Positions 1 to 64,000 of a DNA stretch of 64,000 nt are shown here, in pieces. Location: contig JAFUZJ010000030.1 of assembly GCA_017476665.1 (NCBI GenBank), forward strand, positions 1-64,000, written 5' to 3'. This stretch comes from Lachnospiraceae bacterium (lineage in GTDB: Bacteria > Bacillota > Clostridia > Lachnospirales > Lachnospiraceae). A program made the translations under genes and the position numbers. A model generated the notes under the pieces. It made no database searches. It saw nothing but the letters and a program-made list of their open reading frames with translations, and was not told where the DNA came from. Every line of letters begins with the position of its first letter. Position 1 is the first letter of the stretch.

Positions 1-2
1 CC

Positions 3-725
3 TGCGGTGAGTGTGAGCGTGTCTGCCCGCAGGGCGCAGTTTCCATCGTGGACAATCATGCGGTGATCGATTATGACAAGTGCGTGGGCTGCAGTGCCTG
101 CACGGTGAGATGTAAGAAGAAGATCATCGTGGATACACTCCATGATCTGACGGTGATCAAGGATAAAGTGGCGTTCGTGCGCTGCAGCGGCGGCAGCAGG
201 GCCAGCGCAAAGTTCAAAGAGATGGGTATCCAGAACTGTCATGACGCGGCGAAGCTGGATGCCAAGGAATTGAATCTGTGTACCACAGGCTGCTGCGGAC
301 AGGGAAGCTGTACGGCAGTGTGCCGTTACGGTGCAATTTCCGTAGTGAACGGCACGGCAGTGGTGGATCCCGACAAGTGTGTGGGATGCAGAGATTGTAC
401 CTTTGAGTGTCCGAGACATCTGATCACCATGGTGCCTTACAAGGGAACCAAGCTGGTGCCTTGTTCCAGTGTGGACGATTACGAGGATAAGACCAAAGTC
501 TGCGATTCCGGCTGTATTGCCTGCGAAGACTGCTACAATAACTGCCCGAACGGTGCAATCTACATGGAGGGCAAGCATGCGGTCATTGACTCGGCAATCT
601 GCGAGGATTGTAATGTGTGCCAGTATGTGTGCTCGCACAATATTATCAAAGCGCAGTCCGTGCCGGAGTACATCTACAAGCAGCGTGAGGCCATGGATCT
701 GGAAGAAGGAGGGTACTGGTTATGA
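3..725 (+). CDS. RnfB-like polyferredoxin, 5' end outside the window
   Basis: The reading frame is open from base 3, so the gene starts upstream of the window; the GTG at 48 is internal and lies just after a CxxCxxxCP cluster. The visible part is almost entirely 4Fe-4S modules: CVGCSAC, CTTGCCGQGSC, CVGCRDCTFEC, CIACEDCYNNC and CEDCNVCQYVC. The order and spacing of the last four resemble the ferredoxin half of RnfB, the electron-entry subunit of the Rnf ferredoxin:NAD oxidoreductase. The gene overlaps the PFOR start by 4 bases (ATGA), so the two are translationally coupled, and a role as electron carrier or docking subunit for PFOR-reduced ferredoxin is inferred. The other Rnf genes are not downstream; whether they lie upstream cannot be seen. 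It could also be a stand-alone polyferredoxin. Confidence 0.8.
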   Translation, partial: CGECERVCPQGAVSIVDNHAVIDYDKCVGCSACTVRCKKKIIVDTLHDLTVIKDKVAFVRCSGGSRASAKFKEMGIQNCHDAAKLDAKELNLCTTGCCGQGSCTAVCRYGAISVVNGTAVVDPDKCVGCRDCTFECPRHLITMVPYKGTKLVPCSSVDDYEDKTKVCDSGCIACEDCYNNCPNGAIYMEGKHAVIDSAICEDCNVCQYVCSHNIIKAQSVPEYIYKQREAMDLEEGGYWL

Positions 726-3700
726 GAAAATTAAAGACAATGGACGGAAATACCGCTGCCGCTCATGTGGCGTATGCGTTTTCCGAAGTATCTGCCATCT
801 ATCCCATCACCCCTTCCTCACCGATGGCTGAGAGCATGGACGAGTGGGAATCTCAGGGAAGAAAGAATATTTTTGGCGAACAGGTAAAGATCATCGAGAT
901 GGAGTCCGAGGGCGGTGCGGCCGGTGCGGTGCACGGTGCGATCACAGCCGGTGCTTATACCACCACCTTTACGGCTTCCCAGGGTTTGCTTTTGATGATC
1001 CCCAATATGTATAAATTGGCAGGTGAGCAGACGCCTACCGTGTTCCATGTGGCAGCGAGAGCGCTGGCTTCCCATGCGCTTTCCATCTTTGGCGATCACT
1101 CCGATGTGATGAGCTGCAGACAGACCGGTTTTGTGATGCTCTGTTCCAATAATGTACAGCAGGTTATGGATCTGGCGGCAGTGGCGCATCTGTCCACCAT
1201 CGACGGCAGACTGCCCATGATGCATTTCTTTGACGGATTCCGTACCTCCCATGAGTACCAGAAGATCGAGACATGGGATTATGATGAGCTGAAGGAAATG
1301 GTGAACTGGGATGCGGTGAAGGCATTCCGCAAGAATGCATTGAATCCGAACCACCCGCATCTGCTGGGCAGCGCGGAGCAGCCGGAGACTTTCTTCCAGC
1401 ACAGAGAGGCGAGCAATCCGGCCTATAACGAGACTCCGGATATCATCGCAAAATACATGGACAAGGTGAACGAGAAAATCGGCACCAATTACAAGCCGTT
1501 CAATTATTACGGTGCGCCGGATGCCACGGAAATCCTGGTGGCAATGGGTTCCGTCTGTGACGCGGCAGAGGAAGTGATCGACTACCTGAATGCCCGGGGC
1601 AGGAAAGTCGGCATTATCGAGGTGCATCTGTACAGACCGTTCTCCGTGAAATACCTGACCCAGGTGATCCCGGATACCGTACAAAGAATAGCGGTTCTGG
1701 ATCGAACCAAAGAGCCCGGCAGCATCGGCGAGCCTCTGTATCTGGATATCTGTTCCGCCTTGCGCGGCACCAAGTGGGAGAACTGCGTGATCGTAGGCGG
1801 ACGTTATGGTCTGGGTTCCAAGGATGTACAGCCCGGCGATATCCAGGCGGCTTATGAGAATCTGTGGAGCGATGCGCCTAAGAGAGAGTTTACGCTGTCC
1901 ATCAATGATGATGTGACCCATCTGTCCCTGCCTGTGACCTCCAATCCGGATGTGGCACCTGCGGGCACCAGCGCTTGTAAGTTCTGGGGCTTGGGCGCAG
2001 ACGGCACGGTGGGCGCGAACAAGAACTCCGTAAAGATCATCGGAGACCATACGGACAAGTATGTGCAGGCTTATTTCCAGTATGACTCCAAGAAGTCCGG
2101 CGGCGTGACCATTTCGCATCTGCGTTTTGGCGATAACCCGATCAAGTCTTCGTATTATGTAAAACAGGCTGACTTTGTGGCGTGCCACAACAGCGCCTAT
2201 CTGAACAAGTACGACATGGTGGAGGATGTAAAGCCCGGCGGCTATTTCCTGCTGAACTGTGTCTGGACGGATGCGGAACTGGAGGAGCATCTGCCCGCAA
2301 AGGTCAAGAGATATATTGCAAACAATGATGTGAAGTTCTATACCTGTGACGCTGTGGATCTGGCGAAGAAGGTAGGACTGGGCGCAAGACGTACCAATTC
2401 CGTGCTGCAGGCTGCATTTTTCAAGCTGGCAGATATCATTCCCATCGATGACGCGGTGGGTTATATGAAGGATGCCATTATCCACACCTATTCCAAGAAG
2501 GGACAGAATATCGTGGATATGAACTGTGCCGCTGTGGATGCAGGCGTGCAGAGCGTTCACAAGGTGGAGGTTCCGGAGAGCTGGAAGAATGTTCCCGATG
2601 ATCCCGAACCGGAGAAGCTGGTGGGACGCGACAGGTTCCATACCGATTATCTGAACAATATTCTGGTGCCTACCAATTCCCTGGCAGGCGACAATTGTCC
2701 GGTATCCGTATTTGTGGAGACGGCAAACGGCATGCTGCCCTCCGGTACGGCTGCTTATGAAAAGCGCGGTATCGCGGCGGATCTGCCTCACTGGTGTTCC
2801 GGCAATTGTATGGAATGTAATATGTGTGCGCTGGTATGTCCTCACGGCGTGATCCGTCCTTTCGTATTGACGGAGGAAGAGGCAAAGGCATATCCTGACG
2901 CGAAGCCCATGAAGGGTACCAAGGATAAATATTTTGTGCTTGGTTTCTCGGCAAAGGATTGTACCGGATGCGGTTCCTGCGCACAGGTTTGTCCTGCCAG
3001 AAAGAAAGCCATTGAGATGGCGGCTACGGATACCGATTACATGGAGAAGACCCAGGCAACCTACGACAAGCTGTTTGCGGAGATCCACAATGAGGACAGG
3101 GATATCCCGTTCGATACAAACACTGTGAAGGGTACCCAGTTTGTACAGCCTTTGATGGAGTTCTCCGGCGCATGTCCCGGCTGTGGCGAGTCTCCTTACG
3201 CGAAACTGGTGACACAGCTCTTCGGTGACAGAATGTTTGTGGCGAACGCTACCGGATGCAGTATGATCTGGGGTTGTTCCGCACCGTCCACACCTTACAC
3301 GGTGAACAAAGAGGGCAAGGGTCCCGCTTGGGCGAATTCCCTGTTTGAGGATAACGCGGAGTTCGGCTTCGGCATGGCTGTGTCCGTGATGGCGAGAAGA
3401 AAAGAATTAAAGAGTGCGGTAGAGCAGATCAAGGATCAGGTGGGCGTAGCTGCGGATAACTGGCTGCGTTTCATGGATGACGGCAAGGCATCCAAGGTGA
3501 CCGGCGATATGCTGCTGGCAAAATGTAAAGAGATCTCCGATGTGGACAAGAATGCCGCATATGTGGTGGAGAACAGCGACCTGCTGACCAAGCCTTCCAT
3601 GTGGATCTTCGGCGGTGACGGCTGGGCATATGATATCGGCTACGGCGGATTGGATCATGTGCTGGCTTCCGGCGAGAATGTGAATGTGCTGGTATTTGAT

Positions 3701-4264
3701 ACCGAGGTTTATTCCAATACCGGCGGACAGTCTTCCAAGGCAACACCCATCGGTGCGGTGGCGAAGTTTGCTGCTTCCGGTAAGCGTGTGAAGAAGAAAG
3801 ATCTGGCGCAGATTGCTATGGCTTACGGCTACATCTATGTGGCACAGATCGCCATGGGTGCAAACCCTGCACAGACCCTGCAGGCTTTGAAAGAAGCCGA
3901 GGCCTATGACGGACCGTCCCTGATCATTGCGTATGCGCCTTGTATCAACCATGGTGTGAAAGCCGGTATGAACAAGTCCATGCTGGAGATGAGAAATGCG
4001 GTACGCGCAGGCTACTGGAACCTGCTCAGATACAATCCGGATCTGGCAGAGAAAGGCATGAATCCTCTGTCCATCGACAGCGGCAAGCCGACGGAGAATT
4101 TCCGCGACTTCCTGATGGGCGAGGTACGATACAACTCCTTGAAACTGAAGTTCCCCGACGAGGCAGAGAAGCTGTTTGAGAAGGCGGAGGAGACCGCGCT
4201 TGACAGATATGACACGCTGGTAGAGCGGGCGAAAACCACGAACAAGGAGGTGACTGTATTATGA
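722..4264 (+). CDS. nifJ: Pyruvate:ferredoxin (flavodoxin) oxidoreductase
   Basis: Converts pyruvate and CoA to acetyl-CoA and CO2 while reducing ferredoxin; the central catabolic oxidation step in anaerobic Clostridia, cytoplasmic. The 1180-residue length is that of the single-chain homodimeric enzyme. The N-terminal pyruvate-binding motif YPITPSSPMAE is at about residue 27. Two 4Fe-4S clusters begin near residue 696 (CMECNMCALVCP, then CTGCGSCAQVCP), followed by the ACPGCGESPY segment. The thiamine-diphosphate motif GDGWAYDIGYGG and the loop VYSNTGGQSSKATP are in the C-terminal part. It overlaps both neighbours by ATGA, giving a three-gene operon with an RnfB-like ferredoxin and a GltD-like flavoprotein. 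That arrangement suggests electrons flow from pyruvate through ferredoxin to a flavoprotein that talks to NAD(P). No oddities seen. Confidence 0.97.
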   Translation: MRKLKTMDGNTAAAHVAYAFSEVSAIYPITPSSPMAESMDEWESQGRKNIFGEQVKIIEMESEGGAAGAVHGAITAGAYTTTFTASQGLLLMIPNMYKLAGEQTPTVFHVAARALASHALSIFGDHSDVMSCRQTGFVMLCSNNVQQVMDLAAVAHLSTIDGRLPMMHFFDGFRTSHEYQKIETWDYDELKEMVNWDAVKAFRKNALNPNHPHLLGSAEQPETFFQHREASNPAYNETPDIIAKYMDKVNEKIGTNYKPFNYYGAPDATEILVAMGSVCDAAEEVIDYLNARGRKVGIIEVHLYRPFSVKYLTQVIPDTVQRIAVLDRTKEPGSIGEPLYLDICSALRGTKWENCVIVGGRYGLGSKDVQPGDIQAAYENLWSDAPKREFTLSINDDVTHLSLPVTSNPDVAPAGTSACKFWGLGADGTVGANKNSVKIIGDHTDKYVQAYFQYDSKKSGGVTISHLRFGDNPIKSSYYVKQADFVACHNSAYLNKYDMVEDVKPGGYFLLNCVWTDAELEEHLPAKVKRYIANNDVKFYTCDAVDLAKKVGLGARRTNSVLQAAFFKLADIIPIDDAVGYMKDAIIHTYSKKGQNIVDMNCAAVDAGVQSVHKVEVPESWKNVPDDPEPEKLVGRDRFHTDYLNNILVPTNSLAGDNCPVSVFVETANGMLPSGTAAYEKRGIAADLPHWCSGNCMECNMCALVCPHGVIRPFVLTEEEAKAYPDAKPMKGTKDKYFVLGFSAKDCTGCGSCAQVCPARKKAIEMAATDTDYMEKTQATYDKLFAEIHNEDRDIPFDTNTVKGTQFVQPLMEFSGACPGCGESPYAKLVTQLFGDRMFVANATGCSMIWGCSAPSTPYTVNKEGKGPAWANSLFEDNAEFGFGMAVSVMARRKELKSAVEQIKDQVGVAADNWLRFMDDGKASKVTGDMLLAKCKEISDVDKNAAYVVENSDLLTKPSMWIFGGDGWAYDIGYGGLDHVLASGENVNVLVFDTEVYSNTGGQSSKATPIGAVAKFAASGKRVKKKDLAQIAMAYGYIYVAQIAMGANPAQTLQALKEAEAYDGPSLIIAYAPCINHGVKAGMNKSMLEMRNAVRAGYWNLLRYNPDLAEKGMNPLSIDSGKPTENFRDFLMGEVRYNSLKLKFPDEAEKLFEKAEETALDRYDTLVERAKTTNKEVTVL

Positions 4265-5622
4265 TCAATATGTCGAGAAGTAAGACCAAGATGCCGGAGC
4301 AGGATCCGCAGATCCGCAACAAGAATTTTGATGAGGTGACGACTGGCTATACAGAGGAAATGGCAATCCATGAAGCTATGAGATGTCTGAAGTGTCGTAA
4401 GCATCCCTGTATGACAGAAGGCTGTCCCGTACACAATCATATTCCGGAATTTATTGAGAAGGTCACCGAGGGGGAGTTCGAGGAGGCTTATCAGATCCTG
4501 AAGCAGACCACGACGCTGCCCGCAGTGTGCGGACGTGTTTGTCCCCAGTATCTGCAGTGTGAGGGAAGCTGTGTGAGGGGCAAAAAGGGCAAACCTGTGG
4601 CAATCGGCGCGCTGGAGCGTTTTGTGTCGGATTGGCACAGACATCACAAGGATAAAGATGCATCCAGAGACATCAAGCTGAATGGCTACAAGGTGGCAGT
4701 GATCGGTTCCGGTCCGGCAGGCATCACCTGCGCGGGAGATCTGGCCGATATGGGATATGAAGTGACTATCTTTGAGAAGGAAGATATCCTGGGCGGTGTA
4801 CTGGCTTATGGCATTCCCGAGTTCAGATTGCCGAAGGAGATCCTGGAGCTGGAGGTTTACAGCCTGCATTCCAAGGGCGTGCACATTGAGACCGGCAAGG
4901 CGTTGGGAAAAGATTTTACGCTGGATGATCTGTTGGAGAGAGACGGGTTCAATGCGGTATTTATCGGCAACGGCGCAGGCAAGCCGACCAAGCTGGGCAT
5001 TCCCGGCGCGGATCTGGAGGGCGTTGTGAGCGCTGCGGATTATCTGAGCAAGATCAATCTGGAGAATACCCTGCCGGAGTCTGAGAAGATCGCCATCATC
5101 GGCGGCGGAAATGTGGCGATGGACGCATGCCGTTCGGCCATGAGAGGACCGAAGGCCAAGAAGGTCTATGTGGTTTACCGCAGATCCCTTCTGGAGATGC
5201 CTGCGGATCCCACGGAGATTCAGGAGGCAATGGATGAAGGCATCGAGTTTATGTATCTGACCGGTCCCTTGGAAGTACTCGGCGAAAACGGTAAGGTAAC
5301 GGGTCTGAAGTGTCAGAAGATGTTCCTTTCCGACCCGGATGAGTCCGGCAGACGTTCACCGGTACCTGTGAAGGATTCCGAGTTTGTACTGGATGTGGAC
5401 TGCATCATTGAAGCAATCGGAAACGGCAGCGACAATGCGTGCGCGGACGGCGTGAAGACTTCTGAGAGCAAAGGCTACATCACGGTGGATGACGATACCT
5501 TTGCAACCTCCAGAAAGGGTGTTTATGCCGGCGGCGATACCGTGACCGGACCGAAGACCGTGATCAGTGCGATGGGGGCAGGCAAGAAAGCTGCGATCGC
5601 GATCTCGGAGTATCTGAAATAA
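4261..5622 (+). CDS. GltD-like NAD(P)-dependent Fe-S flavoprotein oxidoreductase
   Basis: A 453-residue protein of the glutamate-synthase small-subunit family. The N-terminal cysteine-rich domain (CLKCRKHPC, GCPVHNHIPEF, CGRVCPQYLQCEGSC) binds 4Fe-4S clusters. It is followed by the FAD-binding GSGPAGITCAGDLADMGYEV near residue 150 and a second dinucleotide fold, GGGNVAMDACRSAMRG, near residue 280. Family members pass electrons between NAD(P)H, FAD and Fe-S clusters, either for glutamate synthase or as the NfnB-type partner in ferredoxin/NADPH exchange. No large glutamate synthase subunit is adjacent, while PFOR overlaps it by ATGA, so a role in moving PFOR-derived electrons to or from NADP is more likely here; this is inference from context. 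A terminator follows. Confidence 0.85.
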   Translation: MINMSRSKTKMPEQDPQIRNKNFDEVTTGYTEEMAIHEAMRCLKCRKHPCMTEGCPVHNHIPEFIEKVTEGEFEEAYQILKQTTTLPAVCGRVCPQYLQCEGSCVRGKKGKPVAIGALERFVSDWHRHHKDKDASRDIKLNGYKVAVIGSGPAGITCAGDLADMGYEVTIFEKEDILGGVLAYGIPEFRLPKEILELEVYSLHSKGVHIETGKALGKDFTLDDLLERDGFNAVFIGNGAGKPTKLGIPGADLEGVVSAADYLSKINLENTLPESEKIAIIGGGNVAMDACRSAMRGPKAKKVYVVYRRSLLEMPADPTEIQEAMDEGIEFMYLTGPLEVLGENGKVTGLKCQKMFLSDPDESGRRSPVPVKDSEFVLDVDCIIEAIGNGSDNACADGVKTSESKGYITVDDDTFATSRKGVYAGGDTVTGPKTVISAMGAGKKAAIAISEYLK

Positions 5623-5644
5623 TGATGGACGAAGATTAAGGCGG

Positions 5645-5677
5645 AAAGAGTCATGCGGGATGCATGGCTCTTTCTTT
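5645..5677 (+). terminator. Rho-independent terminator of the PFOR operon
   Basis: A 12-base stem (AAAGAGTCATGC with GCATGGCTCTTT, one G-U pair) with a five-base loop, followed by TTTCTTT. It closes the RnfB-like/PFOR/GltD-like operon. The remaining 150 bases before the next gene are AT-rich and should hold the promoter of the next operon, but I see no clear -35/-10 pair. Confidence 0.8.
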
Positions 5678-5828
5678 GTGCGATTCTACCACATTTACCA
5701 TTTTTTTCTAAAAATATTTGTTGTTTTTGCCCCCCATTTATAGTAAGATGATAAGTAATAGGATTATACCTAAATGTGCTGGAATTACTGAGAAACATTC
5801 TCAATAAGCTGGCTGGTAGGAGGTTTTC

Positions 5829-7670
5829 ATGTACAAAGAGAAGGTTTTACAGACGAATGAGATGAACCAGAAAACGGCGAAATTTCTCGACAAATTTGTG
5901 AAGCGTGTGAAAGCGAATCCGCCCGGAGTGTGTCCCATTGCGGTGCAGCTTGCGTTTTTACAGAGTTCAAGGAGCCAGACCTGCGGAAAGTGTGTTCCCT
6001 GCAGAGACGGACTGGAGCAGGTGGAGAACATGATGCGCGAGATCCTGGAGGGAAAGGCGGATATGGAGACCTTTGAAAATATGGTCGACCTTGCCAAAAT
6101 GATCCAGGATACGGCGGATTGTGCCATCGGCTACGAAGCTGCAAATATTGTTTTGCAGAGTGTGGAGCTTTTCCGTGACGAATATATGAGTCACATAAAG
6201 GATCACAGATGCCAGGCGGAGATCGGACAGAAGGTTCCCTGCATTTCCCACTGCCCGGCAAATGTGGATATCCCCGGATACATAGCGCTGATCGGCGAGC
6301 ATAGGTATGCGGATGCCATCAATCTGATCCGGCATGACAATCCTTTTCCCACGGCGTGTGCGTTTATTTGTGAGCATCCCTGTGAGGAGAAGTGCAGACG
6401 TGACCTGCTGGACAGCCCTGTGAATATCAGAGGACTGAAAAAGTTTGCAGTGGATCAGATTTCCGCAGATCAGGTAAAGGTACCTCCCTGCAATGTTGCT
6501 ACGGGTAAAAAGGTTGCCATCGTAGGCGGCGGTCCTTCGGGCCTGACCACGGCATATTATCTGTCCCTGATGGGGCATAAGGTGGTTGTGTTCGAGGAGA
6601 GAGCGCAGCTGGGCGGCATGCTCCGGTTTGGTATTCCCAACTACAGATTGCCGAAAGATCGTCTGGACGAGGATATCAATGCAGTGCTTTCCACCGGCAA
6701 TATTGAGGTGCGCCTGAATACAGCGGTAGGCAAGGGCAAGGAAGTGACGATGGAGCAGCTCCTGGAGGAGTACAATGCGGTTTATATCGCCATCGGCGCC
6801 CAGACCGGTAAGGCGGTAAAGGTAGAAGGTGTGGAGAGCAACGGCGTGTATTCTGCAGTGGATATGCTGGGTGAGATCGGCAGAGGCAATATTCCTGATT
6901 ATTCCGGCAAGCGAGTGGTTGTAGTCGGCGGCGGTAACGTGGCGATGGATTGTGCGCGTTCTGCGATCCGCTGTAAAGCAGATGAAGTTACGGTAATCTA
7001 CCGCAGAAGGCAGATTGATATGACGGCGCTTCCCTCCGAAATCCAGGGAGCCATTGAGGAAGGTGTGGAGCTTCTGACATTGCATGCGCCTCTGCGTATC
7101 AAGGCGGATGAAAACGGCAATGTGAGTGCGTTTGTGGCGCAGCCGCAGATGATCAATCTGTATACGAAACAGGGACAGCCCGGCGCCATTGACGCAAACA
7201 AGCCCGAGCTGGAGGTGCCTTGTGAGGTGGTGCTCATGGCAATCGGCCAGGACATTGTGTCCGAGCCGTTTGAGGAGTACAGTGTGAATCCCCGGAGAAA
7301 GACCTTTGAGACAGAGAATACCACCCGTGTGAAGGGCTACGATAAAGTGTTTGCCGGCGGTGACTGTGTATTCGGTCCCGCTACGGTGATCAAGGCTATT
7401 GGTGCCGGTAAGATCGCGGCGCTGAATATTGACGAATATCTGGGATATCATCATAAATATCTGGATGAGATCGACATACCTGAGCCGAAGGAAAATAACA
7501 GAAACCATTACGGCAGAGTGCATCTGACAGACCGCTCCGCGAGAGAGAGAAAGAAGAATTTTGAGCCGGTGGAGAACGGTATGTCCTACGATGAGGCAAT
7601 GCAGGAGTGCGGTAAGTGCCTGCGCTGCGATCACTTTGGATGCGGAGTAGTGGAAGGAGGCAGGGTATAA
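5829..7670 (+). CDS. NuoF-type 4Fe-4S domain fused to GltD-like flavoprotein
   Basis: 613 residues in two parts. Residues 1-110 match only the C-terminal Fe-S tail of NuoF/HydB-type subunits: the SxxCGKCxPCRxG motif (TCGKCVPCRDG) followed by the usual helical stretch and a later cysteine. The FMN- and NADH-binding core of NuoF is absent. From about residue 130 a complete GltD-like module follows: CISHCPANVDIPGY, CEHPCEEKC, the FAD motif GGGPSGLTTAYYLSLMGH, and the second nucleotide motif GGGNVAMDCARSAIR. The gene overlaps the formate dehydrogenase gene by one base (TAATG), so they are surely one operon. I infer that it is the pyridine-nucleotide and Fe-S electron-transfer partner of the formate dehydrogenase, with the GltD module replacing the missing NuoF core. 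A hydrogenase partner encoded elsewhere is possible. ATG start at 5829 after GGTAGGAGG. Confidence 0.85.
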   Translation: MYKEKVLQTNEMNQKTAKFLDKFVKRVKANPPGVCPIAVQLAFLQSSRSQTCGKCVPCRDGLEQVENMMREILEGKADMETFENMVDLAKMIQDTADCAIGYEAANIVLQSVELFRDEYMSHIKDHRCQAEIGQKVPCISHCPANVDIPGYIALIGEHRYADAINLIRHDNPFPTACAFICEHPCEEKCRRDLLDSPVNIRGLKKFAVDQISADQVKVPPCNVATGKKVAIVGGGPSGLTTAYYLSLMGHKVVVFEERAQLGGMLRFGIPNYRLPKDRLDEDINAVLSTGNIEVRLNTAVGKGKEVTMEQLLEEYNAVYIAIGAQTGKAVKVEGVESNGVYSAVDMLGEIGRGNIPDYSGKRVVVVGGGNVAMDCARSAIRCKADEVTVIYRRRQIDMTALPSEIQGAIEEGVELLTLHAPLRIKADENGNVSAFVAQPQMINLYTKQGQPGAIDANKPELEVPCEVVLMAIGQDIVSEPFEEYSVNPRRKTFETENTTRVKGYDKVFAGGDCVFGPATVIKAIGAGKIAALNIDEYLGYHHKYLDEIDIPEPKENNRNHYGRVHLTDRSARERKKNFEPVENGMSYDEAMQECGKCLRCDHFGCGVVEGGRV

Positions 7671-10402
7671 TGGAAAATACAAAGACCATAGTAACGATCA
7701 CCATTGACGGTGTGCAGCTTTCCGTCGACGGTTCCCTTACCATTCTGGAGGCTGCGCAGAAAGCGGGCATTCGGATTCCCACGCTCTGCTATCTGAAGGA
7801 CGTCAATGAGATCGGCGCGTGTAAAATGTGTGTTGTGGAGGTGGAAGGCAAGGATAACCTTGTGACTTCCTGTAATACAAAGGTAAAAGAGGGCATGGTG
7901 ATCAGCACGATGTCCGAGAAGGTGGTAAAAAGCAGAAAACAGGTGCTGAACCTGCTGCTGGCAAACCATGATGTGAGATGTTTTTCCTGCGGAAAATCCG
8001 GTGAGTGTAAACTGCAGGAGCTTTCCGATGAGTATGAGATCACGCAGTCCTGTTATAAGGCGGATGCGGCAAAATTGCCTGCAAAGAAGGAGAATCCTTT
8101 CCTGACTTATTATCCGGAGTTGTGCATCAACTGTCAGAGATGTGTGAGCACCTGTAATAAGCGCGCCGGAAACGGTGTGCTGCACAACGGTAAGATCGGT
8201 ACCAGAACCTTGATCGATGCGCCTTTCGGGGAGGATTGGAAGGTGACGGATTGCGAGTCCTGCGGTAACTGTGCGGCGGCATGTCCCACAGGCGCCCTGA
8301 TCGCAAAAAATCATAAGAATTATCGTGTGGGTCAGGTGAAGAAGGTATTGACGACCTGTCCTCACTGTGCGACCGGTTGTCAGTATTATCTGTTGGTAAA
8401 AGACAACAAGATCGTGGATGTGGAGCCTGCAAACGGTCCTTCCAACAAGGGACTTTTGTGTGTAAAGGGCAGGTTTGGTTCCTTTAATTTTGTGCATTCT
8501 CCCGAGCGCCTGAAATATCCGCTGATCAAGAATCATGAGACCGGTGAGTTTGAGAGAGCCACCTGGGATGAGGCATTGGATCTGATCGCGTCCAAGTTCA
8601 ACGAGATCAAGAAGCAGTACGGACCGGATGCATTGGCGGGATTTGCCTGTTCCCGTTCTCCCAACGAGGATTGCTATATGCTCCAGAAGATGGTGCGCTG
8701 CGCATTCGGCACCAACAATGTGGATAACTGTGCGAGAGTATGTCACTCCGCATCCGTGGCCGGGTTGGCAATGACGTTGGGTTCCGGTGCCATGACCAAT
8801 CCGATCGCTGATATCACAACGGATGTGGACTGCATCCTGCTTGTGGGTTCCAATCCGGAGGAAGCACATCCCGTGGTTGGTATGCAGATCCGTCAGGCGG
8901 TGGAGAAGGGTGCCAGACTGATTGTGGTAGATCCCAGAGATATCGGTCTGTCCAAGAGTGCAGACATTCATTTGAAGTTAAAACCCGGCACCAATGTGGC
9001 GTTTGCCAACGGCATGATGAATGTGATCATCAATGAGGGACTGGTGGACGAGGAGTTTGTCAACACCAGAACCGAGGGCTTTGAAGAGTTGAAAGAAATC
9101 GTCAAGGAATATACGCCGGAGAAGGTGGCGGAGATCTGCCATATCGACCCTGATCATTTGAGAGAGGCAGCTTTGATGTATGCCAAGGCGAAGAAGGCGC
9201 CGATCATTTACTGTCTGGGCGTGACGGAGCATTCCACCGGTACCGAGGGTGTTATGTCCATGTCCAATATGGCCATGATAGTGGGCAAGCTGGGAAAATC
9301 CGGCTGCGGCGTGAACCCGCTGCGCGGACAGAACAACGTGCAGGGTGCCTGCGATATGGGCGCAATGCCCGGCGACTTCCCCGGTTATCAGAAAGTGACC
9401 AATCCCGATGCGATGGCGAAGTTTGAGAAAGCATGGGGCGTGGAACTTAACAAGAAGCCCGGTACCCATGCAACAGATGTATTCCCTGCTGCAATCCGCA
9501 AGGAGATCCGCGGCCTGTTTATCTTCGGCGAAGATCCGGTGGTGACGGACGCAGACCAGAACCATATCAAGAAAGCGTTGGAGAGCCTGGACTTCCTGGT
9601 GTTGGATGACCTATTCATGACGGAGACAGCGCAGTATGCGGATGTGATCCTGCCCGGTACCAGCTATGCGGAGAAGGAAGGAACCTTCAGCAATACCGAA
9701 AGACGGGTACAGCGTGTGAGAAAGGCAGTGGAACTGGAAGGTGAGATGCGTCTGGATACGGATATCTTTATCGATCTGATGAATCGCATGGGATATCCTC
9801 AGCCGCAACTGACTTCCGAGGAGATCATGGATGAGATCGCTTCCCTGACGCCTAGCTTCGGCGGCATCAGCCACAGGAGACTGGATAAGGGTGAGAGTTT
9901 GCAGTGGCCCTGTCTGGACAAGAAACATCCCGGCACTCCCATCATGCATGTGGGCAAGTTTACCAGAGGCTTGGGCTGGTTCTATCCGGCAGAGTATGTG
10001 CCCAGTGCGGAGCTGCCTGACGAGGAATATCCGTTTATCCTGATGACGGGACGTGTGCTGTATCATTATAATACAAGGGCGATGACCGGCAAGACCCCGG
10101 GGCTCATGGAGAGAGAGGGACATTCCTTCATTGAGATGAATACGGAAGATGCGGCGAGACTTGGCATCGAGAACGGCGAGCGGGTAAGGGTATCCTCCAG
10201 ACGCGGAACCATTACGTCGATCGCGAGAGTGGGTGAGAAAGTATCCCCGAAAGAAACTTGGATGCCGTTCCACTTCCCTGACGGAAATGCCAATGTGCTG
10301 ACCAATGCAGCTTTGGATAAATATGCCAGAATTCCGGAGTACAAGGTCTGTGCCATCAAGATTGAAAAGTTGTCGCCGAATGAAGCGGCTGCAGAGAATT
10401 GA
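7670..10402 (+). CDS. fdhF: Formate dehydrogenase catalytic (molybdopterin) subunit, Cys type
   Basis: 910 residues when started at ATG 7670, which follows AAGGAGG at 7654; an ATG 54 bases earlier lies inside the previous gene. The N-terminal quarter is NuoG-like: a 2Fe-2S ferredoxin ([15 protein letters not shown]), a [10 protein letters not shown] segment, then two 4Fe-4S sets ([23 protein letters not shown]). Next comes the molybdopterin oxidoreductase signature [11 protein letters not shown] with its own cluster and LCVKGRFG. The active-site loop reads [13 protein letters not shown] with Cys358 at the selenocysteine position of FDH-H and the following His conserved. This places it in the formate dehydrogenase group (formate to CO2, reversible) rather than the nitrate reductases. 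With the upstream chimera it should form a soluble NAD(P)-coupled enzyme. Directly followed by a short aldolase gene. Confidence 0.88.
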
Positions 10403-10416
10403 GAGGAGAGAACAGG

Positions 10417-11070
10417 ATGCGTTTTTTCATTGACACCGCGAAGGTGGAAGATATCAAAAAGGCCAATGACATGGGAGTGATCTGCGGGGTTACCACGAAC
10501 CCTTCTCTGATCGCGAAGGAAGGCAGAGATTTCAAGGAAGTCATTCAGGAGATCGCGGCTATCGTGGACGGACCCATCAGCGGGGAAGTAAAGGCAACCA
10601 CTGTGGATGCGGAGGGGATGATCGCGGAAGGAAGAGAGATTGCCAAGCTCCATCCGAATATGGTGGTAAAGATTCCCATGACAGTAGAGGGGCTGAAGGC
10701 CTGTAAAGTGCTTTCGTCCGAGGGGATCAAGACCAATGTGACATTAATCTTTTCTGCGAATCAGGCGCTTTTGGCGGCGCGTGCAGGAGCCACCTATGTA
10801 TCTCCTTTTCTGGGACGGCTGGATGACATCAGCCAGAGAGGCGTGGATCTGATCCGGGAGATTGCAGACATCTTCGCTGTGACGGATCTGGAGACTCAGA
10901 TCATCGCGGCAAGCGTGCGAAATCCTATTCATGTGACGGATTGTGCACTGGCAGGTGCGGATATTGCCACGGTTCCTTATAAAGTAATTGAGCAGATGGT
11001 AAATCATCCCCTGACCGACGCGGGGATTGCAAAATTCCAGGCGGATTACAGGGCTGTATTCGGTGAGTGA
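10417..11070 (+). CDS. fsa: Fructose-6-phosphate aldolase / small transaldolase
   Basis: 217 residues, the length of the FSA/TalC subfamily of class I aldolases. The start is ATG 10417 after GAGAGGAGAG; an in-frame TTG 18 bases earlier overlaps the previous stop and is less likely. The motif GVTTNPSLI is at residues 24-32 and the Schiff-base lysine is Lys85 in VVKIPMT, the same number as in E. coli FSA. The enzyme either cleaves fructose 6-phosphate to dihydroxyacetone and glyceraldehyde 3-phosphate or acts as a transaldolase in the pentose phosphate pathway; the two cannot be separated by eye. It lies 14 bases after the formate dehydrogenase gene with no terminator between, so it is probably the last gene of that operon, although no metabolic link is obvious. 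Confidence 0.9.
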
Positions 11071-11092
11071 CAATAAGGCGTGATAAAAGCAG

Positions 11093-11138
11093 AACAGGCA
11101 GGAGCTGCATTATGCGGCTCTGCCTGTTCTTTGTTTTT
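11093..11138 (+). terminator. Rho-independent terminator after fsa
   Basis: AACAGGCA pairs with TGCCTGTT, and GAGC with GCTC, around a short loop with one bulge. The stem is followed by TTCTTTGTTTTT. It closes the formate dehydrogenase/fsa operon. Confidence 0.8.
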
Positions 11139-11171
11139 ACTGTAAGCAGTGACTTTTACTGCAAGCAGTGT

Positions 11172-11369
11172 TTACTGCATGCTCTCTTCCTGCTTCTTGA
11201 TCATACGACGAACCATCTCGCCACCGATGCTTCCTGCTTCCTTAGAAGTCAGGTCACCGTTGTAGCCGGCCTTCAGGTTTACGCCAAGCTCGGATGCAAC
11301 CTCAGTTTTAAAACGGTCCATAGCGTCCTTTGCGGAAGGGACCTCAACTCTATTGCTTCTGTTTGCCAT
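11172..11369 (-). CDS. Alpha/beta-type small acid-soluble spore protein
   Basis: 65 residues on the minus strand, preceded by GGAGGTG six bases before the ATG. The protein has the family hallmarks: the GPR-protease cleavage region KTEVASELGV near residue 21, the GGEMVRRMI C-terminal DNA-binding helix, and the glycine-containing linker YNGDLTSKEAGSIGG. These proteins coat spore DNA and protect it from UV and heat, then are degraded on germination. Expression should be forespore-specific (sigma-G), but I could not identify a convincing sigma-G promoter upstream. This gene is the strongest single sign that the host forms spores. Confidence 0.93.
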   Translation of the reverse strand: MANRSNRVEVPSAKDAMDRFKTEVASELGVNLKAGYNGDLTSKEAGSIGGEMVRRMIKKQEESMQ

Positions 11370-11409
11370 TTGAATTCACCTCCAAATACCTTTTGCTTTT
11401 CAGCTTCTA

Positions 11410-11492
11410 TTTTCAAGACAAACAATGCTTGCTTATCTTGAAAACAGAAACTGTTTCAATCTAAGACAATGCATCATTTATCTTGGTCTTAG
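11410..11492. repeat. Two small inverted repeats between spore protein and tig
   Basis: TTTTCAAGA (11410-11418) and its exact complement TCTTGAAAA (11436-11444) form one potential hairpin. CTAAGAC (11461-11467) and GTCTTAG (11486-11492) form another. They sit in the 315-base gap between the divergently transcribed spore protein and trigger factor genes. Neither has a T-run typical of a terminator. They may be operator sites or leader structure for the spore gene; function unknown. The rest of the gap holds the tig promoter and no convincing gene. Confidence 0.4.
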
Positions 11493-11554
11493 TATGAGCA
11501 GTGCTTTGGATTTTATGAAAAAAATACGTTGGAAAGTTTTAACAAATATAGTGC

Positions 11555-11583
11555 TTGCAAACCAACGCCAAATTTGCTATAAT
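11555..11583 (+). promoter_or_regulatory. Sigma-A promoter of tig
   Basis: -35 TTGCAA (11555-11560), 17-base spacer, perfect -10 TATAAT (11578-11583). The predicted start at about 11590 gives a leader of roughly 95 bases to the tig ATG. Confidence 0.8.
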
Positions 11584-11684
11584 TCTAAAATGACTGTGAC
11601 TATGTGCTATGTTCACAGGTAGATGGGACTATGTGAAAAAGGAAGACAGAAGACCGTCACAGGTATGAAGGAGGAAATAGAGCA

Positions 11685-13109
11685 ATGAGTGTACAGGTAG
11701 AAAAGCTGGACAAAGGTATGGCAAGGCTCACTATTGAGGTGGATGCGGAGAGATTTGAGAAGGCAGTTGAGGCTGCTTATCAGAAGAACAAGAACAGGAT
11801 TTCCGTACCCGGCTTCCGCAAGGGTAAGGCGCCCCGCAAGATGATCGAGCAGATGTATGGAAAGACTGTATTTTATGAAGACGCAGCAAATGATCTGATT
11901 CCGCAGGCGTACGAGGAGGCCTATGACGAGAGCGGTGAAGACATCGTATCTTCTCCCAAGATCGTCGTAACCCAGCTTGAGGCCGGTAAGCCTTTCATTT
12001 TTACGGCTGATGTTGCATTGAAGCCGGAGGTGAAGCTTGGCAAATATAAGGGCGTGAAGGTCGATGCAGCGGATCTCACCGTGACCGATGAGGAAGTTGA
12101 CGCAGAGATCAAGAGAGAGCAGGAGTCCAATGCGCGTATCATTAACATTGAAGACAGAGCAGTAAAGGACGGAGATCTGACTGTACTGGATTTCGAGGGA
12201 TTCATTGACGGTGTTGCTTTTGAGGGCGGCAAGGGCGAGAATCATTCCCTGACCATTGGTTCCGGTCAGTTTATTCCCGGATTTGAAGAGGGATTGATCG
12301 GTGCTGAGCTGAATAAGGAAGTGGACGTAAATGTGACTTTTCCTGAGGATTATCAGGCGAAAGAGCTTGCAGGCAAGGCTGCTGTATTCAAATGTACCGT
12401 AAAGGAGATCAAGGAAAAGCAGCTTCCTGATCTGGATGATGAGTTTGCAAGCGAGGTATCCGAGTTTGATACCATGGATGAGTATAAGGAAGATGTAAAG
12501 AAGAAGCTGGGCGAGAGAAAGGCAGAGGCAGCAAAGGAAGCAAAAGAGGCAGCTGTGATCGAGACGATCATTGCAGAGGCTGAGATGGAGATTCCTGATG
12601 CAATGGTTGAGACCCAGCAGAGACAGATGGTAGATGAGTTCGCACAGAGAATTCAGGCACAGGGCATGTCTATGGAGCAGTACATGCAGTTCACCGGTAT
12701 GACCATGGCTACCATGATGGATCAGGTGAAAGTGCAGGCTATGCAGAGGATCGAGTCCCGTCTGGTGATGGAGGCGGTTGCCAAGGCTGAAAAGTTCGAG
12801 GTTTCCGATGAGGAGTTTGAAGCGGAGATCAAGGTGATGGGTGAGGCTTATCAGCTTGAGCCTGAAAAGGTGAAAGAGCTTCTTGGCGAGAGCGGTGCAA
12901 AGCAGGTGAAGGAAGACCTTTGCATTAAGAAAGCGGTAGAGTTCGTTGTGGAGAACGCAAAGGAGAGCAAGCCTGCCAAGTCCAGAGCAAAGAAGGCAGA
13001 TAAGGATTCTGAGAAGGACGAGAAGGCTGAAAAACCGGAAAAGACTGAGAAACCCAAGCGGACCAAGAAAGCTGACAAGGCAGAAAAAGAAGAATCTGCA
13101 GAAGAGTAA
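11685..13109 (+). CDS. tig: Trigger factor, ribosome-associated chaperone and prolyl isomerase
   Basis: 474 residues, slightly longer than the usual 430. The N-terminal ribosome-binding domain contains VPGFRKGKAPRKMIEQMYG (the GFRxGKxP signature). The FKBP-type isomerase domain at about residues 150-245 contains VLDFEGFIDG and FIPGFEEGLIGA. A long helical C-terminal chaperone domain follows. The final 45 residues form a highly charged Lys/Glu extension (KSRAKKADKDSEKDEKAE and onward) that is not part of the core fold and explains the extra length. It binds nascent chains at the ribosome exit tunnel. Start ATG 11685 after AGGAGG; own promoter and terminator. Its place just before clpP-clpX is the common bacterial order. 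Confidence 0.97.
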   Translation: MSVQVEKLDKGMARLTIEVDAERFEKAVEAAYQKNKNRISVPGFRKGKAPRKMIEQMYGKTVFYEDAANDLIPQAYEEAYDESGEDIVSSPKIVVTQLEAGKPFIFTADVALKPEVKLGKYKGVKVDAADLTVTDEEVDAEIKREQESNARIINIEDRAVKDGDLTVLDFEGFIDGVAFEGGKGENHSLTIGSGQFIPGFEEGLIGAELNKEVDVNVTFPEDYQAKELAGKAAVFKCTVKEIKEKQLPDLDDEFASEVSEFDTMDEYKEDVKKKLGERKAEAAKEAKEAAVIETIIAEAEMEIPDAMVETQQRQMVDEFAQRIQAQGMSMEQYMQFTGMTMATMMDQVKVQAMQRIESRLVMEAVAKAEKFEVSDEEFEAEIKVMGEAYQLEPEKVKELLGESGAKQVKEDLCIKKAVEFVVENAKESKPAKSRAKKADKDSEKDEKAEKPEKTEKPKRTKKADKAEKEESAEE

Positions 13110-13145
13110 GGTGATCGGCAAGAATACCGGAATCATGTAAGATAA

Positions 13146-13190
13146 CAATAGTTGTACTCAATATTTGGGTACAACTATTGTATATTTTAT
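13146..13190 (+). terminator. Terminator-like hairpin after tig
   Basis: A perfect 12-base stem, CAATAGTTGTAC (13146-13157) with GTACAACTATTG (13169-13180), followed by the AT-rich TATATTTTAT. It separates tig from clpP, which has its own promoter. Confidence 0.75.
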
Positions 13191-13236
13191 GAAAATCTTA
13201 AGCTCTTAACTTTTTATTAAATTCCGTTTGTCTCCA

Positions 13237-13264
13237 TTGAAAAATTTGGAAATTTGTATACAAT
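13237..13264 (+). promoter_or_regulatory. Sigma-A promoter of the clpP operon
   Basis: -35 TTGAAA (13237-13242), 16-base spacer, -10 TACAAT (13259-13264). The transcript would start near 13271, about 45 bases before the clpP ATG. I see no CtsR-type tandem heptad repeat (GGTCAAA). Confidence 0.65.
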
Positions 13265-13315
13265 GGGATAAGATGGTAAAAATTGTAAAATGGATTGAGA
13301 ACAGGAGGAATTACT

Positions 13316-13915
13316 ATGGCTTTAATACCTTACGTCATCGAGCAGACCAGCAAAGGTGAGCGTTCTTACGATATTTATTCCAGACTTTTAAAAGACAGGA
13401 TCATTATCCTCGGTGAAGAAGTGAATGAGACCACGGCCGGCATTATTGTAGCGGAGCTGCTTTTCCTGGAGGCAGAAGATCCTGAGAAGGATATTCATCT
13501 TTATATCAACAGCCCCGGCGGAAGTGTCACTGCAGGTATGGCGATCTATGATACCATGCAGTATATCAAGTGCGACGTCTCCACGGTTTGTATCGGTATG
13601 GCTGCAAGCATGGGTGCATTCCTTCTGGCAGGCGGTGCAAAGGGCAAGCGTTATGCGCTTCCCAACGCAGAGATCATGATCCATCAGCCGCTTGGCGGAA
13701 CACAGGGACAGGCAACCGAGATTGAGATTGCAGCAAAGCACATCCTGCGTACGAAAGAGAAGTTGAACCGTATTCTTTCGGAGAATACCGGCAGAGATTA
13801 CGAGCAGATCTGTGCTGACACGGAGCGTGACAACTGGAAGACCGCTGAGGAAGCGAAAGAATATGGTCTGGTGGATAAGGTGATCACTTTCCATACAGCG
13901 CAGGAAGAGAAATAA
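13316..13915 (+). CDS. clpP: ClpP, proteolytic subunit of ClpXP
   Basis: 199 residues, typical for the family, started at ATG 13316 eight bases after AGGAGG (an upstream in-frame start at 13295 would overlap this ribosome binding site). The serine protease triad is visible: Ser in [14 protein letters not shown], His in MIHQPLGG, and the Asp in the [15 protein letters not shown] region. It forms a tetradecameric barrel that degrades unfolded substrates fed by ClpX. Followed by clpX after 24 bases in the same operon. Confidence 0.97.
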
Positions 13916-13939
13916 AATAACTGCGGACAGGAGTAAACA

Positions 13940-15187
13940 ATGGCAGGAAAAAATATTGACAACAGCATCAGATGTTCCTTTTGCAATAAGGCACAGGGAC
14001 AGGTGCGCAAGCTGATCGCGGGTCCCGCGGGCGTATATATCTGTGATGAATGTATTGATATTTGCGCGGATATCCTGGAGGAAGAACTGGAGGACGAGGA
14101 AGACGATGAGGCGCTGCACACAGAGATCAACGTGCTGAAACCGAAAGAAATCAAGAGCTTTCTGGATGAGTATGTGATCGGTCAGGAGGCGGCAAAGCGT
14201 GCACTTTCCGTGGCAGTATATAATCATTACAAAAGGGTGACTGCGCCGAAAGATCTGGATGATGTGGAACTGCAGAAGAGCAATATCATTATGGTGGGTC
14301 CTACCGGTTCCGGAAAGACTTATCTGGCACAGACGCTGGCCAAGATCATCAATGTTCCGTTTGCAATCGCAGATGCAACGACTCTGACGGAAGCCGGATA
14401 TGTGGGGGAGGATGTGGAAAATATTCTGCTAAAGCTCATTCAGGCGGCGGATTATGATGTAGACCGTGCACAGTACGGTATTATTTATATCGATGAGATC
14501 GATAAGATCACCAAGAAGGGGGAGAATGTCTCCATTACCAGAGATGTGTCCGGTGAGGGCGTTCAGCAGGCACTCTTAAAGATCATTGAGGGTACGGTGG
14601 CCAGTGTTCCGCCCCAGGGAGGCAGAAAGCATCCCCATCAGGAGCTGATCCAGATCGATACGTCCAACATTCTCTTTATTTGCGGCGGTGCATTTGACGG
14701 ATTGGATAAGATCATCGAGACCAGATTAGACAGAAAGTCCATCGGTTTTAACACGGAGCTTACAACTAAAGTACAGAAGGAGACGGATGCCATTCTCAAA
14801 GAGGTGACGACGCAGGATCTGGTAAAATTCGGTCTGATCCCTGAGTTTGTAGGTCGTGTACCCATCTGTGTGTCCCTGGAGGGCCTGGATAAGGAAGCGC
14901 TTGTGCGTATCCTGAAAGAGCCCAAGAATGCCCTGATCAAGCAGTATCAGAAACTGTTTGATATGGATGACGTGGAGCTCGAATTCGAAGATGACGCCAT
15001 CGAGGCGATTGCGGAACAGGCATTTGAGAAGAAGACAGGTGCCAGAGGTCTTCGCTCTATCATGGAAAATATCATGATGGATATCATGTATGAGATTCCG
15101 TCAGATGACAGCATAGAGACCTGTATTATCACAAAGGAGGCTGTGGATGGCGGTCAACCTACCACGATCCGCAGAAAGCCCGCATGA
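13940..15187 (+). CDS. clpX: ClpX, ATP-dependent unfoldase of ClpXP
   Basis: 415 residues. The N-terminal zinc-binding domain has CSFCNKAQ and CDECIDIC. The AAA+ module has Walker A GPTGSGKT, Walker B IIYIDEID, and the pore loop within [15 protein letters not shown]. The [24 protein letters not shown] sensor region and the [12 protein letters not shown]-like loop area are also present. It recognises tagged proteins and threads them into ClpP. It overlaps engB by ATGA, giving the operon clpP-clpX-engB. No lon gene is present between clpX and engB, where some Clostridia carry one. Confidence 0.97.
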
Positions 15188-15789
15188 TCATTCGGAATGT
15201 AAATTTGGAAACTGTATGTGGTATCACCAGTAAATTGCCCGAGAATGTCCACCCTGAGGTGGCGTTCGCGGGCAAAAGTAACGTGGGGAAATCTTCCCTG
15301 ATCAATGCGCTGATGAATCGCAAATCTCTGGCGCGTACCAGCGCACAGCCCGGCAAGACGCAGACCATTAATTTTTACAATATCAATGATGAATTGTATT
15401 TTGTGGATCTTCCCGGATACGGGTATGCCAAGGCAAATGAGAAAGTCAAAGCGCAGTGGGGGAAAATGATCGAGGATTATTTATACAGATCCAGGAAACT
15501 CAGACAGGTGTTTCTGCTGATCGATATCCGCCATGAGCCGGGGAAAAATGATATTCTGATGTATGACTGGATCAAAAAACACGGATATGAGCCGATCATC
15601 ATAGCGACCAAACTGGATAAGATCAACAGGAGTCAGATTGAAAAACAGGTAAAGCTGATACGGACGACACTGAAAGCGGGCAAAGATACGGTTATTGTAC
15701 CGTTTTCAGCGGAAACCAAACAGGGCAGGGATACGATTTATGAGATTCTGGATTCTGTTTTGACGTCGGAAGGCGGGGAAGTCGATTGA
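15184..15789 (+). CDS. engB: EngB/YsxC ribosome-biogenesis GTPase
   Basis: 201 residues. G1 motif [13 protein letters not shown]3 DLPGYGYAK, and G4 ATKLDK are all present, and the spacing matches the EngB (YihA/YsxC) group of TRAFAC GTPases. In Bacillus this GTPase acts in assembly of the large ribosomal subunit and is essential. ATGA overlap with clpX and TTGA overlap with the next gene show tight translational coupling. Confidence 0.95.
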
Positions 15790-16952
15790 AAAAATATTGG
15801 AAAGCTTTAACAAATCTTGCGGTTACGCTGATCACATGTCTTCTGGTGATTTTTTTGGTTCCCAGACTGCTTGTGTTTTTTGCGCCTTTTGTTGCCGGGT
15901 GGATCGTGGCATGGATTGCCAGTCCGCTCGTTCGTTTTTTTGAGACAAAATTAAAGATCAGGCGGAAAGCGGGAAGTGCGGTGGTGATCGTGCTGGTGAT
16001 CGCGTTGGTGGTGCTGGTACTTTATCTGCTGGGCAGCAAACTGGTGAAGGAGGGAGTGGGGCTGATCGGTGCGCTGCCTCAGATCTGGACCAGTACAGAG
16101 CGGGATCTGGATGCGATCGCGCAAAAGATGAATATTCTGTACACGAAGCTGCCTCGGGATCTGCAGGTGCGCTTTACGGATGCCGGCAATGAGATAACCA
16201 CTTATTTGGGTAATTTTGTGGGAAACGTCAGTGTGCCCACAATTGAAGCGGTTGGGAATATTGCAAAACAGGTTCCGAATGTGTTGATCGGGATCATCAT
16301 GGCGCTGCTGTCAGCTTATTTGTTTGTGGCGGAACATGATCGGATCCTTGCGTGGTTTGCGAGAGTGACGCCGAGGAGTATTCAGGACAAATACAGGATC
16401 GTACGCCGCAGTCTGGTAAAAGCGGTGGGCGGATATTTCAAAGCGCAGTTCAGGATTGAGTTATGGATGTATCTGTTGCTGGTGATCGGACTGAGTGTTT
16501 TACATATTGATTACGCGCTGCTGATCGCTCTTGGAATTGCGATTTTGGACTTTATCCCGTTATTTGGCACAGGCACGGTTCTGGTGCCTTGGGCGGTGAT
16601 CAAATTCCTGAGCTCCGATTATACGTTGGCCATTGGACTGTTGGTTATCTGGGGCGTGGGGCAGTTGGTCCGGCAATTGATCCAGCCCAGGATCGTGGGA
16701 GAATCCGTGGGTATTGCGCCGATTCCGACACTTTTCTTACTGTATGTGGGATATCGTCTGGGGAGTGTGGTCGGAATGATCCTGGCGGTTCCAATCGGAT
16801 TGATCCTGTTTGGCATGTATGAGGAAGGAGTATTTGATACCACCAAGAACAGTGTGAAGATCCTGGTGAACGGTGTGAACCGTTTTCGCAGACTGGATCA
16901 GGAGGATCTGCGGGGCGTAGATTCGGATGGAGGAAAGGAGCCGCATGCGTAA
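15786..16952 (+). CDS. AI-2E family (YtvI-like) membrane protein
   Basis: 388 residues with an N-terminal pair of membrane segments (LAVTLITCLLVIFLVP and neighbours), a basic loop, a third segment, a central soluble stretch, and a C-terminal cluster of four to five hydrophobic segments including LLLVIGLSVLHIDYALLIAL and a PLFGTG motif typical of the AI-2E/YdiK/YtvI family. In Bacillus the YtvI member is linked to sporulation; other members are Na+/H+ antiporters or putative exporters. TTG is the likely start because it overlaps the engB stop (TTGA) and follows GGCGGGGAAG; no ATG lies close. The spore protein gene nearby agrees with a sporulation role but does not prove it. Confidence 0.8.
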   Translation: MKKYWKALTNLAVTLITCLLVIFLVPRLLVFFAPFVAGWIVAWIASPLVRFFETKLKIRRKAGSAVVIVLVIALVVLVLYLLGSKLVKEGVGLIGALPQIWTSTERDLDAIAQKMNILYTKLPRDLQVRFTDAGNEITTYLGNFVGNVSVPTIEAVGNIAKQVPNVLIGIIMALLSAYLFVAEHDRILAWFARVTPRSIQDKYRIVRRSLVKAVGGYFKAQFRIELWMYLLLVIGLSVLHIDYALLIALGIAILDFIPLFGTGTVLVPWAVIKFLSSDYTLAIGLLVIWGVGQLVRQLIQPRIVGESVGIAPIPTLFLLYVGYRLGSVVGMILAVPIGLILFGMYEEGVFDTTKNSVKILVNGVNRFRRLDQEDLRGVDSDGGKEPHA

Positions 16953-17685
16953 TATCAGACTCTTGTTACAATATGAAGGCACAAGATATCAGGGATGGCA
17001 GCGCCAGCAGTCTACCGATCATACGATCCAGGGAAAGCTGGAAACGCTTTTATCGAAAATGTGCAAGGAAACGATTGAGATTCAGGGAAGCGGAAGAACG
17101 GACGCGGGAGTACACGCGTTGGGACAGGTGGCAAATTTTCACACCAACTCGGAAATGACGGTAGAGGAGATGCAGACGTATATGAATACTTATCTGCCGG
17201 AGGACATCGCGGTGCTTCAGGTCGCGGAAGCGGGGTCACGGTTTCACAGTCGTCTGAATGCCAGCGGAAAGCATTATATCTATCGCGTCATAAACAGCGG
17301 GATACCGGATGTTTTCCTGCGAAGATATGCGATCCGGGTGCCGGAGAAGCTGGATCTGGACGCCATGCGAAAGGCGGCGTCTTATCTGTGCGGAGAGCAC
17401 GATTTTAAAAGCTTTACGTCTGCCAAAAAAGGAAAAAAATCCACGGTCCGCAGGATTGATTCCATTGAGATCATCCAGGAGGATGCACTGCTTACCTTTT
17501 CTTTTCAGGGGAACGGTTTTTTGCATCATATGATCCGAATCCTGATGGGAACGCTGCTGGAAGTGGGAAAAGGGGAACGGAGTCCGGAGAGTATTCCGGA
17601 ATTGTTGGATGCGAAAAACAGGGAATTGGCAGGCCCATTGATGCCCGCCAAGGGTTTGACGCTGGTGGAGATCTTTTTTTCATAG
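16945..17685 (+). CDS. truA: tRNA pseudouridine synthase A
   Basis: 246 residues from ATG 16945, which follows AGGAAAGGAG; an in-frame ATG at 16927 would place the ribosome binding site inside the gene. The catalytic motif GRTDAGVHALGQVANF carries the conserved Asp. TruA converts U38-U40 in the anticodon stem of many tRNAs to pseudouridine. Overlaps the preceding membrane protein gene by 8 bases and ends the clpP operon, before a strong terminator. Confidence 0.95.
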   Translation: MRNIRLLLQYEGTRYQGWQRQQSTDHTIQGKLETLLSKMCKETIEIQGSGRTDAGVHALGQVANFHTNSEMTVEEMQTYMNTYLPEDIAVLQVAEAGSRFHSRLNASGKHYIYRVINSGIPDVFLRRYAIRVPEKLDLDAMRKAASYLCGEHDFKSFTSAKKGKKSTVRRIDSIEIIQEDALLTFSFQGNGFLHHMIRILMGTLLEVGKGERSPESIPELLDAKNRELAGPLMPAKGLTLVEIFFS

Positions 17686-17743
17686 AAATCTATTTGAAAA
17701 TTTCTAAAAATAAAATAAAGTAACAGGATTGTGAAACATTTTG

Positions 17744-17780
17744 CCTCTCAAATACGTCTAATATATTGAGAGGTTTTTTT
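17744..17780 (+). terminator. Rho-independent terminator after truA
   Basis: CCTCTCAA (17744-17751) pairs perfectly with TTGAGAGG (17766-17773), followed by seven T residues. Closes the clpP-truA operon. Confidence 0.85.
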
Positions 17781-17860
17781 GCGTATTAAGCAAATATTAA
17801 GAATATCTTTGCAAAAAAGATGCATTGCTCTGATACAGTGTACATAGGAGGGTGAATAAA

Positions 17861-18559
17861 ATGGAAGGTAATATAATGCTCTATAATGACAATACAGGTA
17901 TTTCCGGCAAAGTAGCACCCCTTCTGCGGGGAGAAAATGTAAATATCACGATCGTGGAGGACAGGAAAGAGCTGTTCCGTCTTTTAAACAAAAATAAAAT
18001 GCAGCTTTTGCTTTTTGATGTGGAATTAAACGGAATGGACTGGTATAATGGAGTGGAACTGCTCGCGGATATCCGAAAGCACAGCAATATTTCGATCATT
18101 GTCGTATCCGCACAAAAGCAGGAGTCAGCGAAAATCATGGCACTGAACGCCGGAGCGGACGATTATGTGACTGCGGATTGCAATCCGCTGGAATTGCTGG
18201 CACGGATCAAAAGCCAGATGAGACGGTACTGTCAGTTGATGCAGACAAGATACGCAGTGGGACACATCTACAAGGTGGACGGGCTTGAGGTGGATGACCT
18301 GTATCGGAGTGTGAAGGTGGACGGCAGAGAGGTGAAACTGACACCCAGCGAATATGAGATCTTAAAGCTGTTGGTGAAGGAGAAGGGCAAAGTGCTCTCG
18401 ATCGACCAGATTTATGAGTCTATCTGGCATATGCAGGCGTATGATGTGGATAATACGATCGCGGTGCATATCCGGCACATCCGCCAAAAGATCGAGGATA
18501 ATCCCAAAGATCCGCAATATCTGAAAGTGGTGTGGGGAAGCGGTTATAAAGTCGGATAA
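17861..18559 (+). CDS. Orphan OmpR-family response regulator
   Basis: 232 residues. The N-terminal receiver domain has a likely phospho-acceptor Asp53 in LLLFDVELNG. The C-terminal winged helix of the OmpR/PhoB type has LTPSEYEILKLLV and AVHIRHIRQKIED. Start chosen at ATG 17861, seven bases after AGGAGGG; the GTG at 17852 is inside that ribosome binding site. No histidine kinase gene is adjacent: the next gene is a TraX-like membrane protein. The receiver is unusual in lacking the usual acidic pair near the N terminus (it begins MEGNIMLYNDN, with single Asp/Asn residues), so phosphorylation-independent control is possible. Target genes unknown. Confidence 0.88.
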   Translation: MEGNIMLYNDNTGISGKVAPLLRGENVNITIVEDRKELFRLLNKNKMQLLLFDVELNGMDWYNGVELLADIRKHSNISIIVVSAQKQESAKIMALNAGADDYVTADCNPLELLARIKSQMRRYCQLMQTRYAVGHIYKVDGLEVDDLYRSVKVDGREVKLTPSEYEILKLLVKEKGKVLSIDQIYESIWHMQAYDVDNTIAVHIRHIRQKIEDNPKDPQYLKVVWGSGYKVG

Positions 18560-18580
18560 AGGAAGTGAAACAAAAAGTTA

Positions 18581-19354
18581 ATGGAAACGAAAATAAAAAC
18601 AGCACCAGGGCTCAGCAACAGTACCCTGAAAGTGATCGCGATGATCTCCATGCTGATCGATCACATTGCGGCGGCGGTAATGGTGCGATTGTTTCTGGCG
18701 GGACAATACCGGCAATATATACCGGTGTATACCGCCATGCGCAGTATCGGGCGGATCGCGTTTGTTATTTACTGTTTTATGCTTGTGGAGGGGATGAAAT
18801 ATACCAGAAATAAGTGGAAATATCTTGCCCGGTTAGGGATATTTGCACTGGTAAGCGAAATCCCGTTTGATCTGGCATTTCAAAGTCAGATTCTGGAATT
18901 GGGCTATCAGAATGTATTTTTTACCTTGTTTTTTGGCCTGCTGTCCATCATCCTGATAGAAGAAGTGGAAAACAAATGGGGCGTATGGTTCCCGGATATG
19001 CCGCCTGTGGCTGCAGAGACGTTGCTCCGCCTGAGTGTGCTGGGGATCGCTGCCATGGGGATGGGGTTTGCATATCTGTTCCGGACGGATTACAGCTGGA
19101 TGGGCGTGGTATGTATTCTGGTATTTTATTTTACGCGGAGCAGAAAATGGCTGCAGCTGGTGCTGGGGTATCTGGCATTTGGCATGATTCTCTGGGAATG
19201 GGAGGCATTACCGGCTTTTCTGCTGTTGGCATTGTACAGAGGAAAAAAAGGATTTTCCTGTAAGGCACTGTTCTACGGTTTTTATCCAATTCACTTGATT
19301 TTGCTCTATCTGACCTGCGTTATATTGCAAATTGCACAGTATTCTGCATTGTAA
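18581..19354 (+). CDS. TraX-family integral membrane protein
   Basis: 257 residues, mostly hydrophobic, about seven to eight membrane segments. The N-terminal STLKVIAMISMLIDHIAA is the characteristic TraX family opening, and IGRIAFVIYCFMLVEG with the FALVSEIPFDLAF stretch also fits. TraX of the F plasmid acetylates the pilin N terminus; chromosomal homologues in Firmicutes are of unknown function and may act as acyltransferases on surface molecules. The Shine-Dalgarno AAAGGAAGTG is about 14 bases from this ATG, longer than ideal. It starts 21 bases after the response regulator gene, so co-transcription is likely. Confidence 0.8.
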   Translation: METKIKTAPGLSNSTLKVIAMISMLIDHIAAAVMVRLFLAGQYRQYIPVYTAMRSIGRIAFVIYCFMLVEGMKYTRNKWKYLARLGIFALVSEIPFDLAFQSQILELGYQNVFFTLFFGLLSIILIEEVENKWGVWFPDMPPVAAETLLRLSVLGIAAMGMGFAYLFRTDYSWMGVVCILVFYFTRSRKWLQLVLGYLAFGMILWEWEALPAFLLLALYRGKKGFSCKALFYGFYPIHLILLYLTCVILQIAQYSAL

Positions 19355-19400
19355 ATTTGCCTGTATTGGTAAAATTTATGATGAATAGGGCATGTTTTCG

Positions 19401-19429
19401 TTGACTATTTGTGCAAAGTCATGTAAACT
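19401..19429 (+). promoter_or_regulatory. Sigma-A promoter of the GH105 gene
   Basis: -35 TTGACT (19401-19406), 17-base spacer, -10 TAAACT (19424-19429). Five of six -35 positions and four of six -10 positions match consensus. The leader to ATG 19469 is about 33 bases. Confidence 0.6.
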
Positions 19430-19468
19430 AGATATTAGTTGAATGAAAAGACAATGGAGGTTAGTCCT

Positions 19469-20611
19469 ATGCAGATGGAAATTTTTGAGAAGTATATCGA
19501 TGAATTGATTGAAAAGAGTACTTTGGACGTTCCTGCATGGAACATTGAGAAAGCCAGAAGCGGAAAGATTTCAGGGTGGAATTATATTGACGGATGTATG
19601 ATTCTGGCGCTTTTGGAGATTTATAGTGCGACCGGCGAGAAAAAGTATTATGATTTTGCGGATGCATATATCGATCACAGAGTACATGAGGATGGTACCA
19701 TTGATGGGTATTCCGTGGAGGAGTACAATATCGACAATGTAAACGCAGGCAAGACCCTGTTTGCACTGTATGCATTGAATGGTAAGGAGAAGTACAGAAA
19801 AGCCATCGATCTGATCTACAGTCAGGTGCGGACGCAGCCTCGTACCGCAGAGGGAAATTTCTGGCATAAGCAGATTTATCCTGAACAGGTATGGCTGGAT
19901 GGCATGTACATGGGACAACCCTTTTACATGGAGTATGAGACCAAGTTTAACAATAAGGAGCACTATAAGGACATTTTTGATCAGTTTGCAAATGTCGTAA
20001 AATACATGAGAGATGACAAGACCGGTCTGTATTATCACGGTTACGATTCCTCCAAGTCCATTTTCTGGGCGGACAAGGAGACCGGACTTTCCCAGAACTT
20101 CTGGCTGAGAGCGCTCGGCTGGTATTCCATGGCGCTTCTGGATACATTGGATAAGTGTGATCCGGGAGAGGAATGGAAAGCGGAGTACAGTAATCTGCAG
20201 AAAGTTTTTGTGGATCTGATGGATTCCATGTTGAAGTTCCAGGATGAGAGCGGTATGTGGTATCAGCTTCCTGCAAGAGGAGGCGAGGAGCCGAATTATC
20301 TGGAGACCAGCGGCAGTGCAATCATGGCATATTCCCTGTTAAAGGGTGTGCGTTTGGGATTCCTGCCGGAGAGCTACAGACAGTATGGTCTGAAAGCGTT
20401 CCAGGGAATCTGTGACAGATATCTGAAGGAAAAGGATGGTCATTTGAGCCTGGGCGGTATTTGTCTGGTTGCCGGATTGGGACCCGAGAAGAATACACGC
20501 AGAAACGGTACTTTTGAGTACTACATGTCTGAGCCGATCGTAGAAGATGATGCAAAGGGTGTAGGTCCGTTGCTTCTGGCTTACACGGAGATGCGCCGGT
20601 TGGATGATTAA
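19469..20611 (+). CDS. GH105 unsaturated rhamnogalacturonyl/glucuronyl hydrolase
   Basis: 380 residues from ATG 19469, eight bases after GGAGG; earlier in-frame starts at 19439 and 19454 lie before or in that ribosome binding site. The protein has the alpha/alpha-barrel features of family GH105 (YteR/YesR): the repeated aromatic-rich helices, and QVWLDGMYMGQPF with Asp144 as the expected general acid, matching Asp143 of YteR. These enzymes remove the 4,5-unsaturated uronic acid left by pectate or rhamnogalacturonan lyases. No signal peptide, so it acts in the cytoplasm on imported oligosaccharides. It stands alone with its own promoter and terminator; no transporter is adjacent. Confidence 0.9.
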   Translation: MQMEIFEKYIDELIEKSTLDVPAWNIEKARSGKISGWNYIDGCMILALLEIYSATGEKKYYDFADAYIDHRVHEDGTIDGYSVEEYNIDNVNAGKTLFALYALNGKEKYRKAIDLIYSQVRTQPRTAEGNFWHKQIYPEQVWLDGMYMGQPFYMEYETKFNNKEHYKDIFDQFANVVKYMRDDKTGLYYHGYDSSKSIFWADKETGLSQNFWLRALGWYSMALLDTLDKCDPGEEWKAEYSNLQKVFVDLMDSMLKFQDESGMWYQLPARGGEEPNYLETSGSAIMAYSLLKGVRLGFLPESYRQYGLKAFQGICDRYLKEKDGHLSLGGICLVAGLGPEKNTRRNGTFEYYMSEPIVEDDAKGVGPLLLAYTEMRRLDD

Positions 20612-20646
20612 TTTTTAAAAGCGGAGAGAAGGTTTTACAAATATAG

Positions 20647-20682
20647 AAAAGGCAGCTGCGTTAGGGGGCAGTTGCCTTTTTT
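20647..20682. terminator. Bidirectional terminator between GH105 and mntP
   Basis: AAAAGGCAGCTGC pairs with GCAGTTGCCTTTT (one G-U pair). The A-run on one side and the T-run on the other allow it to serve both convergent genes. Confidence 0.8.
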
Positions 20683-20697
20683 AGCCATTTTGCGGTA

Positions 20698-21270
20698 TTA
20701 TATCGGAAATTGAACGATGCCGAGATGTTCTAGCAGTATTTTGACGCCGATCAGGATCAGGATGATACCTCCTGTAATCTCTGCCTTGGCTTTATATTTG
20801 GTGCCAAAGACATGCCCAACCTTTACACCGATGCAGGAGAGGAGAAAGGTGATACTGCCGATAAAAGTGATCGCCGGAAGGATGGAAACCTGCAGAAAAG
20901 CGAAGGTAATACCGACGGCCAAAGCGTCTATGCTGGTGGCAACGGCAAGTAGGAACATGGTCTTCCCATCCAGGGAATCGTCAGTTTTCTCATCTTTTTC
21001 GGAGATGGCTTCCCGGATCATGGAAATGCCGATCAACAGCAGGAGGACAAAAGCAATCCAGTGATCGATCGCAGTGATGTACTTTTCGAATTGACTGCCG
21101 AGCAGATAGCCGATTCCGGGCATAATCGCCTGAAAAGAGCCAAACCACAGACCGACAATGCAGGCTTTTTGCAGGGAAAGCTTTTTCATCGCCAGACCTT
21201 TGCAGATCGATACGGCAAAGGCATCCATGGAGAGTCCTACGGCAATCAGAAACAGGCTGAATAAACTCAT
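20698..21270 (-). CDS. mntP: MntP-type manganese efflux pump
   Basis: 190 residues, six predicted membrane segments in two related halves. The opening [20 protein letters not shown] contains the first conserved Asp, and [19 protein letters not shown] repeats the pattern in the second half; both are typical of MntP (YebN, formerly DUF204). It exports Mn2+ to prevent toxicity. The yybP-ykoY manganese riboswitch that often controls this family is not visible in the short upstream region, where only the cold-shock gene terminator is seen. Confidence 0.92.
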
Positions 21271-21327
21271 AAAAATCTCCTTGATACTACAAGATATTAT
21301 ATGCCGGATGCAGCTGAATTGACAAGA

Positions 21328-21358
21328 AAAAAGGCTGACTTTTTATCAGTCAGCCTTT
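21328..21358 (-). terminator. Rho-independent terminator of the cold-shock gene
   Basis: On the minus strand AAAGGCTGAC pairs with GTCAGCCTTT across a nine-base loop, followed by a T-run. It lies directly after the cold-shock protein gene. Confidence 0.85.
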
Positions 21359-21379
21359 CTATCCGGTTTCTTCAGGTAA

Positions 21380-21595
21380 TTAAGCTACAACAGTAACGTT
21401 GGTAGCACGAACCTTGCTGCTGTTCTGAGGATCGGTCTCGGTATCAAAAGTAACTTTCTGGCCTTCCTCAAGAGACTTGAAGCCCTCTGCGTTGATAGCG
21501 GAGAAATGTACGAATACCTCCTCGCCGGTTGCATCGTTTGTGATGAAACCATAACCCTTCTGAGCGTTAAACCATTTAACTGTACCGTTGTTCAT
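21380..21595 (-). CDS. CspA-family cold-shock protein
   Basis: 71 residues, one S1-like cold-shock domain. RNP1 is KGYGFI and RNP2 is VFVHF, both intact. Binds single-stranded RNA and DNA and melts RNA structure at low temperature or during growth. Preceded by GGAGGTACC. It has a consensus promoter and a leader of about 165 bases with a 16-base perfect inverted repeat, recalling the long regulatory leader of enteric cspA. A small monocistronic unit with its own terminator. Confidence 0.96.
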
Positions 21596-21667
21596 GTTGG
21601 TACCTCCTTCTTTTGGGTTTTTCCCAAATAATAATTATTAGCGATTCTAAAACGTAGGACAAAAAAA

Positions 21668-21737
21668 TCACATATTTTTGTAAACCATTATGACTCGCAC
21701 GGAAATATAAGTAACAATGACTTACAAAAATATGTGA
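21668..21737 (-). promoter_or_regulatory. Perfect 16-base inverted repeat in cold-shock mRNA leader
   Basis: TCACATATTTTTGTAA (21668-21683) and TTACAAAAATATGTGA (21722-21737) are exact complements separated by 38 bases. Both lie inside the predicted 5' leader of the cold-shock gene, 73-142 bases before its ATG. No T-run follows in the direction of transcription, so this is not an ordinary terminator. It could be an RNA thermosensor or stability element; this is inference. The remainder of the leader up to 21595 shows only the ribosome binding site. Confidence 0.6.
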
Positions 21738-21768
21738 GTTCAATGACTTTCATTTAGAATACAGAGAC

Positions 21769-21798
21769 ATTGTAGCATTGATTTTATCGAAATGTCAA
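21769..21798 (-). promoter_or_regulatory. Consensus sigma-A promoter of the cold-shock gene
   Basis: On the minus strand a perfect -35 TTGACA (21793-21798), 18-base spacer and -10 TACAAT (21769-21774). Predicted start near 21762, giving a leader of roughly 165 bases. Confidence 0.85.
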
Positions 21799-21871
21799 GT
21801 ATATTTTAAATATTTTTGCAGAAATTATGGATAAAAACAGGAAGTCAAATAAAAGTGACAGGAGCAAAAAA

Positions 21872-22486
21872 ATGGACATGTTTGTATTGGTAGCAGTAGG
21901 CATTTTGTCGGCAATGACAGGATTCTGGATCGGCAGGAGTTTACAGTGGAATCTGGCGGAGGACGAGGAGGCTTACAAGACCAAGAAGATCCTGAAAGGC
22001 AATGAGATTGTTTCACCGGTGACCGGTGAGGTCAGGGTAACGGAAGAAAACGGAAAAAGGGAAATGCATATTATGCCGGAGCAGGGGAAAATCTATGCGC
22101 CTGCGGCGGGTAAAATCCAAAAACTCTACCCCATGGGCAGCGCGATGCTGTTGGAGACGGAGTTTGGCGCGAAGATATTGTTGAAGGTGGGAGAGCATGT
22201 GGACGATATGTACAGTGACTGTTACAGATGTCGGGTAATGGAGCATGAGTATGTGCGGAAGGGAGCGCTGATCATGGAATATGATCCCAAAGGCATAGCT
22301 GCGGGCGGTGCAAATCCCGAGGTGATGGTCAGCGTCCAGAACGCGGAAGCATTTGAACAGATGGCGGTGACCGAACTGGCCCATATGAAGGTCGGGGAGC
22401 CGTTGATCTATGTGGCTCGCGGGGGCAGACTTCAGGTGGAAGGTGAATTGTTGGAGAACAGAGGGGAAATGGAACTCTTCTGGTAA
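21872..22486 (+). CDS. Membrane-anchored EIIA-Glc-like protein lacking both active histidines
   Basis: 204 residues from ATG 21872, seven bases after AGGAG; the ATG at 21827 has no ribosome binding site. Residues 3-20 form one membrane segment (VLVAVGILSAMTGFWIG). The rest matches the beta-sandwich of PTS EIIA-Glc: IVSPVTGEV, then GKIYAPAAGKIQKLYPMG, and a VRKGALIMEYD end. In active EIIA the phosphorylated His90 lies in an [IV]HFG[IL]DT stretch and is assisted by His75. Here the aligned residues are Lys105 in LLKVGEHV and Ser90 in GSAMLL, with the same spacing of 15. The protein therefore cannot carry phosphate in the usual way. It is probably a regulator or structural domain at the membrane; no PTS genes are nearby. 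Confidence 0.75.
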   Translation: MDMFVLVAVGILSAMTGFWIGRSLQWNLAEDEEAYKTKKILKGNEIVSPVTGEVRVTEENGKREMHIMPEQGKIYAPAAGKIQKLYPMGSAMLLETEFGAKILLKVGEHVDDMYSDCYRCRVMEHEYVRKGALIMEYDPKGIAAGGANPEVMVSVQNAEAFEQMAVTELAHMKVGEPLIYVARGGRLQVEGELLENRGEMELFW

Positions 22487-22555
22487 AAAAGGAGCCCCTA
22501 TAGTATAATAAGATCAGAAGGATGTTGAAAAATACAGAGGAAACGGAGTGAAGAT

Positions 22556-24130
22556 ATGGATCAGACAGTTTATCATAAAATGTGGATCGCCGATCAGGGG
22601 GACGGAACGTACATCAATCCTATTCTATATACGGATTACTCCGATCCGGATGTGATTCGGGTGGGGGAGGATTATTTTATGATTGCCTCCAGTTTTTGTA
22701 ATGCGCCTTCGGTGCCGCTCCTGCATTCAAAGGATCTGGTAAACTGGAAGATGATCAATTATGTGATGCAGACGCTTCCCTTTGCGCGGTATGACAGGCC
22801 GGTGCATGGCTGTGGGGCATGGGCGCCGTCTATCCGGTTTCACGATGGCGTATATTATGTGTTTGTACCATTTCCGGATGAGGGGATCATGATGTGTCAG
22901 ACGACCGATCCCTGGGGGGAATGGAGTGAACCTGCCTTTGTAAAACAGGTGACGGGCTGGATCGATCCCTGTCCGTTCTGGGATGAGGATGGCAAGGCGT
23001 ACATGGTGACGGCATTCGCCAGAAGCAGGATCGGTTTTAACAGTTATCTCTACCTGTCACCCATGGAGCCGGATTGCTCCGGTGTGCTGGGGGACGGGCA
23101 GTTTGTGTTTGACGGGCACGATACGCAGCCGATCATTGAAGGTCCCAAGCTCTACAAAAGAAACGGCTATTATTACATATTTGCGCCGGCAGGCGGGGTG
23201 GAGACCGGTTGGCAGACAGTGCTGCGGTCAGAAAATATTTACGGTCCCTATGAGGAAAAAATCGTGCTGCGGCAGGGCAATTCGCCTGTGAACGGCCCGC
23301 ATCAGGGCGCCTGGGTGGATACCCCGACCGGAGAGAATTGGTTTATCCATTTTCAGGATGTGGGCAATGCAGGCCGGATCATCCATTTGCAGCCGATGCG
23401 CTGGGAGAATGACTGGCCGGTGATCGGTGGGAATGATGCGGATGGCTGTGGGGAGCCTGTGATGCATTATCGCAAGCCGGATGTGGGCGGCTCCTATCCC
23501 ATTGATGCGCCGGAGGACAGCGATTTCTTTGACGGGGAGAAGCTGGGGCTGCAGTGGCAGTGGAATGCCAATCCCAAACCGTCCTGGTATGAACTGAAAG
23601 ACGGGTGTTTGGTATTGCATGCGGAGGAGACATGTCCTCTGCAGCTGTGCGATGTGCCGAATCTGTTGTTGCAGAAGTGGCCGGCGCCGGAATTCCGGAT
23701 CACGACCTGCCTGCATCTGGAAGAAATGCAGGAGGGCGATGTGGCCGGACTGATATCCCAGTGCCTGCATTATACGGCGTTGACGGTGGCGAAAGAGAAC
23801 GGTCGGATCAGACTCTGGCAGCGTACCGGAAACTGGGAGAAAGAAGACGAAACGCGGGTCGCCATCGAGCTGCCCGAGACAGCAAAGGACAGTACGTCGG
23901 GAGATGAGAGCCTGCCGTCTTCTAAGATTTATCTGCGCATGCAGGTGAAAGACGCGAAAGAGATTTCTTTCGCAGTCAGTGCGGACGGAAGTGCATTTTA
24001 TCCCGTGGGAGAGACAGAAGCGGCCACGCCCGGGCGCTGGGTAGGGGCAAAAGCAGGACTGTTTGCAATCAAGGAAGGCGATGGCGGCGGAACCGTCGCT
24101 GTGGAATATTTTGTCTTTGAAGCAATATGA
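22556..24130 (+). CDS. GH43 family glycoside hydrolase
   Basis: 524 residues. The N-terminal five-bladed beta-propeller (about 1-310) has the three GH43 acidic residues: Asp30 in YSDPDV (base), Asp137 in GWIDPCPF (pKa modulator) and Glu195 in IEGPKLYK (acid). The C-terminal 200 residues form a beta-sandwich domain of the type found in GH43 beta-xylosidases and related enzymes. Likely substrates are xylo- or arabino-oligosaccharides. No signal peptide, so cytoplasmic. Start ATG 22556 after GGAGTGAAGAT. A TATAAT at 22504 is near but has no good -35. No neighbouring transporter. Confidence 0.9.
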   Translation: MDQTVYHKMWIADQGDGTYINPILYTDYSDPDVIRVGEDYFMIASSFCNAPSVPLLHSKDLVNWKMINYVMQTLPFARYDRPVHGCGAWAPSIRFHDGVYYVFVPFPDEGIMMCQTTDPWGEWSEPAFVKQVTGWIDPCPFWDEDGKAYMVTAFARSRIGFNSYLYLSPMEPDCSGVLGDGQFVFDGHDTQPIIEGPKLYKRNGYYYIFAPAGGVETGWQTVLRSENIYGPYEEKIVLRQGNSPVNGPHQGAWVDTPTGENWFIHFQDVGNAGRIIHLQPMRWENDWPVIGGNDADGCGEPVMHYRKPDVGGSYPIDAPEDSDFFDGEKLGLQWQWNANPKPSWYELKDGCLVLHAEETCPLQLCDVPNLLLQKWPAPEFRITTCLHLEEMQEGDVAGLISQCLHYTALTVAKENGRIRLWQRTGNWEKEDETRVAIELPETAKDSTSGDESLPSSKIYLRMQVKDAKEISFAVSADGSAFYPVGETEAATPGRWVGAKAGLFAIKEGDGGGTVAVEYFVFEAI

Positions 24131-24164
24131 GAGATTTCGATGAAAGATTTCAAAATATTCGCAC

Positions 24165-24193
24165 TTGACAGATACCCCGTGGGGGTATATTCT
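24165..24193 (+). promoter_or_regulatory. Copper-regulated promoter of csoR-copA
   Basis: A perfect -35 TTGACA (24165-24170) followed at 17 bases by TATTCT (24188-24193), or at 15 bases by TATATT (24186-24191). The spacer is filled by the first CsoR-type operator, so the repressor would exclude RNA polymerase directly. Confidence 0.8.
24172..24188. promoter_or_regulatory. CsoR-type operator 1
   Basis: ATACCCCGTGGGGGTAT, a near-palindrome with the ATACCC...GGGTAT form of known CsoR operators, inside the promoter spacer. Confidence 0.8.
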
Positions 24194-24207
24194 GGTAGAA
24201 GAACAGA

Positions 24208-24224
24208 ATACCCCTATGGGGTAT
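24208..24224. promoter_or_regulatory. CsoR-type operator 2
   Basis: ATACCCCTATGGGGTAT, a perfect palindrome apart from its central base, centred 36 bases downstream of operator 1 and within the transcribed leader. Confidence 0.8.
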
Positions 24225-24254
24225 TTTTGGACGGAATACACGGGAGGAACACAT

Positions 24255-24560
24255 ATGGAAGAAAAGTGTTGCTGCGAACATCACCAGAAGTCAAAACCCA
24301 GATCGGAGAAGGAATTAAAACAGCTGAAGAACCGTCTGAGCCGCATGACAGGGCAGTTAAACGGAATCTCTAAAATGTTGGATGAGAACCGGTACTGTGG
24401 AGACATTCTGACGCAGGTGGCGGCGGTGGAGAGCGCGCTGCAGGCTTTCGGGTATATGGTGTTAAAGACTCATATGGAAACCTGTGTTACGGAAGAGATT
24501 CAAAGCGGTAATCTGGAGGTCGTGGATGAGACCGTTGAACTGATCAAAAAACTCAAATAA
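24255..24560 (+). CDS. csoR: CsoR-type copper-sensing repressor
   Basis: 101 residues from ATG 24255, after GGGAGG; longer upstream frames would run through the operators. The four-helix family signature is clear (LKNRLSRMTGQLNGISKMLDE). The metal ligands are in the C-H-C pattern of copper sensors: Cys in NRYCGDIL, then His and Cys in LKTHMETCV. The N terminus is Cys/His-rich (EEKCCCEHHQ), which may add metal binding. When loaded with Cu(I) the protein leaves the operators and the csoR-copA unit is transcribed. It represses its own promoter and the copA gene 21 bases downstream. Confidence 0.92.
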   Translation: MEEKCCCEHHQKSKPRSEKELKQLKNRLSRMTGQLNGISKMLDENRYCGDILTQVAAVESALQAFGYMVLKTHMETCVTEEIQSGNLEVVDETVELIKKLK

Positions 24561-24581
24561 AGATTGGCGGGAGATGTGGAA

Positions 24582-27356
24582 ATGAAGGAGCGGTATCATA
24601 TTTCAGGGATGACCTGCTCAGCCTGTTCTTCCCATGTGGAGAAGGCGGCAAGTAAACTGGACGGGGTGGAAAAGGCATCCGTCAATCTGTTGACGGAAAC
24701 CATGGATATCACCTATGACGAGAATCTATTGCGGGAAGCGGACATTGTGCAGGCGGTGGTGAAGGCCGGATACGGCGCGGAAAAAATGAGCGGAGGGGCG
24801 TCCGGCGGAGCAGCCGACAGTGGTGCAACCTGCGGACAGACAAACAACAGCGTCAGGAAAAACGCGGCATCGGGCAGGGAGGAGCTATTGCGCAAAGCGC
24901 ATGATGAGAGCAGAGCCATGAAGCGGCGGTTGGGAATATCCATCGGATTTCTGATCCCGCTCATGTATGTGTCCATGCACCATATGATTCATGAATGGAC
25001 GGGAATTCCCGTACCGGCGTTTGTGACGGATTATCTGCACGGCAACGAAAACGCCATGATCTTTGCCATGACGCAGTTTTTGCTGGTGCTGCCCATCTTA
25101 TATATGAATCGGAAATTTTTTACAGTGGGTTTTCGGACCCTTGCCCATCTGTCGCCGAATATGGACAGTCTGATCGCAGTGGGAGCTTCCGCGTCCATGG
25201 GATACGGCATCTTTGCCATGTATCGGATCGCCTATGGACTGGGGCATGGCGCTATGAATGTGGTGGAGCATTATGCTCATGACCTGTATTTTGAGTCGGC
25301 GGGCATGATCCTAACATTGATCACAGTGGGAAAATATCTGGAGAGTCGTTCCAAGGGCAAGACCAGTGAGGCCATCACGAAGCTGATGGACCTTTCGCCC
25401 AAGACGGCAATCCGCCTGAAGGCGGACGGCACAGAGGAGGAAGTGCCTACGGAAGCATTGGCGGCGGGAGATGTTTTCCTGGTGAAGCCGGGGAGCCTGA
25501 TCCCTGTGGACGGTGTCGTGCTGGAGGGCAATTCCAGTGTGGATGAAGCTGCGATCACGGGGGAGAGCGTTCCCGTGGAGAAGCAGACGGGAGACAAAGT
25601 GGTTTCCGCGACCATGAATAAAGCAGGTTTCTTAAAATGCCTTGCCGAGCGCGTGGGGGATGACACGACTCTGGCACAGATCATCCGCCTGGTGGAGGAG
25701 GCTTCGGGAAGCAAAGCACCGATTGCACAGCTTGCGGACAAAGTGGCAGGCGTGTTTGTGCCTGTGGTCATGGGAATTTCCCTCATGACACTGATCGGCT
25801 GGCTGATTGCCGGGGCGGATGCGGAGTTTGCCATCTCCACTGCTATCGCGGTGCTGGTGATCTCCTGTCCCTGTGCGTTGGGACTGGCTACACCTGTAGC
25901 AATCATGGTAGGCACAGGTGTGGGAGCAAACCACGGTATTCTCATCAAATCCGGTGAAGCGCTGCAGACGGCACGGGATGTGGATACGGTGGTGCTGGAT
26001 AAGACAGGTACCATCACCGAAGGAAAGCTGAAAGTGATGAGTCAGGGAAGCTATGTGCCGGGTTTGAGCCTTGCGACACTTCTTGCCGTGGCAGCGGCAT
26101 TGGAACAAAAGAGTGAACATCCGCTGGCGGAAGCTGTGGTAAAAGAAGCTGAGAAACTGGGCTGCCCGAAGATTGCAGTGAATGATTTTCAGGCGGTGTT
26201 TGGCAGAGGCGTGGAAGGCGTGATCGCACAGGATGTATGCGTCGCAGATCCGGATCTGACAGACGGGCCTGTGGCGACAGTAAATTTGGATCATGCCTCC
26301 GGACAGCAAAAGATAAAGATGCCGGAGGCGCAATGTATCCGGTCAGGCAGCAAAATCTATGTGGGCAATCAGGCTTACCTGAAAGAAAAACACATAGGAA
26401 ATGCAGATTCAGAGCAGATCACACAGGCACTGAACGAGTTGGCGGATGAGGGGCAGACGCCGCTTCTGGTGGCGGATGCAAAACAGGTACTGGGCATCAT
26501 AGGAGTGGCGGATGGGGTCAGAGGCAGTTCGCTGGCGGCAATCCGGGCGTGGCACAAAATGGGAATATCCGTGGTCATGCTTACCGGGGACAATAAACGG
26601 ACGGCGGAGGCTGTGCGCAGACGGCTGGGTCTGTCACAGGTGATCGCGGAGGTGCTGCCCCAGGACAAAGAGCAGGAGATCCGAAAACTTCAGGCGGCAG
26701 GTTGTAAAGTGGCGATGGTGGGTGACGGGATCAATGACGCGCCGGCACTGGTGGCTGCAGATGTGGGAATTGCGATCGGTGCAGGGACCGATGTGGCGAT
26801 TGAGAGCGCGGATATTGTGCTGATGAAGAGTGATCTGCGGGATGCGGTGACCGCCATGCAGCTCAGTCGGGCAGTGATCCGCAATATCAAGCAGAATCTG
26901 TTCTGGGCCTTTTTCTACAATTGTATCGGAATCCCTCTGGCAGCAGGGCTTTTGTATCCGGCATTTGGACTGCGGCTGACGCCCATGTTTGGCGCGGCGG
27001 CCATGAGTATGAGCAGCATTTTTGTGGTAACCAATGCGCTGCGACTCAGGCGTTTCAGAAGTGCATTCAGGCAGACTGGACAAAAAACAGTGCCGGAGAC
27101 AGAAAAGGAAATGATAACAAATAATAACATACAAGGAGGAACAAACATGAAAAAAGTGATCACAGTGGAAGGAATGATGTGCCAGCATTGTACCGGCAGA
27201 GTGCAGAAAGCGCTGGAGGGCGTGGAAGGTGTGACGAGTGTAGCTATGAGCCTAGAGGACAAGACCGCGACCGTGGAACTTTCCGGTGATGTGGCGGATG
27301 ACGCGTTGAAGGCAGTCATTGTGGATGCCGGGTATGAAGTGACGCAGATCGCGTAA
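24582..27356 (+). CDS. copA: Cu(I)-exporting P1B-type ATPase with C-terminal CopZ domain
   Basis: 924 residues from ATG 24582 (GGGAG at 24569). Order: N-terminal heavy-metal-associated domain with GMTCSACSSHV; a linker rich in Gly/Ser; eight membrane segments including the CPC metal-transport motif (ISCPCALGLATP); actuator motif TGES; phosphorylation motif DKTGTITEG; a nucleotide domain with a ~40-residue insertion; and GDGINDAPAL. After the last membrane segment a short linker leads to a second metal-binding domain, GMMCQHCTGRV, residues 856-924. This last domain is like free CopZ chaperones and is preceded by its own ribosome binding site and ATG at 27147 in the same frame. Pumps Cu(I) out of the cell. 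Regulated by CsoR. Confidence 0.94.
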   Translation: MKERYHISGMTCSACSSHVEKAASKLDGVEKASVNLLTETMDITYDENLLREADIVQAVVKAGYGAEKMSGGASGGAADSGATCGQTNNSVRKNAASGREELLRKAHDESRAMKRRLGISIGFLIPLMYVSMHHMIHEWTGIPVPAFVTDYLHGNENAMIFAMTQFLLVLPILYMNRKFFTVGFRTLAHLSPNMDSLIAVGASASMGYGIFAMYRIAYGLGHGAMNVVEHYAHDLYFESAGMILTLITVGKYLESRSKGKTSEAITKLMDLSPKTAIRLKADGTEEEVPTEALAAGDVFLVKPGSLIPVDGVVLEGNSSVDEAAITGESVPVEKQTGDKVVSATMNKAGFLKCLAERVGDDTTLAQIIRLVEEASGSKAPIAQLADKVAGVFVPVVMGISLMTLIGWLIAGADAEFAISTAIAVLVISCPCALGLATPVAIMVGTGVGANHGILIKSGEALQTARDVDTVVLDKTGTITEGKLKVMSQGSYVPGLSLATLLAVAAALEQKSEHPLAEAVVKEAEKLGCPKIAVNDFQAVFGRGVEGVIAQDVCVADPDLTDGPVATVNLDHASGQQKIKMPEAQCIRSGSKIYVGNQAYLKEKHIGNADSEQITQALNELADEGQTPLLVADAKQVLGIIGVADGVRGSSLAAIRAWHKMGISVVMLTGDNKRTAEAVRRRLGLSQVIAEVLPQDKEQEIRKLQAAGCKVAMVGDGINDAPALVAADVGIAIGAGTDVAIESADIVLMKSDLRDAVTAMQLSRAVIRNIKQNLFWAFFYNCIGIPLAAGLLYPAFGLRLTPMFGAAAMSMSSIFVVTNALRLRRFRSAFRQTGQKTVPETEKEMITNNNIQGGTNMKKVITVEGMMCQHCTGRVQKALEGVEGVTSVAMSLEDKTATVELSGDVADDALKAVIVDAGYEVTQIA
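27147..27356 (+). other. copZ: Internal in-frame start able to make a free CopZ-like chaperone
   Basis: AAGGAGG (27133-27139) sits seven bases before ATG 27147 in frame with copA. Starting here would make a 69-residue protein, MKKVITVEGMMCQHCTGRVQ and onward, the exact size and shape of a CopZ copper chaperone. No stop codon separates it from copA, so it is also the C-terminal domain of the ATPase. The Gly-Gly-Thr in the linker is simply the translated Shine-Dalgarno sequence, which suggests an ancestral separate gene that became fused. Independent initiation is inferred. Confidence 0.6.
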
Positions 27357-27381
27357 TCACATAGGGTATAGCTTTTAGAGG

Positions 27382-27416
27382 GTAATCCGCCGGGGAGTAT
27401 TGGCGGATTACTTTTT
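27382..27416 (+). terminator. Rho-independent terminator after copA
   Basis: Perfect 10-base stem GTAATCCGCC (27382-27391) with GGCGGATTAC (27402-27411), then TTTTT. Ends the csoR-copA operon. Between it and the left inversion site are about 75 AT-rich bases with a weak extended -10 (TGGTATTAT at 27457) and no gene. Confidence 0.88.
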
Positions 27417-27491
27417 GAACAGTTTAAATTAGAATATCAAAAAGAGTATTGGTACTGGTATTATAGATCAAAGTGTGGGAATAATAGAAAA

Positions 27492-27518
27492 TGCAACATT
27501 CTGTAATAGAATGTTGCA
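27492..27518. repeat. Left inversion site
   Basis: TGCAACA (27492-27498), 13-base core, TGTTGCA (27512-27518). The outer symmetry extends to a perfect 14-base stem (27489-27502 with 27508-27521). Read on the minus strand it matches the right site at 25 of 27 positions; the two differences are near one end of the core. Short inverted arms around a small core are the usual form of a tyrosine-recombinase crossover site. Followed by T residues, it could also act as a weak terminator. Confidence 0.75.
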
Positions 27519-27536
27519 TTTTTGTCTTCATAGATA

Positions 27537-27563
27537 GTATCGGTTATTATCCAAAATACTTTA
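27537..27563 (-). promoter_or_regulatory. Sigma-D/sigma-28 type flagellar promoter inside the invertible segment
   Basis: On the minus strand TAAAGTAT-N11-ACCGATAC. This matches the sigma-28 consensus TAAAGTTT-N11-GCCGATAA at 7 of 8 and 6 of 8 positions with exactly the right spacing (equivalently TAAA-N15-NCCGATA for Bacillus sigma-D). The predicted start is near 27530, 12 bases from the left inversion site. In this orientation it reads out leftward, antisense to the end of copA. Nothing on that side is flagellar, whereas csrA and flagellin lie at the other end of the segment. Confidence 0.65.
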
Positions 27564-27658
27564 GCTTTATTTCAAAAAATCTGTGAATTCTCCAACTGAA
27601 CTAATTATATAATACTTTTGGATAAAAGGCAATGAAAATTTGATGAAAATTACACGAA

Positions 27659-28237
27659 TCATATCTTAATATTCTTATACACGTCATCCTTATCGTCTTG
27701 TTCAATGCCCAGATAGCGTTTAGTAATCTGATACGTGGAATGGTTATAAATGGTCATTAAAAGCGCTGGCGGGGTGCCCTGCTTCCAGGCATAGTATCCA
27801 AATGTTTTACGCAGGGAATGACAGCTGATATGTTTATCCATGCCGGCATATTCCGCCGCCTCTTTGATAATCCGATAGGCCTGATAGCGGCTTAGTGGAT
27901 TGCCTTGTTGCCCTCTGCTCTCAAAAATCCATGATGTTTCGGTTTGTTTGTCAAATGCTATATAGGTGTGCAAGGCATCCTGAATAGCATCATTGATATA
28001 AACTTGATTTTTCTTGCCCGTCTTTTGTTCCCGCACAGTCATGTGGGTATGAAATTTCTTTTGACTAAAATCAAATACATCTCCGCAGGTCAGGCACAGA
28101 ATATCGGAAATCCGCAAAGCAGTGTTCAATCCAATGATGATCAGTGCATAATTGCGTGGATGTGGTTTAATGGTGCGGTAATAGTTTTTGAAGTTTTTCA
28201 GTTTATCGGTATCTCTGATCGGTTGTGTAGTACTCAT
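27659..28237 (-). CDS. FimB/FimE-sized tyrosine recombinase
   Basis: 192 residues, essentially only the catalytic domain, the size of FimB/FimE and clostridial invertases rather than of phage integrases, which carry N-terminal arm-binding domains. The catalytic residues are in place: Arg in ALRISDIL, HSLRKT (His-x-x-Arg), His in IYNHSTYQITKRYLGI and the nucleophilic Tyr in KRYLGI. It is read leftward and lies wholly between the two inverted sites. A Shine-Dalgarno GGGG precedes the ATG. A possible -10 (TGTAAT, minus strand, 28276-28281) lies within the right site core with a weak -35 TTGTGT outside the segment. If this is its promoter, inversion would exchange the -35 and change recombinase expression. 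Confidence 0.9.
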   Translation of the reverse strand: MSTTQPIRDTDKLKNFKNYYRTIKPHPRNYALIIIGLNTALRISDILCLTCGDVFDFSQKKFHTHMTVREQKTGKKNQVYINDAIQDALHTYIAFDKQTETSWIFESRGQQGNPLSRYQAYRIIKEAAEYAGMDKHISCHSLRKTFGYYAWKQGTPPALLMTIYNHSTYQITKRYLGIEQDDKDDVYKNIKI

Positions 28238-28264
28238 ATCTTTTCCCCTTTTCCATTTTATTTT

Positions 28265-28291
28265 TGCAACATTCTATTACAAATTGTTGCA
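28265..28291. repeat. Right inversion site
   Basis: TGCAACA (28265-28271), 13-base core TTCTATTACAAAT, TGTTGCA (28285-28291). The 17 bases TGCAACATTCTATTACA occur in exact reverse complement at the left site (27502-27518). It lies 58 bases before the csrA ATG and 27 bases upstream of the recombinase start. Confidence 0.75.
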
Positions 28292-28349
28292 CTTAAAAAC
28301 ACAAGTGTAAATAGCAAGGAAGCTGAAAGGCGGCAAGGAGGTTGAGAAT

Positions 28350-28661
28350 ATGCTTAGACTTACAGTGAGTGCAGAGGAATATCTGATGATCGGCGATGAT
28401 ATCAAGATCGTTTTTCTGGGAGGGACGAAGAACCATCAGCGGATTATGATCGACGCGCCGAAAGATGTAAATATTGCGCGCAGCAAGGCGATGGCGAATC
28501 GGCTGGATGATCCGGAGGAGATCGCGAAGATGCCGCAGTATTACGCAGAGCCGGAGCATCCGGAGAAGTATTTTCGGGAGCAATATCTTCCCAAAGAACT
28601 TGCCGGGAAAAAGCTCAAGGGAAACATTGTCATCACCAAAGGGAATCTGGAGGAACGATAG
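28350..28661 (+). CDS. csrA: CsrA-like RNA-binding regulator with C-terminal extension
   Basis: 103 residues; usual CsrA is 60-75. The first 50 residues align with CsrA: MLRLTVSAEEYLMIGDDIKI (compare MLxLTRKxGExIxIGDxI), IDAPKDVNIARSK near residue 38 with the RNA-contacting Arg kept. The other RNA-contacting residue, Arg6 in most CsrA, is Val here. Residues 51-103 (ending KGNIVITKGNLEER) are an extension I do not recognise. In Bacillus, CsrA blocks translation of flagellin mRNA and is itself held by FliW. Here it is directly upstream of flagellin, whose leader has a CsrA-type hairpin. Shine-Dalgarno AAGGAGG at 28335. No convincing promoter lies between the right inversion site and this gene in the present orientation. 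Confidence 0.8.
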   Translation: MLRLTVSAEEYLMIGDDIKIVFLGGTKNHQRIMIDAPKDVNIARSKAMANRLDDPEEIAKMPQYYAEPEHPEKYFREQYLPKELAGKKLKGNIVITKGNLEER

Positions 28662-28736
28662 GCACCAAAATAAGGTAATAATTGTCCCGGAAACAAATGT
28701 CAAGGGCCCGACAAGAGTGGTACGGAACACTTATTA

Positions 28737-28762
28737 TAAAAAACAATTCACTCTGCCGAAAG
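28737..28762 (+). promoter_or_regulatory. Sigma-D/sigma-28 type promoter of flagellin
   Basis: TAAA (28737-28740), 14-base spacer, GCCGAAAG (28755-28762); compare TAAA-N15-GCCGATAT. The spacer is one base short of the optimum. Gives a leader of about 45 bases before the flagellin ATG. The stretch from the end of csrA to this promoter has no terminator, so read-through from csrA is possible. Confidence 0.6.
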
Positions 28763-28773
28763 GCAGCAACTGA

Positions 28774-28789
28774 CGCAAACGGATTTGCG
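28774..28789 (+). promoter_or_regulatory. CsrA-binding hairpin in flagellin leader
   Basis: CGCAAA-CGGA-TTTGCG: a perfect six-base stem presenting GGA in a four-base loop, the classic CsrA recognition shape. A second GGA is in the Shine-Dalgarno AGGAGG (28801-28806), 21 bases further on. A CsrA dimer bridging the two would cover the ribosome binding site, as in the Bacillus hag leader. Binding is inferred. Confidence 0.7.
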
Positions 28790-28813
28790 CAGGTAAAACA
28801 AGGAGGTAAAACT

Positions 28814-30106
28814 ATGGTAGTACAACACAATTTAACAGCAATGAACTCTAACAGAATGCTTGGCTTAACCGCGGCCTCACAGTCCAAATCAACTGAAAAA
28901 CTTTCTTCCGGTTACAAGATTAACCGTGCGGCGGATGACGCGGCAGGTCTGTCCATTTCCGAGAAGATGAGAAGACAGATCAGAGGTCTGACTCAGGCTT
29001 CCCTGAACGCACAGGACGGTATTTCCGCAGTGCAGACCGCAGAGGGCGCGCTGAATGAAGTGCATGACATGCTTCAGAGAATGGATGAGCTTGCAACCAA
29101 GGCTGCAAACGGTACTCTGACAGATGACGACCGTCAGGCTGTACAGAAGGAGATCGATCAGTTGGTAACCGAGATCGACCGTGTTTCTGAGACAACGACC
29201 TTTAACGAGCTTCAGCTTTTGAAGGGCGGAAAAGCAGAGGATGCGGCTGGAACAGAGGAGACAGTTGGAACAGAGGAGACAGCTGGAACAGAGGATGCGG
29301 CTGGAGCAGGTGACCCTCCTGCAACTTTAACAGCAACTGCTACCGCTAGTGACGGCTTAACAGTTGACGTTACAGAGGGTTATAATACGGCTGGGAGTTA
29401 TAAGTATTTCGCGGCAGATGCTGATGGCAGTGTAGACGGTGCAGCCCATGAGGCTGGATGGTATGCTGCGGATGTTGACTTTGAAAATGATGATGCAGAA
29501 ACGTTAGCTGCAAAGACGGGACTGCCCAGTGGAATCTCAGTAAGTGATGGTACTCCGCAGGCGAATGATACTATTACTGTCACCGCAGCAACTCCTGCTG
29601 CGGACGGCGGTGAAACAGAAGGAGCCGGTGAAACAGGAGGAACCGGTGAAACGGCAGAAACTTCCAAAGATGCTGCAGGCTCAACTGCGGCTCCGGCGTT
29701 AAAGTTCTCCCTGCATGTTGGTTCTGAGGTCGGCGATGAGAACAAGATCACTGTAGAAATCAAGGCAATGTCAGCAGCCGGAATCGGCATTGATAAGCTG
29801 AAAGGCGATGGCGTGATGACACAGGATGATGCTACAGCTGCAATCGATACCATCAAGAACGCAATCAAGGAAGTTTCCGCACAGCGTTCTGAGCTCGGTG
29901 CAGTACAGAACCGTCTGGAGCACACCATCAACAATCTGGACAACGTGGTTGAGAATACCACTGCGGCAGAGAGCCAGATCCGTGATACCGATATGGCAAC
30001 CGAGATGGTTAAGTTCTCCAACAATAACATTCTGGCTCAGGCAGGTCAGTCCATGCTGGCACAGGCCAACCAGTCCAATCAGGGTGTTCTGTCCTTGCTC
30101 GGATAA
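28814..30106 (+). CDS. fliC: Flagellin
   Basis: 430 residues from ATG 28814, seven bases after AGGAGG. The N-terminal D0/D1 region (about 1-137) is strongly conserved: MVVQHNLTAMNSNRML, LSSGYKINRAADDAAGLSIS, and LQRMDELATKAANGT, the area recognised by TLR5 in many flagellins. The C-terminal D1/D0 region (about 325-430) ends DTDMATEMVKFSNNNILAQA and QSNQGVLSLLG. Between them is a variable domain of about 185 residues, low in complexity, acidic and rich in Gly, Thr, Glu and Ala, with short repeats at both of its edges. There is no signal peptide; export is by the flagellar type III system. Regulation likely combines a sigma-D promoter, CsrA and the adjacent inversion switch. Confidence 0.97.
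   Translation: MVVQHNLTAMNSNRMLGLTAASQSKSTEKLSSGYKINRAADDAAGLSISEKMRRQIRGLTQASLNAQDGISAVQTAEGALNEVHDMLQRMDELATKAANGTLTDDDRQAVQKEIDQLVTEIDRVSETTTFNELQLLKGGKAEDAAGTEETVGTEETAGTEDAAGAGDPPATLTATATASDGLTVDVTEGYNTAGSYKYFAADADGSVDGAAHEAGWYAADVDFENDDAETLAAKTGLPSGISVSDGTPQANDTITVTAATPAADGGETEGAGETGGTGETAETSKDAAGSTAAPALKFSLHVGSEVGDENKITVEIKAMSAAGIGIDKLKGDGVMTQDDATAAIDTIKNAIKEVSAQRSELGAVQNRLEHTINNLDNVVENTTAAESQIRDTDMATEMVKFSNNNILAQAGQSMLAQANQSNQGVLSLLG
29246..29310 (+). repeat. 18-base tandem repeat in flagellin variable region
   Basis: Three copies of an 18-base unit (GCTGGAACAGAGGAGACA and close variants) and part of a fourth, encoding AGTEET, VGTEET, AGTEDA, AGAGD. Being a multiple of three, copy-number change would keep the frame. 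A second Glu/Gly/Thr-rich stretch is at about 29610-29665. Confidence 0.8.
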
Positions 30107-30134
30107 TGTTAGAGTATTGTATGACTACCAAAGG

Positions 30135-30166
30135 AAAAGGGATTGGCTTGTGCCAGTCCCTTTTTT
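30135..30166 (+). terminator. Rho-independent terminator after flagellin
   Basis: AAAAGGGATTGGC pairs with GCCAGTCCCTTTT around a short loop and runs into six T residues. Confidence 0.88.
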
Positions 30167-30279
30167 GTGAGGCAATTTTATTATCTATCAGAAAAGATTC
30201 ATTATTTACGGTGCATGAAAGATAGGTTAAGCATAGTATCATACAGCTAATGCGAGTTGGTTGAAAATGCCGGAACATC

Positions 30280-30309
30280 TTGACAAATGATAAAGCTATT
30301 GCGTATAAT
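30280..30309 (+). promoter_or_regulatory. Consensus promoter far upstream of the nuclease gene
   Basis: Perfect -35 TTGACA (30280-30285), 18-base spacer, perfect -10 TATAAT (30304-30309). The next gene starts 244 bases later. In between I see an 8-base inverted repeat, ATGCAAGC/GCTTGCAT (30402-30409 and 30421-30428), and no convincing gene. Either the nuclease has a long leader or an unrecognised small RNA or peptide is made. The rest of the 30167-30552 gap shows nothing further. Confidence 0.7.
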
Positions 30310-30552
30310 CATATTCAACAAAAGACGTACAAGTGAATGAGTTTTCAGTTTTCTATGGGTCAGATCGACCTTTTCCCTTATGTAAAAATATAAGTAAGCG
30401 AATGCAAGCAAAATTTACGAGCTTGCATATGAGACAGGGACAGAAATAAAGAGATGTTTTCTGAATGATCACGCAGGGTAGCCACACCCTCTGATAATTC
30501 GTCATTTTGTCTTGTGTTCTTTTGTAAAAAACATTATAATGGAGGTAGATAT

Positions 30553-31506
30553 ATGGCAAAGCAATTTATAGGCGAGGCAATCAAGAAATTTGAAGATTTG
30601 AATGTGATCGATAATTTCATGTTCAATGAGCTGGAGATGCAGGCGGATCAGGAAAAGGCGGAGCAGTTTGTCCGTATTCTTCTGGAAACGATTCTGCAGA
30701 AGAAGGTGACGGGGATCCGGATCTTTTCCCAGTTTATGGAGCAGGGGAGAACAAACTCTCTGCATGGCGTCCAGATGGATAGTTATATCGAGGCGTGTGT
30801 GGGAGAGGGAGAAGACGGGAAGACCATGATTCTTCCAATCAAACCGGAAGTGTTTGATATTGAGCCCAATACTTATGAGACGGACAGCGAAGAAAAGAGA
30901 ATGCGGTATTATAGGGCATTGATCGATACCAAGATTCTCGCTGCGGGAACCAGATATCAGGACATGAAAAATGTAACATTGATCATGATTTCGAATTATG
31001 ATCCGTTCAAGTGCGACCGTATGGTGTATACAATTGAGAATACATGCAGGGAAGAACCGAATTTAAAGTATGACGATGGTGTCAGAACGTTATTTTTGTA
31101 TGCTTATGGGCGAAAGGGTGCCGAGAACAACAGGGAGCTGGCAGATCTGCTTCGGTATATGACAGACAGCAGGCGGGAGAATGTGACCAATCCTAATATT
31201 GAATTTATTCAGGGGATGTTGGAGCAGATCAAGCGGAATGCAGAGATCGGGGTGAGGTATATGCAGAGTTGGGAGATCAGACAGAGATTTCATGATTTGG
31301 GTTATGATGAAGGCTATGACAGCGGCTATGATAGTGGCTATGACAAAGGTTATGATAAAGGTCACTGCCGGACATTAGTCGAAAGTGTAGAGAATGCGAG
31401 AGAGAATTTCCATATAGAATTGGAGGCTGCCTGTGAGGGGCTGGGGATCACTGTCGAGGAATATCAGGTAGCTAAGGAAGCATTAAAGAGCATTGAGGGA
31501 TCATGA
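30553..31506 (+). CDS. PD-(D/E)XK nuclease family (Rpn/transposase-like) protein
   Basis: 317 residues from ATG 30553, seven bases after GGAGG. It belongs to the PD-(D/E)XK group annotated as putative transposase or Rpn recombination-promoting nuclease: N-terminal NVIDNFMFNELE, then the nuclease core VQMDSYIEA with Asp, and VFDIEPN with the Asp-x-Glu pair, then a conserved YYRALIDTKILAAGTRYQDMKNV-type helix. The usual Gln after the DIE motif (DIEMQ) is Asn here. The C-terminal region carries five GYD repeats (GYDEGYDSGYDSGYDKGYDK), a known feature of these proteins in Lachnospiraceae. Family members promote RecA-independent recombination or horizontal transfer; role here unknown. No terminal repeats seen. 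Confidence 0.85.
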   Translation: MAKQFIGEAIKKFEDLNVIDNFMFNELEMQADQEKAEQFVRILLETILQKKVTGIRIFSQFMEQGRTNSLHGVQMDSYIEACVGEGEDGKTMILPIKPEVFDIEPNTYETDSEEKRMRYYRALIDTKILAAGTRYQDMKNVTLIMISNYDPFKCDRMVYTIENTCREEPNLKYDDGVRTLFLYAYGRKGAENNRELADLLRYMTDSRRENVTNPNIEFIQGMLEQIKRNAEIGVRYMQSWEIRQRFHDLGYDEGYDSGYDSGYDKGYDKGHCRTLVESVENARENFHIELEAACEGLGITVEEYQVAKEALKSIEGS

Positions 31507-31611
31507 GCAGATAAATGAATACTTGATAACCGGATTCCCTGTGCGGGATAAAAACAGATGATCACAAAACAGAGGTACCAATCATTTAACCGAAACTTTA
31601 TACATTTTTTA

Positions 31612-31639
31612 TTGAATTTCAGTGTCTGCGTGCTATATT
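31612..31639 (+). promoter_or_regulatory. Promoter of clpB
   Basis: -35 TTGAAT (31612-31617), 16-base spacer, -10 TATATT (31634-31639). Leaves a leader of about 140 bases before clpB; the rest of the leader holds only the ribosome binding site. Confidence 0.6.
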
Positions 31640-31652
31640 GTTCATAGAACAA
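31638..31652. promoter_or_regulatory. 15-base palindrome at the clpB transcription start
   Basis: TTGTTCATAGAACAA, six-base perfect arms around ATA, overlapping the end of the -10 and the predicted start. Neither CIRCE nor a CtsR box. The position fits a repressor operator, and GAACAA recurs at 31658-31663. Confidence 0.45.
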
Positions 31653-31786
31653 AAAGAACAAACGGTACGCAGGCATATTTATATGCAGAGGAAAGGTTCT
31701 GGCGGAGCGTTTGGGTAATTTTGCCGTGGCCTCCTGTCCGGTTTTTAGTCAGACTGCGCAGGGAGATTGCGAAAGGGGGAGTGATT

Positions 31787-34369
31787 ATGAACATACAGAA
31801 ATTTACACAGAAATCCATGGAAGCCGTGAACGGATGCGAGAAGCTGGCGTATGAGTACGGCAACCAGGAGATCGAGCAGGAACATCTGTTGAAGAGCCTG
31901 TTGTCCGTGGAGGACAGTCTGATCCTGAAACTGATTGAGAAGATGGGCATTGATAAGGATCATTTTCTGAACCGGGTGGAGCAGGCGTTAAACAAGCGCG
32001 TCAAGGTACAAGGCGGACAGGTTTTTATCGGACAGTATCTGAACCGGGTGCTGGTGGATGCGGAGAATGAGGCAAAGCAGCTGGGGGACGAATATGTTTC
32101 CGTGGAGCATCTGTTTTTGTCCATGATCAAGGAGCCCAACAAGGAGATTACCCAGATCTTCAAAGAGTACGGCATCACCAGGGAGCGCTTTTTACAGGCG
32201 CTGTCAACGGTGCGGGGCAATCAGCGGGTGACCAGTGATAACCCAGAGGCAACCTATGACACGCTGGAGAAATACGGACAGGAGCTGGTGGAGAAGGCCA
32301 GAAACCAGAAACTGGATCCTGTCATCGGGCGGGACAGCGAGATCCGGAATGTAATCCGTATTCTGTCCCGAAAGACCAAGAATAACCCGGTGCTGATTGG
32401 AGAACCCGGTGTGGGTAAGACTGCCGTGGTGGAAGGATTGGCGCAGCGTATCGTGCGGGGAGATGTACCCCAGGGACTGAAGGATAAGAAGATTTTTGCG
32501 CTGGATATGGGCGCACTGGTGGCAGGTGCCAAATACCGTGGTGAGTTTGAGGAGCGTCTGAAAGCGGTGCTGGAGGATGTAAAGGGCAGCGACGGACAGA
32601 TTATCCTGTTCATCGATGAGCTGCATACCATTGTGGGCGCGGGCAAGACGGACGGTGCCCTGGATGCGGGCAATATGCTGAAGCCCATGTTGGCGCGAGG
32701 CGAGCTGCACTGTATCGGTGCCACCACGTTGGATGAGTACAGACAATACAGTGAGAAGGATCCTGCACTGGAGCGCAGGTTCCAACCCGTTATGGTGGAT
32801 GAGCCCACTGTGGAGGATACCATTTCGATCCTGCGTGGTCTGAAAGAGCGCTATGAGGTGTATCATGGCGTGAAGATCATGGACAATGCGTTGGTGAGTG
32901 CGGCTGTGTTGTCCCACAGATATATTTCTGACCGGTTTCTGCCGGATAAGGCGATTGACCTGGTGGATGAGGCCTGCGCGCTCATCAAGACGGAACTGGA
33001 CAGCATGCCCACGGAACTGGATGAACTGCAGCGCAAGTGCATGCAGATGGAGATTGAGGAGGCTGCGCTGAAAAAAGAGGACGATAAGCTGAGTCAGGAG
33101 AGGCTGGCGCAGCTGCAGAAAGAGTTGGCCGAATGCAAGGAACAGTTTGCAGCGAAAAAAGCTCAGTGGGACAATGAGAAAGCGTCTGTAGATAAGCTGA
33201 GCAAGCTGCGCGAGGAAATTGACCGGGTGAACAGTGAGATACAGATCGCCCAGAGGGAAGGTAACTATGAGAAGGCGGCGGAACTTTCCTATGGTACGCT
33301 GCCCGGTCTGAAGAAACAGTTGGAGCAGGAGGAAGAGCGCACGGCAGGCGGCGGGTTGACACTGGTGCACGAGAAGGTTTCCGATGAGGAGATCGCCCGT
33401 ATCATTTCCCGGTGGACCGGTATTCCGGTGGCGAAGCTGACGGAGAGTGAGCGGAACAAGACCCTGCATCTGGACGAGGAACTGCACAAGAGAGTGATGG
33501 GACAGGACGAGGCAGTCACCAAGGTGACCGAGGCTATTATCCGCTCCAAGGCGGGCATCAAAGATCCGGAGAAGCCTATCGGTTCCTTCCTGTTCTTAGG
33601 TCCTACCGGCGTGGGCAAGACAGAGCTGGCCAAGTCCCTTGCGGCTTCTCTGTTTGACGACGAGAACAACATGGTGCGGATCGATATGAGCGAGTACATG
33701 GAGAAATACTCCGTCTCCCGTCTGATCGGAGCGCCTCCCGGATATGTAGGTTACGAGGAGGGCGGACAGCTCACCGAGGCGGTGCGCAGAAAACCTTACA
33801 GCGTGGTGCTTTTCGATGAGATCGAGAAAGCGCACCCGGATGTATTCAATGTGCTGCTACAGGTGCTGGATGACGGACGGATCACCGACTCCCAGGGACG
33901 CACGGTGGATTTTAAAAATACAATCCTCATCATGACATCTAACATCGGCGCTCCTTATCTGCTGGAAGGGATTGACGCGGACGGCAATATCAGACCGGAT
34001 GCAGAGGCCGCTGTCATGAATGAGCTGCGGGCACATTTCAGACCGGAATTCCTGAACCGTCTGGATGAGACCATTCTGTTCAAGCCTCTGACCAAGAGCA
34101 ATATCGGCGGTATCATCAAGCTGATCGTGGCAGATCTGAACCGCAGGCTGGCGGATAAGGATGTGGAGCTGGAGCTCACGGATGCTGCAGAGCAGCTGGC
34201 GGTGGAGCAGGCATATGATCCTGTTTACGGTGCGAGACCCTTGAAACGATATGTGCAGAAGTATGTGGAGACGGCGGCGGCGAAGCTGATCCTGGAGGAT
34301 CGGGTGTCAGGCGGCGATACCATCGTGATCGACGCTGTGGACGGAGAGCTGACAGCGCGGGTGAAGTAA
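31787..34369 (+). CDS. clpB: ClpB protein disaggregase
   Basis: 860 residues from ATG 31787 (after GGGGGAG), exactly the usual ClpB length; an open frame upstream to 31622 has no ribosome binding site. The order is: N-terminal Clp repeat domain (QEHLLKSLL), first AAA+ module (Walker [14 protein letters not shown], Walker [13 protein letters not shown]), the long coiled-coil middle domain at about 400-520 that distinguishes ClpB from ClpC, then the second AAA+ module ([26 protein letters not shown]). There is no ClpP-binding loop expected in this class. With DnaK it rescues aggregated proteins after heat stress. Confidence 0.96.
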
Positions 34370-34397
34370 TAAGATACAAATAAGATGAGATAAAAGG

Positions 34398-34434
34398 ATA
34401 AATCCTCCGCGAAAATGCGGGGGATTTATTTTGC
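34398..34434 (+). terminator. Rho-independent terminator after clpB
   Basis: ATAAATCCTCCGC pairs with GCGGGGGATTTAT (one T-G pair), followed by TTTTG. Confidence 0.85.
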
Positions 34435-34550
34435 GATTTCAGCGGTCATTCCCGCCAAAAAAACTTGTATGTTCATGGGGACGGTAATATAATAAAAATA
34501 ACAGAAAAGAAACCGAAACACCGTATTCCAAACCGGAAGGGGATGGGCTT

Positions 34551-35999
34551 TTGAGGAATATCATATATGAGAATCTTGCATCTGCAGCGCCGGCACCCAA
34601 AGCCATTATTGCGGTTTCCATCATGCTTCTGACCGGTTTTCTGATGACAAGAGTGACGAATAAATTAAGACTTCCGAACGTTACTGCCTATATTGTGGCG
34701 GGTATTCTGATCGGACCTTTTTGTTTTCATTTTGTGCCGGCTGACATTGTGAAAGGTATGGATTTTTTGCCGGACATCGCGTTGGCATTTATTGCTTTTT
34801 CCACCGGAGAATTTTTTCAATTCAGCACATTGAAGAAGAACGGATTGAAAGTAGTGGTCATCACTCTGCTGGAGGCATTGCTGGCCACGCTGGTGGTTTT
34901 TGTTCTGACTTATTTTATTTTAAAACTGGATCTGGCATTTTCCGTTGTGCTGGCTGCTTTGGCATCCACCACGGCGCCGGCCTCCACGGTCATGACGATC
35001 CGGCAGACCGGAGCCAAAGGGGATTTTGTGGATACGTTATTGCAGGTGGTGGCACTGGATGACATTGTGGGGCTGTTGGCCTATTCCACGGCGATCTCTG
35101 TGGCGGTTTACTCCTATGCCGGCGGAAAATTCAGCCTCTTAAACATTGCGCTGCCCATTGCGAAGAACATCGGGGTGTTGTTTATGGGAGCGGTGTTTGG
35201 CGTGATCCTGCACTTTGCGCTGGGGACCAGACATTCTCATGACAACCGGCTGATCATTTCCATTGCGCTGTTGTTTTCCTTCTGTGGGATCTGTACCCTG
35301 TTGGATACTTCACCGCTTTTGGGCTGCATGTCCATGGCGATGATCTACTATAACATGTCGGACGATCAAAAGTTATTTCAGCAGCTCAATTATTTCAGTC
35401 CGCCGATCCTGCTGTTATTCTTTGTGCGGAGCGGTATTTCATTTGATCTGGAAGCGCTGGTGACGCCATCGGGGAGGATCGGACAGACGCCGTTGGTCAT
35501 CATCGGCGTGCTGTACTTTATCGTGCGCATCATCGGAAAATATGTGGGTGCATGGCTGGGGTGCTTCCTGGCCGGAAAGCCGAAGAAGACAAGGGATTTC
35601 CTGGGGCTTGCCCTGATTCCTCAGGCGGGAGTTGCCATCGGGCTGGTGGCGTTAGGTGCCCGAACCATCGGAGGAGAGGAAGGAGAGGCATTGCAGACCA
35701 TTATTCTGGCATCCAGTGTACTCTATGAGCTGATCGGGCCCGCCTGTGCCAAGCTTTCCCTGTATCTTTCCGGCTCCTACTCCGATAAGCTGGAGGATGT
35801 GGTGGAAGTGGAAGAGCAGAGTGCTGCGGGAGAGCCGAAGACCAGTCTGGAGCTGTTGATTGAACGGATTGAAAAGATACAAAAGGAAATTCCGGCCCAT
35901 GAGATCAATGAAAACGAAGCGGCATTTACTGAGGCAGCGGAGCGATATCAGGAGAGCCGGGCGCCGTATCGTCTGGGCAATCTGTATCGGAGACGATGA
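34551..35999 (+). CDS. CPA2-family cation:proton antiporter
   Basis: 482 residues with about 12 hydrophobic segments in the first 410, then a soluble tail of about 70 residues rich in Glu and Lys. The fold is that of monovalent cation:proton antiporters of the CPA2 (KefB/NapA-like) family: ITALIGPF-type early motif (YIVAGILIGPFC), FIAFSTGEFF, and the crossed-helix region LQVVALDDIVGLLAYS with the paired acidic residues Asp-Asp expected for Na+ or K+/H+ exchange. The start is TTG 34551 after GGAAGGGG; the first ATG (72 bases on) would remove part of the first helix. No TrkA-N domain is present in the tail. Probably in one unit with the mgtC-like gene. Confidence 0.85.
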   Translation: MRNIIYENLASAAPAPKAIIAVSIMLLTGFLMTRVTNKLRLPNVTAYIVAGILIGPFCFHFVPADIVKGMDFLPDIALAFIAFSTGEFFQFSTLKKNGLKVVVITLLEALLATLVVFVLTYFILKLDLAFSVVLAALASTTAPASTVMTIRQTGAKGDFVDTLLQVVALDDIVGLLAYSTAISVAVYSYAGGKFSLLNIALPIAKNIGVLFMGAVFGVILHFALGTRHSHDNRLIISIALLFSFCGICTLLDTSPLLGCMSMAMIYYNMSDDQKLFQQLNYFSPPILLLFFVRSGISFDLEALVTPSGRIGQTPLVIIGVLYFIVRIIGKYVGAWLGCFLAGKPKKTRDFLGLALIPQAGVAIGLVALGARTIGGEEGEALQTIILASSVLYELIGPACAKLSLYLSGSYSDKLEDVVEVEEQSAAGEPKTSLELLIERIEKIQKEIPAHEINENEAAFTEAAERYQESRAPYRLGNLYRRR

Positions 36000-36025
36000 T
36001 AAGGAAGAGCAGAGGAGGAAACACT

Positions 36026-36745
36026 ATGAACGGAGCAGATCCGATCGCGAGATTATTGGGAGAGTGGTCAATTGGAATGGGAACTGCGGCTATGCTGTTC
36101 CGCATCGGAATGAGTATGCTCCTCTCAGCCATCGTGGGCTGGGAGCGCTCATCCAAGCGGCATTCGGCGGGGCTTAGGACCTTTATGATTGTGTCTCTTT
36201 CCGGGACGGTGATCATGATGCTGGATCAATACATCGATGTGCAGAATCCGACCCACAGCTATATTTTGTCAGGTGGCGCTATTGTGGCGATCTCAGTCAT
36301 CAGTATCAATTCCATCCTGTTTTCTTCAAAGAATCAGATCAAGGGTCTGACCACATCAGTGGGACTTTGGGCTTGGGGGCTGATCGGTCTGTCGATCGGC
36401 GCCGGTTATTATACGATGGCGCTGGTTGCCTTTGCGGCGCTGTTCTGTGAATTTTATTGGTTCCCGGTGATGGAGGTTTATCTGAAGAACCGATCCAATC
36501 ACTTTGAGGTGCATCTGGAACTGAAAAACAGTGTTTATCTACAGGATTTTGTGACGACGATTCGAAAGTTGGGGCTGAAAATCGATGATATTGAAATGAA
36601 TCCTGCTTACTCCGGCTCCGGATTGAGTGTGTATTCCGTGGCGATCTCTATCTCCAGTGCAGAACTGAAAAAATACAAGACCCATGCGGAGATCATTGAG
36701 GCATTGCGGACATTGGAGTATGTATATTATCTGGAGGAGATCTGA
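36026..36745 (+). CDS. MgtC/SapB family membrane protein
   Basis: 239 residues from ATG 36026 after AGAGGAGG. The N-terminal 130 residues have four hydrophobic segments with the family signatures MLLSAIVGWERSSKRHSAGLRT (Glu-Arg pair) and GLWAWGLIGLSIGAGYY. The C-terminal domain, about residues 150-239, resembles an ACT-like soluble fold. MgtC proteins are tied to growth in low Mg2+ and modulate the F-type ATP synthase in pathogens; in commensals the role is less clear. Starts 26 bases after the antiporter, so the two are likely co-transcribed and may share a role in ion homeostasis. Confidence 0.88.
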   Translation: MNGADPIARLLGEWSIGMGTAAMLFRIGMSMLLSAIVGWERSSKRHSAGLRTFMIVSLSGTVIMMLDQYIDVQNPTHSYILSGGAIVAISVISINSILFSSKNQIKGLTTSVGLWAWGLIGLSIGAGYYTMALVAFAALFCEFYWFPVMEVYLKNRSNHFEVHLELKNSVYLQDFVTTIRKLGLKIDDIEMNPAYSGSGLSVYSVAISISSAELKKYKTHAEIIEALRTLEYVYYLEEI

Positions 36746-36787
36746 CTTTGGATTTCCTCATTGGAAGAACGACCGGAGAAAACGAAC

Positions 36788-38143
36788 ATGGATCAGAAAC
36801 AGGGAAATTTCAAACAGGGCAGGATCAGCCGCCTGATCTTATCGCAGGCGGTGCCTTTAACTTTGGCGCAATTGGTGCAGGTGCTTTACAATATTGTGGA
36901 CCGGGTGTATCTGGGGCACTTGCCGGGGACGGAGGAAGGAGTGGCGCTGACGGGAGTGGGGCTGACCTTTCCCATCATTGCGCTGATCGCAGCTTTCATC
37001 AATCTCTTTGCCACGGGTGGGGCTCCGCTCTGTTCCATGGCGCGGGGCGGTGGAGCAATAGACCGGGCAAGACGCATTGAGACGACGGTGATGCATTTGC
37101 AGTTTATCACCGGGATTGTGTGCATGGCGGTGATCTATCTGACGCAGAAGCCGCTTTTGTACCTCCTCGGAGCAAGTGATGTGACCTATCCTTATGCAAG
37201 AGGATATCTTTCAGTGTATCTGCTGGGAACCGTGTTTGTCACATTAGGCACCGGTATGAGCGGATTCATCAATCTGCAGGGATACGCCAGAAAATCCATG
37301 AACTATATGATGATCGGAGCGGGCATCAATCTGGTGCTTGATCCGGTGTTTTTGTTTGCGCTGCATATGGGGGTGGCAGGTGCGGCATGGGCGTCGGTGA
37401 TCTCGCAGGGGATTTCCTGTGCATTGGTATTGCGGTTTTTGTTTGGCAGAGATGCCGTGCTGCAGATCCGTTTAAAAGAAGTGCTGCATGCGGATTATAA
37501 GCTGGTGCCGGAGATTGTGACATTGGGGCTGGCCGGGTTCATCATGTCCGCTACAAACTGTGTGGTGCAGGCAGTGTGCAATGCGACGTTGTCCATTCAT
37601 GGCGGAGATCTCTATGTGGGGATCATGACGATCATTAATTCCGTGCGGGAGATGATCAGCCTGCCCATCAACGGAATCACGGCGGGATCGCAGCCGGTGA
37701 TCAGTTACAATTACGGTGCAAAAGACAATGAACGCGTTAAGCAGGGAATCCGCTTCATGTCAGCGGTGGGTATCGGTTATACTTCTTTCATGTGGCTGAT
37801 GATCATGCTGTTTCCCCATGGATTTCTGCGCATTTTTTCCTCCGATCAGAATATGGTGGCAAGCGGTCAGGTACCGCTGATGATCTATTTCGGCGGATTT
37901 ATCTTTATGTCACTGCAGTTTGTAGGGCAGTCCAGCTTTGTGGCATTGGGCAAAGCAAAACAGTCCATTTTCTTTTCCCTGTTCCGCAAGGTGATCATTG
38001 TGGTCCCCCTGACGTTATGGCTGCCCCATGTGGCGGGATTGGGGGTATACGGTGTGTTTCTGGCAGAGCCTGTTTCGAATCTGCTGGGCGGCTGCGCCAG
38101 CTTCTTTACAATGTATCTCTTCACTTATCGCAAACTGAAATAG
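36788..38143 (+). CDS. MATE-family efflux transporter
   Basis: 451 residues, 12 hydrophobic segments in two related halves, the standard MATE layout. The first half opens LILSQAVPLTLAQLVQVLYNIVDRVYLGHL, typical of the DinF/NorM-like clostridial branch; the second half has PINGITAGSQPVISYNYGA, matching the conserved PxxxGxQPxxxxNYGA motif. Exchanges Na+ or H+ for drugs or metabolites; substrate unknown. ATG 36788 is preferred because CGGAG lies nine bases upstream; a TTG at 36761 is also in frame. The gap after mgtC is only 42 bases. Confidence 0.93.
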   Translation: MDQKQGNFKQGRISRLILSQAVPLTLAQLVQVLYNIVDRVYLGHLPGTEEGVALTGVGLTFPIIALIAAFINLFATGGAPLCSMARGGGAIDRARRIETTVMHLQFITGIVCMAVIYLTQKPLLYLLGASDVTYPYARGYLSVYLLGTVFVTLGTGMSGFINLQGYARKSMNYMMIGAGINLVLDPVFLFALHMGVAGAAWASVISQGISCALVLRFLFGRDAVLQIRLKEVLHADYKLVPEIVTLGLAGFIMSATNCVVQAVCNATLSIHGGDLYVGIMTIINSVREMISLPINGITAGSQPVISYNYGAKDNERVKQGIRFMSAVGIGYTSFMWLMIMLFPHGFLRIFSSDQNMVASGQVPLMIYFGGFIFMSLQFVGQSSFVALGKAKQSIFFSLFRKVIIVVPLTLWLPHVAGLGVYGVFLAEPVSNLLGGCASFFTMYLFTYRKLK

Positions 38144-38258
38144 CATCCCAAAACTTATACTACAGGTTTATATACAACGGCCGAAAAAACTGGTAAAGTG
38201 ATCTCAGAACGAAGCGATGAGTGATGCGCGATCATGCAGAACAGGAGGTGACGCAGGC

Positions 38259-40259
38259 ATGGATTTCGAAACCTATTTATTTCGGGCGTTTCGTTGTGTG
38301 ACAATAGAAGATCCGGAGGATTCAAAACTTACGGATGAAATGTTGGCGCTTGCGGTCACTGCCAATGAGAATCTGAAGTCTCTGGGCTATACCATGACTG
38401 CAAAGGATACGGTGGCACTGGCAAAGTCTGCATCCCTCATGGGAATTTGCGACCGGATTGCACCTTTGGTACATCTGGTCAAGGCGGCCCCCATGTATCC
38501 GAATTTCCCAAAGCAGGTCATGGACATGGATGAGGCGACTTTTCGTTTCCATCAGATGGTTCACTATTTCAGCACCTATGGAATGGAGGAACTCTTCGGC
38601 GTGAAAGTGCGTCGGGGCTGGTTGCCGGACGAGACCGAAGCCGGCAGGGCAGAAAAGGAAAAGTGTAAGAAAGACAAGACGCTGCTCCAATACAAGACTT
38701 TGGAGCTGGTGCCGGACAGCCAGAAGTATGTATACTGTCTGCGCCGAATTCTCTCCCGGAAAGAACGCATGACAGACGAAGAGAAGCTGCATGTGCGGGA
38801 GAGTCTGCTGGGACTGGAAGCGTCAGGAGATTTCCGGTCGATCTCCTCCATGAAGATTCCGTTCAAGCAAAATCTTCTGGAATTGTTTCGCATCGCATTT
38901 GAGCAGATGGACGCGAATACGTTCAGAGAGAGTATGCGCGCAGTCTGCCAGCATACGGGAGATGTTTGGAAGTGTACGGATTACATGTTGACGCGCTGTG
39001 ACTATCATTTTACCACTTCCCAGAAAAAGCGTCTGGTGAAGCTTTTGGAGAGTTATCCGATCGCGGATTTCAGAGCCAACCTGGTGCTGAGCCAGAGAAA
39101 GGCCCAGCGGATCATCAGGGTGCTGGAATTTTTGAGTTACAATCAGTTCTCCGGGAACGCGGAATGCAGGGAGGCTGTGCGTGCGCTCCGAAGCGGAGAA
39201 TTAAAATCATGGGAGAGCCAGGCGAAGTTTTTGCTGAAAGGAGATAAAGATTCCGCATTGGTGTTTATTGCCAAGAGACCCGGGCAGATGCTGCGGTGGG
39301 TGGCATGGCTTCTTCGTCAGGGGTATACGGAAGAAGCAATTTTGGAGGCGTTGCTTTCCGGAGCGGAGAAGCTGAGTATCCAGACTTTGAACAGCGTGCT
39401 GGTGCAGTTTGGGAGACCTTCCGGTAAAGCGGAGGCGCAGGCTGTTTTCCGCGTGTGCTACAGGCTGCTTGCGGCAAAGCTGTGTTCTGTCACTACAGAA
39501 CTGAAGGGGAAGAAGATCTACCTGGATTGCGGTGATATTTCGCTGGAGGACTCCATTCTCATGGGGAATACGAAAAGTCCGCTGACCGGCTATCTGAAGT
39601 CCGGCATGGCATATCGGATTCCGGAGGGAACGAGACATATTCGTTTCTTCACATACTGGAACGATAAGGAGCGAGTGGATGTGGATCTGCATGCAGAGCT
39701 TTATCGGTATGACACCGGATTTGCACATGTGGGCTGGAACGGTGATTACAATACTATGGGTGTGGCAACCTCCGGGGACATTACGCACTCGGACGCAGCA
39801 GAGTACATTGATGTGGATCTGAATAATCCCAAGGCGCCGGATTATGTTACGTTCAATATTCATGACTATCATTCCAACGGCTGCAGGTTCAATGACATAC
39901 AGACCTGTTTCTGCGGTCTGATGGCAGTGAATGAGTTGGGGGAAGAGGTGGCGCTTTACCAGCCGCAGAACTGTTTCTATTCCCATGATCTGACGGGTGC
40001 CGACACGCGTGACATCGCTTATGGCTTTTTGGATGTGAGGAAAAGGGTGCTTGTGTTTGTCGGTGAATTTAACCGGTATCTCCGGGCAAACGAATACAAC
40101 CCCACAACCTTCGGGCTAGGAGCGTATCTGCGTATTCTGCTCAAGGCGCAGGAGGCGGTAATTGTCACTGAAAAGGAACAGGCGGATCTGGTCCTGAGTG
40201 TGGAACGAAAAGAGGGCACGGTTAATATGGTCGAGTACAACTATTGGCTGGATGTATAA
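38259..40259 (+). CDS. Large protein with C-terminal TerD-like domain
   Basis: 666 residues from ATG 38259 after AGGAGGTG. Residues 1-430 are soluble and mainly helical; I do not recognise a family by motif. The C-terminal 230 residues look like a TerD/TelA-type stress domain: HIRFFTYWNDKERVDVDLHA, VGWNGDYNTMGVATSGDITH, EYIDVDLNNP, and a later FNIHDYHS strand. This order (DLDL-type acidic strand, SGD, EYIDVDL) resembles the calcium-binding TerD fold as it appears at the C terminus of the MXAN_6230/SCO0854 group. TerD proteins act in tellurite, phage and general envelope stress. No other ter genes are adjacent. No signal peptide. Function here is not known. Confidence 0.6.
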   Translation: MDFETYLFRAFRCVTIEDPEDSKLTDEMLALAVTANENLKSLGYTMTAKDTVALAKSASLMGICDRIAPLVHLVKAAPMYPNFPKQVMDMDEATFRFHQMVHYFSTYGMEELFGVKVRRGWLPDETEAGRAEKEKCKKDKTLLQYKTLELVPDSQKYVYCLRRILSRKERMTDEEKLHVRESLLGLEASGDFRSISSMKIPFKQNLLELFRIAFEQMDANTFRESMRAVCQHTGDVWKCTDYMLTRCDYHFTTSQKKRLVKLLESYPIADFRANLVLSQRKAQRIIRVLEFLSYNQFSGNAECREAVRALRSGELKSWESQAKFLLKGDKDSALVFIAKRPGQMLRWVAWLLRQGYTEEAILEALLSGAEKLSIQTLNSVLVQFGRPSGKAEAQAVFRVCYRLLAAKLCSVTTELKGKKIYLDCGDISLEDSILMGNTKSPLTGYLKSGMAYRIPEGTRHIRFFTYWNDKERVDVDLHAELYRYDTGFAHVGWNGDYNTMGVATSGDITHSDAAEYIDVDLNNPKAPDYVTFNIHDYHSNGCRFNDIQTCFCGLMAVNELGEEVALYQPQNCFYSHDLTGADTRDIAYGFLDVRKRVLVFVGEFNRYLRANEYNPTTFGLGAYLRILLKAQEAVIVTEKEQADLVLSVERKEGTVNMVEYNYWLDV

Positions 40260-40290
40260 AGCGTTCAGCGCAACATAAAAAAGTATAATA

Positions 40291-40391
40291 GCAGGGCAGA
40301 CGTTCTTTGCAAAACAGGATGACATCCTTTTAATTGCTGATCCGGTATAGATAAATTTTGCAAAGAGTACGTCATCAGATAGTCTGCCCTG
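40291..40391. repeat. Long folded intergenic element
   Basis: CAGGGCAGAC (40292-40301) is complementary to GTCTGCCCTG (40382-40391), and just inside CTTTGCAAAA (40305-40314) is complementary to TTTTGCAAAG (40356-40365). An inner AGGAT/ATCCT pair (40316-40328) adds a small hairpin. An alternative pairing of GACGT (40299-40303) with ACGTC (40369-40373) is possible. It could be a structured RNA, a miniature inverted-repeat element, or an elaborate 3' end of the TerD-like transcript. A conventional terminator follows 20 bases later. Confidence 0.55.
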
Positions 40392-40410
40392 TTTTATGTG
40401 ATAGGACATG

Positions 40411-40441
40411 ACCTCAGCGGAAAACGCTGGGGTTTCTTTTT
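40411..40441 (+). terminator. Rho-independent terminator before the sigma-factor operon
   Basis: ACCTCAGCG pairs with CGCTGGGGT (one T-G pair) across a GAAAA loop, then TTTCTTTTT. The 105 bases that follow, up to the sigma factor GTG, contain a TATAAT at 40489 without a recognisable -35. Confidence 0.82.
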
Positions 40442-40546
40442 ATAAAAAAATTAAGAGGGAATCGTAAGATGGACGCGCAAAAATTGTGTATAATAGTGAA
40501 GACCGAAAACAATGCTCAGGACAGAGAGTACAGAGGAGGAGAAATT

Positions 40547-41107
40547 GTGACGGATGCTGAAATCATAAAATTATATTGGGAGCGGGATCAGCAGGCCATT
40601 CAGCTCACTGCGGAAAAATACGAACCATACTGTAGCAGGATCGCCCAAAATATTCTGCAGGATCCCGGGGATGCGGAAGAGTGTGTCAACGATACCTGGC
40701 TGGGTGCATGGAATTCCATGCCGCCACAGAAGCCACAGGTGCTTGCGGCCTTTCTGGGAAAACTCACAAGGAATCTGGCAATCAACCGTTACCGCCATAA
40801 TACAGCGCAGAAAAGAGGCGGCGGGCAGGCAGTGATGGTGTTGGAGGAACTGGGTGACCTGGTATCCGGCGCAGACAATGTGGCGCAGGAGATAGACCGC
40901 AGGGAATTGGTGAGTGCGATCAATGCGTTTTTGAGTACGCTTCCGGCAGAAAAGAGGAGTATCTTTCTACGTCGATACTGGTACTTTGAAAGTGTGGCGG
41001 ATATTGCGGTGAAATTCGGAATGAATGAAAATCAGGTATCCGTGCTGCTGTATCGTTTGCGGGAGAAACTGAGGAAGCATCTGGAGAAGGGAGGATTTAC
41101 GTTATGA
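40547..41107 (+). CDS. ECF-type RNA polymerase sigma factor
   Basis: 186 residues from GTG 40547, seven bases after AGAGGAGG; the frame is open upstream to an ATG at 40469 without a ribosome binding site. Region 2 is seen in ILQDPGDAEECVNDTWLGAWNS and FLGKLTRNLAINRYR; region 4 in LPAEKRSIFLRRYWYFESVADIAVKFGMNENQVSVLLYRLREKLRKHL. It directs RNA polymerase to a small stress or envelope regulon. The ATGA overlap with a one-segment membrane protein downstream is the normal sigma/anti-sigma arrangement. Confidence 0.92.
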   Translation: MTDAEIIKLYWERDQQAIQLTAEKYEPYCSRIAQNILQDPGDAEECVNDTWLGAWNSMPPQKPQVLAAFLGKLTRNLAINRYRHNTAQKRGGGQAVMVLEELGDLVSGADNVAQEIDRRELVSAINAFLSTLPAEKRSIFLRRYWYFESVADIAVKFGMNENQVSVLLYRLREKLRKHLEKGGFTL

Positions 41108-42285
41108 CGACGGAGATTTTTTGTGAGATATTGGGAGATGTGCGGGAGGAGTTTGTGCTGGAAGCGTGGGAAATACAGAACACTCGAAACGTGAAAAAAC
41201 AATGGATCCTACGACTGAGTGCGATCGCGGCGGTATTGTGTATGCTTGTGGGAGGCGGAATGCTGTATCGTCATCTGCATGGGAAAGAGGAACTGCCTAT
41301 GCTGACGCTGGGAGAATTGCTGTCGGATGGCATGGGATTTGAGGGACTGATCTATCGGGATGCATCGGAGCTGAATGCGGGAAGATATGATCCGCTGGCA
41401 CAGGGACAAAATGAGTTCTCCACCCTTCCGGTATACCAAAATAAAAGTTGTGTCCTGAGCACAAAAGGAATACCTGTCGGATTGGACACGGAAGAGATGC
41501 AGCAGCGGCTGGAAAGAGCGGCTGCAATCATGGGGATCAGTACAGACAGACGCCGGCAAGAGACGGTTTCCCACGTAGTATACCGAATCTATGCAGAAGA
41601 AGGCGGAGTGAGGATTTACTCGGATATAGACGGAACGATCGGGGTAGTGTTTCAAGACGGCATGGAGCTGCCGGAGCAATACCATTTTACCGGGGAAGAG
41701 ACCACGGAGGAAGAGGCGCGGGAGGTCATAATCTATCTGATCGAGCAATACAGCAAATTATTTGCGTTTGCACAGCCTGAGATCGCGTTGGAGGGGGATC
41801 GGGACATTTATGGAAGGTATTACCGAACATATAAAGTTTATGATGCTTCCGGGAATGCGGAACAACAGCTTTTGAATTTTTACTTTCATTCTGCGGATTT
41901 TAACCTGGATGATGAAGGAAAGCTGCGGAGTATCCGGATACAGGACGCGCTGGCAGTGGCGGAAAAAATCGGTGATTATCCAATCATTACCGAGGAGGAG
42001 GCAAGGCAGAAGCTGTTTGGGGGAGATTATCTGACGACGGTGCCTTATCCTATGCAGGGGGAAGCTGCGGTTGTGATGACACAACTGGTTTATCGGGACA
42101 GCCGCATGGAAGAGAATTATCTGCCCTATTATCGTTTTTATGTGGAGCTTCCGGAGGATATTTTTGAATCGGAGGCGCTTGCAAACGGACTGAAGCAGTA
42201 TGGAGCTTATTATGTGCCGGCTGTTTCGGAGGATTATTTATCGAAGGGCGGGAAAAGCGGACCGATGTCGATGTATTTCCAGTGA
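41104..42285 (+). CDS. Putative anti-sigma factor, single-pass membrane protein
   Basis: 393 residues. A short N-terminal cytoplasmic part of about 33 residues is followed by one membrane segment (about 34-55, LSAIAAVLCMLVGGGMLY) and a large extracytoplasmic domain of about 335 residues with no cysteine motif or known enzyme signature. ATGA overlap with the sigma gene supports pairing. The N-terminal part is too short for a classical zinc-binding anti-sigma domain, so the mode of binding is unclear. The extracellular part has two acidic, aromatic-rich halves that may be repeats of a PepSY-like fold; this is tentative. Confidence 0.6.
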   Translation: MTTEIFCEILGDVREEFVLEAWEIQNTRNVKKQWILRLSAIAAVLCMLVGGGMLYRHLHGKEELPMLTLGELLSDGMGFEGLIYRDASELNAGRYDPLAQGQNEFSTLPVYQNKSCVLSTKGIPVGLDTEEMQQRLERAAAIMGISTDRRRQETVSHVVYRIYAEEGGVRIYSDIDGTIGVVFQDGMELPEQYHFTGEETTEEEAREVIIYLIEQYSKLFAFAQPEIALEGDRDIYGRYYRTYKVYDASGNAEQQLLNFYFHSADFNLDDEGKLRSIRIQDALAVAEKIGDYPIITEEEARQKLFGGDYLTTVPYPMQGEAAVVMTQLVYRDSRMEENYLPYYRFYVELPEDIFESEALANGLKQYGAYYVPAVSEDYLSKGGKSGPMSMYFQ

Positions 42286-42290
42286 AAAGA

Positions 42291-42319
42291 TTGTGATTTC
42301 CCCTGTGGTATGATACAAT
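42291..42319 (+). promoter_or_regulatory. Promoter of the four-domain fusion gene
   Basis: -35 TTGTGA (42291-42296), 17-base spacer, -10 TACAAT (42314-42319). Confidence 0.6.
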
Positions 42320-42394
42320 AAAATATACAAAAGAAAAATAAGCGGCTGCGAAGCAGCGAGCTTTCTGGTCTATGATATTTCCTAAAAGGACAAC

Positions 42395-42427
42395 ATGGAT
42401 TACTATCCTGTGGGGGAAAAAAGATGA
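42395..42427 (+). CDS. Possible 10-residue upstream peptide coupled to the fusion gene
   Basis: ATG 42395 after AAAAGGA encodes MDYYPVGEKR and stops at TGA 42425-42427, overlapping the ATG of the next gene as ATGA. The large gene otherwise has only GGGGG as a ribosome binding site, which lies inside this peptide. Translation of the peptide could feed the downstream start. No homology can be claimed at this size. Confidence 0.35.
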   Translation: MDYYPVGEKR

Positions 42428-45400
42428 ATATTTTGGTGATTGGGGGCAGTTATTTTCTGGGTAAGGCGTTCGTGGAAATGGCTGCAGATGTGCATACGGT
42501 TACGGTATTGAACCGCGGAACCAGGCAGGCTGTATGGAAGCGCGGGAATGCTGTGCCGGAACTCCACGCAGACAGACACGACAAAATGCGTCTGCAGGAG
42601 CTTTTGGGGGCTGAAGATCAAAAGATGCAGCAGAGTGCGGAAGCGGAGCATGGAAAGCAATATGATGCCGTGGTGGATTTCTGTGCGTATCAGCCGGGGG
42701 ATATCCGTACCATTGTGGAGGTACTCGGAGATCGGATCAAACAGTATATTTTTGTCAGCACCTGCGATGTATATAGGCGTGGCCTGGGGACGGAACTGGA
42801 CGAGAGCGGCGCGTTTGAGACCAGGGATTTTGGCGGGGATGCCGGAGCCTATATTCTGGGGAAGGCGGCGTTGGAGCAGGAACTGACGGCCTGTGCGCAG
42901 GAGTATGGTTTTGCCGATACTTCTGTCAGACCGGTTATCATTTATGGGCCGGATAATTATGCACCCAGGGAAAGTATGTTTTTTACATGGATCCTGCGGG
43001 CAGGGCAGGTCGTGTATCCGAAGGATGCGGACGGTTTTTTCCAGATGGTGTATGTGAAAGATGTGGCGAGAATTCTTCTGCAGCTTTGCGGAAGAGAAGA
43101 GGCTTATCATCAGGCCTTCAACCTGTGCGGCGATGATATCATGGATTATGCGCGCTATGTGGCGTGTCTGGAGCAGGTTACGCAGCGCAAGATTGAAAAG
43201 GTTGAGCTGACAGTGGCAGAGGTGGAGGAGAGACAGATTCCGCTGCCGTTTGCATTGACCAGAGCGGAGAGTGAATTGTATTCTGACGCAAAACTCCGAC
43301 AACTTGGTGTGGAGTATACATCGATCGCAGACGGAATGTGGGAAACCTTTGCGTGGTTTGTGGAGAGTGAGGCTGCCCGTGGGGCGGACAAGGCGGAGGA
43401 GCGTATGACAGAGGAGAGACCGGGTGAATTGGATGTTTCCGCAATCCTGCAGAAAGTGGATGACCTGTTTGACGAGAACAGGGCGAAGGAGGCGGAACAG
43501 CTTTTGCTGCAGGCTTTAGAGGCTGCGAAGCAGAATGGCGATGGAGCGGCACAGCTGCAGATCCTGAATGAGTTGATCGGATATTACAGGCAGACATCGG
43601 AACGGGAACCGTTGATCCGGGTGATCGAGGAGGCGCTGCAGACGGCGGAGCGGATGGGACTGGAGGGGAGTATCCCCTATGCGACGACGACGTTAAATGC
43701 GGCCAACGGATACCGTTCCATTGGGGAAATCCAGAAGTCCATGGATTACTATCATATAACGGAAGAAATCTATAAACAGAAGATGCCGGAAGACGATATG
43801 CGGATGGCGGGGCTTTTGAACAATATGAGCCTGTTGTACCAGGAATTAAATGATTATGCGGCTGCCGGAAAATATCTGAAGCGGGCGCTGGCGATCTGTG
43901 AGCAGAATCAGGCCGGGTTTGAGACGGCCGTCACGTATGCAAATCTGGCAAACACCTGCGTTTTGGCAGAAAGCTATGGCATGGCAGCTGCTTATGCGGA
44001 GACAGCGATCGAATTGTTTGAAAAGAGAAATCTGTTTGATGCCCATTACTGTGCGGCCCTTTCGGCATTGGGTATGTGTCGGTTTGAATTCAATCGATTT
44101 GAGGAGGCGGAGGCGTTGTTCTCAAAAGGCATGGACCTTGTGGAGAACAGTTTGGGCAGGAACCGCCAGTATGAGAGGTTGAAAGAGAACAGGGACCGCT
44201 GCAGGGAGGCTATGGCGAAACAGGCGGCAGAAAACGGAGCGAAGGCAGCATCAGACCGTGAGGCTGAGAGTAGGATGAAACTATACACAACGGCAGATAA
44301 AGTGGGCGGAGGAGACAGCCAAAAGTATATGACAGGATTGGCACTTTGCAGACAATATTATGAGACCTATGGGAAACCTGCTCTGGAGAGAGAATTTGCA
44401 CCTTATCTGAACCGGATCGCGGTGGGACTTGTGGGGGAAGGTTCGGATTGTTTTGGATATGATGATGAGACATCCAGGGACCATGATTGGGGCCCCGGTT
44501 TCTGCATCTGGGTGACAGAGGAGACTTATGGGGAGATCGGAGAGCAGCTGGAGGAGATGTACGCCGGACTGCCTGCGGAGTTTGAGGGATATAAACGCAC
44601 GGTGAGCGCACAGGGAGAGGGGCGCCTTGGGGTGCAGACCATATCCGCATTTTACAGGAGACTTTTGGGAGCTGCGGATCATGAGAGTATAAACTGGCAG
44701 ACGGTGGAAGATTATGGGCTGGCAGCCGCAGTGAACGGTGAGGTCTTTGCAGATGGCGAGGGAATTTTCACTGCGTTCAGAGAGAAACTGAAGGCGGGAT
44801 ATCCTGAGCGAATCCAATATCTGAAGATTGCAGAGGATGCGGCGAAGTTTGCACAGACCGGAGAGTATAATTATAAGCGTATGCTGGAGCGCGGGGATCG
44901 ACTGACAGCGGATCGGATGCTCAGTGAAGCGCTGGGGCATGCCATGCGGCTGATGCATCATATGCGGAATGTGTATCCGCCCCATGATAAATGGCTGTAT
45001 AGAAGTTGTATGGAGTTGGAAAAGGCGGAAAATATGCAGCAGACGGAAATCATCGGATTGCTTCGCGCAGTGCATGCATGTCTGAAGGAGGATGACGGGA
45101 CGGCGCTTGCGTATGGTGCTGAACGGATGGAACAGCTGGGAGAGGCGTTGGCGAGGGCACTCTATGCCCGCAGTATCATCAGTGACATTGACAGCTATCT
45201 GGATATGCACACGGAAGAACTTTTGATGAAGGCGTCCGTGGCAGGGGATACGGATGAGCAGCTGGTTGACCGTATTGTGAAGCTGGAATTTGAGGCCTTT
45301 GACAAGGTGAAAAATGAGGGCGGCAGAGCCTATTGTCAGAACGACTGGCCCACTTTTTCCGTGATGCGCAAGAGCCAGTATCTGACCTGGAACCGGACGA

Positions 45401-45861
45401 TGCTATTGCAGTATTTCTATGATTTTGACAGAGAATACCGCAGGGGACACAATCTGATTACAGAAAAATATGCCCGCATGATGGAGAGTACCACGCCGGA
45501 GCGCTTCCGTGAGATGGCGGAGAATTTCCCTAAGCTGACCGAACAACAGAAAGCAATCATCGATCAGATCGTGGCAGTACAGATGGGAATGATGGAGGAA
45601 TTTGCCGAGGAGCATCCGAAGGTGGCGGGCAATGCGAGAAATCTGCACACCTATGAGGACAGTATTGTGGATACTTCCTACGAGACCTATCTGCGCGGGG
45701 AGATCAGCACCTATTCGGACAAGATGCTGCAGCTCTACGGTCAGCATGTGGTGGGATGCCTTCAGGCCGGTATCAATATCGCACGCCAGACCATCGAGAA
45801 TACAGCCAGATTGTACGGTTATGAGAATCTGGACAAATTTGAGGCGAGCATTTTAGACTAG
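42424..45861 (+). CDS. Fusion: SDR epimerase, TPR, nucleotidyltransferase-like DUF4037 and DUF4125
   Basis: 1145 residues in four parts. (1) Residues 1-320: an extended short-chain dehydrogenase/epimerase with GGSYFLGKAFVE (nucleotide loop), VSTCDVYR and YILGKAALE (an atypical YxxxK). (2) About 335-625: tetratricopeptide repeats, ending in RNRQYERLKENRDRCREA. (3) About 640-920: a polymerase-beta-like nucleotidyltransferase, G673-S674 followed by Asp686-x-Asp688 in SRDHDWGPGF, as in DUF4037. (4) About 925-1145: a helical DUF4125-like domain with NDWPTFSVMRKSQYL. DUF4037-DUF4125 proteins occur in gut Clostridia; the addition of SDR and TPR in one chain is unusual. The biochemical role is unknown; a nucleotide-modifying or signalling enzyme is possible. 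The internal junctions show no sign of frameshift. Confidence 0.8.
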   Translation: MNILVIGGSYFLGKAFVEMAADVHTVTVLNRGTRQAVWKRGNAVPELHADRHDKMRLQELLGAEDQKMQQSAEAEHGKQYDAVVDFCAYQPGDIRTIVEVLGDRIKQYIFVSTCDVYRRGLGTELDESGAFETRDFGGDAGAYILGKAALEQELTACAQEYGFADTSVRPVIIYGPDNYAPRESMFFTWILRAGQVVYPKDADGFFQMVYVKDVARILLQLCGREEAYHQAFNLCGDDIMDYARYVACLEQVTQRKIEKVELTVAEVEERQIPLPFALTRAESELYSDAKLRQLGVEYTSIADGMWETFAWFVESEAARGADKAEERMTEERPGELDVSAILQKVDDLFDENRAKEAEQLLLQALEAAKQNGDGAAQLQILNELIGYYRQTSEREPLIRVIEEALQTAERMGLEGSIPYATTTLNAANGYRSIGEIQKSMDYYHITEEIYKQKMPEDDMRMAGLLNNMSLLYQELNDYAAAGKYLKRALAICEQNQAGFETAVTYANLANTCVLAESYGMAAAYAETAIELFEKRNLFDAHYCAALSALGMCRFEFNRFEEAEALFSKGMDLVENSLGRNRQYERLKENRDRCREAMAKQAAENGAKAASDREAESRMKLYTTADKVGGGDSQKYMTGLALCRQYYETYGKPALEREFAPYLNRIAVGLVGEGSDCFGYDDETSRDHDWGPGFCIWVTEETYGEIGEQLEEMYAGLPAEFEGYKRTVSAQGEGRLGVQTISAFYRRLLGAADHESINWQTVEDYGLAAAVNGEVFADGEGIFTAFREKLKAGYPERIQYLKIAEDAAKFAQTGEYNYKRMLERGDRLTADRMLSEALGHAMRLMHHMRNVYPPHDKWLYRSCMELEKAENMQQTEIIGLLRAVHACLKEDDGTALAYGAERMEQLGEALARALYARSIISDIDSYLDMHTEELLMKASVAGDTDEQLVDRIVKLEFEAFDKVKNEGGRAYCQNDWPTFSVMRKSQYLTWNRTMLLQYFYDFDREYRRGHNLITEKYARMMESTTPERFREMAENFPKLTEQQKAIIDQIVAVQMGMMEEFAEEHPKVAGNARNLHTYEDSIVDTSYETYLRGEISTYSDKMLQLYGQHVVGCLQAGINIARQTIENTARLYGYENLDKFEASILD

Positions 45862-45913
45862 AAATAAAATTGCGATATTTAATATTTTGTTTATTTTCAT
45901 ATGGAAAGATTTA

Positions 45914-45922
45914 TGGTAAAAT
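45914..45922 (+). promoter_or_regulatory. Extended -10 promoter of rubrerythrin
   Basis: TGGTAAAAT (TGN plus TAAAAT) 51 bases before the rubrerythrin ATG. The -35 region is not recognisable. No PerR box was found in the AT-rich surroundings. Confidence 0.45.
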
Positions 45923-45972
45923 AAAATAGAACTTTTGGGAGATTTTAATCAAAATAAAAGGAGGATTTCAAA

Positions 45973-46512
45973 ATGAAATTTGTATGTTCTGTATGTGGTT
46001 ACGTGTATGAGGGAGATGCCGCACCGGCTGAGTGCCCGATCTGTCATGTGGGCGCTGACAAGTTTATTGCACAGACCGAGGAGAAGGTATGGGCTTCCGA
46101 GCATGTAGTTGGCGTGGCACAGGGTGTCAGCGAGGACATTCTGAAAGATCTTCGTTCCAATTTTGAGGGCGAATGCTCTGAGGTTGGTATGTATCTGGCT
46201 ATGGCTCGTGTGGCTTACAGAGAGGGTTATCCTGAGATCGGTATGTACTATGAGAAGGCTGCATTTGAAGAGGCAGAGCATGCTGCGAAGTTTGCAGAGC
46301 TGTTGGGTGAAGTTGTGACGAACAGCACCAAGAAGAATCTGGAGATGAGAGTGGATGCGGAAAATGGCGCTACCGCAGGCAAGACTGATCTGGCAAAGCG
46401 CGCGAAAGCAGCAAATCTTGACGCAATCCATGACACTGTTCATGAGATGGCTCGCGACGAGGCAAGGCACGGTAAGGCGTTTGAGGGTCTGCTCAAGAGA
46501 TATTTTGGCTAA
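45973..46512 (+). CDS. Reverse rubrerythrin
   Basis: 179 residues. The rubredoxin domain is at the N terminus ([10 protein letters not shown] and [11 protein letters not shown]), the opposite of classical rubrerythrin, followed by a ferritin-like diiron domain with [33 protein letters not shown] and [17 protein letters not shown] supplying the Glu/His ligands. These enzymes reduce hydrogen peroxide and oxygen with NAD(P)H-derived electrons and protect anaerobes. AGGAGG precedes the ATG. It fits with the Hrb gene 700 bases downstream as an oxidative stress pair. Confidence 0.94.
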
Positions 46513-46670
46513 AAAGTACTTTGCACTACAGCTCTTTTGCACAAAAGACAAGACCGGGACCGGAGTCGATTTGGTTCTGCGTATAACTCCATTCTAAAGA
46601 TAACGACAGGAGTGTGAAGGGACACTCAGGATGAAACAAACAGTTGAATCACAGAAAGGAGATAATTGAA

Positions 46671-47174
46671 ATGACAGAAGAAACCAAATTGATTCTTGAC
46701 AAACTCGAAATAGTTGGAAGTGATGTGCGCGAGCTGAAGACAAGGGTAGGCTCGCTGGAAACGAAGATGGATTCGTTGGAAACGAAGGTAGGCTCGTTGG
46801 AAACGAAGGTGGATTCGCTGGAAACGAAGGTGGATTCGCTGGAAACGAAGATGGATTCGTTGGAAACGAAGGTGGATTCGCTGGAAACGAAGGTGGATTC
46901 GTTGGAAACGAAGGTGGATTCGCTGGAAACGAAGATGGATTCTCTGGACTCCAAGGTAGGTGTATTAGAAACTGATATGAAGAGGATGCAGCTTACGCTT
47001 GAAAACGAGGTGGATCGTAATATTAAGCTTATTGCAGAAGGGCATTTGGATCTGAACAGAAAGCTGACAGAGGCCTTAAAGTATAAAGAGGAGCATGAGT
47101 TACTTCAGGTTCGCATGAATCTGGCTGAGGCTGACATCAAGAGGTTGAAGGATGCGGTTTTTGTCAGTGCTTAA
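46671..47174 (+). CDS. Small coiled-coil protein built from 21-base heptad repeats
   Basis: 167 residues from ATG 46671 after AAAGGAG. A short N-terminal helix is followed by eleven successive heptads of the form [DG]SLETK[VM], with Val/Met and Leu at the a and d positions, an ideal parallel coiled coil. The last 60 residues are a different, charged helical tail without the strict repeat. No signal peptide or membrane segment. Proteins of this sort often act as spacers or scaffolds; I cannot assign a function. The near-identity of the repeats at DNA level indicates recent expansion. It lies between two oxygen-defence genes but its link to them is unclear. Confidence 0.7.
   Translation: MTEETKLILDKLEIVGSDVRELKTRVGSLETKMDSLETKVGSLETKVDSLETKVDSLETKMDSLETKVDSLETKVDSLETKVDSLETKMDSLDSKVGVLETDMKRMQLTLENEVDRNIKLIAEGHLDLNRKLTEALKYKEEHELLQVRMNLAEADIKRLKDAVFVSA
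46749..46979 (+). repeat. Eleven 21-base tandem repeats
   Basis: Unit close to GATTCGCTGGAAACGAAGGT plus one base, repeated eleven times with only scattered third-base and Val/Met, Asp/Gly changes; the last two copies are more diverged. The period equals one protein heptad, so copy number can change without frame loss. Confidence 0.9.
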
Positions 47175-47225
47175 ATGTTTAAGGCAGACCTATACGGAAA
47201 ATAAGATTTGCAAGGAGGACATTGT

Positions 47226-47864
47226 ATGGACAAGAAAGCGCTTTACTGCCTCAGTTACGGCGTGTTCATGCTTTCTACAAAGTGCGGAGACAAGGTGAAC
47301 GGCTGTATCACCAACACAGGTATTCAGGTGGCGAACAGTCCCACGAGGATTGCAATTTCGGTGATCAATGCGAACTATACCTGTGACTTGATTAAAGAGA
47401 GCGTAGTATTTGCATTGACTCTGCTGGATAGTACCTGTAATTTTTACACAATCCAGCATTTTGGATTTCAGTCGGGCAGAAATGTGGACAAGTTTGCGAA
47501 TCTCCAGTGCCCTGTAGATGTCAACGGAGCGCCTTATCTGAACTGGCAGGCCTGTGCCGTGATCAGCGGAAAAGTGGTGGAAAGCCATGATCTGGGCAGC
47601 CACACCTTGTTCATTGCGGAAGTGGTGGACGCCAAGGTATTGAGTGAGAATCCGCCCCTTACCTATGCGGACTATCAGTCTAAGGTGAAGCCCAAAGCTG
47701 AGACACAGAAGGCTGATGCATCTCAGTCCAAAACGGAGAAGAAGATTGTGGGTTGGCGCTGCAAGATCTGTAATTATGTCTATGAAGGGAGCGAGCTTCC
47801 GGCAGATTTCTCCTGTCCATTGTGCGGACATGGCCCGGAGGATTTCGAGCCAATCTACGAGTGA
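47226..47864 (+). CDS. hrb: High-molecular-weight rubredoxin (flavin reductase-rubredoxin)
   Basis: 212 residues from ATG 47226, seven bases after AAGGAGG. Residues 1-155 are a flavin-reductase-like FMN domain (ALYCLSYGVFMLSTKCGD, GCITNTGIQV, DVNGAPYLNWQACAVISGKVV). A 20-residue Lys-rich linker leads to a C-terminal rubredoxin with CKICNYVYEGSELP and CPLCGHGPEDFEP. This is the domain order of Hrb, which passes electrons from NAD(P)H to flavodiiron proteins for reduction of O2 or NO, and to rubrerythrin. Proximity to the reverse rubrerythrin gene supports that role. Confidence 0.92.
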   Translation: MDKKALYCLSYGVFMLSTKCGDKVNGCITNTGIQVANSPTRIAISVINANYTCDLIKESVVFALTLLDSTCNFYTIQHFGFQSGRNVDKFANLQCPVDVNGAPYLNWQACAVISGKVVESHDLGSHTLFIAEVVDAKVLSENPPLTYADYQSKVKPKAETQKADASQSKTEKKIVGWRCKICNYVYEGSELPADFSCPLCGHGPEDFEPIYE

Positions 47865-47889
47865 TTGATGCAAAGAATATGTGAAGATG

Positions 47890-47930
47890 CAGCCATTGCC
47901 GGGATGCTTTTATGGTTTCGGTAATGGCTG
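47890..47930 (+). repeat. Hairpin after hrb
   Basis: CAGCCATTGCC (47890-47900) pairs with GGTAATGGCTG (47920-47930), one G-T pair. No T-run follows, so it may be an mRNA-end or leader structure rather than a terminator. Confidence 0.5.
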
Positions 47931-47952
47931 TCTAGGAAAGGAGCTGATCGTG

Positions 47953-48042
47953 ATGACACAGACAAAGAAGAACACCGAAAACAGAATCATGGAAACAGTA
48001 TTCAAAGGGTACAATCATGCAATCCTTTCTGTCAGTATGTAA
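47953..48042 (+). CDS. Possible 29-residue small protein
   Basis: ATG 47953, ten bases after AAAGGAG, encodes MTQTKKNTENRIMETVFKGY followed by NHAILSVSM. It is bracketed by the hairpin at 47890-47930 and a terminator at 48086-48110, so it would be the last reading frame of the hrb transcript. No family recognised. Confidence 0.35.
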   Translation: MTQTKKNTENRIMETVFKGYNHAILSVSM

Positions 48043-48085
48043 AGTATGGAATGATTCCGTAAGCGTGGATCAGGTTGGATGATAT

Positions 48086-48110
48086 GGCACCTCTTTGAGG
48101 TGTCTTTTTT
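48086..48110 (+). terminator. Rho-independent terminator before rtcB
   Basis: GGCACCTC (48086-48093) pairs with GAGGTGTC (48097-48104), one G-T pair, three-base loop, then six T residues. Confidence 0.88.
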
Positions 48111-48123
48111 GTACCCTTTTTTA

Positions 48124-48168
48124 GCAGCGAATTTTAGACATAAAACTTATAGCGAAAAAATTCGCTGC
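48124..48168 (+). promoter_or_regulatory. Perfect hairpin directly before the rtcB ribosome binding site
   Basis: GCAGCGAATTTT (48124-48135) and AAAATTCGCTGC (48157-48168) are exact complements with a 21-base loop. The stem ends two bases before AGGAAAGGAAAT, the rtcB ribosome binding region. There is no T-run. It may regulate translation or mRNA processing of the rtcB-prfH pair. Confidence 0.55.
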
Positions 48169-48186
48169 CAGGAAAGGAAATAAGAT

Positions 48187-49365
48187 ATGGAGATTATCAA
48201 AGGAAAATACGCGGAGGCAAAGGTCTTCGCAAACGATCTGGAGCAATATGCCAGGGCGCAGCTTCAGATGATCTGTGACAATGCAGTAAGTGAAGGAAGC
48301 CGGATCAGAGTGATGCCGGACGTGCATCCGGGAAAGGTGGGAACCATCGGCCTGACCATGACGGTGGGAAAGCGGGTGATTCCCAACCTGTTGGGCATCG
48401 ACATCGGATGCGGTGTGTCCTGTATGAGAGTGTCGGCCAGGCATGTAGAGTTTGAAAAACTGGACCGGGTGGTCAGAGAGTGTGTTCCGGCAGGTTTTGT
48501 GCTGCGCCAGAAACCCCATAGAATGGCGGCAGGATTTGCCTTTGAAAAACTGCTTGCCGGTGACAGTGTGCGCTATGACAGAGCGGTCTTAAGTCTTGGC
48601 ACACTGGGAGGCGGCAATCATTTTATTGAGGTGGAACAGAGTACGGCCGGTGCCCACTGGGTCACGGTGCACACCGGCAGCAGATATCTGGGGAAAGCGG
48701 TGACAGAATACTATGTGGAGCAAGGGGCAAGACGGCTGAAGGAAAAAGGGGAGTCTGTTCCGCATCCCATGACCTATCTGGAGGGGGACCTGATGGAAGC
48801 CTATCTGACAGATGTAAAAACAGTGCAGGAGTATGCGGCGCTCAATCGGGAGATCATTTTGCAGGAGATTGCGAAAGGAATGAAGTGGAAAGAGGAGGAG
48901 CGTTTTTCTTCTGTACACAATTATGTGGAGGAAGCAGTGGACGGGGCACATAGGCAGTGCATTCTCAGAAAAGGGGCTATCTCAGCGAAGAAAGGCGAGA
49001 AAGTGATCATTCCCATCAATATGCGGGACGGTGTGTTATTGGGCATTGGCAAGGGGAATGCGGATTGGAATGAATCTGCACCTCATGGTTCCGGCAGGAT
49101 CCTGCGCAGGGATGAGGTGAAAAATCACTATACAGTAGCTGCCTTTAAGCAGGAAATGAAAGGAATCTATACCACCAGTGTCAGCGCAGATACCTTGGAC
49201 GAGGCGCCCTTTGCGTACCGGGGATTGGAGCAGATCTTGGATGCAGTGCAGGAGACGGTGGAAGTGACGGATGTGCTGAAACCTGTATATTGCTTTAAAG
49301 CTGGAAGCGGAAAAGAAGCGTTGCAGCGGCAAGAAGGCAGAAGAAAGGGGGCGCATCGGAAATGA
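48187..49365 (+). CDS. rtcB: RtcB-family RNA ligase, PrfH-coupled type
   Basis: 392 residues. Metal- and GMP-binding motifs are in order: MPDVHPGKVGTIG, GIDIGCGVSC (Cys ligand), LGTLGGGNHFIE, VHTGSR, and APHGSGRILRR, the last containing the His that is guanylylated. RtcB joins 2',3'-cyclic phosphate or 3'-phosphate to 5'-hydroxyl RNA ends. It overlaps prfH by ATGA. RtcB paired with PrfH repairs rRNA cut in the decoding centre by nucleases such as colicin E3-like toxins, while PrfH frees the stalled ribosomes; this context makes that role likely. A strong hairpin precedes the ribosome binding site. Confidence 0.92.
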   Translation: MEIIKGKYAEAKVFANDLEQYARAQLQMICDNAVSEGSRIRVMPDVHPGKVGTIGLTMTVGKRVIPNLLGIDIGCGVSCMRVSARHVEFEKLDRVVRECVPAGFVLRQKPHRMAAGFAFEKLLAGDSVRYDRAVLSLGTLGGGNHFIEVEQSTAGAHWVTVHTGSRYLGKAVTEYYVEQGARRLKEKGESVPHPMTYLEGDLMEAYLTDVKTVQEYAALNREIILQEIAKGMKWKEEERFSSVHNYVEEAVDGAHRQCILRKGAISAKKGEKVIIPINMRDGVLLGIGKGNADWNESAPHGSGRILRRDEVKNHYTVAAFKQEMKGIYTTSVSADTLDEAPFAYRGLEQILDAVQETVEVTDVLKPVYCFKAGSGKEALQRQEGRRKGAHRK

Positions 49366-50003
49366 TACTACAGATCAGTGCCGGTCAGGGACCGGAAGAG
49401 TGTCAGAGAGCCGTGGGCGGAATCTATGAAGCGTTAAAAGCGGAATATTTGGATATCATGCTGCTTGCAGCGCGGAAAGGACGACCGGACGGCTGCTATC
49501 ATTCTATCCTGTTTGAAACATCCGAAGACTTGTCAGGTCTGGAGGGGACAATGCTTTGGATCTGCAAGAGCCCCTTCCGCCCCGGACACAAGCGTAAAAA
49601 CTGGTATGTGGATGTGAGTGTGATCCCGGAGGCAGAGGAAGTGGATGATACGCTGGATGAGAGCAGTTATCGCATCGAGAAATTTCACTGCGGCGGAAAC
49701 GGCGGTCAGAACGTGAACAAGGTGGAGACAGGTATACGCCTGATCCACCTTGCCACAGGAATCACAGTGACTGCCACGGAGGAGCGCAGCCAGTACCAGA
49801 ATAAGCGCAGGGCACTGCAGAAGCTGCAGGCAGTGCTGCGGGCAAACGGTGAGAGCGCAATCGCAAAGCAGACCAATCAGGCCTGGGCAGAGCATTACAA
49901 GATCGTGCGGGGAAACCCGGTGCGGTTGTATGAGGGGCTGGAATTCAAGAGAAAGATGGTCTCACAAGAAAAACTTTTGGAAAACTGTCATACCATGCTA
50001 TAA
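49362..50003 (+). CDS. prfH: Peptide chain release factor homologue PrfH
   Basis: 213 residues, much shorter than RF1/RF2 and without the stop-codon-reading domain 2 (no PxT or SPF motif). The catalytic GGQ is in HCGGNGGQNVNKVETGI, followed by the basic RSQYQNKRRAL segment shared with class I release factors. PrfH hydrolyses peptidyl-tRNA on ribosomes with damaged decoding centre. Coupled to rtcB by ATGA overlap, the standard operon for this repair pathway. Confidence 0.93.
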   Translation: MILQISAGQGPEECQRAVGGIYEALKAEYLDIMLLAARKGRPDGCYHSILFETSEDLSGLEGTMLWICKSPFRPGHKRKNWYVDVSVIPEAEEVDDTLDESSYRIEKFHCGGNGGQNVNKVETGIRLIHLATGITVTATEERSQYQNKRRALQKLQAVLRANGESAIAKQTNQAWAEHYKIVRGNPVRLYEGLEFKRKMVSQEKLLENCHTML

Positions 50004-50042
50004 TAAAAAAGTGAGGAAATCAAGTTCCCTATTTAGATAAAG

Positions 50043-50051
50043 TGGTATAAT
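50043..50051 (+). promoter_or_regulatory. Extended -10 promoter of the acetyltransferase gene
   Basis: TGGTATAAT, a perfect TATAAT with the TGN extension, 24 bases before the ATG. The -35 region is poor. Confidence 0.5.
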
Positions 50052-50074
50052 GCTTGAAAAGGAAAGGCAGCAAT

Positions 50075-50623
50075 ATGATAATTCATAAAGGAACAAAAGA
50101 GATTTGTACAAATAGACTGTTACTTAGAAGGTATAGATTGTCAGATGCAGCGGAAATGTTTGAACACTATGCCGACGATGAAAGAGTGACAAAGTATTTG
50201 TCATGGACGACATACAATAAAGCTTCAGACATAATCCCATTTTTAGAGATGGTCATTAAAGACTATGAAAATGAGAGCACATATCATTGGGCAATTGAAT
50301 ATGAAGATAAGATGATAGGTAGTATTTCTGTGATGGCGATAGATAATTTGCGCAATAACTGCGAGGTGGGATATTGCATTGGCTATGATTTTTGGAATAA
50401 AGGTATTACCAGTGAAGCATTGGCATCGGTTATTGCATTTTTATTTGAAGAAGTGGGAATGCACAGAATTATGGCAAAGCATGATATAGATAATCCTGCT
50501 TCGGGTGCAGTTATGAGGAAATGCGGAATGACTTATGAAGGAAGATTTAAGGAATACTATTTGCGTCATGATGGAACATATTCGGATGCTTTGGTATATG
50601 GGATTGTGAAAGAAAACAATTAA
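50075..50623 (+). CDS. GNAT-family N-acetyltransferase (RimJ/RimL-like)
   Basis: 182 residues from ATG 50075 after AGGAAAGG. The fold of RimJ/RimL type is seen: TNRLLLRRYRLSDAAEMFEHY at the N terminus, GYCIGYDFWNKGITSEAL (acetyl-CoA binding region) and NPASGAVMRKCGMTYEGRFKE at the C terminus. Acetylates an amine on a protein or small molecule; substrate unknown. The gene and its flanks are visibly more AT-rich than the neighbours (many AAA, AAT and ATA codons), suggesting recent acquisition. Confidence 0.88.
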   Translation: MIIHKGTKEICTNRLLLRRYRLSDAAEMFEHYADDERVTKYLSWTTYNKASDIIPFLEMVIKDYENESTYHWAIEYEDKMIGSISVMAIDNLRNNCEVGYCIGYDFWNKGITSEALASVIAFLFEEVGMHRIMAKHDIDNPASGAVMRKCGMTYEGRFKEYYLRHDGTYSDALVYGIVKENN

Positions 50624-50722
50624 ATTTCAACAATTAATCGATATATCAAAAAAGAAAGAGAGCAGGGGAATCCGTAAACTTTGCCATGTGTTGCATCCGG
50701 GAACAGAAAAGAAACCTTATAA

Positions 50723-50757
50723 TTGCGGGCACACCACTTAAGTGGCGCTGCCCGCAA
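50723..50757 (-). terminator. Hairpin overlapping the 3' end of the ABC operon
   Basis: TTGCGGGC (50723-50730) pairs with GCCCGCAA (50750-50757), and inside it CCACTTAAGTGG is a perfect palindrome. It overlaps the last codons of the minus-strand ABC gene. A short T-containing tract follows in that direction. The 100 bases between it and the acetyltransferase stop show nothing else. Confidence 0.6.
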
Positions 50758-52648
50758 ACTGTGTCATATACAGATTGTAATAGCTTCCCTTTTTCTCCAG
50801 CAATTCCTGATGATTGCCCATTTCTACCACGCGCCCCTTATCCATCACCACGATCTTATCCGCATCCTGAATGGTAGAGAGGCGGTGGGCGATAATGAGG
50901 CTGGTGCGGTTCTGCATCAGCTTGACCATAGCGTCCTGGATATTTTTCTCCGTTCGGGTATCCACGGAGGAAGTGGCTTCGTCCAGGATCAGGATCTTCG
51001 GATCGGCCAGCACGGCACGGGCAATGGTGAGGAGCTGCCTTTGTCCCTGGGAGAGATGGGCGCCGGCCTGGATCAGCACGGTTTGAAATCCCTGGGGGAG
51101 CCGTTTGATGAAGCGGTGACAGTTACTCATCTGTGCTGCGTGCAGGAGGGCTTCCTCGGAAGCCTCCGGGTTGGCGTATTTGATGTTATTTTCTATAGTG
51201 TCAGTGAACAGCACGGTATCTTGCAACACGATGGCTGTATTGTGGCGCAGAAAATCCCGCTTCAGGTGCTGAATATTGACGCCGTCAATGAGAATTTCGC
51301 CGGAGTCCAGCCCATAGAAACGCATAAGCAGGTTGACAACGGTGGTCTTGCCGCTGCCGGTAGCGCCCACCAGGGCAATTTTCTGACCGGGTTTTACGGT
51401 GAGGTTAAAATCCTGTAAAACAGGTGTACCCGGCACGTAGGAAAAATTCACATCACGGAAAATGATTTCGCCCTTGACGTCGGAGAGTTCCCGGTCGCCG
51501 CTGTTATCCTCATTTGGCTGATCCATCAGTTCGAAGATCCGTTCCGCGCCGGCCACGGCGGTTTGGAGGCTGCCGTAGAGCTGGGCAATCTCGTTGATGG
51601 GGCGGGAGAACTGCTTTGCATAAATGATGAAAGCGGAGATCACACCCACCGTGATCAGACCCTTCAGCGCAAAATAACCGCCGAATGCCGATACGATCAC
51701 GAAACCGATATTGGAGATGCAGTTCATGAGAGGTCCCATGGAGCCACCCAGGATCTCTGCACGGATGCTGACTTTGGTGAGTTCGTCAGAGGTCCTGTTG
51801 AACTCGTCTATCACATCTTCCTGTTTGTTGTAGGCCACGATGGAGCGGTAGCCGGTGATCATTTCCTCGGCATGCCCGTTCAGCTGTCCCAGGACCTGTG
51901 AGCGCTTGCGGTATACCTTGCGCATGACGGTAGACATTTGTTTGGTCACAAACACAGTGATGACCACCGTGATCATCGTGATCAAAGTGAGCTGCCAGCA
52001 GTAACGGAACATCAAAGCGACGGTGCCGATGATGGTAAGTACGCCGGAAAACAGCGACCCCATGCTCTGAGAGATGGAGGTGGAGATATTTTCCACGTCA
52101 TTGGTCATGCGGCTCATCAGGTCGCCGCCGGAATGGGTGTCCAGATAGGGAATGGACAGGTTGTCTATTTTTTCAAATAAATCATGTCGCATCCGGCGTA
52201 CGATCCGCTGGCTCAAATGGGCGGACAGATAAGTCTGGCCCAGAGTACAGAGGGTGCTGACCAGATAGACTGCAAAGAGTTTGATCAGCAAAGGGTTCAG
52301 TTTATTCCAGCTTCTCGCCAGGATCAGGTCAATACCGTCGCCCTGCAGCGCAGGGGCGGCGAGGGCGGTGAGTGTGACCAGGATCACGCAGAATAGAAGT
52401 CCCAGCAGAAGCAGTTTTTCGGCCCGCAGATAGGCTGCCAGGCGCTTCATGGTATGGGAGGCGTCCTTGGCTTTTTCCACAGGCTGAGCAAACGCCGCAC
52501 TGGGACCGCCGCGGCGTTTGCCGTTAAAATTCACGGTAGGGGCGGCATTGCCGGCAGCAGCGTTCTGACTTTTAAATTGGTAAGACTTTCCGCCGCCGGT
52601 TTCGAATCCTGCGGGCAGACCGTTTTTTACGTCTTTTGTCTGATCCAT
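50738..52648 (-). CDS. ABC exporter half-transporter, catalytically complete subunit
   Basis: 636 residues. An N-terminal cytoplasmic extension of about 75 residues, rich in Gly, Asn and Ala, precedes the six-helix exporter domain (about 75-380). The nucleotide-binding domain follows: Walker A GATGSGKTTVVN, signature LSQGQRQ, Walker B ILILDEATSSVD with the catalytic Glu, and switch His in IIAHRLST. AAGGAGGG precedes the ATG and overlaps the end of the neighbouring half-transporter, four bases away. The two form a heterodimer; exported substrate unknown (multidrug, lipid or peptide). Confidence 0.93.
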   Translation of the reverse strand: MDQTKDVKNGLPAGFETGGGKSYQFKSQNAAAGNAAPTVNFNGKRRGGPSAAFAQPVEKAKDASHTMKRLAAYLRAEKLLLLGLLFCVILVTLTALAAPALQGDGIDLILARSWNKLNPLLIKLFAVYLVSTLCTLGQTYLSAHLSQRIVRRMRHDLFEKIDNLSIPYLDTHSGGDLMSRMTNDVENISTSISQSMGSLFSGVLTIIGTVALMFRYCWQLTLITMITVVITVFVTKQMSTVMRKVYRKRSQVLGQLNGHAEEMITGYRSIVAYNKQEDVIDEFNRTSDELTKVSIRAEILGGSMGPLMNCISNIGFVIVSAFGGYFALKGLITVGVISAFIIYAKQFSRPINEIAQLYGSLQTAVAGAERIFELMDQPNEDNSGDRELSDVKGEIIFRDVNFSYVPGTPVLQDFNLTVKPGQKIALVGATGSGKTTVVNLLMRFYGLDSGEILIDGVNIQHLKRDFLRHNTAIVLQDTVLFTDTIENNIKYANPEASEEALLHAAQMSNCHRFIKRLPQGFQTVLIQAGAHLSQGQRQLLTIARAVLADPKILILDEATSSVDTRTEKNIQDAMVKLMQNRTSLIIAHRLSTIQDADKIVVMDKGRVVEMGNHQELLEKKGSYYNLYMTQFAGSAT

Positions 52649-52652
52649 CTGC

Positions 52653-54386
52653 TCAACCCTCCTTCAGCTGGGAATTGTAGATATCCCGATAGATGTCTGA
52701 TGTCTGTAACAGTTCTTCATGGGTGCCGTTTGCAACAATCTGTCCGCCATCCAGCACGATGATGTGATCCGCATTTCGGATCGAGGCGATCCGCTGTGCC
52801 ACGATCACTTTGGCGGTGTCCGGACAGGCAGCGTTCAGCGCCTGATACAACCGGCTTTCCGTCTGCAGATCCAGCGCATTGGTAGTGTCGTCAAAAATGA
52901 GCAGAGGCGCATCTTTCAGAATGGCCCTGGAGATGGAAATGCGCTGTTTCTGACCGCCGGAGAGGGAATGCCCGCCCTCGGTGACAAGGGTGTGATAACC
53001 CTCCTGGGCACGGCAGATAAAGTCGTCAGCCTGGGCAATCTCCGCCGCGGATTTGATGTCCCAGGGATCGGCGTTCCCACGCCCCCACCGGATATTTTCC
53101 GCAATGGTACGGGAGTAAAGTTCTGCTTTCTGCATGGCGATGGCGATATGACTGCGCAGGTCCTGCAACGGGTATTCCCGCAGATCCCTGCCGTTTAACA
53201 GGATATGTCCTTCCGTCACATCATAGAAGCGGGGGATCAGGTTCACCAGAGTGGATTTGCCGCTGCCGGTAGCACCGATGATGCCCAGCGTTTCCCCTTT
53301 TTTGATCGTAAGGCAGATGTCGGAGAGCACCTGCTCGGTGGTTTCGGGATAGGAGAAGGCAACATGGGAAAATTCCAAAGACTCGAATCGAAATTCCGCC
53401 TCGTCATTACCCTGTGTAATCCTGTGCTCTGCAAGCGCAGAAACTTGTGTGTCTTCACATTTCAGCACTTCATTTACCCGGTCCACGGAAGCTCTGGCGC
53501 GGGTGAAGGTCTGAAAAATATTGGCCATGAAAGTGACGCTGTGCAGGATCATGGCAATGTAGGTCAGAGCTGCCATGATCTGACCGGAGGTCATATCGCC
53601 GCCCATGCGGATCGTGTATCCGCCCACATAGAGGATCGCGACGATGCAGAGGTTCAGCACAATATTCATGCAGGGCGCCATGAAGGCAAGCAGTGTCTGT
53701 ACCCGCAGGTTGATGCTGCAGAGTGCGTCATTGGTCCGGTCAAAATGAACCAGTTCATAGGCTTCTTTGACATAGGCTTTCACCACTCTGGCGCCGGCGA
53801 TGTTTTCCTGCAGACAGTGGTTCACATCGTCCAGTTTCTGCTGTACCACAGCGAAGAGAGGGGATGCTTTTTTTAAGAAGAATACGACAAAAAATAAGAT
53901 AAATGGAAGCCCGCAGGCTGCCACCAGCGCAAAGCGGGGAGATTGCAGGTACAGCATAAAGATACCGCCGGCAAACATGATGGAACTGCGCACTACACCG
54001 CGCACGGACAGCGTGACCATCTGCTGGATCTGTGTGATATCACTGACCAGACGGGTGATCAGGGAGCCGGTTGAAAAGCGGTCGGTCTGTTCAAAGGAAA
54101 GGTTCATGATCCTGGCAAAAAGATCCTTGCGCAGGTCGTTCCCGAACTGCTGGGAAGCCAGGTTTGCGAACACACCGCACATGACGCCGCTGAAGCCGCC
54201 GAACAGAACTAACAGGATCATGCGGATTCCTTCGTCCAGAACTACGCGCAGGTCCTGTTTCAGAACGCCCTCGTCCACAATGGTCGCCATCATATGAGGC
54301 TGGATCAGGTCCATACTGATCTCACCCACCATAAAGAGCGGTGCCAGAACGCAGAATATCCAGTATTTTTTTAAGTATTTCAGCAT
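52653..54386 (-). CDS. ABC exporter half-transporter with degenerate ATP site
   Basis: 577 residues, exporter domain (about 1-310) then nucleotide-binding domain. Walker A is GATGSGKSTLVN and the signature LSGGQKQ is intact, but Walker B reads LLIFDDTTNALD, with Asp in place of the catalytic Glu, and the switch His is replaced by Gln in IVAQRIAS. This is the usual pattern of heterodimeric exporters, in which one of the two composite ATP sites hydrolyses slowly. First gene of the pair; the promoter lies at 54444-54473. Confidence 0.93.
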   Translation of the reverse strand: MLKYLKKYWIFCVLAPLFMVGEISMDLIQPHMMATIVDEGVLKQDLRVVLDEGIRMILLVLFGGFSGVMCGVFANLASQQFGNDLRKDLFARIMNLSFEQTDRFSTGSLITRLVSDITQIQQMVTLSVRGVVRSSIMFAGGIFMLYLQSPRFALVAACGLPFILFFVVFFLKKASPLFAVVQQKLDDVNHCLQENIAGARVVKAYVKEAYELVHFDRTNDALCSINLRVQTLLAFMAPCMNIVLNLCIVAILYVGGYTIRMGGDMTSGQIMAALTYIAMILHSVTFMANIFQTFTRARASVDRVNEVLKCEDTQVSALAEHRITQGNDEAEFRFESLEFSHVAFSYPETTEQVLSDICLTIKKGETLGIIGATGSGKSTLVNLIPRFYDVTEGHILLNGRDLREYPLQDLRSHIAIAMQKAELYSRTIAENIRWGRGNADPWDIKSAAEIAQADDFICRAQEGYHTLVTEGGHSLSGGQKQRISISRAILKDAPLLIFDDTTNALDLQTESRLYQALNAACPDTAKVIVAQRIASIRNADHIIVLDGGQIVANGTHEELLQTSDIYRDIYNSQLKEG

Positions 54387-54443
54387 GTTATCGTCCCCCG
54401 GATGTCATATGGTCATGTCGATAGGAGTATTTATTTCATTCCT

Positions 54444-54473
54444 ATTTTACAATAGAAAAATCAGAAATGTAAA
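54444..54473 (-). promoter_or_regulatory. Promoter of the ABC exporter operon
   Basis: Minus strand -35 TTTACA (54468-54473), 18-base spacer, -10 TAAAAT (54444-54449). About 60 bases before the start codon. Confidence 0.6.
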
Positions 54474-54537
54474 CAAAAGAATGGATTTCTGCCGGAAAAT
54501 AGATTACAATAGAGGGCAGCGGAGAGGAGTGAGGAAA

Positions 54538-54708
54538 ATGCCGACAGATCCGGTAATGCTGCTCAGTTTTGTGAATCTGAAGCTGAGAGATTTTTATGGA
54601 AGCCTGGATGCGATGTGTGATGATCTGGATGCGGACAGACAGCAGATCGTAGACCGTCTGGCTGCGATTGATTATCATTACGATGAGAAGCGAAATCAGT
54701 TTGTGTGA
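54538..54708 (+). CDS. DUF4250 small protein
   Basis: 56 residues from ATG 54538, after GGAGTGAGG. The sequence DPVMLLSFVNLKLRDFYGSL, LCDDLD-type centre (AMCDDLDADRQQI) and IDYHYDEKRNQFV end is the conserved DUF4250 pattern of Clostridia, predicted as a compact helical protein resembling a helix-turn-helix. No known function. It is 21 bases before the ASKHA protein gene and probably shares its transcript. Confidence 0.85.
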   Translation: MPTDPVMLLSFVNLKLRDFYGSLDAMCDDLDADRQQIVDRLAAIDYHYDEKRNQFV

Positions 54709-54729
54709 GGACCATGCAGGGAGTTGGGA

Positions 54730-56073
54730 ATGGCAGGAGCGGAAAACAGCATAGCATATGGCATGGAAAACAGAATAGGCACAAGGTGTCAGGTCTGCAT
54801 CGGGTGCGGACGGTGTCTGACGGATGAGGCGACGCAGAAGAAACTGCGCGTGGTGATGACCGGATCAGAGAAGCTGGGGCTTGGGGCGGCTGTGGAACCT
54901 TTTGTGTACACGGAACGAACCGAAGGCATGCGGCTGGTGACGGCGGATATCGGCACCACAACCATCGCGATGCAGCTTTATGCTGCGGATGGCAGCGTGG
55001 AGGCGGAGTTTTCCTGTGTCAATCCGCAGGTGCGGTACGGTGCGGACGTGCTCTCACGGATACAGGCAGCGCAGGATGCGGTGCGAAATGCGGCGGACGA
55101 CATGGATGCGGGTGCGGCGCAGATTATGAGAAATATGGTCATCGGGAAACTGGAAGAAGGTCTTGCGGAATTTCAGGCGAGGCTGCGCCCCGAGGAAACG
55201 CTTTTTATGGTGCTGGCGGGTAATACCACGATGGGGTATCTGCTGCTGGGCTATGATACGGAGGAACTGGGGCATGCTCCTTTTGCCGCCGGACATCTGG
55301 AGGCACAGGAGACGGAGATCGCAGGGGTAAGAACCTTTGTTTTTCCGGGATTGTCGGCTTTTGTGGGCGGCGATATCATGGCGGGTATGTATGCCTGCGG
55401 TCTGAAAGAGCGGGAGGAAGTTACGCTGCTGATCGATCTGGGAACCAACGGTGAGATGGTGTTGGGAAACAGGGAGCGGCAGATTGCCTGTGCAACCGCA
55501 GCAGGACCGGCTTTTGAAGGCGGTGTGAACCGTGGAATCTGGGGGGCGGATATGGTACATCTGCTTGCCGGGCTGCGCAAGGCAGATCTGATGGATGAGA
55601 CAGGGCTTTTGGCGGATCCTTATTTTGACAGTGGTATTCTGATCGGAGATGTGCATGTCACGCAGGAATCTGTCCGGGCGGTGCAGCTGGCAAAAGGAGC
55701 GATCGGAGCCGGTATCCGGATCCTGTTGAAGGAATATGGTCTTGTGTCCGGGCAGTCTGACGGCGAAGGTGCGGAAGATTATACCGGCGTAGACAGGGTA
55801 ATCCTGGCAGGAGGCTTTGGCTATTATCAGACACCGGAGGATGCAGCGTGTATCGGACTGTTACCCAGGGAGCTGGCAGCCAAAACGATTTCGGGCGGAA
55901 ATACTGCGTTAGCAGGTGCGCTGCGTTTGGGGCGGGAGCTGCTGAAAGAGAATCAACAAACCGCAGAAGGGATAGAAAAGCGGTTGCAGCCGGGGGAGAC
56001 CAAAGTGTTAAATCTGGCAGAGCATCCGGATTTTGAGTCGCTCTATCTGGAACACATGGAGTTTGCTTGGTAA
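54730..56073 (+). CDS. ASKHA-fold DUF4445 protein (corrinoid-activator-like) without ferredoxin domain
   Basis: 447 residues from ATG 54730 after GGGAG. The N-terminal 30 residues contain CQVCIGCGRC, a possible small Fe-S or metal site. The rest is the ASKHA ATPase-like fold found in RACo, the reductive activator of corrinoid proteins: TADIGTTTIAMQLY (phosphate 1), NPQVRYGADVLSRI, LLIDLGTNGEMVLG (phosphate 2), and ILAGGFGYYQ (adenosine). The N-terminal 2Fe-2S ferredoxin and linker domains of full RACo are lacking, so the protein needs another electron donor if it is an activator. No methyltransferase or corrinoid gene is near. Confidence 0.8.
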   Translation: MAGAENSIAYGMENRIGTRCQVCIGCGRCLTDEATQKKLRVVMTGSEKLGLGAAVEPFVYTERTEGMRLVTADIGTTTIAMQLYAADGSVEAEFSCVNPQVRYGADVLSRIQAAQDAVRNAADDMDAGAAQIMRNMVIGKLEEGLAEFQARLRPEETLFMVLAGNTTMGYLLLGYDTEELGHAPFAAGHLEAQETEIAGVRTFVFPGLSAFVGGDIMAGMYACGLKEREEVTLLIDLGTNGEMVLGNRERQIACATAAGPAFEGGVNRGIWGADMVHLLAGLRKADLMDETGLLADPYFDSGILIGDVHVTQESVRAVQLAKGAIGAGIRILLKEYGLVSGQSDGEGAEDYTGVDRVILAGGFGYYQTPEDAACIGLLPRELAAKTISGGNTALAGALRLGRELLKENQQTAEGIEKRLQPGETKVLNLAEHPDFESLYLEHMEFAW

Positions 56074-56145
56074 GAGCATACGCATGTGCATAAGGCGGAA
56101 GACTGTATCATAAGCTTGTAGTGACAGGGCAGACAATGGTGCAGT

Positions 56146-56874
56146 ATGAATAAAATAAAGAAAATGAAAACGGCGATGATCCTGTTGGTGATAAGTATAC
56201 TGATCGGATTGTCGCTTTTTATAATTGGCACACCCGTGCAAAAGGCAGAAGATGCAGGGGTGATCGCCGTATCCGGGGAGGCAGCGGAGAATCGGAAGGG
56301 ACAGTCCCCGGACCAGGAGATCAAAAAGATTGCACTGACTTTTGATGACGGTCCGCATCCATTTTATACGGAACAACTGTTGGATGGATTGCAGGAGCGC
56401 GGCGTAAAGGTGACGTTTTTTGTCACCGGGGAACATGCAGCGCTGCATCCGGAGGTGATAAAGCGGATGCAGGAGGAGGGGCATCTTATCGGCAATCATA
56501 CCTATAGTCATATGCAGCTTCGCAAGGATAACAGAGAAGCGTTTAAACGGGAACTGGTACAGACCAATGAGGTCATCCGGGAGATCACCGGGGAGGAGCC
56601 CCTGTTCGTCCGGCCACCGTACGGCAGCTGGGACAAGAGCTTTGAAAAGGAACTGAATCTGTTTCCGGTACTTTGGACGGTGGATCCGCTGGACTGGTGC
56701 TCTCATAATGTGTCCAGTGTCACCGGCCGGATCGTGGGACATGTAAAGGAAAATGACATTATTCTGATGCATGACTATTATGAATCCACGGTGACGGCAG
56801 CTCTGCAGGTGGTGGATGCCCTGCAGGCGGAAGGGTATACCTTTGTTACGGTGGATGAGATTTTGTTTGACTGA
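56146..56874 (+). CDS. NodB-type polysaccharide deacetylase
   Basis: 242 residues. A membrane anchor or signal (about residues 10-28, MILLVISILIGLSLFIIG) puts the enzyme outside the cell. The NodB motifs are all present: TFDDGPH (catalytic base and metal Asp), HTYSH (metal His pair, in GNHTYSHMQL), RPPYGS, DPLDW and ILMHDYY. Removes N- or O-acetyl groups from peptidoglycan, chitin-like or xylan polymers; peptidoglycan is the usual target in this branch. Start could be ATG 56146 or 56164; neither has a strong ribosome binding site. Confidence 0.92.
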   Translation: MNKIKKMKTAMILLVISILIGLSLFIIGTPVQKAEDAGVIAVSGEAAENRKGQSPDQEIKKIALTFDDGPHPFYTEQLLDGLQERGVKVTFFVTGEHAALHPEVIKRMQEEGHLIGNHTYSHMQLRKDNREAFKRELVQTNEVIREITGEEPLFVRPPYGSWDKSFEKELNLFPVLWTVDPLDWCSHNVSSVTGRIVGHVKENDIILMHDYYESTVTAALQVVDALQAEGYTFVTVDEILFD

Positions 56875-56876
56875 CT

Positions 56877-56905
56877 TTGACTTTCCTTTGGGCGCGTGAT
56901 ATGAT
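56877..56905 (+). promoter_or_regulatory. Promoter of rarA
   Basis: -35 TTGACT (56877-56882), 17-base spacer, -10 TATGAT (56900-56905), both five of six; starts just after the deacetylase stop. Confidence 0.75.
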
Positions 56906-56957
56906 AACAGAAAATACTGATTTGCGTAATGCGTCTTAGGATCAGGAGAGAGTTACC

Positions 56958-58289
56958 ATGGACTTGTTTGAATATATGAGAAGTACCAATATGGAGAAGG
57001 AGTCGCCGTTGGCGGCGCGGATGCGTCCCCGCACCCTGGATGAGGTGGTGGGGCAGGAGCATATTATCGGGAAGGACAAGCTGCTGTATCGCGCCATTCA
57101 GGCGGACAAGATCAGTTCGGTCATTTTTTACGGGCCGCCCGGTACGGGAAAGACAACCCTGGCCAAAGTGATCGCGAATACCACCAGCGCGGAGTTTACT
57201 CAGATCAATGCCACTGTCGCCGGCAAGAAAGACATGGAGGAGGTTGTGGCAAAGGCGAAGGATGTGCAGGGAATGTACGGGAAGCGCACGATCCTGTTTA
57301 TCGACGAGATCCATCGTTTTAACAAGAGTCAGCAGGATTATCTGCTGCCGTTTGTGGAGGACGGTACGGTCATTCTGATCGGGGCGACCACAGAGAATCC
57401 CTATTTTGAGGTGAACGGTGCGTTGATCTCCAGATCCATCATTTTTGAGTTGAAACCGATTCCGAAAGAAGCGGTCAAAGAGCTTTTGAAAAAGGCGGTT
57501 TATGACGAAGAACGTGGCATGGGAAGCTATCAGGCTGAAATCGATGAGGAGGCGTTGGAGTTTTTGGCGGACATCTCCGGCGGAGATGCCAGACATGCGC
57601 TGAACGCTATTGAACTGGGCATCATGACCACGGAGCGGAGTGCGGACGGCAAGATCCATATCACATTGGAGGTTGCGCAGGAATGTATTCAGAAGCGGGC
57701 AGTCCGATATGACAAAAACGGGGACAATCATTACGACACTATCTCTGCCTTTATCAAGAGTATGCGGGGATCGGACCCGGACGCGGCGGTGTATTATCTC
57801 GCGCGGATGCTGTATGCGGGGGAGAGCGTGACATTTATCGCAAGGCGGATCATGATCTGTGCGTCGGAGGATGTGGGAAATGCAGACCCCCAGGCGCTCG
57901 TGGTTGCCACAAATGCGTCGCTGGCGGTGGAACGGGTTGGCATGCCGGAGGCACAGATCATCTTGTCGCAGGCGGCCGCCTATGTGGCGTGTGCGCCTAA
58001 ATCCAATGCCAGCTGTGTGGCCATTGACCGGGCCATGGCGGAGGTGGCAAAGAGCGGGAATCTTCCCATTCCGACCCATTTGCAGGATGCACATTATAAG
58101 GGGGCGGCTAAATTGGGACATGGCATCGGTTATAAGTACGCTCATGATTATCCGAATCACTATGTGGAGCAGCAGTATCTGCCTTATGAATTAAAAGGAA
58201 ACGAATTCTATGAACCCACGGGCAACGGGTACGAACAGAAGATCAGGGAGCATATGAGCCGCCTGAAAAAAGAGGCTAGGCATGAATAA
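56958..58289 (+). CDS. rarA: RarA/MgsA replication-associated recombination ATPase
   Basis: 443 residues. AAA+ core with Walker A GPPGTGKTTLAK, Walker B ILFIDEIHRFNKSQQD and sensor region GATTENPYFEVN, then the tetramerisation domain (SFIKSMRGSDPDAAVYYLARML, NADPQALVVA) typical of RarA/Mgs1/WRNIP1. Acts at stalled replication forks. Start ATG 56958 after AGGAGAGAG. Overlaps the AraC regulator gene by 8 bases. Confidence 0.96.
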   Translation: MDLFEYMRSTNMEKESPLAARMRPRTLDEVVGQEHIIGKDKLLYRAIQADKISSVIFYGPPGTGKTTLAKVIANTTSAEFTQINATVAGKKDMEEVVAKAKDVQGMYGKRTILFIDEIHRFNKSQQDYLLPFVEDGTVILIGATTENPYFEVNGALISRSIIFELKPIPKEAVKELLKKAVYDEERGMGSYQAEIDEEALEFLADISGGDARHALNAIELGIMTTERSADGKIHITLEVAQECIQKRAVRYDKNGDNHYDTISAFIKSMRGSDPDAAVYYLARMLYAGESVTFIARRIMICASEDVGNADPQALVVATNASLAVERVGMPEAQIILSQAAAYVACAPKSNASCVAIDRAMAEVAKSGNLPIPTHLQDAHYKGAAKLGHGIGYKYAHDYPNHYVEQQYLPYELKGNEFYEPTGNGYEQKIREHMSRLKKEARHE

Positions 58290-59157
58290 GGATTTCTTTA
58301 CCGATCAAAAAAATTCAGTGGTGCGGTCTGACCGTATCCTGTATACGCCGTCAGCCTTTGCGAAGAATTCCCTGCTGTATCTGCAGGAGATCGGCAGGCT
58401 GCAGGCAAAGCAGGCGCATACCTCCAGACGGAGCGATCTGGATTCCTTTTTGCTGCTCATAGTGACGGAGGGAGCAGGAAATCTGGTATATGAGAACTGC
58501 ACATACCGGCTGGAAGCGGGGGACTGTGCTTTCATCAATTGTGCGGGTTCCTATTCCCATACAACTTCGGAAGAAGCACTATGGTCTCTGGCCTGGATCC
58601 ATTTCAACGGAAACACCATGCAGGCGGTGTATGAAAAATATCGCAACAGAGGCGGCAAGCCGGTTTTTCGCCCGGCGGATCCGGAGCAGTTTCTGGCGCT
58701 GCATGACAGTATTTTTCATATGGCGGATTCCAACGATTATATCAAAGATATGAAGATCAACAGCGGGCTGAGCGAGTTGCTGGTGCTGCTCATGGCGGAA
58801 TCCTGGAATCCGGAGGAGGCCGGCAACAGAGGCAGGAGTCTGGCGGATCTGAAGACCTATCTGGACGGACATTACACGGAGAGAATTTCGTTGGATCAGC
58901 TGGCGGAGCTTTTTTATATCAATAAGTTTTATATGACGCGGGTGTTTAAGGAGCAATACGGTGTGTCAATCAACACCTATCTTCAGCAGTTGAAGATTAC
59001 GAAAGCGAAACAACTGCTTCGTTTTACGGAGGCATCCGTGGAGGAGATCGGAATTAAGTGCGGCATCGGTGAGGCAAACTATTTCAGCCGCCTGTTCAAA
59101 CAGGTGGAAGGGATCACGCCCAGCGCGTACAGAAGGCAGTGGAAAACAGGTAATTAA
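58282..59157 (+). CDS. AraC-family transcriptional regulator
   Basis: 291 residues. N-terminal cupin-like ligand-binding domain (LLLIVTEGAGNLVYE, YRLEAGDCAFINC) and C-terminal double helix-turn-helix (about 195-290): ISLDQLAELFYINKFYMTRVFKE and VEEIGIKCGIGEANYFSRLFKQ, ending GITPSAYRRQW. The domain layout is that of sugar-responsive AraC regulators. Overlap with rarA is probably a matter of compact packing; the target is unknown. The GDP-fucose operon follows beyond a terminator. Confidence 0.93.
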   Translation: MNKDFFTDQKNSVVRSDRILYTPSAFAKNSLLYLQEIGRLQAKQAHTSRRSDLDSFLLLIVTEGAGNLVYENCTYRLEAGDCAFINCAGSYSHTTSEEALWSLAWIHFNGNTMQAVYEKYRNRGGKPVFRPADPEQFLALHDSIFHMADSNDYIKDMKINSGLSELLVLLMAESWNPEEAGNRGRSLADLKTYLDGHYTERISLDQLAELFYINKFYMTRVFKEQYGVSINTYLQQLKITKAKQLLRFTEASVEEIGIKCGIGEANYFSRLFKQVEGITPSAYRRQWKTGN

Positions 59158-59196
59158 GCGGTTGCTTGAAAAGTCAATATTGTGCAAGTGAAAGTC

Positions 59197-59228
59197 AATC
59201 CGATGCATTCCATTGCATCGGATTTTTT
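59197..59228 (+). terminator. Rho-independent terminator after the AraC gene
   Basis: AATCCGATGCA pairs perfectly with TGCATCGGATT across a six-base loop, followed by a T-run. Confidence 0.88.
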
Positions 59229-59268
59229 AATAGAATGGTTAAAATAAATGGTAATCGGAGGGAAAAAG

Positions 59269-60357
59269 ATGAAAAAGGCTTTGATCACAGGAGTGACCGG
59301 TCAGGACGGATCTTACCTGGCAGAGTTTTTGCTGGAAAAAGAATATGAAGTGTACGGGATGATCCGCAGATCGTCCGCCGATTTCAGAGAGCGTATCGCA
59401 CATCTGGAGGGCACGGCGCACTTTCATTTGAAATTTGGTGACCTGGGAGATTCCATCAGTCTGGTGAAACTGATCAGCGAAGTGAAACCGGATGAGATCT
59501 ACAATCTGGCGGCACAGTCCCATGTACAGGTATCTTTTGATGTACCGGAATATACGGCAGACGTGGTTGCCACGGGTGTGCTGCGAGTGCTGGAAGCGGT
59601 GCGGGTATGCGGATTGGAGAAAACCTGCCGGATCTACCAGGCAAGCACTTCCGAACTGTACGGAAAAGTAGAAGAAGTTCCGCAGAATGAAAACACCCCG
59701 TTTCATCCGTATTCCCCCTATGCGGTGGCCAAGCAGTACGGATACTGGATCGTGAAAGAATACCGCGAGGCGTATGATATGTTCTGCTGTTCGGGTATTC
59801 TGTTCAACCATGAATCTGAGCGGCGCGGAGAGACCTTTGTGACCAGAAAGATCACGTTGGCGGCGGCGAGAATTGCCCAGGGAAAGCAGGACAAACTGTA
59901 TCTGGGAAATCTGAGCAGTTTGCGGGATTGGGGTTATGCAAAGGATTATGTGGAATGTATGTGGCTGATCCTTCAGAACGATAAGCCGGAGGATTTTGTG
60001 ATTGCTACCGGCGTACAGCACTCCGTGCGGGAATTTGCCACACTTGCGTTTCATTATGCAGGAATTGAACTGGAGTGGCAGGGGGAAGGCATGGAAGAAA
60101 AGGGAATTGACAAGGCCACAGGGAGAACTTTGGTGGAAGTGTCCCCTGATTTTTACCGCCCGACTGATGTGGTCAACCTATGGGGTGACCCCACCAAGGC
60201 CAGGACGGAACTTGGATGGAATCCTACCAAGACCAGCTTTGAGCAGCTTGTGGAATTGATGGTAAAACATGATATGGAGAAGGTGGCAGTGGAGAGAGCC
60301 GAGGAACATATCAGAATGAATCTTGCGGAATATTTGGAAAAGGGAATTGTAAAATGA
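59269..60357 (+). CDS. gmd: GDP-mannose 4,6-dehydratase
   Basis: 362 residues from ATG 59269 after CGGAGGG; an ATG at 59248 lies before that site. Extended SDR fold: [18 protein letters not shown] nucleotide loop, [12 protein letters not shown], and catalytic [11 protein letters not shown] (YxxxK). GMD also shows the substrate motif [17 protein letters not shown]. Converts GDP-mannose to GDP-4-keto-6-deoxymannose, the first committed step to GDP-L-fucose. First gene of gmd-fcl-manC-manA; the following start overlaps its stop by ATGA. Confidence 0.96.
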
Positions 60358-61298
60358 TGGAGAAGAATGCAAAAATTTATGTGGCAGGACACCGGGGAAT
60401 GGTGGGATCTGCAATCATCAGGGAATTGGAACGCCAGGGATATACCAATCTGGTAACCCGGACACACGCGGAACTGAATCTGTGCAGACAGGCAGAGGTG
60501 GAACAGTTTTTTGCGGAGGAAAAGCCGGAGTATGTTTTTCTTGCGGCGGCAAAGGTAGGCGGGATCGTGGCGAATTCCGAGGCGCTGGCGGATTTTATGT
60601 ATGACAATATGACATTGGAGATGAATGTGATCCATTCCGCCTGGCAGAACGGCTGTAAGAAGCTGGAATTTCTCGGCAGCAGTTGTATCTATCCCCGTAT
60701 GGCGCCGCAGCCCATGCCGGAGAGCTGTCTGCTGACAAGTGAGTTGGAGAAGACCAACGAGGCGTATGCGTTGGCGAAGATCTCCGGATTGAAATACTGC
60801 GAATTTCTGAACAGACAGTACGGTACAGATTATATCAGTGTGATGCCTACGAACCTCTATGGTCCCAATGACAATTATCATCCGACTCACAGCCATGTGT
60901 TACCGGCCCTGATCAGACGGTTTCACGAGGCGAAGGTTGAGGGGAGAGAATCCGTTACCTGCTGGGGGGACGGCAGTCCTTTGCGGGAGTTCCTCTATGT
61001 GGATGATCTGGCGAATCTGTGTGTGTTCCTGATGAATCATTACAGCGGAAATGAAACCGTGAACGCCGGCACCGGCAAAGAACTGACCATTAGAGAGCTG
61101 ACAGAGCTGGTGGCGAAGGTGATCGGTTATGAAGGGAAGATCGAGTGGGATACATCCAAACCCAATGGCACGCCCAGAAAGCTTCTGGATGTGAGTAAGG
61201 CGACGAAGCTCGGCTGGACTTATAAGACCGAGCTGGAGGAAGGGATCCGGCTCAGTTATGAGGACTTCCTGAACAATCCCATGAGAGCAGAGAGGTAG
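60354..61298 (+). CDS. fcl: GDP-L-fucose synthase
   Basis: 314 residues, starting at ATG 60354 (ATGATG, either Met possible). Nucleotide motif [30 protein letters not shown] and catalytic [13 protein letters not shown]. This epimerase-reductase turns the product of Gmd into GDP-L-fucose using NADPH. The last segment ([20 protein letters not shown]) is typical of the family. GDP-fucose would feed capsule, glycoprotein or flagellar glycosylation; no glycosyltransferase is in view. Confidence 0.96.
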
Positions 61299-61302
61299 AA
61301 GG

Positions 61303-62619
61303 ATGAATATTGTATTGTTGTCCGGCGGATCGGGGAAAAGGCTCTGGCCGCTTTCCAATGATGTCAGATCCAAGCAGTTTATCAAAATCTTTCGGAAAGA
61401 GGACGGCTCCTATGAGTCTATGCTGCAGCGTGTCTACCGTCAGATCAAGACAGTAGATGCGGACGCTGTTGTGACGATTGCTACCAGTAAGACACAGGTG
61501 TCGGCGATCCACAATCAATTGGGCGAGGATGTGGGGATCAGCGTGGAGCCCTGCAGACGGGATACCTTTCCGGCCATTGCGCTGGCCACGGCTTATCTGG
61601 TGGATGTGATGGGGGTAGATCCGGAGGAATCTGTGGTGGTATGTCCGGTGGACCCCTATGTGGAAACAGATTATTTTCAGTCATTAAAAGGATTGGCGGA
61701 GCAGGCTGATAAGGGAGAAGCCAATCTGGTGCTCATGGGGATCGAGCCCACATACCCCAGTGAAAAGTATGGGTATATCATTCCCGAGAGTGAAGCGCAG
61801 ACTGCCGGTGTGAAGACGTTTAAGGAGAAGCCTACGGCTGCGGTGGCGGAGGACTATATCGCGCAGGGAGCGCTTTGGAACGGCGGCGTGTTTGCGTATA
61901 AGCTCCGTTATGTTCTGAACAAAGCCCATGAACTGATCGATTTTACAGATTATGAAGATCTGTTTGCAAAATATGAGACGCTTACCAAAATTTCGTTTGA
62001 TTATGCAGTGGTGGAAAAGGAAGACAAAATTCAGGTCATGCGGTTTGCCGGGCAGTGGAAGGATCTGGGTACGTGGAATACCCTGACAGAGGCCATGGGA
62101 GAAAATGTGGTAGGGAAAGGTATCCTGAATGAAAAGTGCAGCGGTGTGCATATCATCAATGAGATGGATGTGCCTGTGTTGGCCATGGGACTGCATGATG
62201 TGGTGATCTCAGCGAGCCCGGAGGGAATCCTGGTTTCCGATAAGGAGCAGAGTTCCTATATCAAGCCCTATGTGGACGAGATCGATCAGCAGATCATGTT
62301 TGCCGAAAAGAGCTGGGGCAGCTTCAAGGTGCTGGATGTGGAGAAAGAATCCATGACCATTAAAGTGACATTAAACGCCGGACATTCCATGAATTATCAC
62401 AGTCATAAAAACCGTGATGAGGTGTGGGTGGTGATCAGTGGCCAGGGAAAGACCATTGTGGACGGAATGGAGCAAAGCGTAAAGCCCGGTGACGTGGTGA
62501 CCATGAGTGCAGGCTGCAGGCATACGGTGATAGCGGATACAGAGCTAAAGCTGATGGAAGTGCAGCTGGGGAAAGAAATCAGTGTACAGGACAAGCAGAA
62601 GTTTGAGGTGGAATATTGA
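61303..62619 (+). CDS. manC: Mannose-1-phosphate guanylyltransferase (type II style)
   Basis: 438 residues. N-terminal nucleotidyltransferase (about 1-290) with LLSGGSGKRLWPLSN and the FKEKP motif; C-terminal cupin (about 340-438) with NYHSHKNRDEVWVVISGQG and GDVVTMSAGCRHTV. The cupin is the usual type II PMI domain, but manA is also present downstream, so the cupin may be regulatory. Makes GDP-mannose from GTP and mannose 1-phosphate, feeding gmd. Four bases after fcl. Confidence 0.94.
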   Translation: MNIVLLSGGSGKRLWPLSNDVRSKQFIKIFRKEDGSYESMLQRVYRQIKTVDADAVVTIATSKTQVSAIHNQLGEDVGISVEPCRRDTFPAIALATAYLVDVMGVDPEESVVVCPVDPYVETDYFQSLKGLAEQADKGEANLVLMGIEPTYPSEKYGYIIPESEAQTAGVKTFKEKPTAAVAEDYIAQGALWNGGVFAYKLRYVLNKAHELIDFTDYEDLFAKYETLTKISFDYAVVEKEDKIQVMRFAGQWKDLGTWNTLTEAMGENVVGKGILNEKCSGVHIINEMDVPVLAMGLHDVVISASPEGILVSDKEQSSYIKPYVDEIDQQIMFAEKSWGSFKVLDVEKESMTIKVTLNAGHSMNYHSHKNRDEVWVVISGQGKTIVDGMEQSVKPGDVVTMSAGCRHTVIADTELKLMEVQLGKEISVQDKQKFEVEY

Positions 62620-63611
62620 GAAAACCGTTTATGCTGAGTCCCTCCGCAAAGGATTATCTGTGGGGAGGCAGCAGACTGAATGACGAATTTGCAAAGGGTA
62701 TCGATATGAGCCCGTTAGCGGAAACCTGGGAGTGTTCCACACACCCGGACGGTCCCAGCTTTGTGGTTTCCGGTGAATATGAGGGGAAAAGCCTGACGGA
62801 GGTGCTGCATGCACATCCGGAATTCCTGGGAACCCATCCGGCAGAGGTGCATGAGCTGTGTCGAAAAGGAGAGTTGCCGATCCTGATCAAGTTCATTGAC
62901 GCAAAACAGGATCTGTCTGTCCAGGTACATCCGACGGACGAGTATGCACGGAAGCATGAGAACGGACAGTTGGGAAAGACGGAAATGTGGTATGTTCTCG
63001 ATGCCGCTAAGGACACGTCACTGATTTACGGACTGAAGCAATCGGTGGAAAAGGATGTGCTGCGTAAAGCGATAGAGGAGGGAAAGGTGAGCAGGTATCT
63101 GCAGCGTGTACCGGTTAAGAAGGATGAGGTCTTTTTCATCCAGTCCGGTACGATCCACGCCATCGGCGCAGGCGCATTGATCGCGGAGATTCAGGAGAAC
63201 AGTAACCTGACCTATCGTCTGTATGACTATGACAGGGTGGATAAAAACGGGCAGAAGCGATCCCTGCACATTGAGAAAGCATTGGAGGCGGCAAATCTGG
63301 AGGCGGCAAAAGAACCCAGACAGCCCTTGCGTGTATTGCATTACAAACCGGGCATGGCCAGCGAGCTGCTTTGCAGATGTAAGTATTTTGAGGTGTACCG
63401 TCTGTTGGTGAACAATGAGAGAAGGCAGAATGTAACCTATCAGTCGGATCATATGAGCTTCCGCGTGTTGCTCTGTGTCAACGGATGCGGCACGATCCGG
63501 TTCGGCGGGGAAGTGCTGGAGATCTATAAAGGCAACTGTGTGTTTGTGCCGGCAGAATCGGAGGTATTAAAGTTGCACGGGCAAATGCAGCTTTTGGATG
63601 TGAGGGGATAG
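62616..63611 (+). CDS. manA: Mannose-6-phosphate isomerase, class I (short form)
   Basis: 331 residues from TTG 62616 (TTGA overlap with manC; GAGGTGG seven bases before). DYLWGGSRLNDEF opens the protein and the zinc site is in LSVQVHPTDEYA with Gln and His, then KTEMWYVLDA with Glu, and GTIHAIGAGALIAEIQ with the last His. Interconverts fructose 6-phosphate and mannose 6-phosphate, supplying the operon from glycolysis. No phosphomannomutase is in the operon. Confidence 0.95.
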   Translation: MRKPFMLSPSAKDYLWGGSRLNDEFAKGIDMSPLAETWECSTHPDGPSFVVSGEYEGKSLTEVLHAHPEFLGTHPAEVHELCRKGELPILIKFIDAKQDLSVQVHPTDEYARKHENGQLGKTEMWYVLDAAKDTSLIYGLKQSVEKDVLRKAIEEGKVSRYLQRVPVKKDEVFFIQSGTIHAIGAGALIAEIQENSNLTYRLYDYDRVDKNGQKRSLHIEKALEAANLEAAKEPRQPLRVLHYKPGMASELLCRCKYFEVYRLLVNNERRQNVTYQSDHMSFRVLLCVNGCGTIRFGGEVLEIYKGNCVFVPAESEVLKLHGQMQLLDVRG

Positions 63612-63615
63612 CTGT

Positions 63616-64000
63616 TCAGAATAATTCCCGGATCAGATATTGATAGATCTTTTCATTTCGGGTCTGCCAGTTTTCACAGATTCCACGGGCAATCTCTTCA
63701 GTGGGAACGGAAAGGGTTAAATTGATCAGAGTGATGTCCTTATCCTTGGCGACCAGATTTGCTTCGTATTCCCCGGAAGTGGATTTATAATAATGACTCT
63801 GCACAGATACTTCATTGCGCAGGGTCATTTCATTTTCCTGAAAATAAGTGTCGATATCCTGCTTGATGGACGGATTGATCCGATTGTCAAAATAGTGGAG
63901 CGTTTCTATTCCTTCCTCTGTAATTTTTAACTGGGTGCGGTTGCCCACAGCCTGAGAGGAGATCATGCCGGCATCGGTCAGTTCTGCAATTGCCTGCTGC
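63616..64000 (-). CDS. DUF4364 family protein (C-terminal part; gene runs off the edge)
   Basis: Minus strand; the frame is open to the end of the window, so the start is outside. The visible 128 residues begin in a winged-helix segment (QQAIAELTDAGMISSQ), then LKITEEGIETLHYF, an HTH wing, and a beta-rich C-terminal part (LVAKDKDITLINLTLSVP). This fits DUF4364, a group of putative DNA-binding proteins of Clostridia. It converges on manA with only 4 bases between; no terminator is evident. Confidence 0.8.
   Translation of the reverse strand, partial: QQAIAELTDAGMISSQAVGNRTQLKITEEGIETLHYFDNRINPSIKQDIDTYFQENEMTLRNEVSVQSHYYKSTSGEYEANLVAKDKDITLINLTLSVPTEEIARGICENWQTRNEKIYQYLIRELF

What the first reader, a model, noticed from the sequence alone, without database searches (positions are those of the whole stretch)
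27492..28291. Self-contained DNA inversion switch next to csrA and flagellin
Seen: two 27-base sites TGCAACA-N13-TGTTGCA, 25 of 27 identical, in inverted orientation, flanking a 192-residue tyrosine recombinase gene. Known: E. coli fimS and the Clostridioides difficile flg switch vary surface structures by tyrosine-recombinase inversion between short inverted repeats, and the recombinases are of this small type. Inferred: the segment inverts and alters expression of the adjacent csrA-flagellin unit. Having the recombinase inside the segment would make the switch autonomous.
Basis: partly seen in the sequence, partly recalled or inferred. Interest (0 to 1): 0.95.

Follow-up and report, generated by a model that had tools for sequence, protein, structure and literature searches.

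The report
Self-flipping on/off switch for flagellin
In the genome of a likely Lachnospiraceae bacterium, a 746-base DNA segment that carries its own recombinase gene and a predicted flagellar promoter lies between two matching inverted sites with that promoter aimed away from a csrA-flagellin gene pair, so flipping the segment would likely switch this extra flagellin on; among 87 such cassettes compared across related bacteria, 86 have the predicted promoter near one site and two of these have it facing the flagellin genes.

Summary
In detail: two 27-bp palindromic sites (25/27 identical, inverted) flank a 746-bp segment holding one 192-aa tyrosine recombinase, and they are the only exact matches to the site pattern in the 3.64-Mb assembly. 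In 87 unique cassettes (window included) with paired sites beside csrA-flagellin, the motif lies 36-51 nt inside one site in 86; it points away in 84 and toward the operon in 2. Those two are site-to-site inversions of sister cassettes whose adjoining flanks match directly. Paired sites share an identical 5-bp core in 87 of 87, although 52 cores occur. The distal site is also a terminator-like hairpin whose stem pairs across the recombination junction, so inversion would split it. Three further loci carry divergent flagellins either side of one such promoter. Best reading: a tyrosine-recombinase counterpart of the Salmonella Hin/fljBA switch, controlling an extra flagellin with its own csrA. 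Inversion in this strain and expression were not observed. New variant of a known kind.

The parts
27492..27518 (.). distal (left) recombination site, 11-bp perfect palindromic arms around core GTAAT
28265..28291 (.). csrA-side (right) recombination site, same core, imperfect outer arm
27519..28264 (.). predicted invertible segment (746 bp between the sites)
   Evidence: homologous segments are inverted between L059 and L068 and between L054 and L082
27538..27563 (-). predicted sigma28 promoter TAAA-N16-CCGATA, aimed away from csrA in the assembled orientation; TAAA starts 45 nt inside the distal site
27478..27522 (-). predicted intrinsic terminator: 15-bp stem with 5-nt loop over the distal site (27488-27522) followed by a T-rich tail; modelled to be broken by inversion
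27659..28237 (-). tyrosine recombinase (192 aa), predicted invertase
28350..28661 (+). csrA-like gene (103 aa), first gene of the predicted switched operon
28774..28789 (+). hairpin CGCAAA-CGGA-TTTGCG in the flagellin leader with GGA in the apical loop, predicted CsrA site, ending 24 nt before the ATG
28814..30106 (+). flagellin (430 aa), predicted target of the switch

Best explanation
This is a self-contained cassette in which a tyrosine recombinase gene and a predicted sigma28 promoter lie together between two palindromic sites, and recombination between the sites is inferred to turn the promoter toward or away from a csrA-flagellin operon. In the assembled (OFF) orientation the promoter points out through the distal site, where a hairpin with a U-rich tail, made half of segment DNA and half of flanking DNA, would likely stop the transcript after a few tens of nucleotides. 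Inversion would place the same promoter motif 130 nt upstream of csrA and pair its half-hairpin with a poorly matching flank, so the terminator would be broken and csrA-flagellin transcribed. CsrA would then probably tune translation through the GGA hairpin and the Shine-Dalgarno in the flagellin leader. Shown here: the anatomy, its recurrence, the shared cores, and flipped sister cassettes in other species. Inferred: catalysis by this recombinase, promoter and terminator activity, and switching in this strain.
For: Only two exact sites in the assembly. R42, H140, R143, H166, Y175 invariant in 14 of 14 aligned relatives (catalytic roles recalled). In 87 unique cassettes with paired sites beside csrA/flagellin, a sigma28 motif (at most 1 mismatch) faces one site at 30-60 nt in 86, against 0 of 87 at the other segment end, 0 of 87 outside either site, and 4 of 1740 Markov controls. 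Orientation: 84 OFF, 2 ON, 1 without motif. Both ON cassettes match OFF sisters inverted from site to site, with the adjoining flanks direct: L068 vs L059, 72.9% over 763 bp inverted; L082 vs L054, 77.8% over 776 bp inverted. Core of 5 bp identical within 87 of 87 pairs, 52 different cores overall, 7 of 23 close cassette pairs changed core in both sites. No sigma28 motif in the site-to-csrA leader in the 43 cassettes of the same-genus set, and 3 isolated 1-mismatch ones in 41 csrA-flagellin gaps. Two other flagellin genes of this genome have exact sigma28 motifs 84 and 180 nt upstream of their start codons. OFF-junction hairpin stronger in 84 of 86, weaker in 1 (-20.9 vs -11.2 kcal/mol; U in 12 nt 8.1 vs 2.9). 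The stem extends past the site by 4 or more pairs in 78 of 86 on the distal side vs 9 of 86 on the csrA side; shuffled distal partners gave 38 on average, at most 48. Three loci have divergent flagellins either side of one such promoter.
Against: No read evidence of inversion in this strain. Only 2 of 86 cassettes are ON, so switching may be rare or strongly biased to OFF. The flipped comparisons are between species, on MAG contigs, and the directly matching left flank is short (24 bp beyond the site in both cases). A sigmaA-like promoter also points out of the window segment (27632-27604); such a match was found in 9 of 86 cassettes. A sigmaA promoter of csrA or flagellin outside the segment is not excluded. 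In the window one 1-mismatch sigma28 match (CCGAAA) lies in the csrA-flagellin gap. 9 of 102 one-sided loci showed no site pair at either search distance. In the wider family set, 11 of 29 loci show no csrA or flagellin in their short flanks.
Confidence: 0.88

Rival explanations
1. A small selfish element: a lone tyrosine integrase with terminal inverted repeats that happened to land beside csrA-flagellin.
For: Distant relatives are phage and plasmid integrases, below 60% identity in every record found (viral contigs at most 45%). Outside the family, 0 of 13 fetched loci have csrA or flagellin in their flanks, and within the wider family set 11 of 29 do not.
Against: csrA and/or flagellin adjoin 105 of the 123 unique loci of the main sets, with the sigma28 motif inside the segment in 86 of the 87 with paired sites. 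The genome holds one close copy of the recombinase (the next match is 25% identical) and two exact sites.
Confidence: 0.04
2. A formerly invertible promoter now locked OFF, leaving a silent flagellin.
For: 84 of 86 cassettes are OFF; the outer half-sites differ at two positions in the window.
Against: Cores are identical in 87 of 87 pairs and differ between relatives in both sites together; of the listed same-genus matches only one has a stop inside, and catalytic residues are kept in 14 of 14; two cassettes are flipped; csrA and flagellin frames are intact here.
Confidence: 0.06
3. The inversion mainly sets the recombinase's own expression, and flagellin uses another promoter.
For: Only 27 nt separate the recombinase start from the csrA-side site in the window, so its own promoter probably overlaps the site (promoter-like matches there).
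Against: No sigma28 motif elsewhere in the leader of 43 cassettes; the motif is kept facing the site whichever way the recombinase points: 79 cassettes with both the same way, 7 opposite (from the counts).
Confidence: 0.05

Closest known systems
Salmonella Hin/fljBA flagellar phase switch (PMC9368917, passages read)
   Same: An invertible segment with the recombinase gene and the flagellin-operon promoter between two short sites; the operon holds a flagellin plus a regulator of flagellin expression; another flagellin lies elsewhere.
   Different: Hin is a serine recombinase (recalled), this is a tyrosine recombinase; the regulator gene here is csrA, not fljA; a terminator-like hairpin spans the distal site; three relatives have flagellins on both sides of the segment.
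hin plus invertible FliA promoter upstream of csrA-tldR-flagellin loci (PMC13418256, section 11 and passages read)
   Same: FliA-dependent promoter in an invertible region upstream of csrA and flagellin loci of gut commensals; CsrA was enriched on the 5' UTR of a flagellin mRNA there.
   Different: hin lies beside an inversion of about 120 bp, with TldR; the word starts tyrosine and lachnospir do not occur in its main text. In the window no gene lies between csrA and flagellin; a TldR elsewhere was not sought.
Clostridioides difficile flg switch with RecV (PMC5903667 and PMC7446863, passages read)
   Same: Tyrosine recombinase, short inverted repeats, flagellar genes, OFF transcripts ended early.
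   Different: RecV acts on several switches; the switch lies in the leader of the flgB operon; OFF termination depends on Rho, not on a predicted intrinsic hairpin.
E. coli fimS with FimB/FimE
   Same: Small tyrosine recombinases inverting a promoter (PMC5903667 section 13: 296-bp segment that contains only a promoter).
   Different: Recombinase genes lie outside the segment (recalled); this protein scores 49.4 and 46.5 bits on the two tyrosine-type DNA invertase models against cut-offs of 221 and 222.
Providencia stuartii fimbrial inversion (PMC5903667, section 13 read)
   Same: 844-bp putative invertible segment that encloses a recombinase gene near a surface-structure locus.
   Different: Fimbriae, 14-bp imperfect repeats.
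Bacillus subtilis Hag-FliW-CsrA homeostasis (PMC6529632, passages read)
   Same: CsrA acts on the flagellin leader; fliW and a second csrA are present in this genome.
   Different: No invertible promoter is described there in the passages read.

Membership tests
Tyrosine recombinase | Phage_integrase domain above cut-off | tested here: met
   87.2 bits, cut-off 27.1
Tyrosine recombinase | conserved catalytic R, H, R, H, Y | tested here: met
   R42, H140, R143, H166, Y175 invariant in 14 of 14 aligned; roles recalled
FimB/FimE tyrosine invertases (NCBIfam PRK09870, PRK09871) | score above the curated cut-off | tested here: not met
   49.4 of 221 and 46.5 of 222 bits
Invertible promoter (inverton) | promoter between inverted repeats | tested here: met
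   sigma28 motif facing one site in 86 of 87 cassettes; promoter activity itself untested
Invertible promoter (inverton) | both orientations observed | tested here: inconclusive
   2 of 86 cassettes ON, both in other species; no reads for this strain
Hin/fljBA type switch | serine recombinase (recalled) | tested here: not met
   tyrosine recombinase
Hin/fljBA type switch | recombinase and flagellin-operon promoter both inside the segment | tested here: met
   (promoter by motif)
Hin/fljBA type switch | co-transcribed regulator that silences the other flagellin | tested here: inconclusive
   csrA precedes the flagellin; one of two other flagellins examined has a GGA hairpin in its leader, one has not
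Intrinsic terminator | stable hairpin followed by U-tract | tested here: met
   15-bp stem, -17.9 kcal/mol, 8 U in 12 nt in the window; only 4 G-C pairs; the only terminator-like site in 27340-28900, but shuffles average 1.1 such sites, so the support is the recurrence in 84 of 86
Intrinsic terminator | stops transcription | not testable with these tools
   needs a transcription assay
CsrA-controlled flagellin leader | GGA in an apical loop near the start codon | tested here: met
   window leader and 62 of 81 leaders in all, against 58 of 1620 mononucleotide shuffles
CsrA-controlled flagellin leader | CsrA binding | not testable with these tools
   needs a binding assay

The most novel reading that the evidence does not exclude
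Lachnospiraceae carry a wardrobe of silent flagellins, each in its own address-coded cassette that its tyrosine recombinase flips without touching its neighbours. One inversion does three things: it aims the sigma28 promoter, breaks the terminator built across the recombination junction, and releases a CsrA that mutes a fixed flagellin by translation, so that the filament is exchanged rather than mixed. This would be an independently evolved Hin/fljBA system whose recombination site doubles as a terminator that exists in one orientation only.
Probability: 0.35. Interest if true: 0.9.

Novelty: new variant of a known kind. Interest (0 to 1): 0.8.

Why it matters
Flagellins of Lachnospiraceae are major gut antigens (recalled; PMC11285207 and PMC11580831 seen as search listings only). 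If many of them are kept OFF by inversion, then a flagellin gene in a genome does not mean flagellin on the cell, and single cells in one clone can differ in antigen and motility. It also gives a test for why some commensal flagellin genes seem to lack a promoter: PMC3720852 (passages read) found none upstream of three Eubacterium and Roseburia flagellin genes; those loci were not examined here. The split terminator, if it works, is a compact way to make both states tight, and the 5-bp core may be an address that keeps neighbouring cassettes apart.

Tried and rejected
Selfish-element reading: disfavoured because csrA and/or flagellin adjoin 105 of 123 unique loci. The sigmaA-like promoter at 27632-27604: a match of that kind in 9 of 86 cassettes, so not kept. 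A flagellin promoter of its own in the csrA-flagellin gap: 3 of 41, not conserved. Loci first scored as lacking sites: 15 of 102; a wider search found sites 1.8-2.5 kb apart in 6 of the 15 (L058, L074, second cassette of L076, L109, L118, and L173 of Roseburia faecis M72), with a sigma28 motif facing the distal site in 4 of those 6; 9 stayed without a pair. Phage and plasmid searches gave 173 and 2163 records, all below 60% identity. Of these I opened two unannotated human faecal 'Bacteriophage sp.' records: L289 carries recombinase, csrA and flagellin with a 33/33 site pair and the motif pointing away (OFF), and L290 recombinase and csrA at the record end without a site pair; both look like bacterial contigs and neither is in the counts. 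A viral contig scan gave 65 loci, one of which (L249) has a flagellin next to the recombinase but no sigma28 motif near. One search was run before loci were oriented and is superseded. No structure was predicted.

Rows dropped before counts: 23 duplicates, 18 loci without csrA or flagellin within 1.2-1.5 kb (some at contig ends), 3 two-sided loci, 15 without close sites, and 1 without motif for the energy counts. Of the same-genus matches, two were not fetched (G042:C4 with an internal stop, and the G102:C6 fragment). The loci were only checked for neighbours, not counted. The cassettes are related to each other, so counts are not independent trials; sites were chosen as best inverted matches, which raises within-pair identity everywhere, though not the contrast between core and outer arm.

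Full report
OBSERVATION. The two 27-bp sites, their inverted orientation and 25/27 identity, and the 192-aa tyrosine recombinase between them are as described. The left site is a perfect palindrome (11-bp arms, 5-nt centre), the right one is imperfect in its outer arm. The exact site pattern occurs only at these two places in the 3.64-Mb assembly, and its backwards control nowhere. The genome has one close copy of this recombinase; the next match is 25% identical. The organism is placed in the Lachnospiraceae by its relatives: the nearest protein (91%) is from a Lachnospiraceae MAG, and same-genus contigs match records named Lachnospiraceae or Acetatifactor.

Between the recombinase stop and the left site, on the minus strand, lies TAAAGTATTTTGGATAATAACCGATACTA (27563 downward), an exact TAAA-N16-CCGATA sigma28 motif starting 45 nt inside the site. 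It points left, away from csrA (28350) and flagellin (28814), so the assembled orientation is read as OFF. As an internal yardstick, two other flagellin genes on contig C7, near fliW and a second csrA, have exact motifs of the same kind 84 and 180 nt upstream of their start codons, and no exact copy of these sites lies near them. I call them fixed for that reason; other kinds of switch there were not sought. The genome has two more Flagellin_N matches: a hook-associated-like protein on C7 and a 366-aa flagellin-like protein on C44 with no exact motif in the stretch read. The cassette flagellin is 43% identical to one C7 flagellin, and 76% and 64% identical to the other in its two conserved ends; that other one lacks a comparable central part.

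RELATIVES. The recombinase was found in 45 of 138 same-genus genomes at E <= 1e-20 (own included), in 41 of 397 family genomes and 40 of 334 genera at E <= 1e-25, and in named genomes including Roseburia faecis, Eubacterium xylanophilum, Petralouisia muris and several Acetatifactor bins. From 146 recombinase hits in the loci plus the window, 123 were unique; 102 had csrA or flagellin on one side, 3 had flagellin on both sides, 18 had neither within 1.2-1.5 kb. Of the 102, 87 have paired sites within 900 bp (43 from the same-genus set, 44 from the named set). Of the other 15, 6 have pairs 1.8-2.5 kb apart and 9 none. In the separate family-wide loci, 18 of 29 show csrA or flagellin in flanks of up to about 1.5 kb and 11 do not; of 13 loci from outside the family, none does. 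So the flagellin association looks like a trait of this family in what was searched; one viral-collection contig of unknown origin (L249) has a more distant recombinase beside a flagellin.

PROMOTER. In 86 of 87 paired cassettes one, and only one, segment end carries a sigma28 motif facing the site at 30-60 nt (observed 36-51, median 45); the other end has it in 0 of 87, the outside of either site in 0 of 87, and Markov-resampled ends in 4 of 1740. The exception is L176. The leader from site to csrA has none in the 43 cassettes of the same-genus set; the csrA-flagellin gap has a 1-mismatch match in 3 of 41, one of them in the window, where it overlaps a small hairpin.

ORIENTATION. 84 cassettes have the promoter pointing away from csrA and 2 toward it. 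In 79 the promoter and recombinase point the same way (78 OFF, 1 ON), in 7 they are opposed (6 OFF, 1 ON), so what is biased is the promoter's direction, not the recombinase's. The two ON cassettes are L068 (G091:C53) and L082 (G059:C13). Against the OFF sister L059, L068 matches directly over the left site with 24 bp of outer flank (86.8% over 53 bp) and over the right site with its flank (76.4% over 301 bp), while the segment matches inverted, site to site (72.9% over 763 bp; the inverted match runs 17-18 bp past one site). L082 against L054: 93.9% over 49 bp and 80.7% over 212 bp direct, 77.8% over 776 bp inverted. Farther left the flanks differ between the species. Outer halves stay with the flanks and inner halves move with the segment, as expected for crossover in the core.

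SITES. Within a pair the central 5 bp are identical in 87 of 87 and the central 7 in 82 of 87, though between cassettes each core position agrees in only 30-44% of comparisons and there are 52 different cores. Of 23 close cassette pairs (80% protein identity or more, among each query's top hits) 7 show a core change made in both sites. Cassettes that I could assign to the same genome share a core in 0 of 15 pairs, but only 64 of 3741 of all pairs do, so this has little power. Mismatches between sites fall in the outer half more than the inner in 66 cassettes and less in 4.

TERMINATOR. The distal site forms a hairpin whose stem runs on into both flanks, followed by a U-rich stretch. Modelling the outgoing transcript gives a mean of -20.9 kcal/mol for promoter end with distal flank, -11.2 for promoter end with csrA flank, and -12.6 and -14.3 for the other segment end with csrA and distal flank; the first is stronger than the second in 84 of 86 and weaker in 1; U content in the next 12 nt is 8.1 against 2.9. 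Beyond the half-site, the promoter-end flank pairs with the distal flank by 5.8 contiguous pairs on average and with the csrA flank by 1.7; shuffled distal partners give 3.5 (at most 4.0 in 500 shuffles), so base composition explains part, not all; 4 or more pairs occur in 78 of 86, 9 of 86, and 38 (at most 48) respectively. In both ON cassettes the two halves of this stem lie at opposite ends of the segment (10 and 9 pairs when compared). In the window: 15-bp stem, -17.9 kcal/mol against -7.3. The consensus scan lists it as the only terminator-like site in 27340-28900, though shuffles average 1.1. This is a prediction; termination was not measured.

CSRA AND LEADER. Of 81 flagellin leaders (cassettes, two C7 flagellins, two-sided loci), 62 have a hairpin with GGA in the apical loop, 35 different 5' stems, against 58 of 1620 shuffles. 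One of the two C7 flagellins has one, the other not. CsrA control of flagellin through the leader is known in B. subtilis (PMC6529632, passages), and CsrA was enriched on a flagellin 5' UTR in a csrA-tldR system (PMC13418256, section 11). Whether the cassette CsrA silences other flagellins is a guess.

TWO-FLAGELLIN LOCI. L043 (G127), L060 (G090) and L172 (E. xylanophilum ATCC 35991) have divergent flagellins on both sides of the segment and one sigma28 motif (exact in L060, 1 mismatch in the other two), aimed at one of them. Inversion there would exchange one flagellin for the other.

PRINT. Searches that combined flagellin with phase variation, Lachnospiraceae, inver and recombinase, with invertible promoter and tyrosine recombinase (36), with inverton (39), with three of four of Roseburia, invertible, Lachnospiraceae (40; 20 of 444 listed), with csrA, phase variation and invertible (64), invertible promoters with Lachnospiraceae and flagell (65), and flagellin with Roseburia, inverted repeat and recombinase (77) showed no report of this cassette in titles and abstract starts; passages were read only in the papers named here. 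The library lacks most subscription papers, and the 2019 invertible-promoter study was not held. A survey of invertons in a defined gut community does not contain the word starts flagell, motility or lachnospir in its main text, but it links an inverton group of 33 (32 from class Clostridia) to tyrosine-type recombinases (PMC11892184, passages); overlap with this cassette could not be judged. The nearest report is PMC13418256.

VERDICT. The finding is real and larger than reported: a self-contained flagellin switch spread through the family. It works like Hin/fljBA but is not a member of it, since the recombinase is of another class. Confidence 0.88 for an invertible promoter controlling csrA-flagellin, about 0.7 for the orientation-dependent terminator, about 0.35 for the full novel case with silencing of another flagellin by the cassette CsrA.

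Noticed in passing
window 24564-27356: The copper ATPase-like ORF runs in frame, without a stop, into a CopZ-like metal-binding domain that has its own strong ribosome site and ATG at 27149 (names by eye); possibly one long protein and one internal product from the same frame.
   Followed up: no
window 30541-31506: 321-aa ORF after the flagellin with no Pfam match; by eye it resembles Rpn/PD-(D/E)XK transposase-like proteins, and ORFs of similar look lie inside some enlarged segments (L058, L074, L076, L173).
   Followed up: partly
L057 (G002:C2) 3442-17407: Three recombinase-csrA-flagellin cassettes close together, with different cores (GGTAG, TGGAA, ATGGA), plus further flagellin genes in the same stretch.
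   Followed up: partly
L118, reverse-complement coordinates 4926-6035: An enlarged segment contains a 369-aa ORF that by eye resembles an amide hydrolase, between promoter and recombinase.
   Followed up: no
L249 5001-6942: IMG/VR contig with a 38%-identical recombinase directly followed by a flagellin (60% in its N-terminal part), without a sigma28 motif near: maybe a separate invention, or a bacterial contig.
   Followed up: partly
L289 4722-6432: A human faecal record filed as 'Bacteriophage sp.' holds a complete OFF cassette (recombinase, csrA, flagellin start, 33/33 sites, motif pointing away); probably a bacterial contig.
   Followed up: partly
window 29235-29324 and 29608-29657: 18-bp repeat units in the central part of the flagellin gene (families D1 and D4), which could vary in number.
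   Followed up: no
L045, L080: Loci with one clear palindromic site and no partner found; contig ends may explain part of this.
   Followed up: partly
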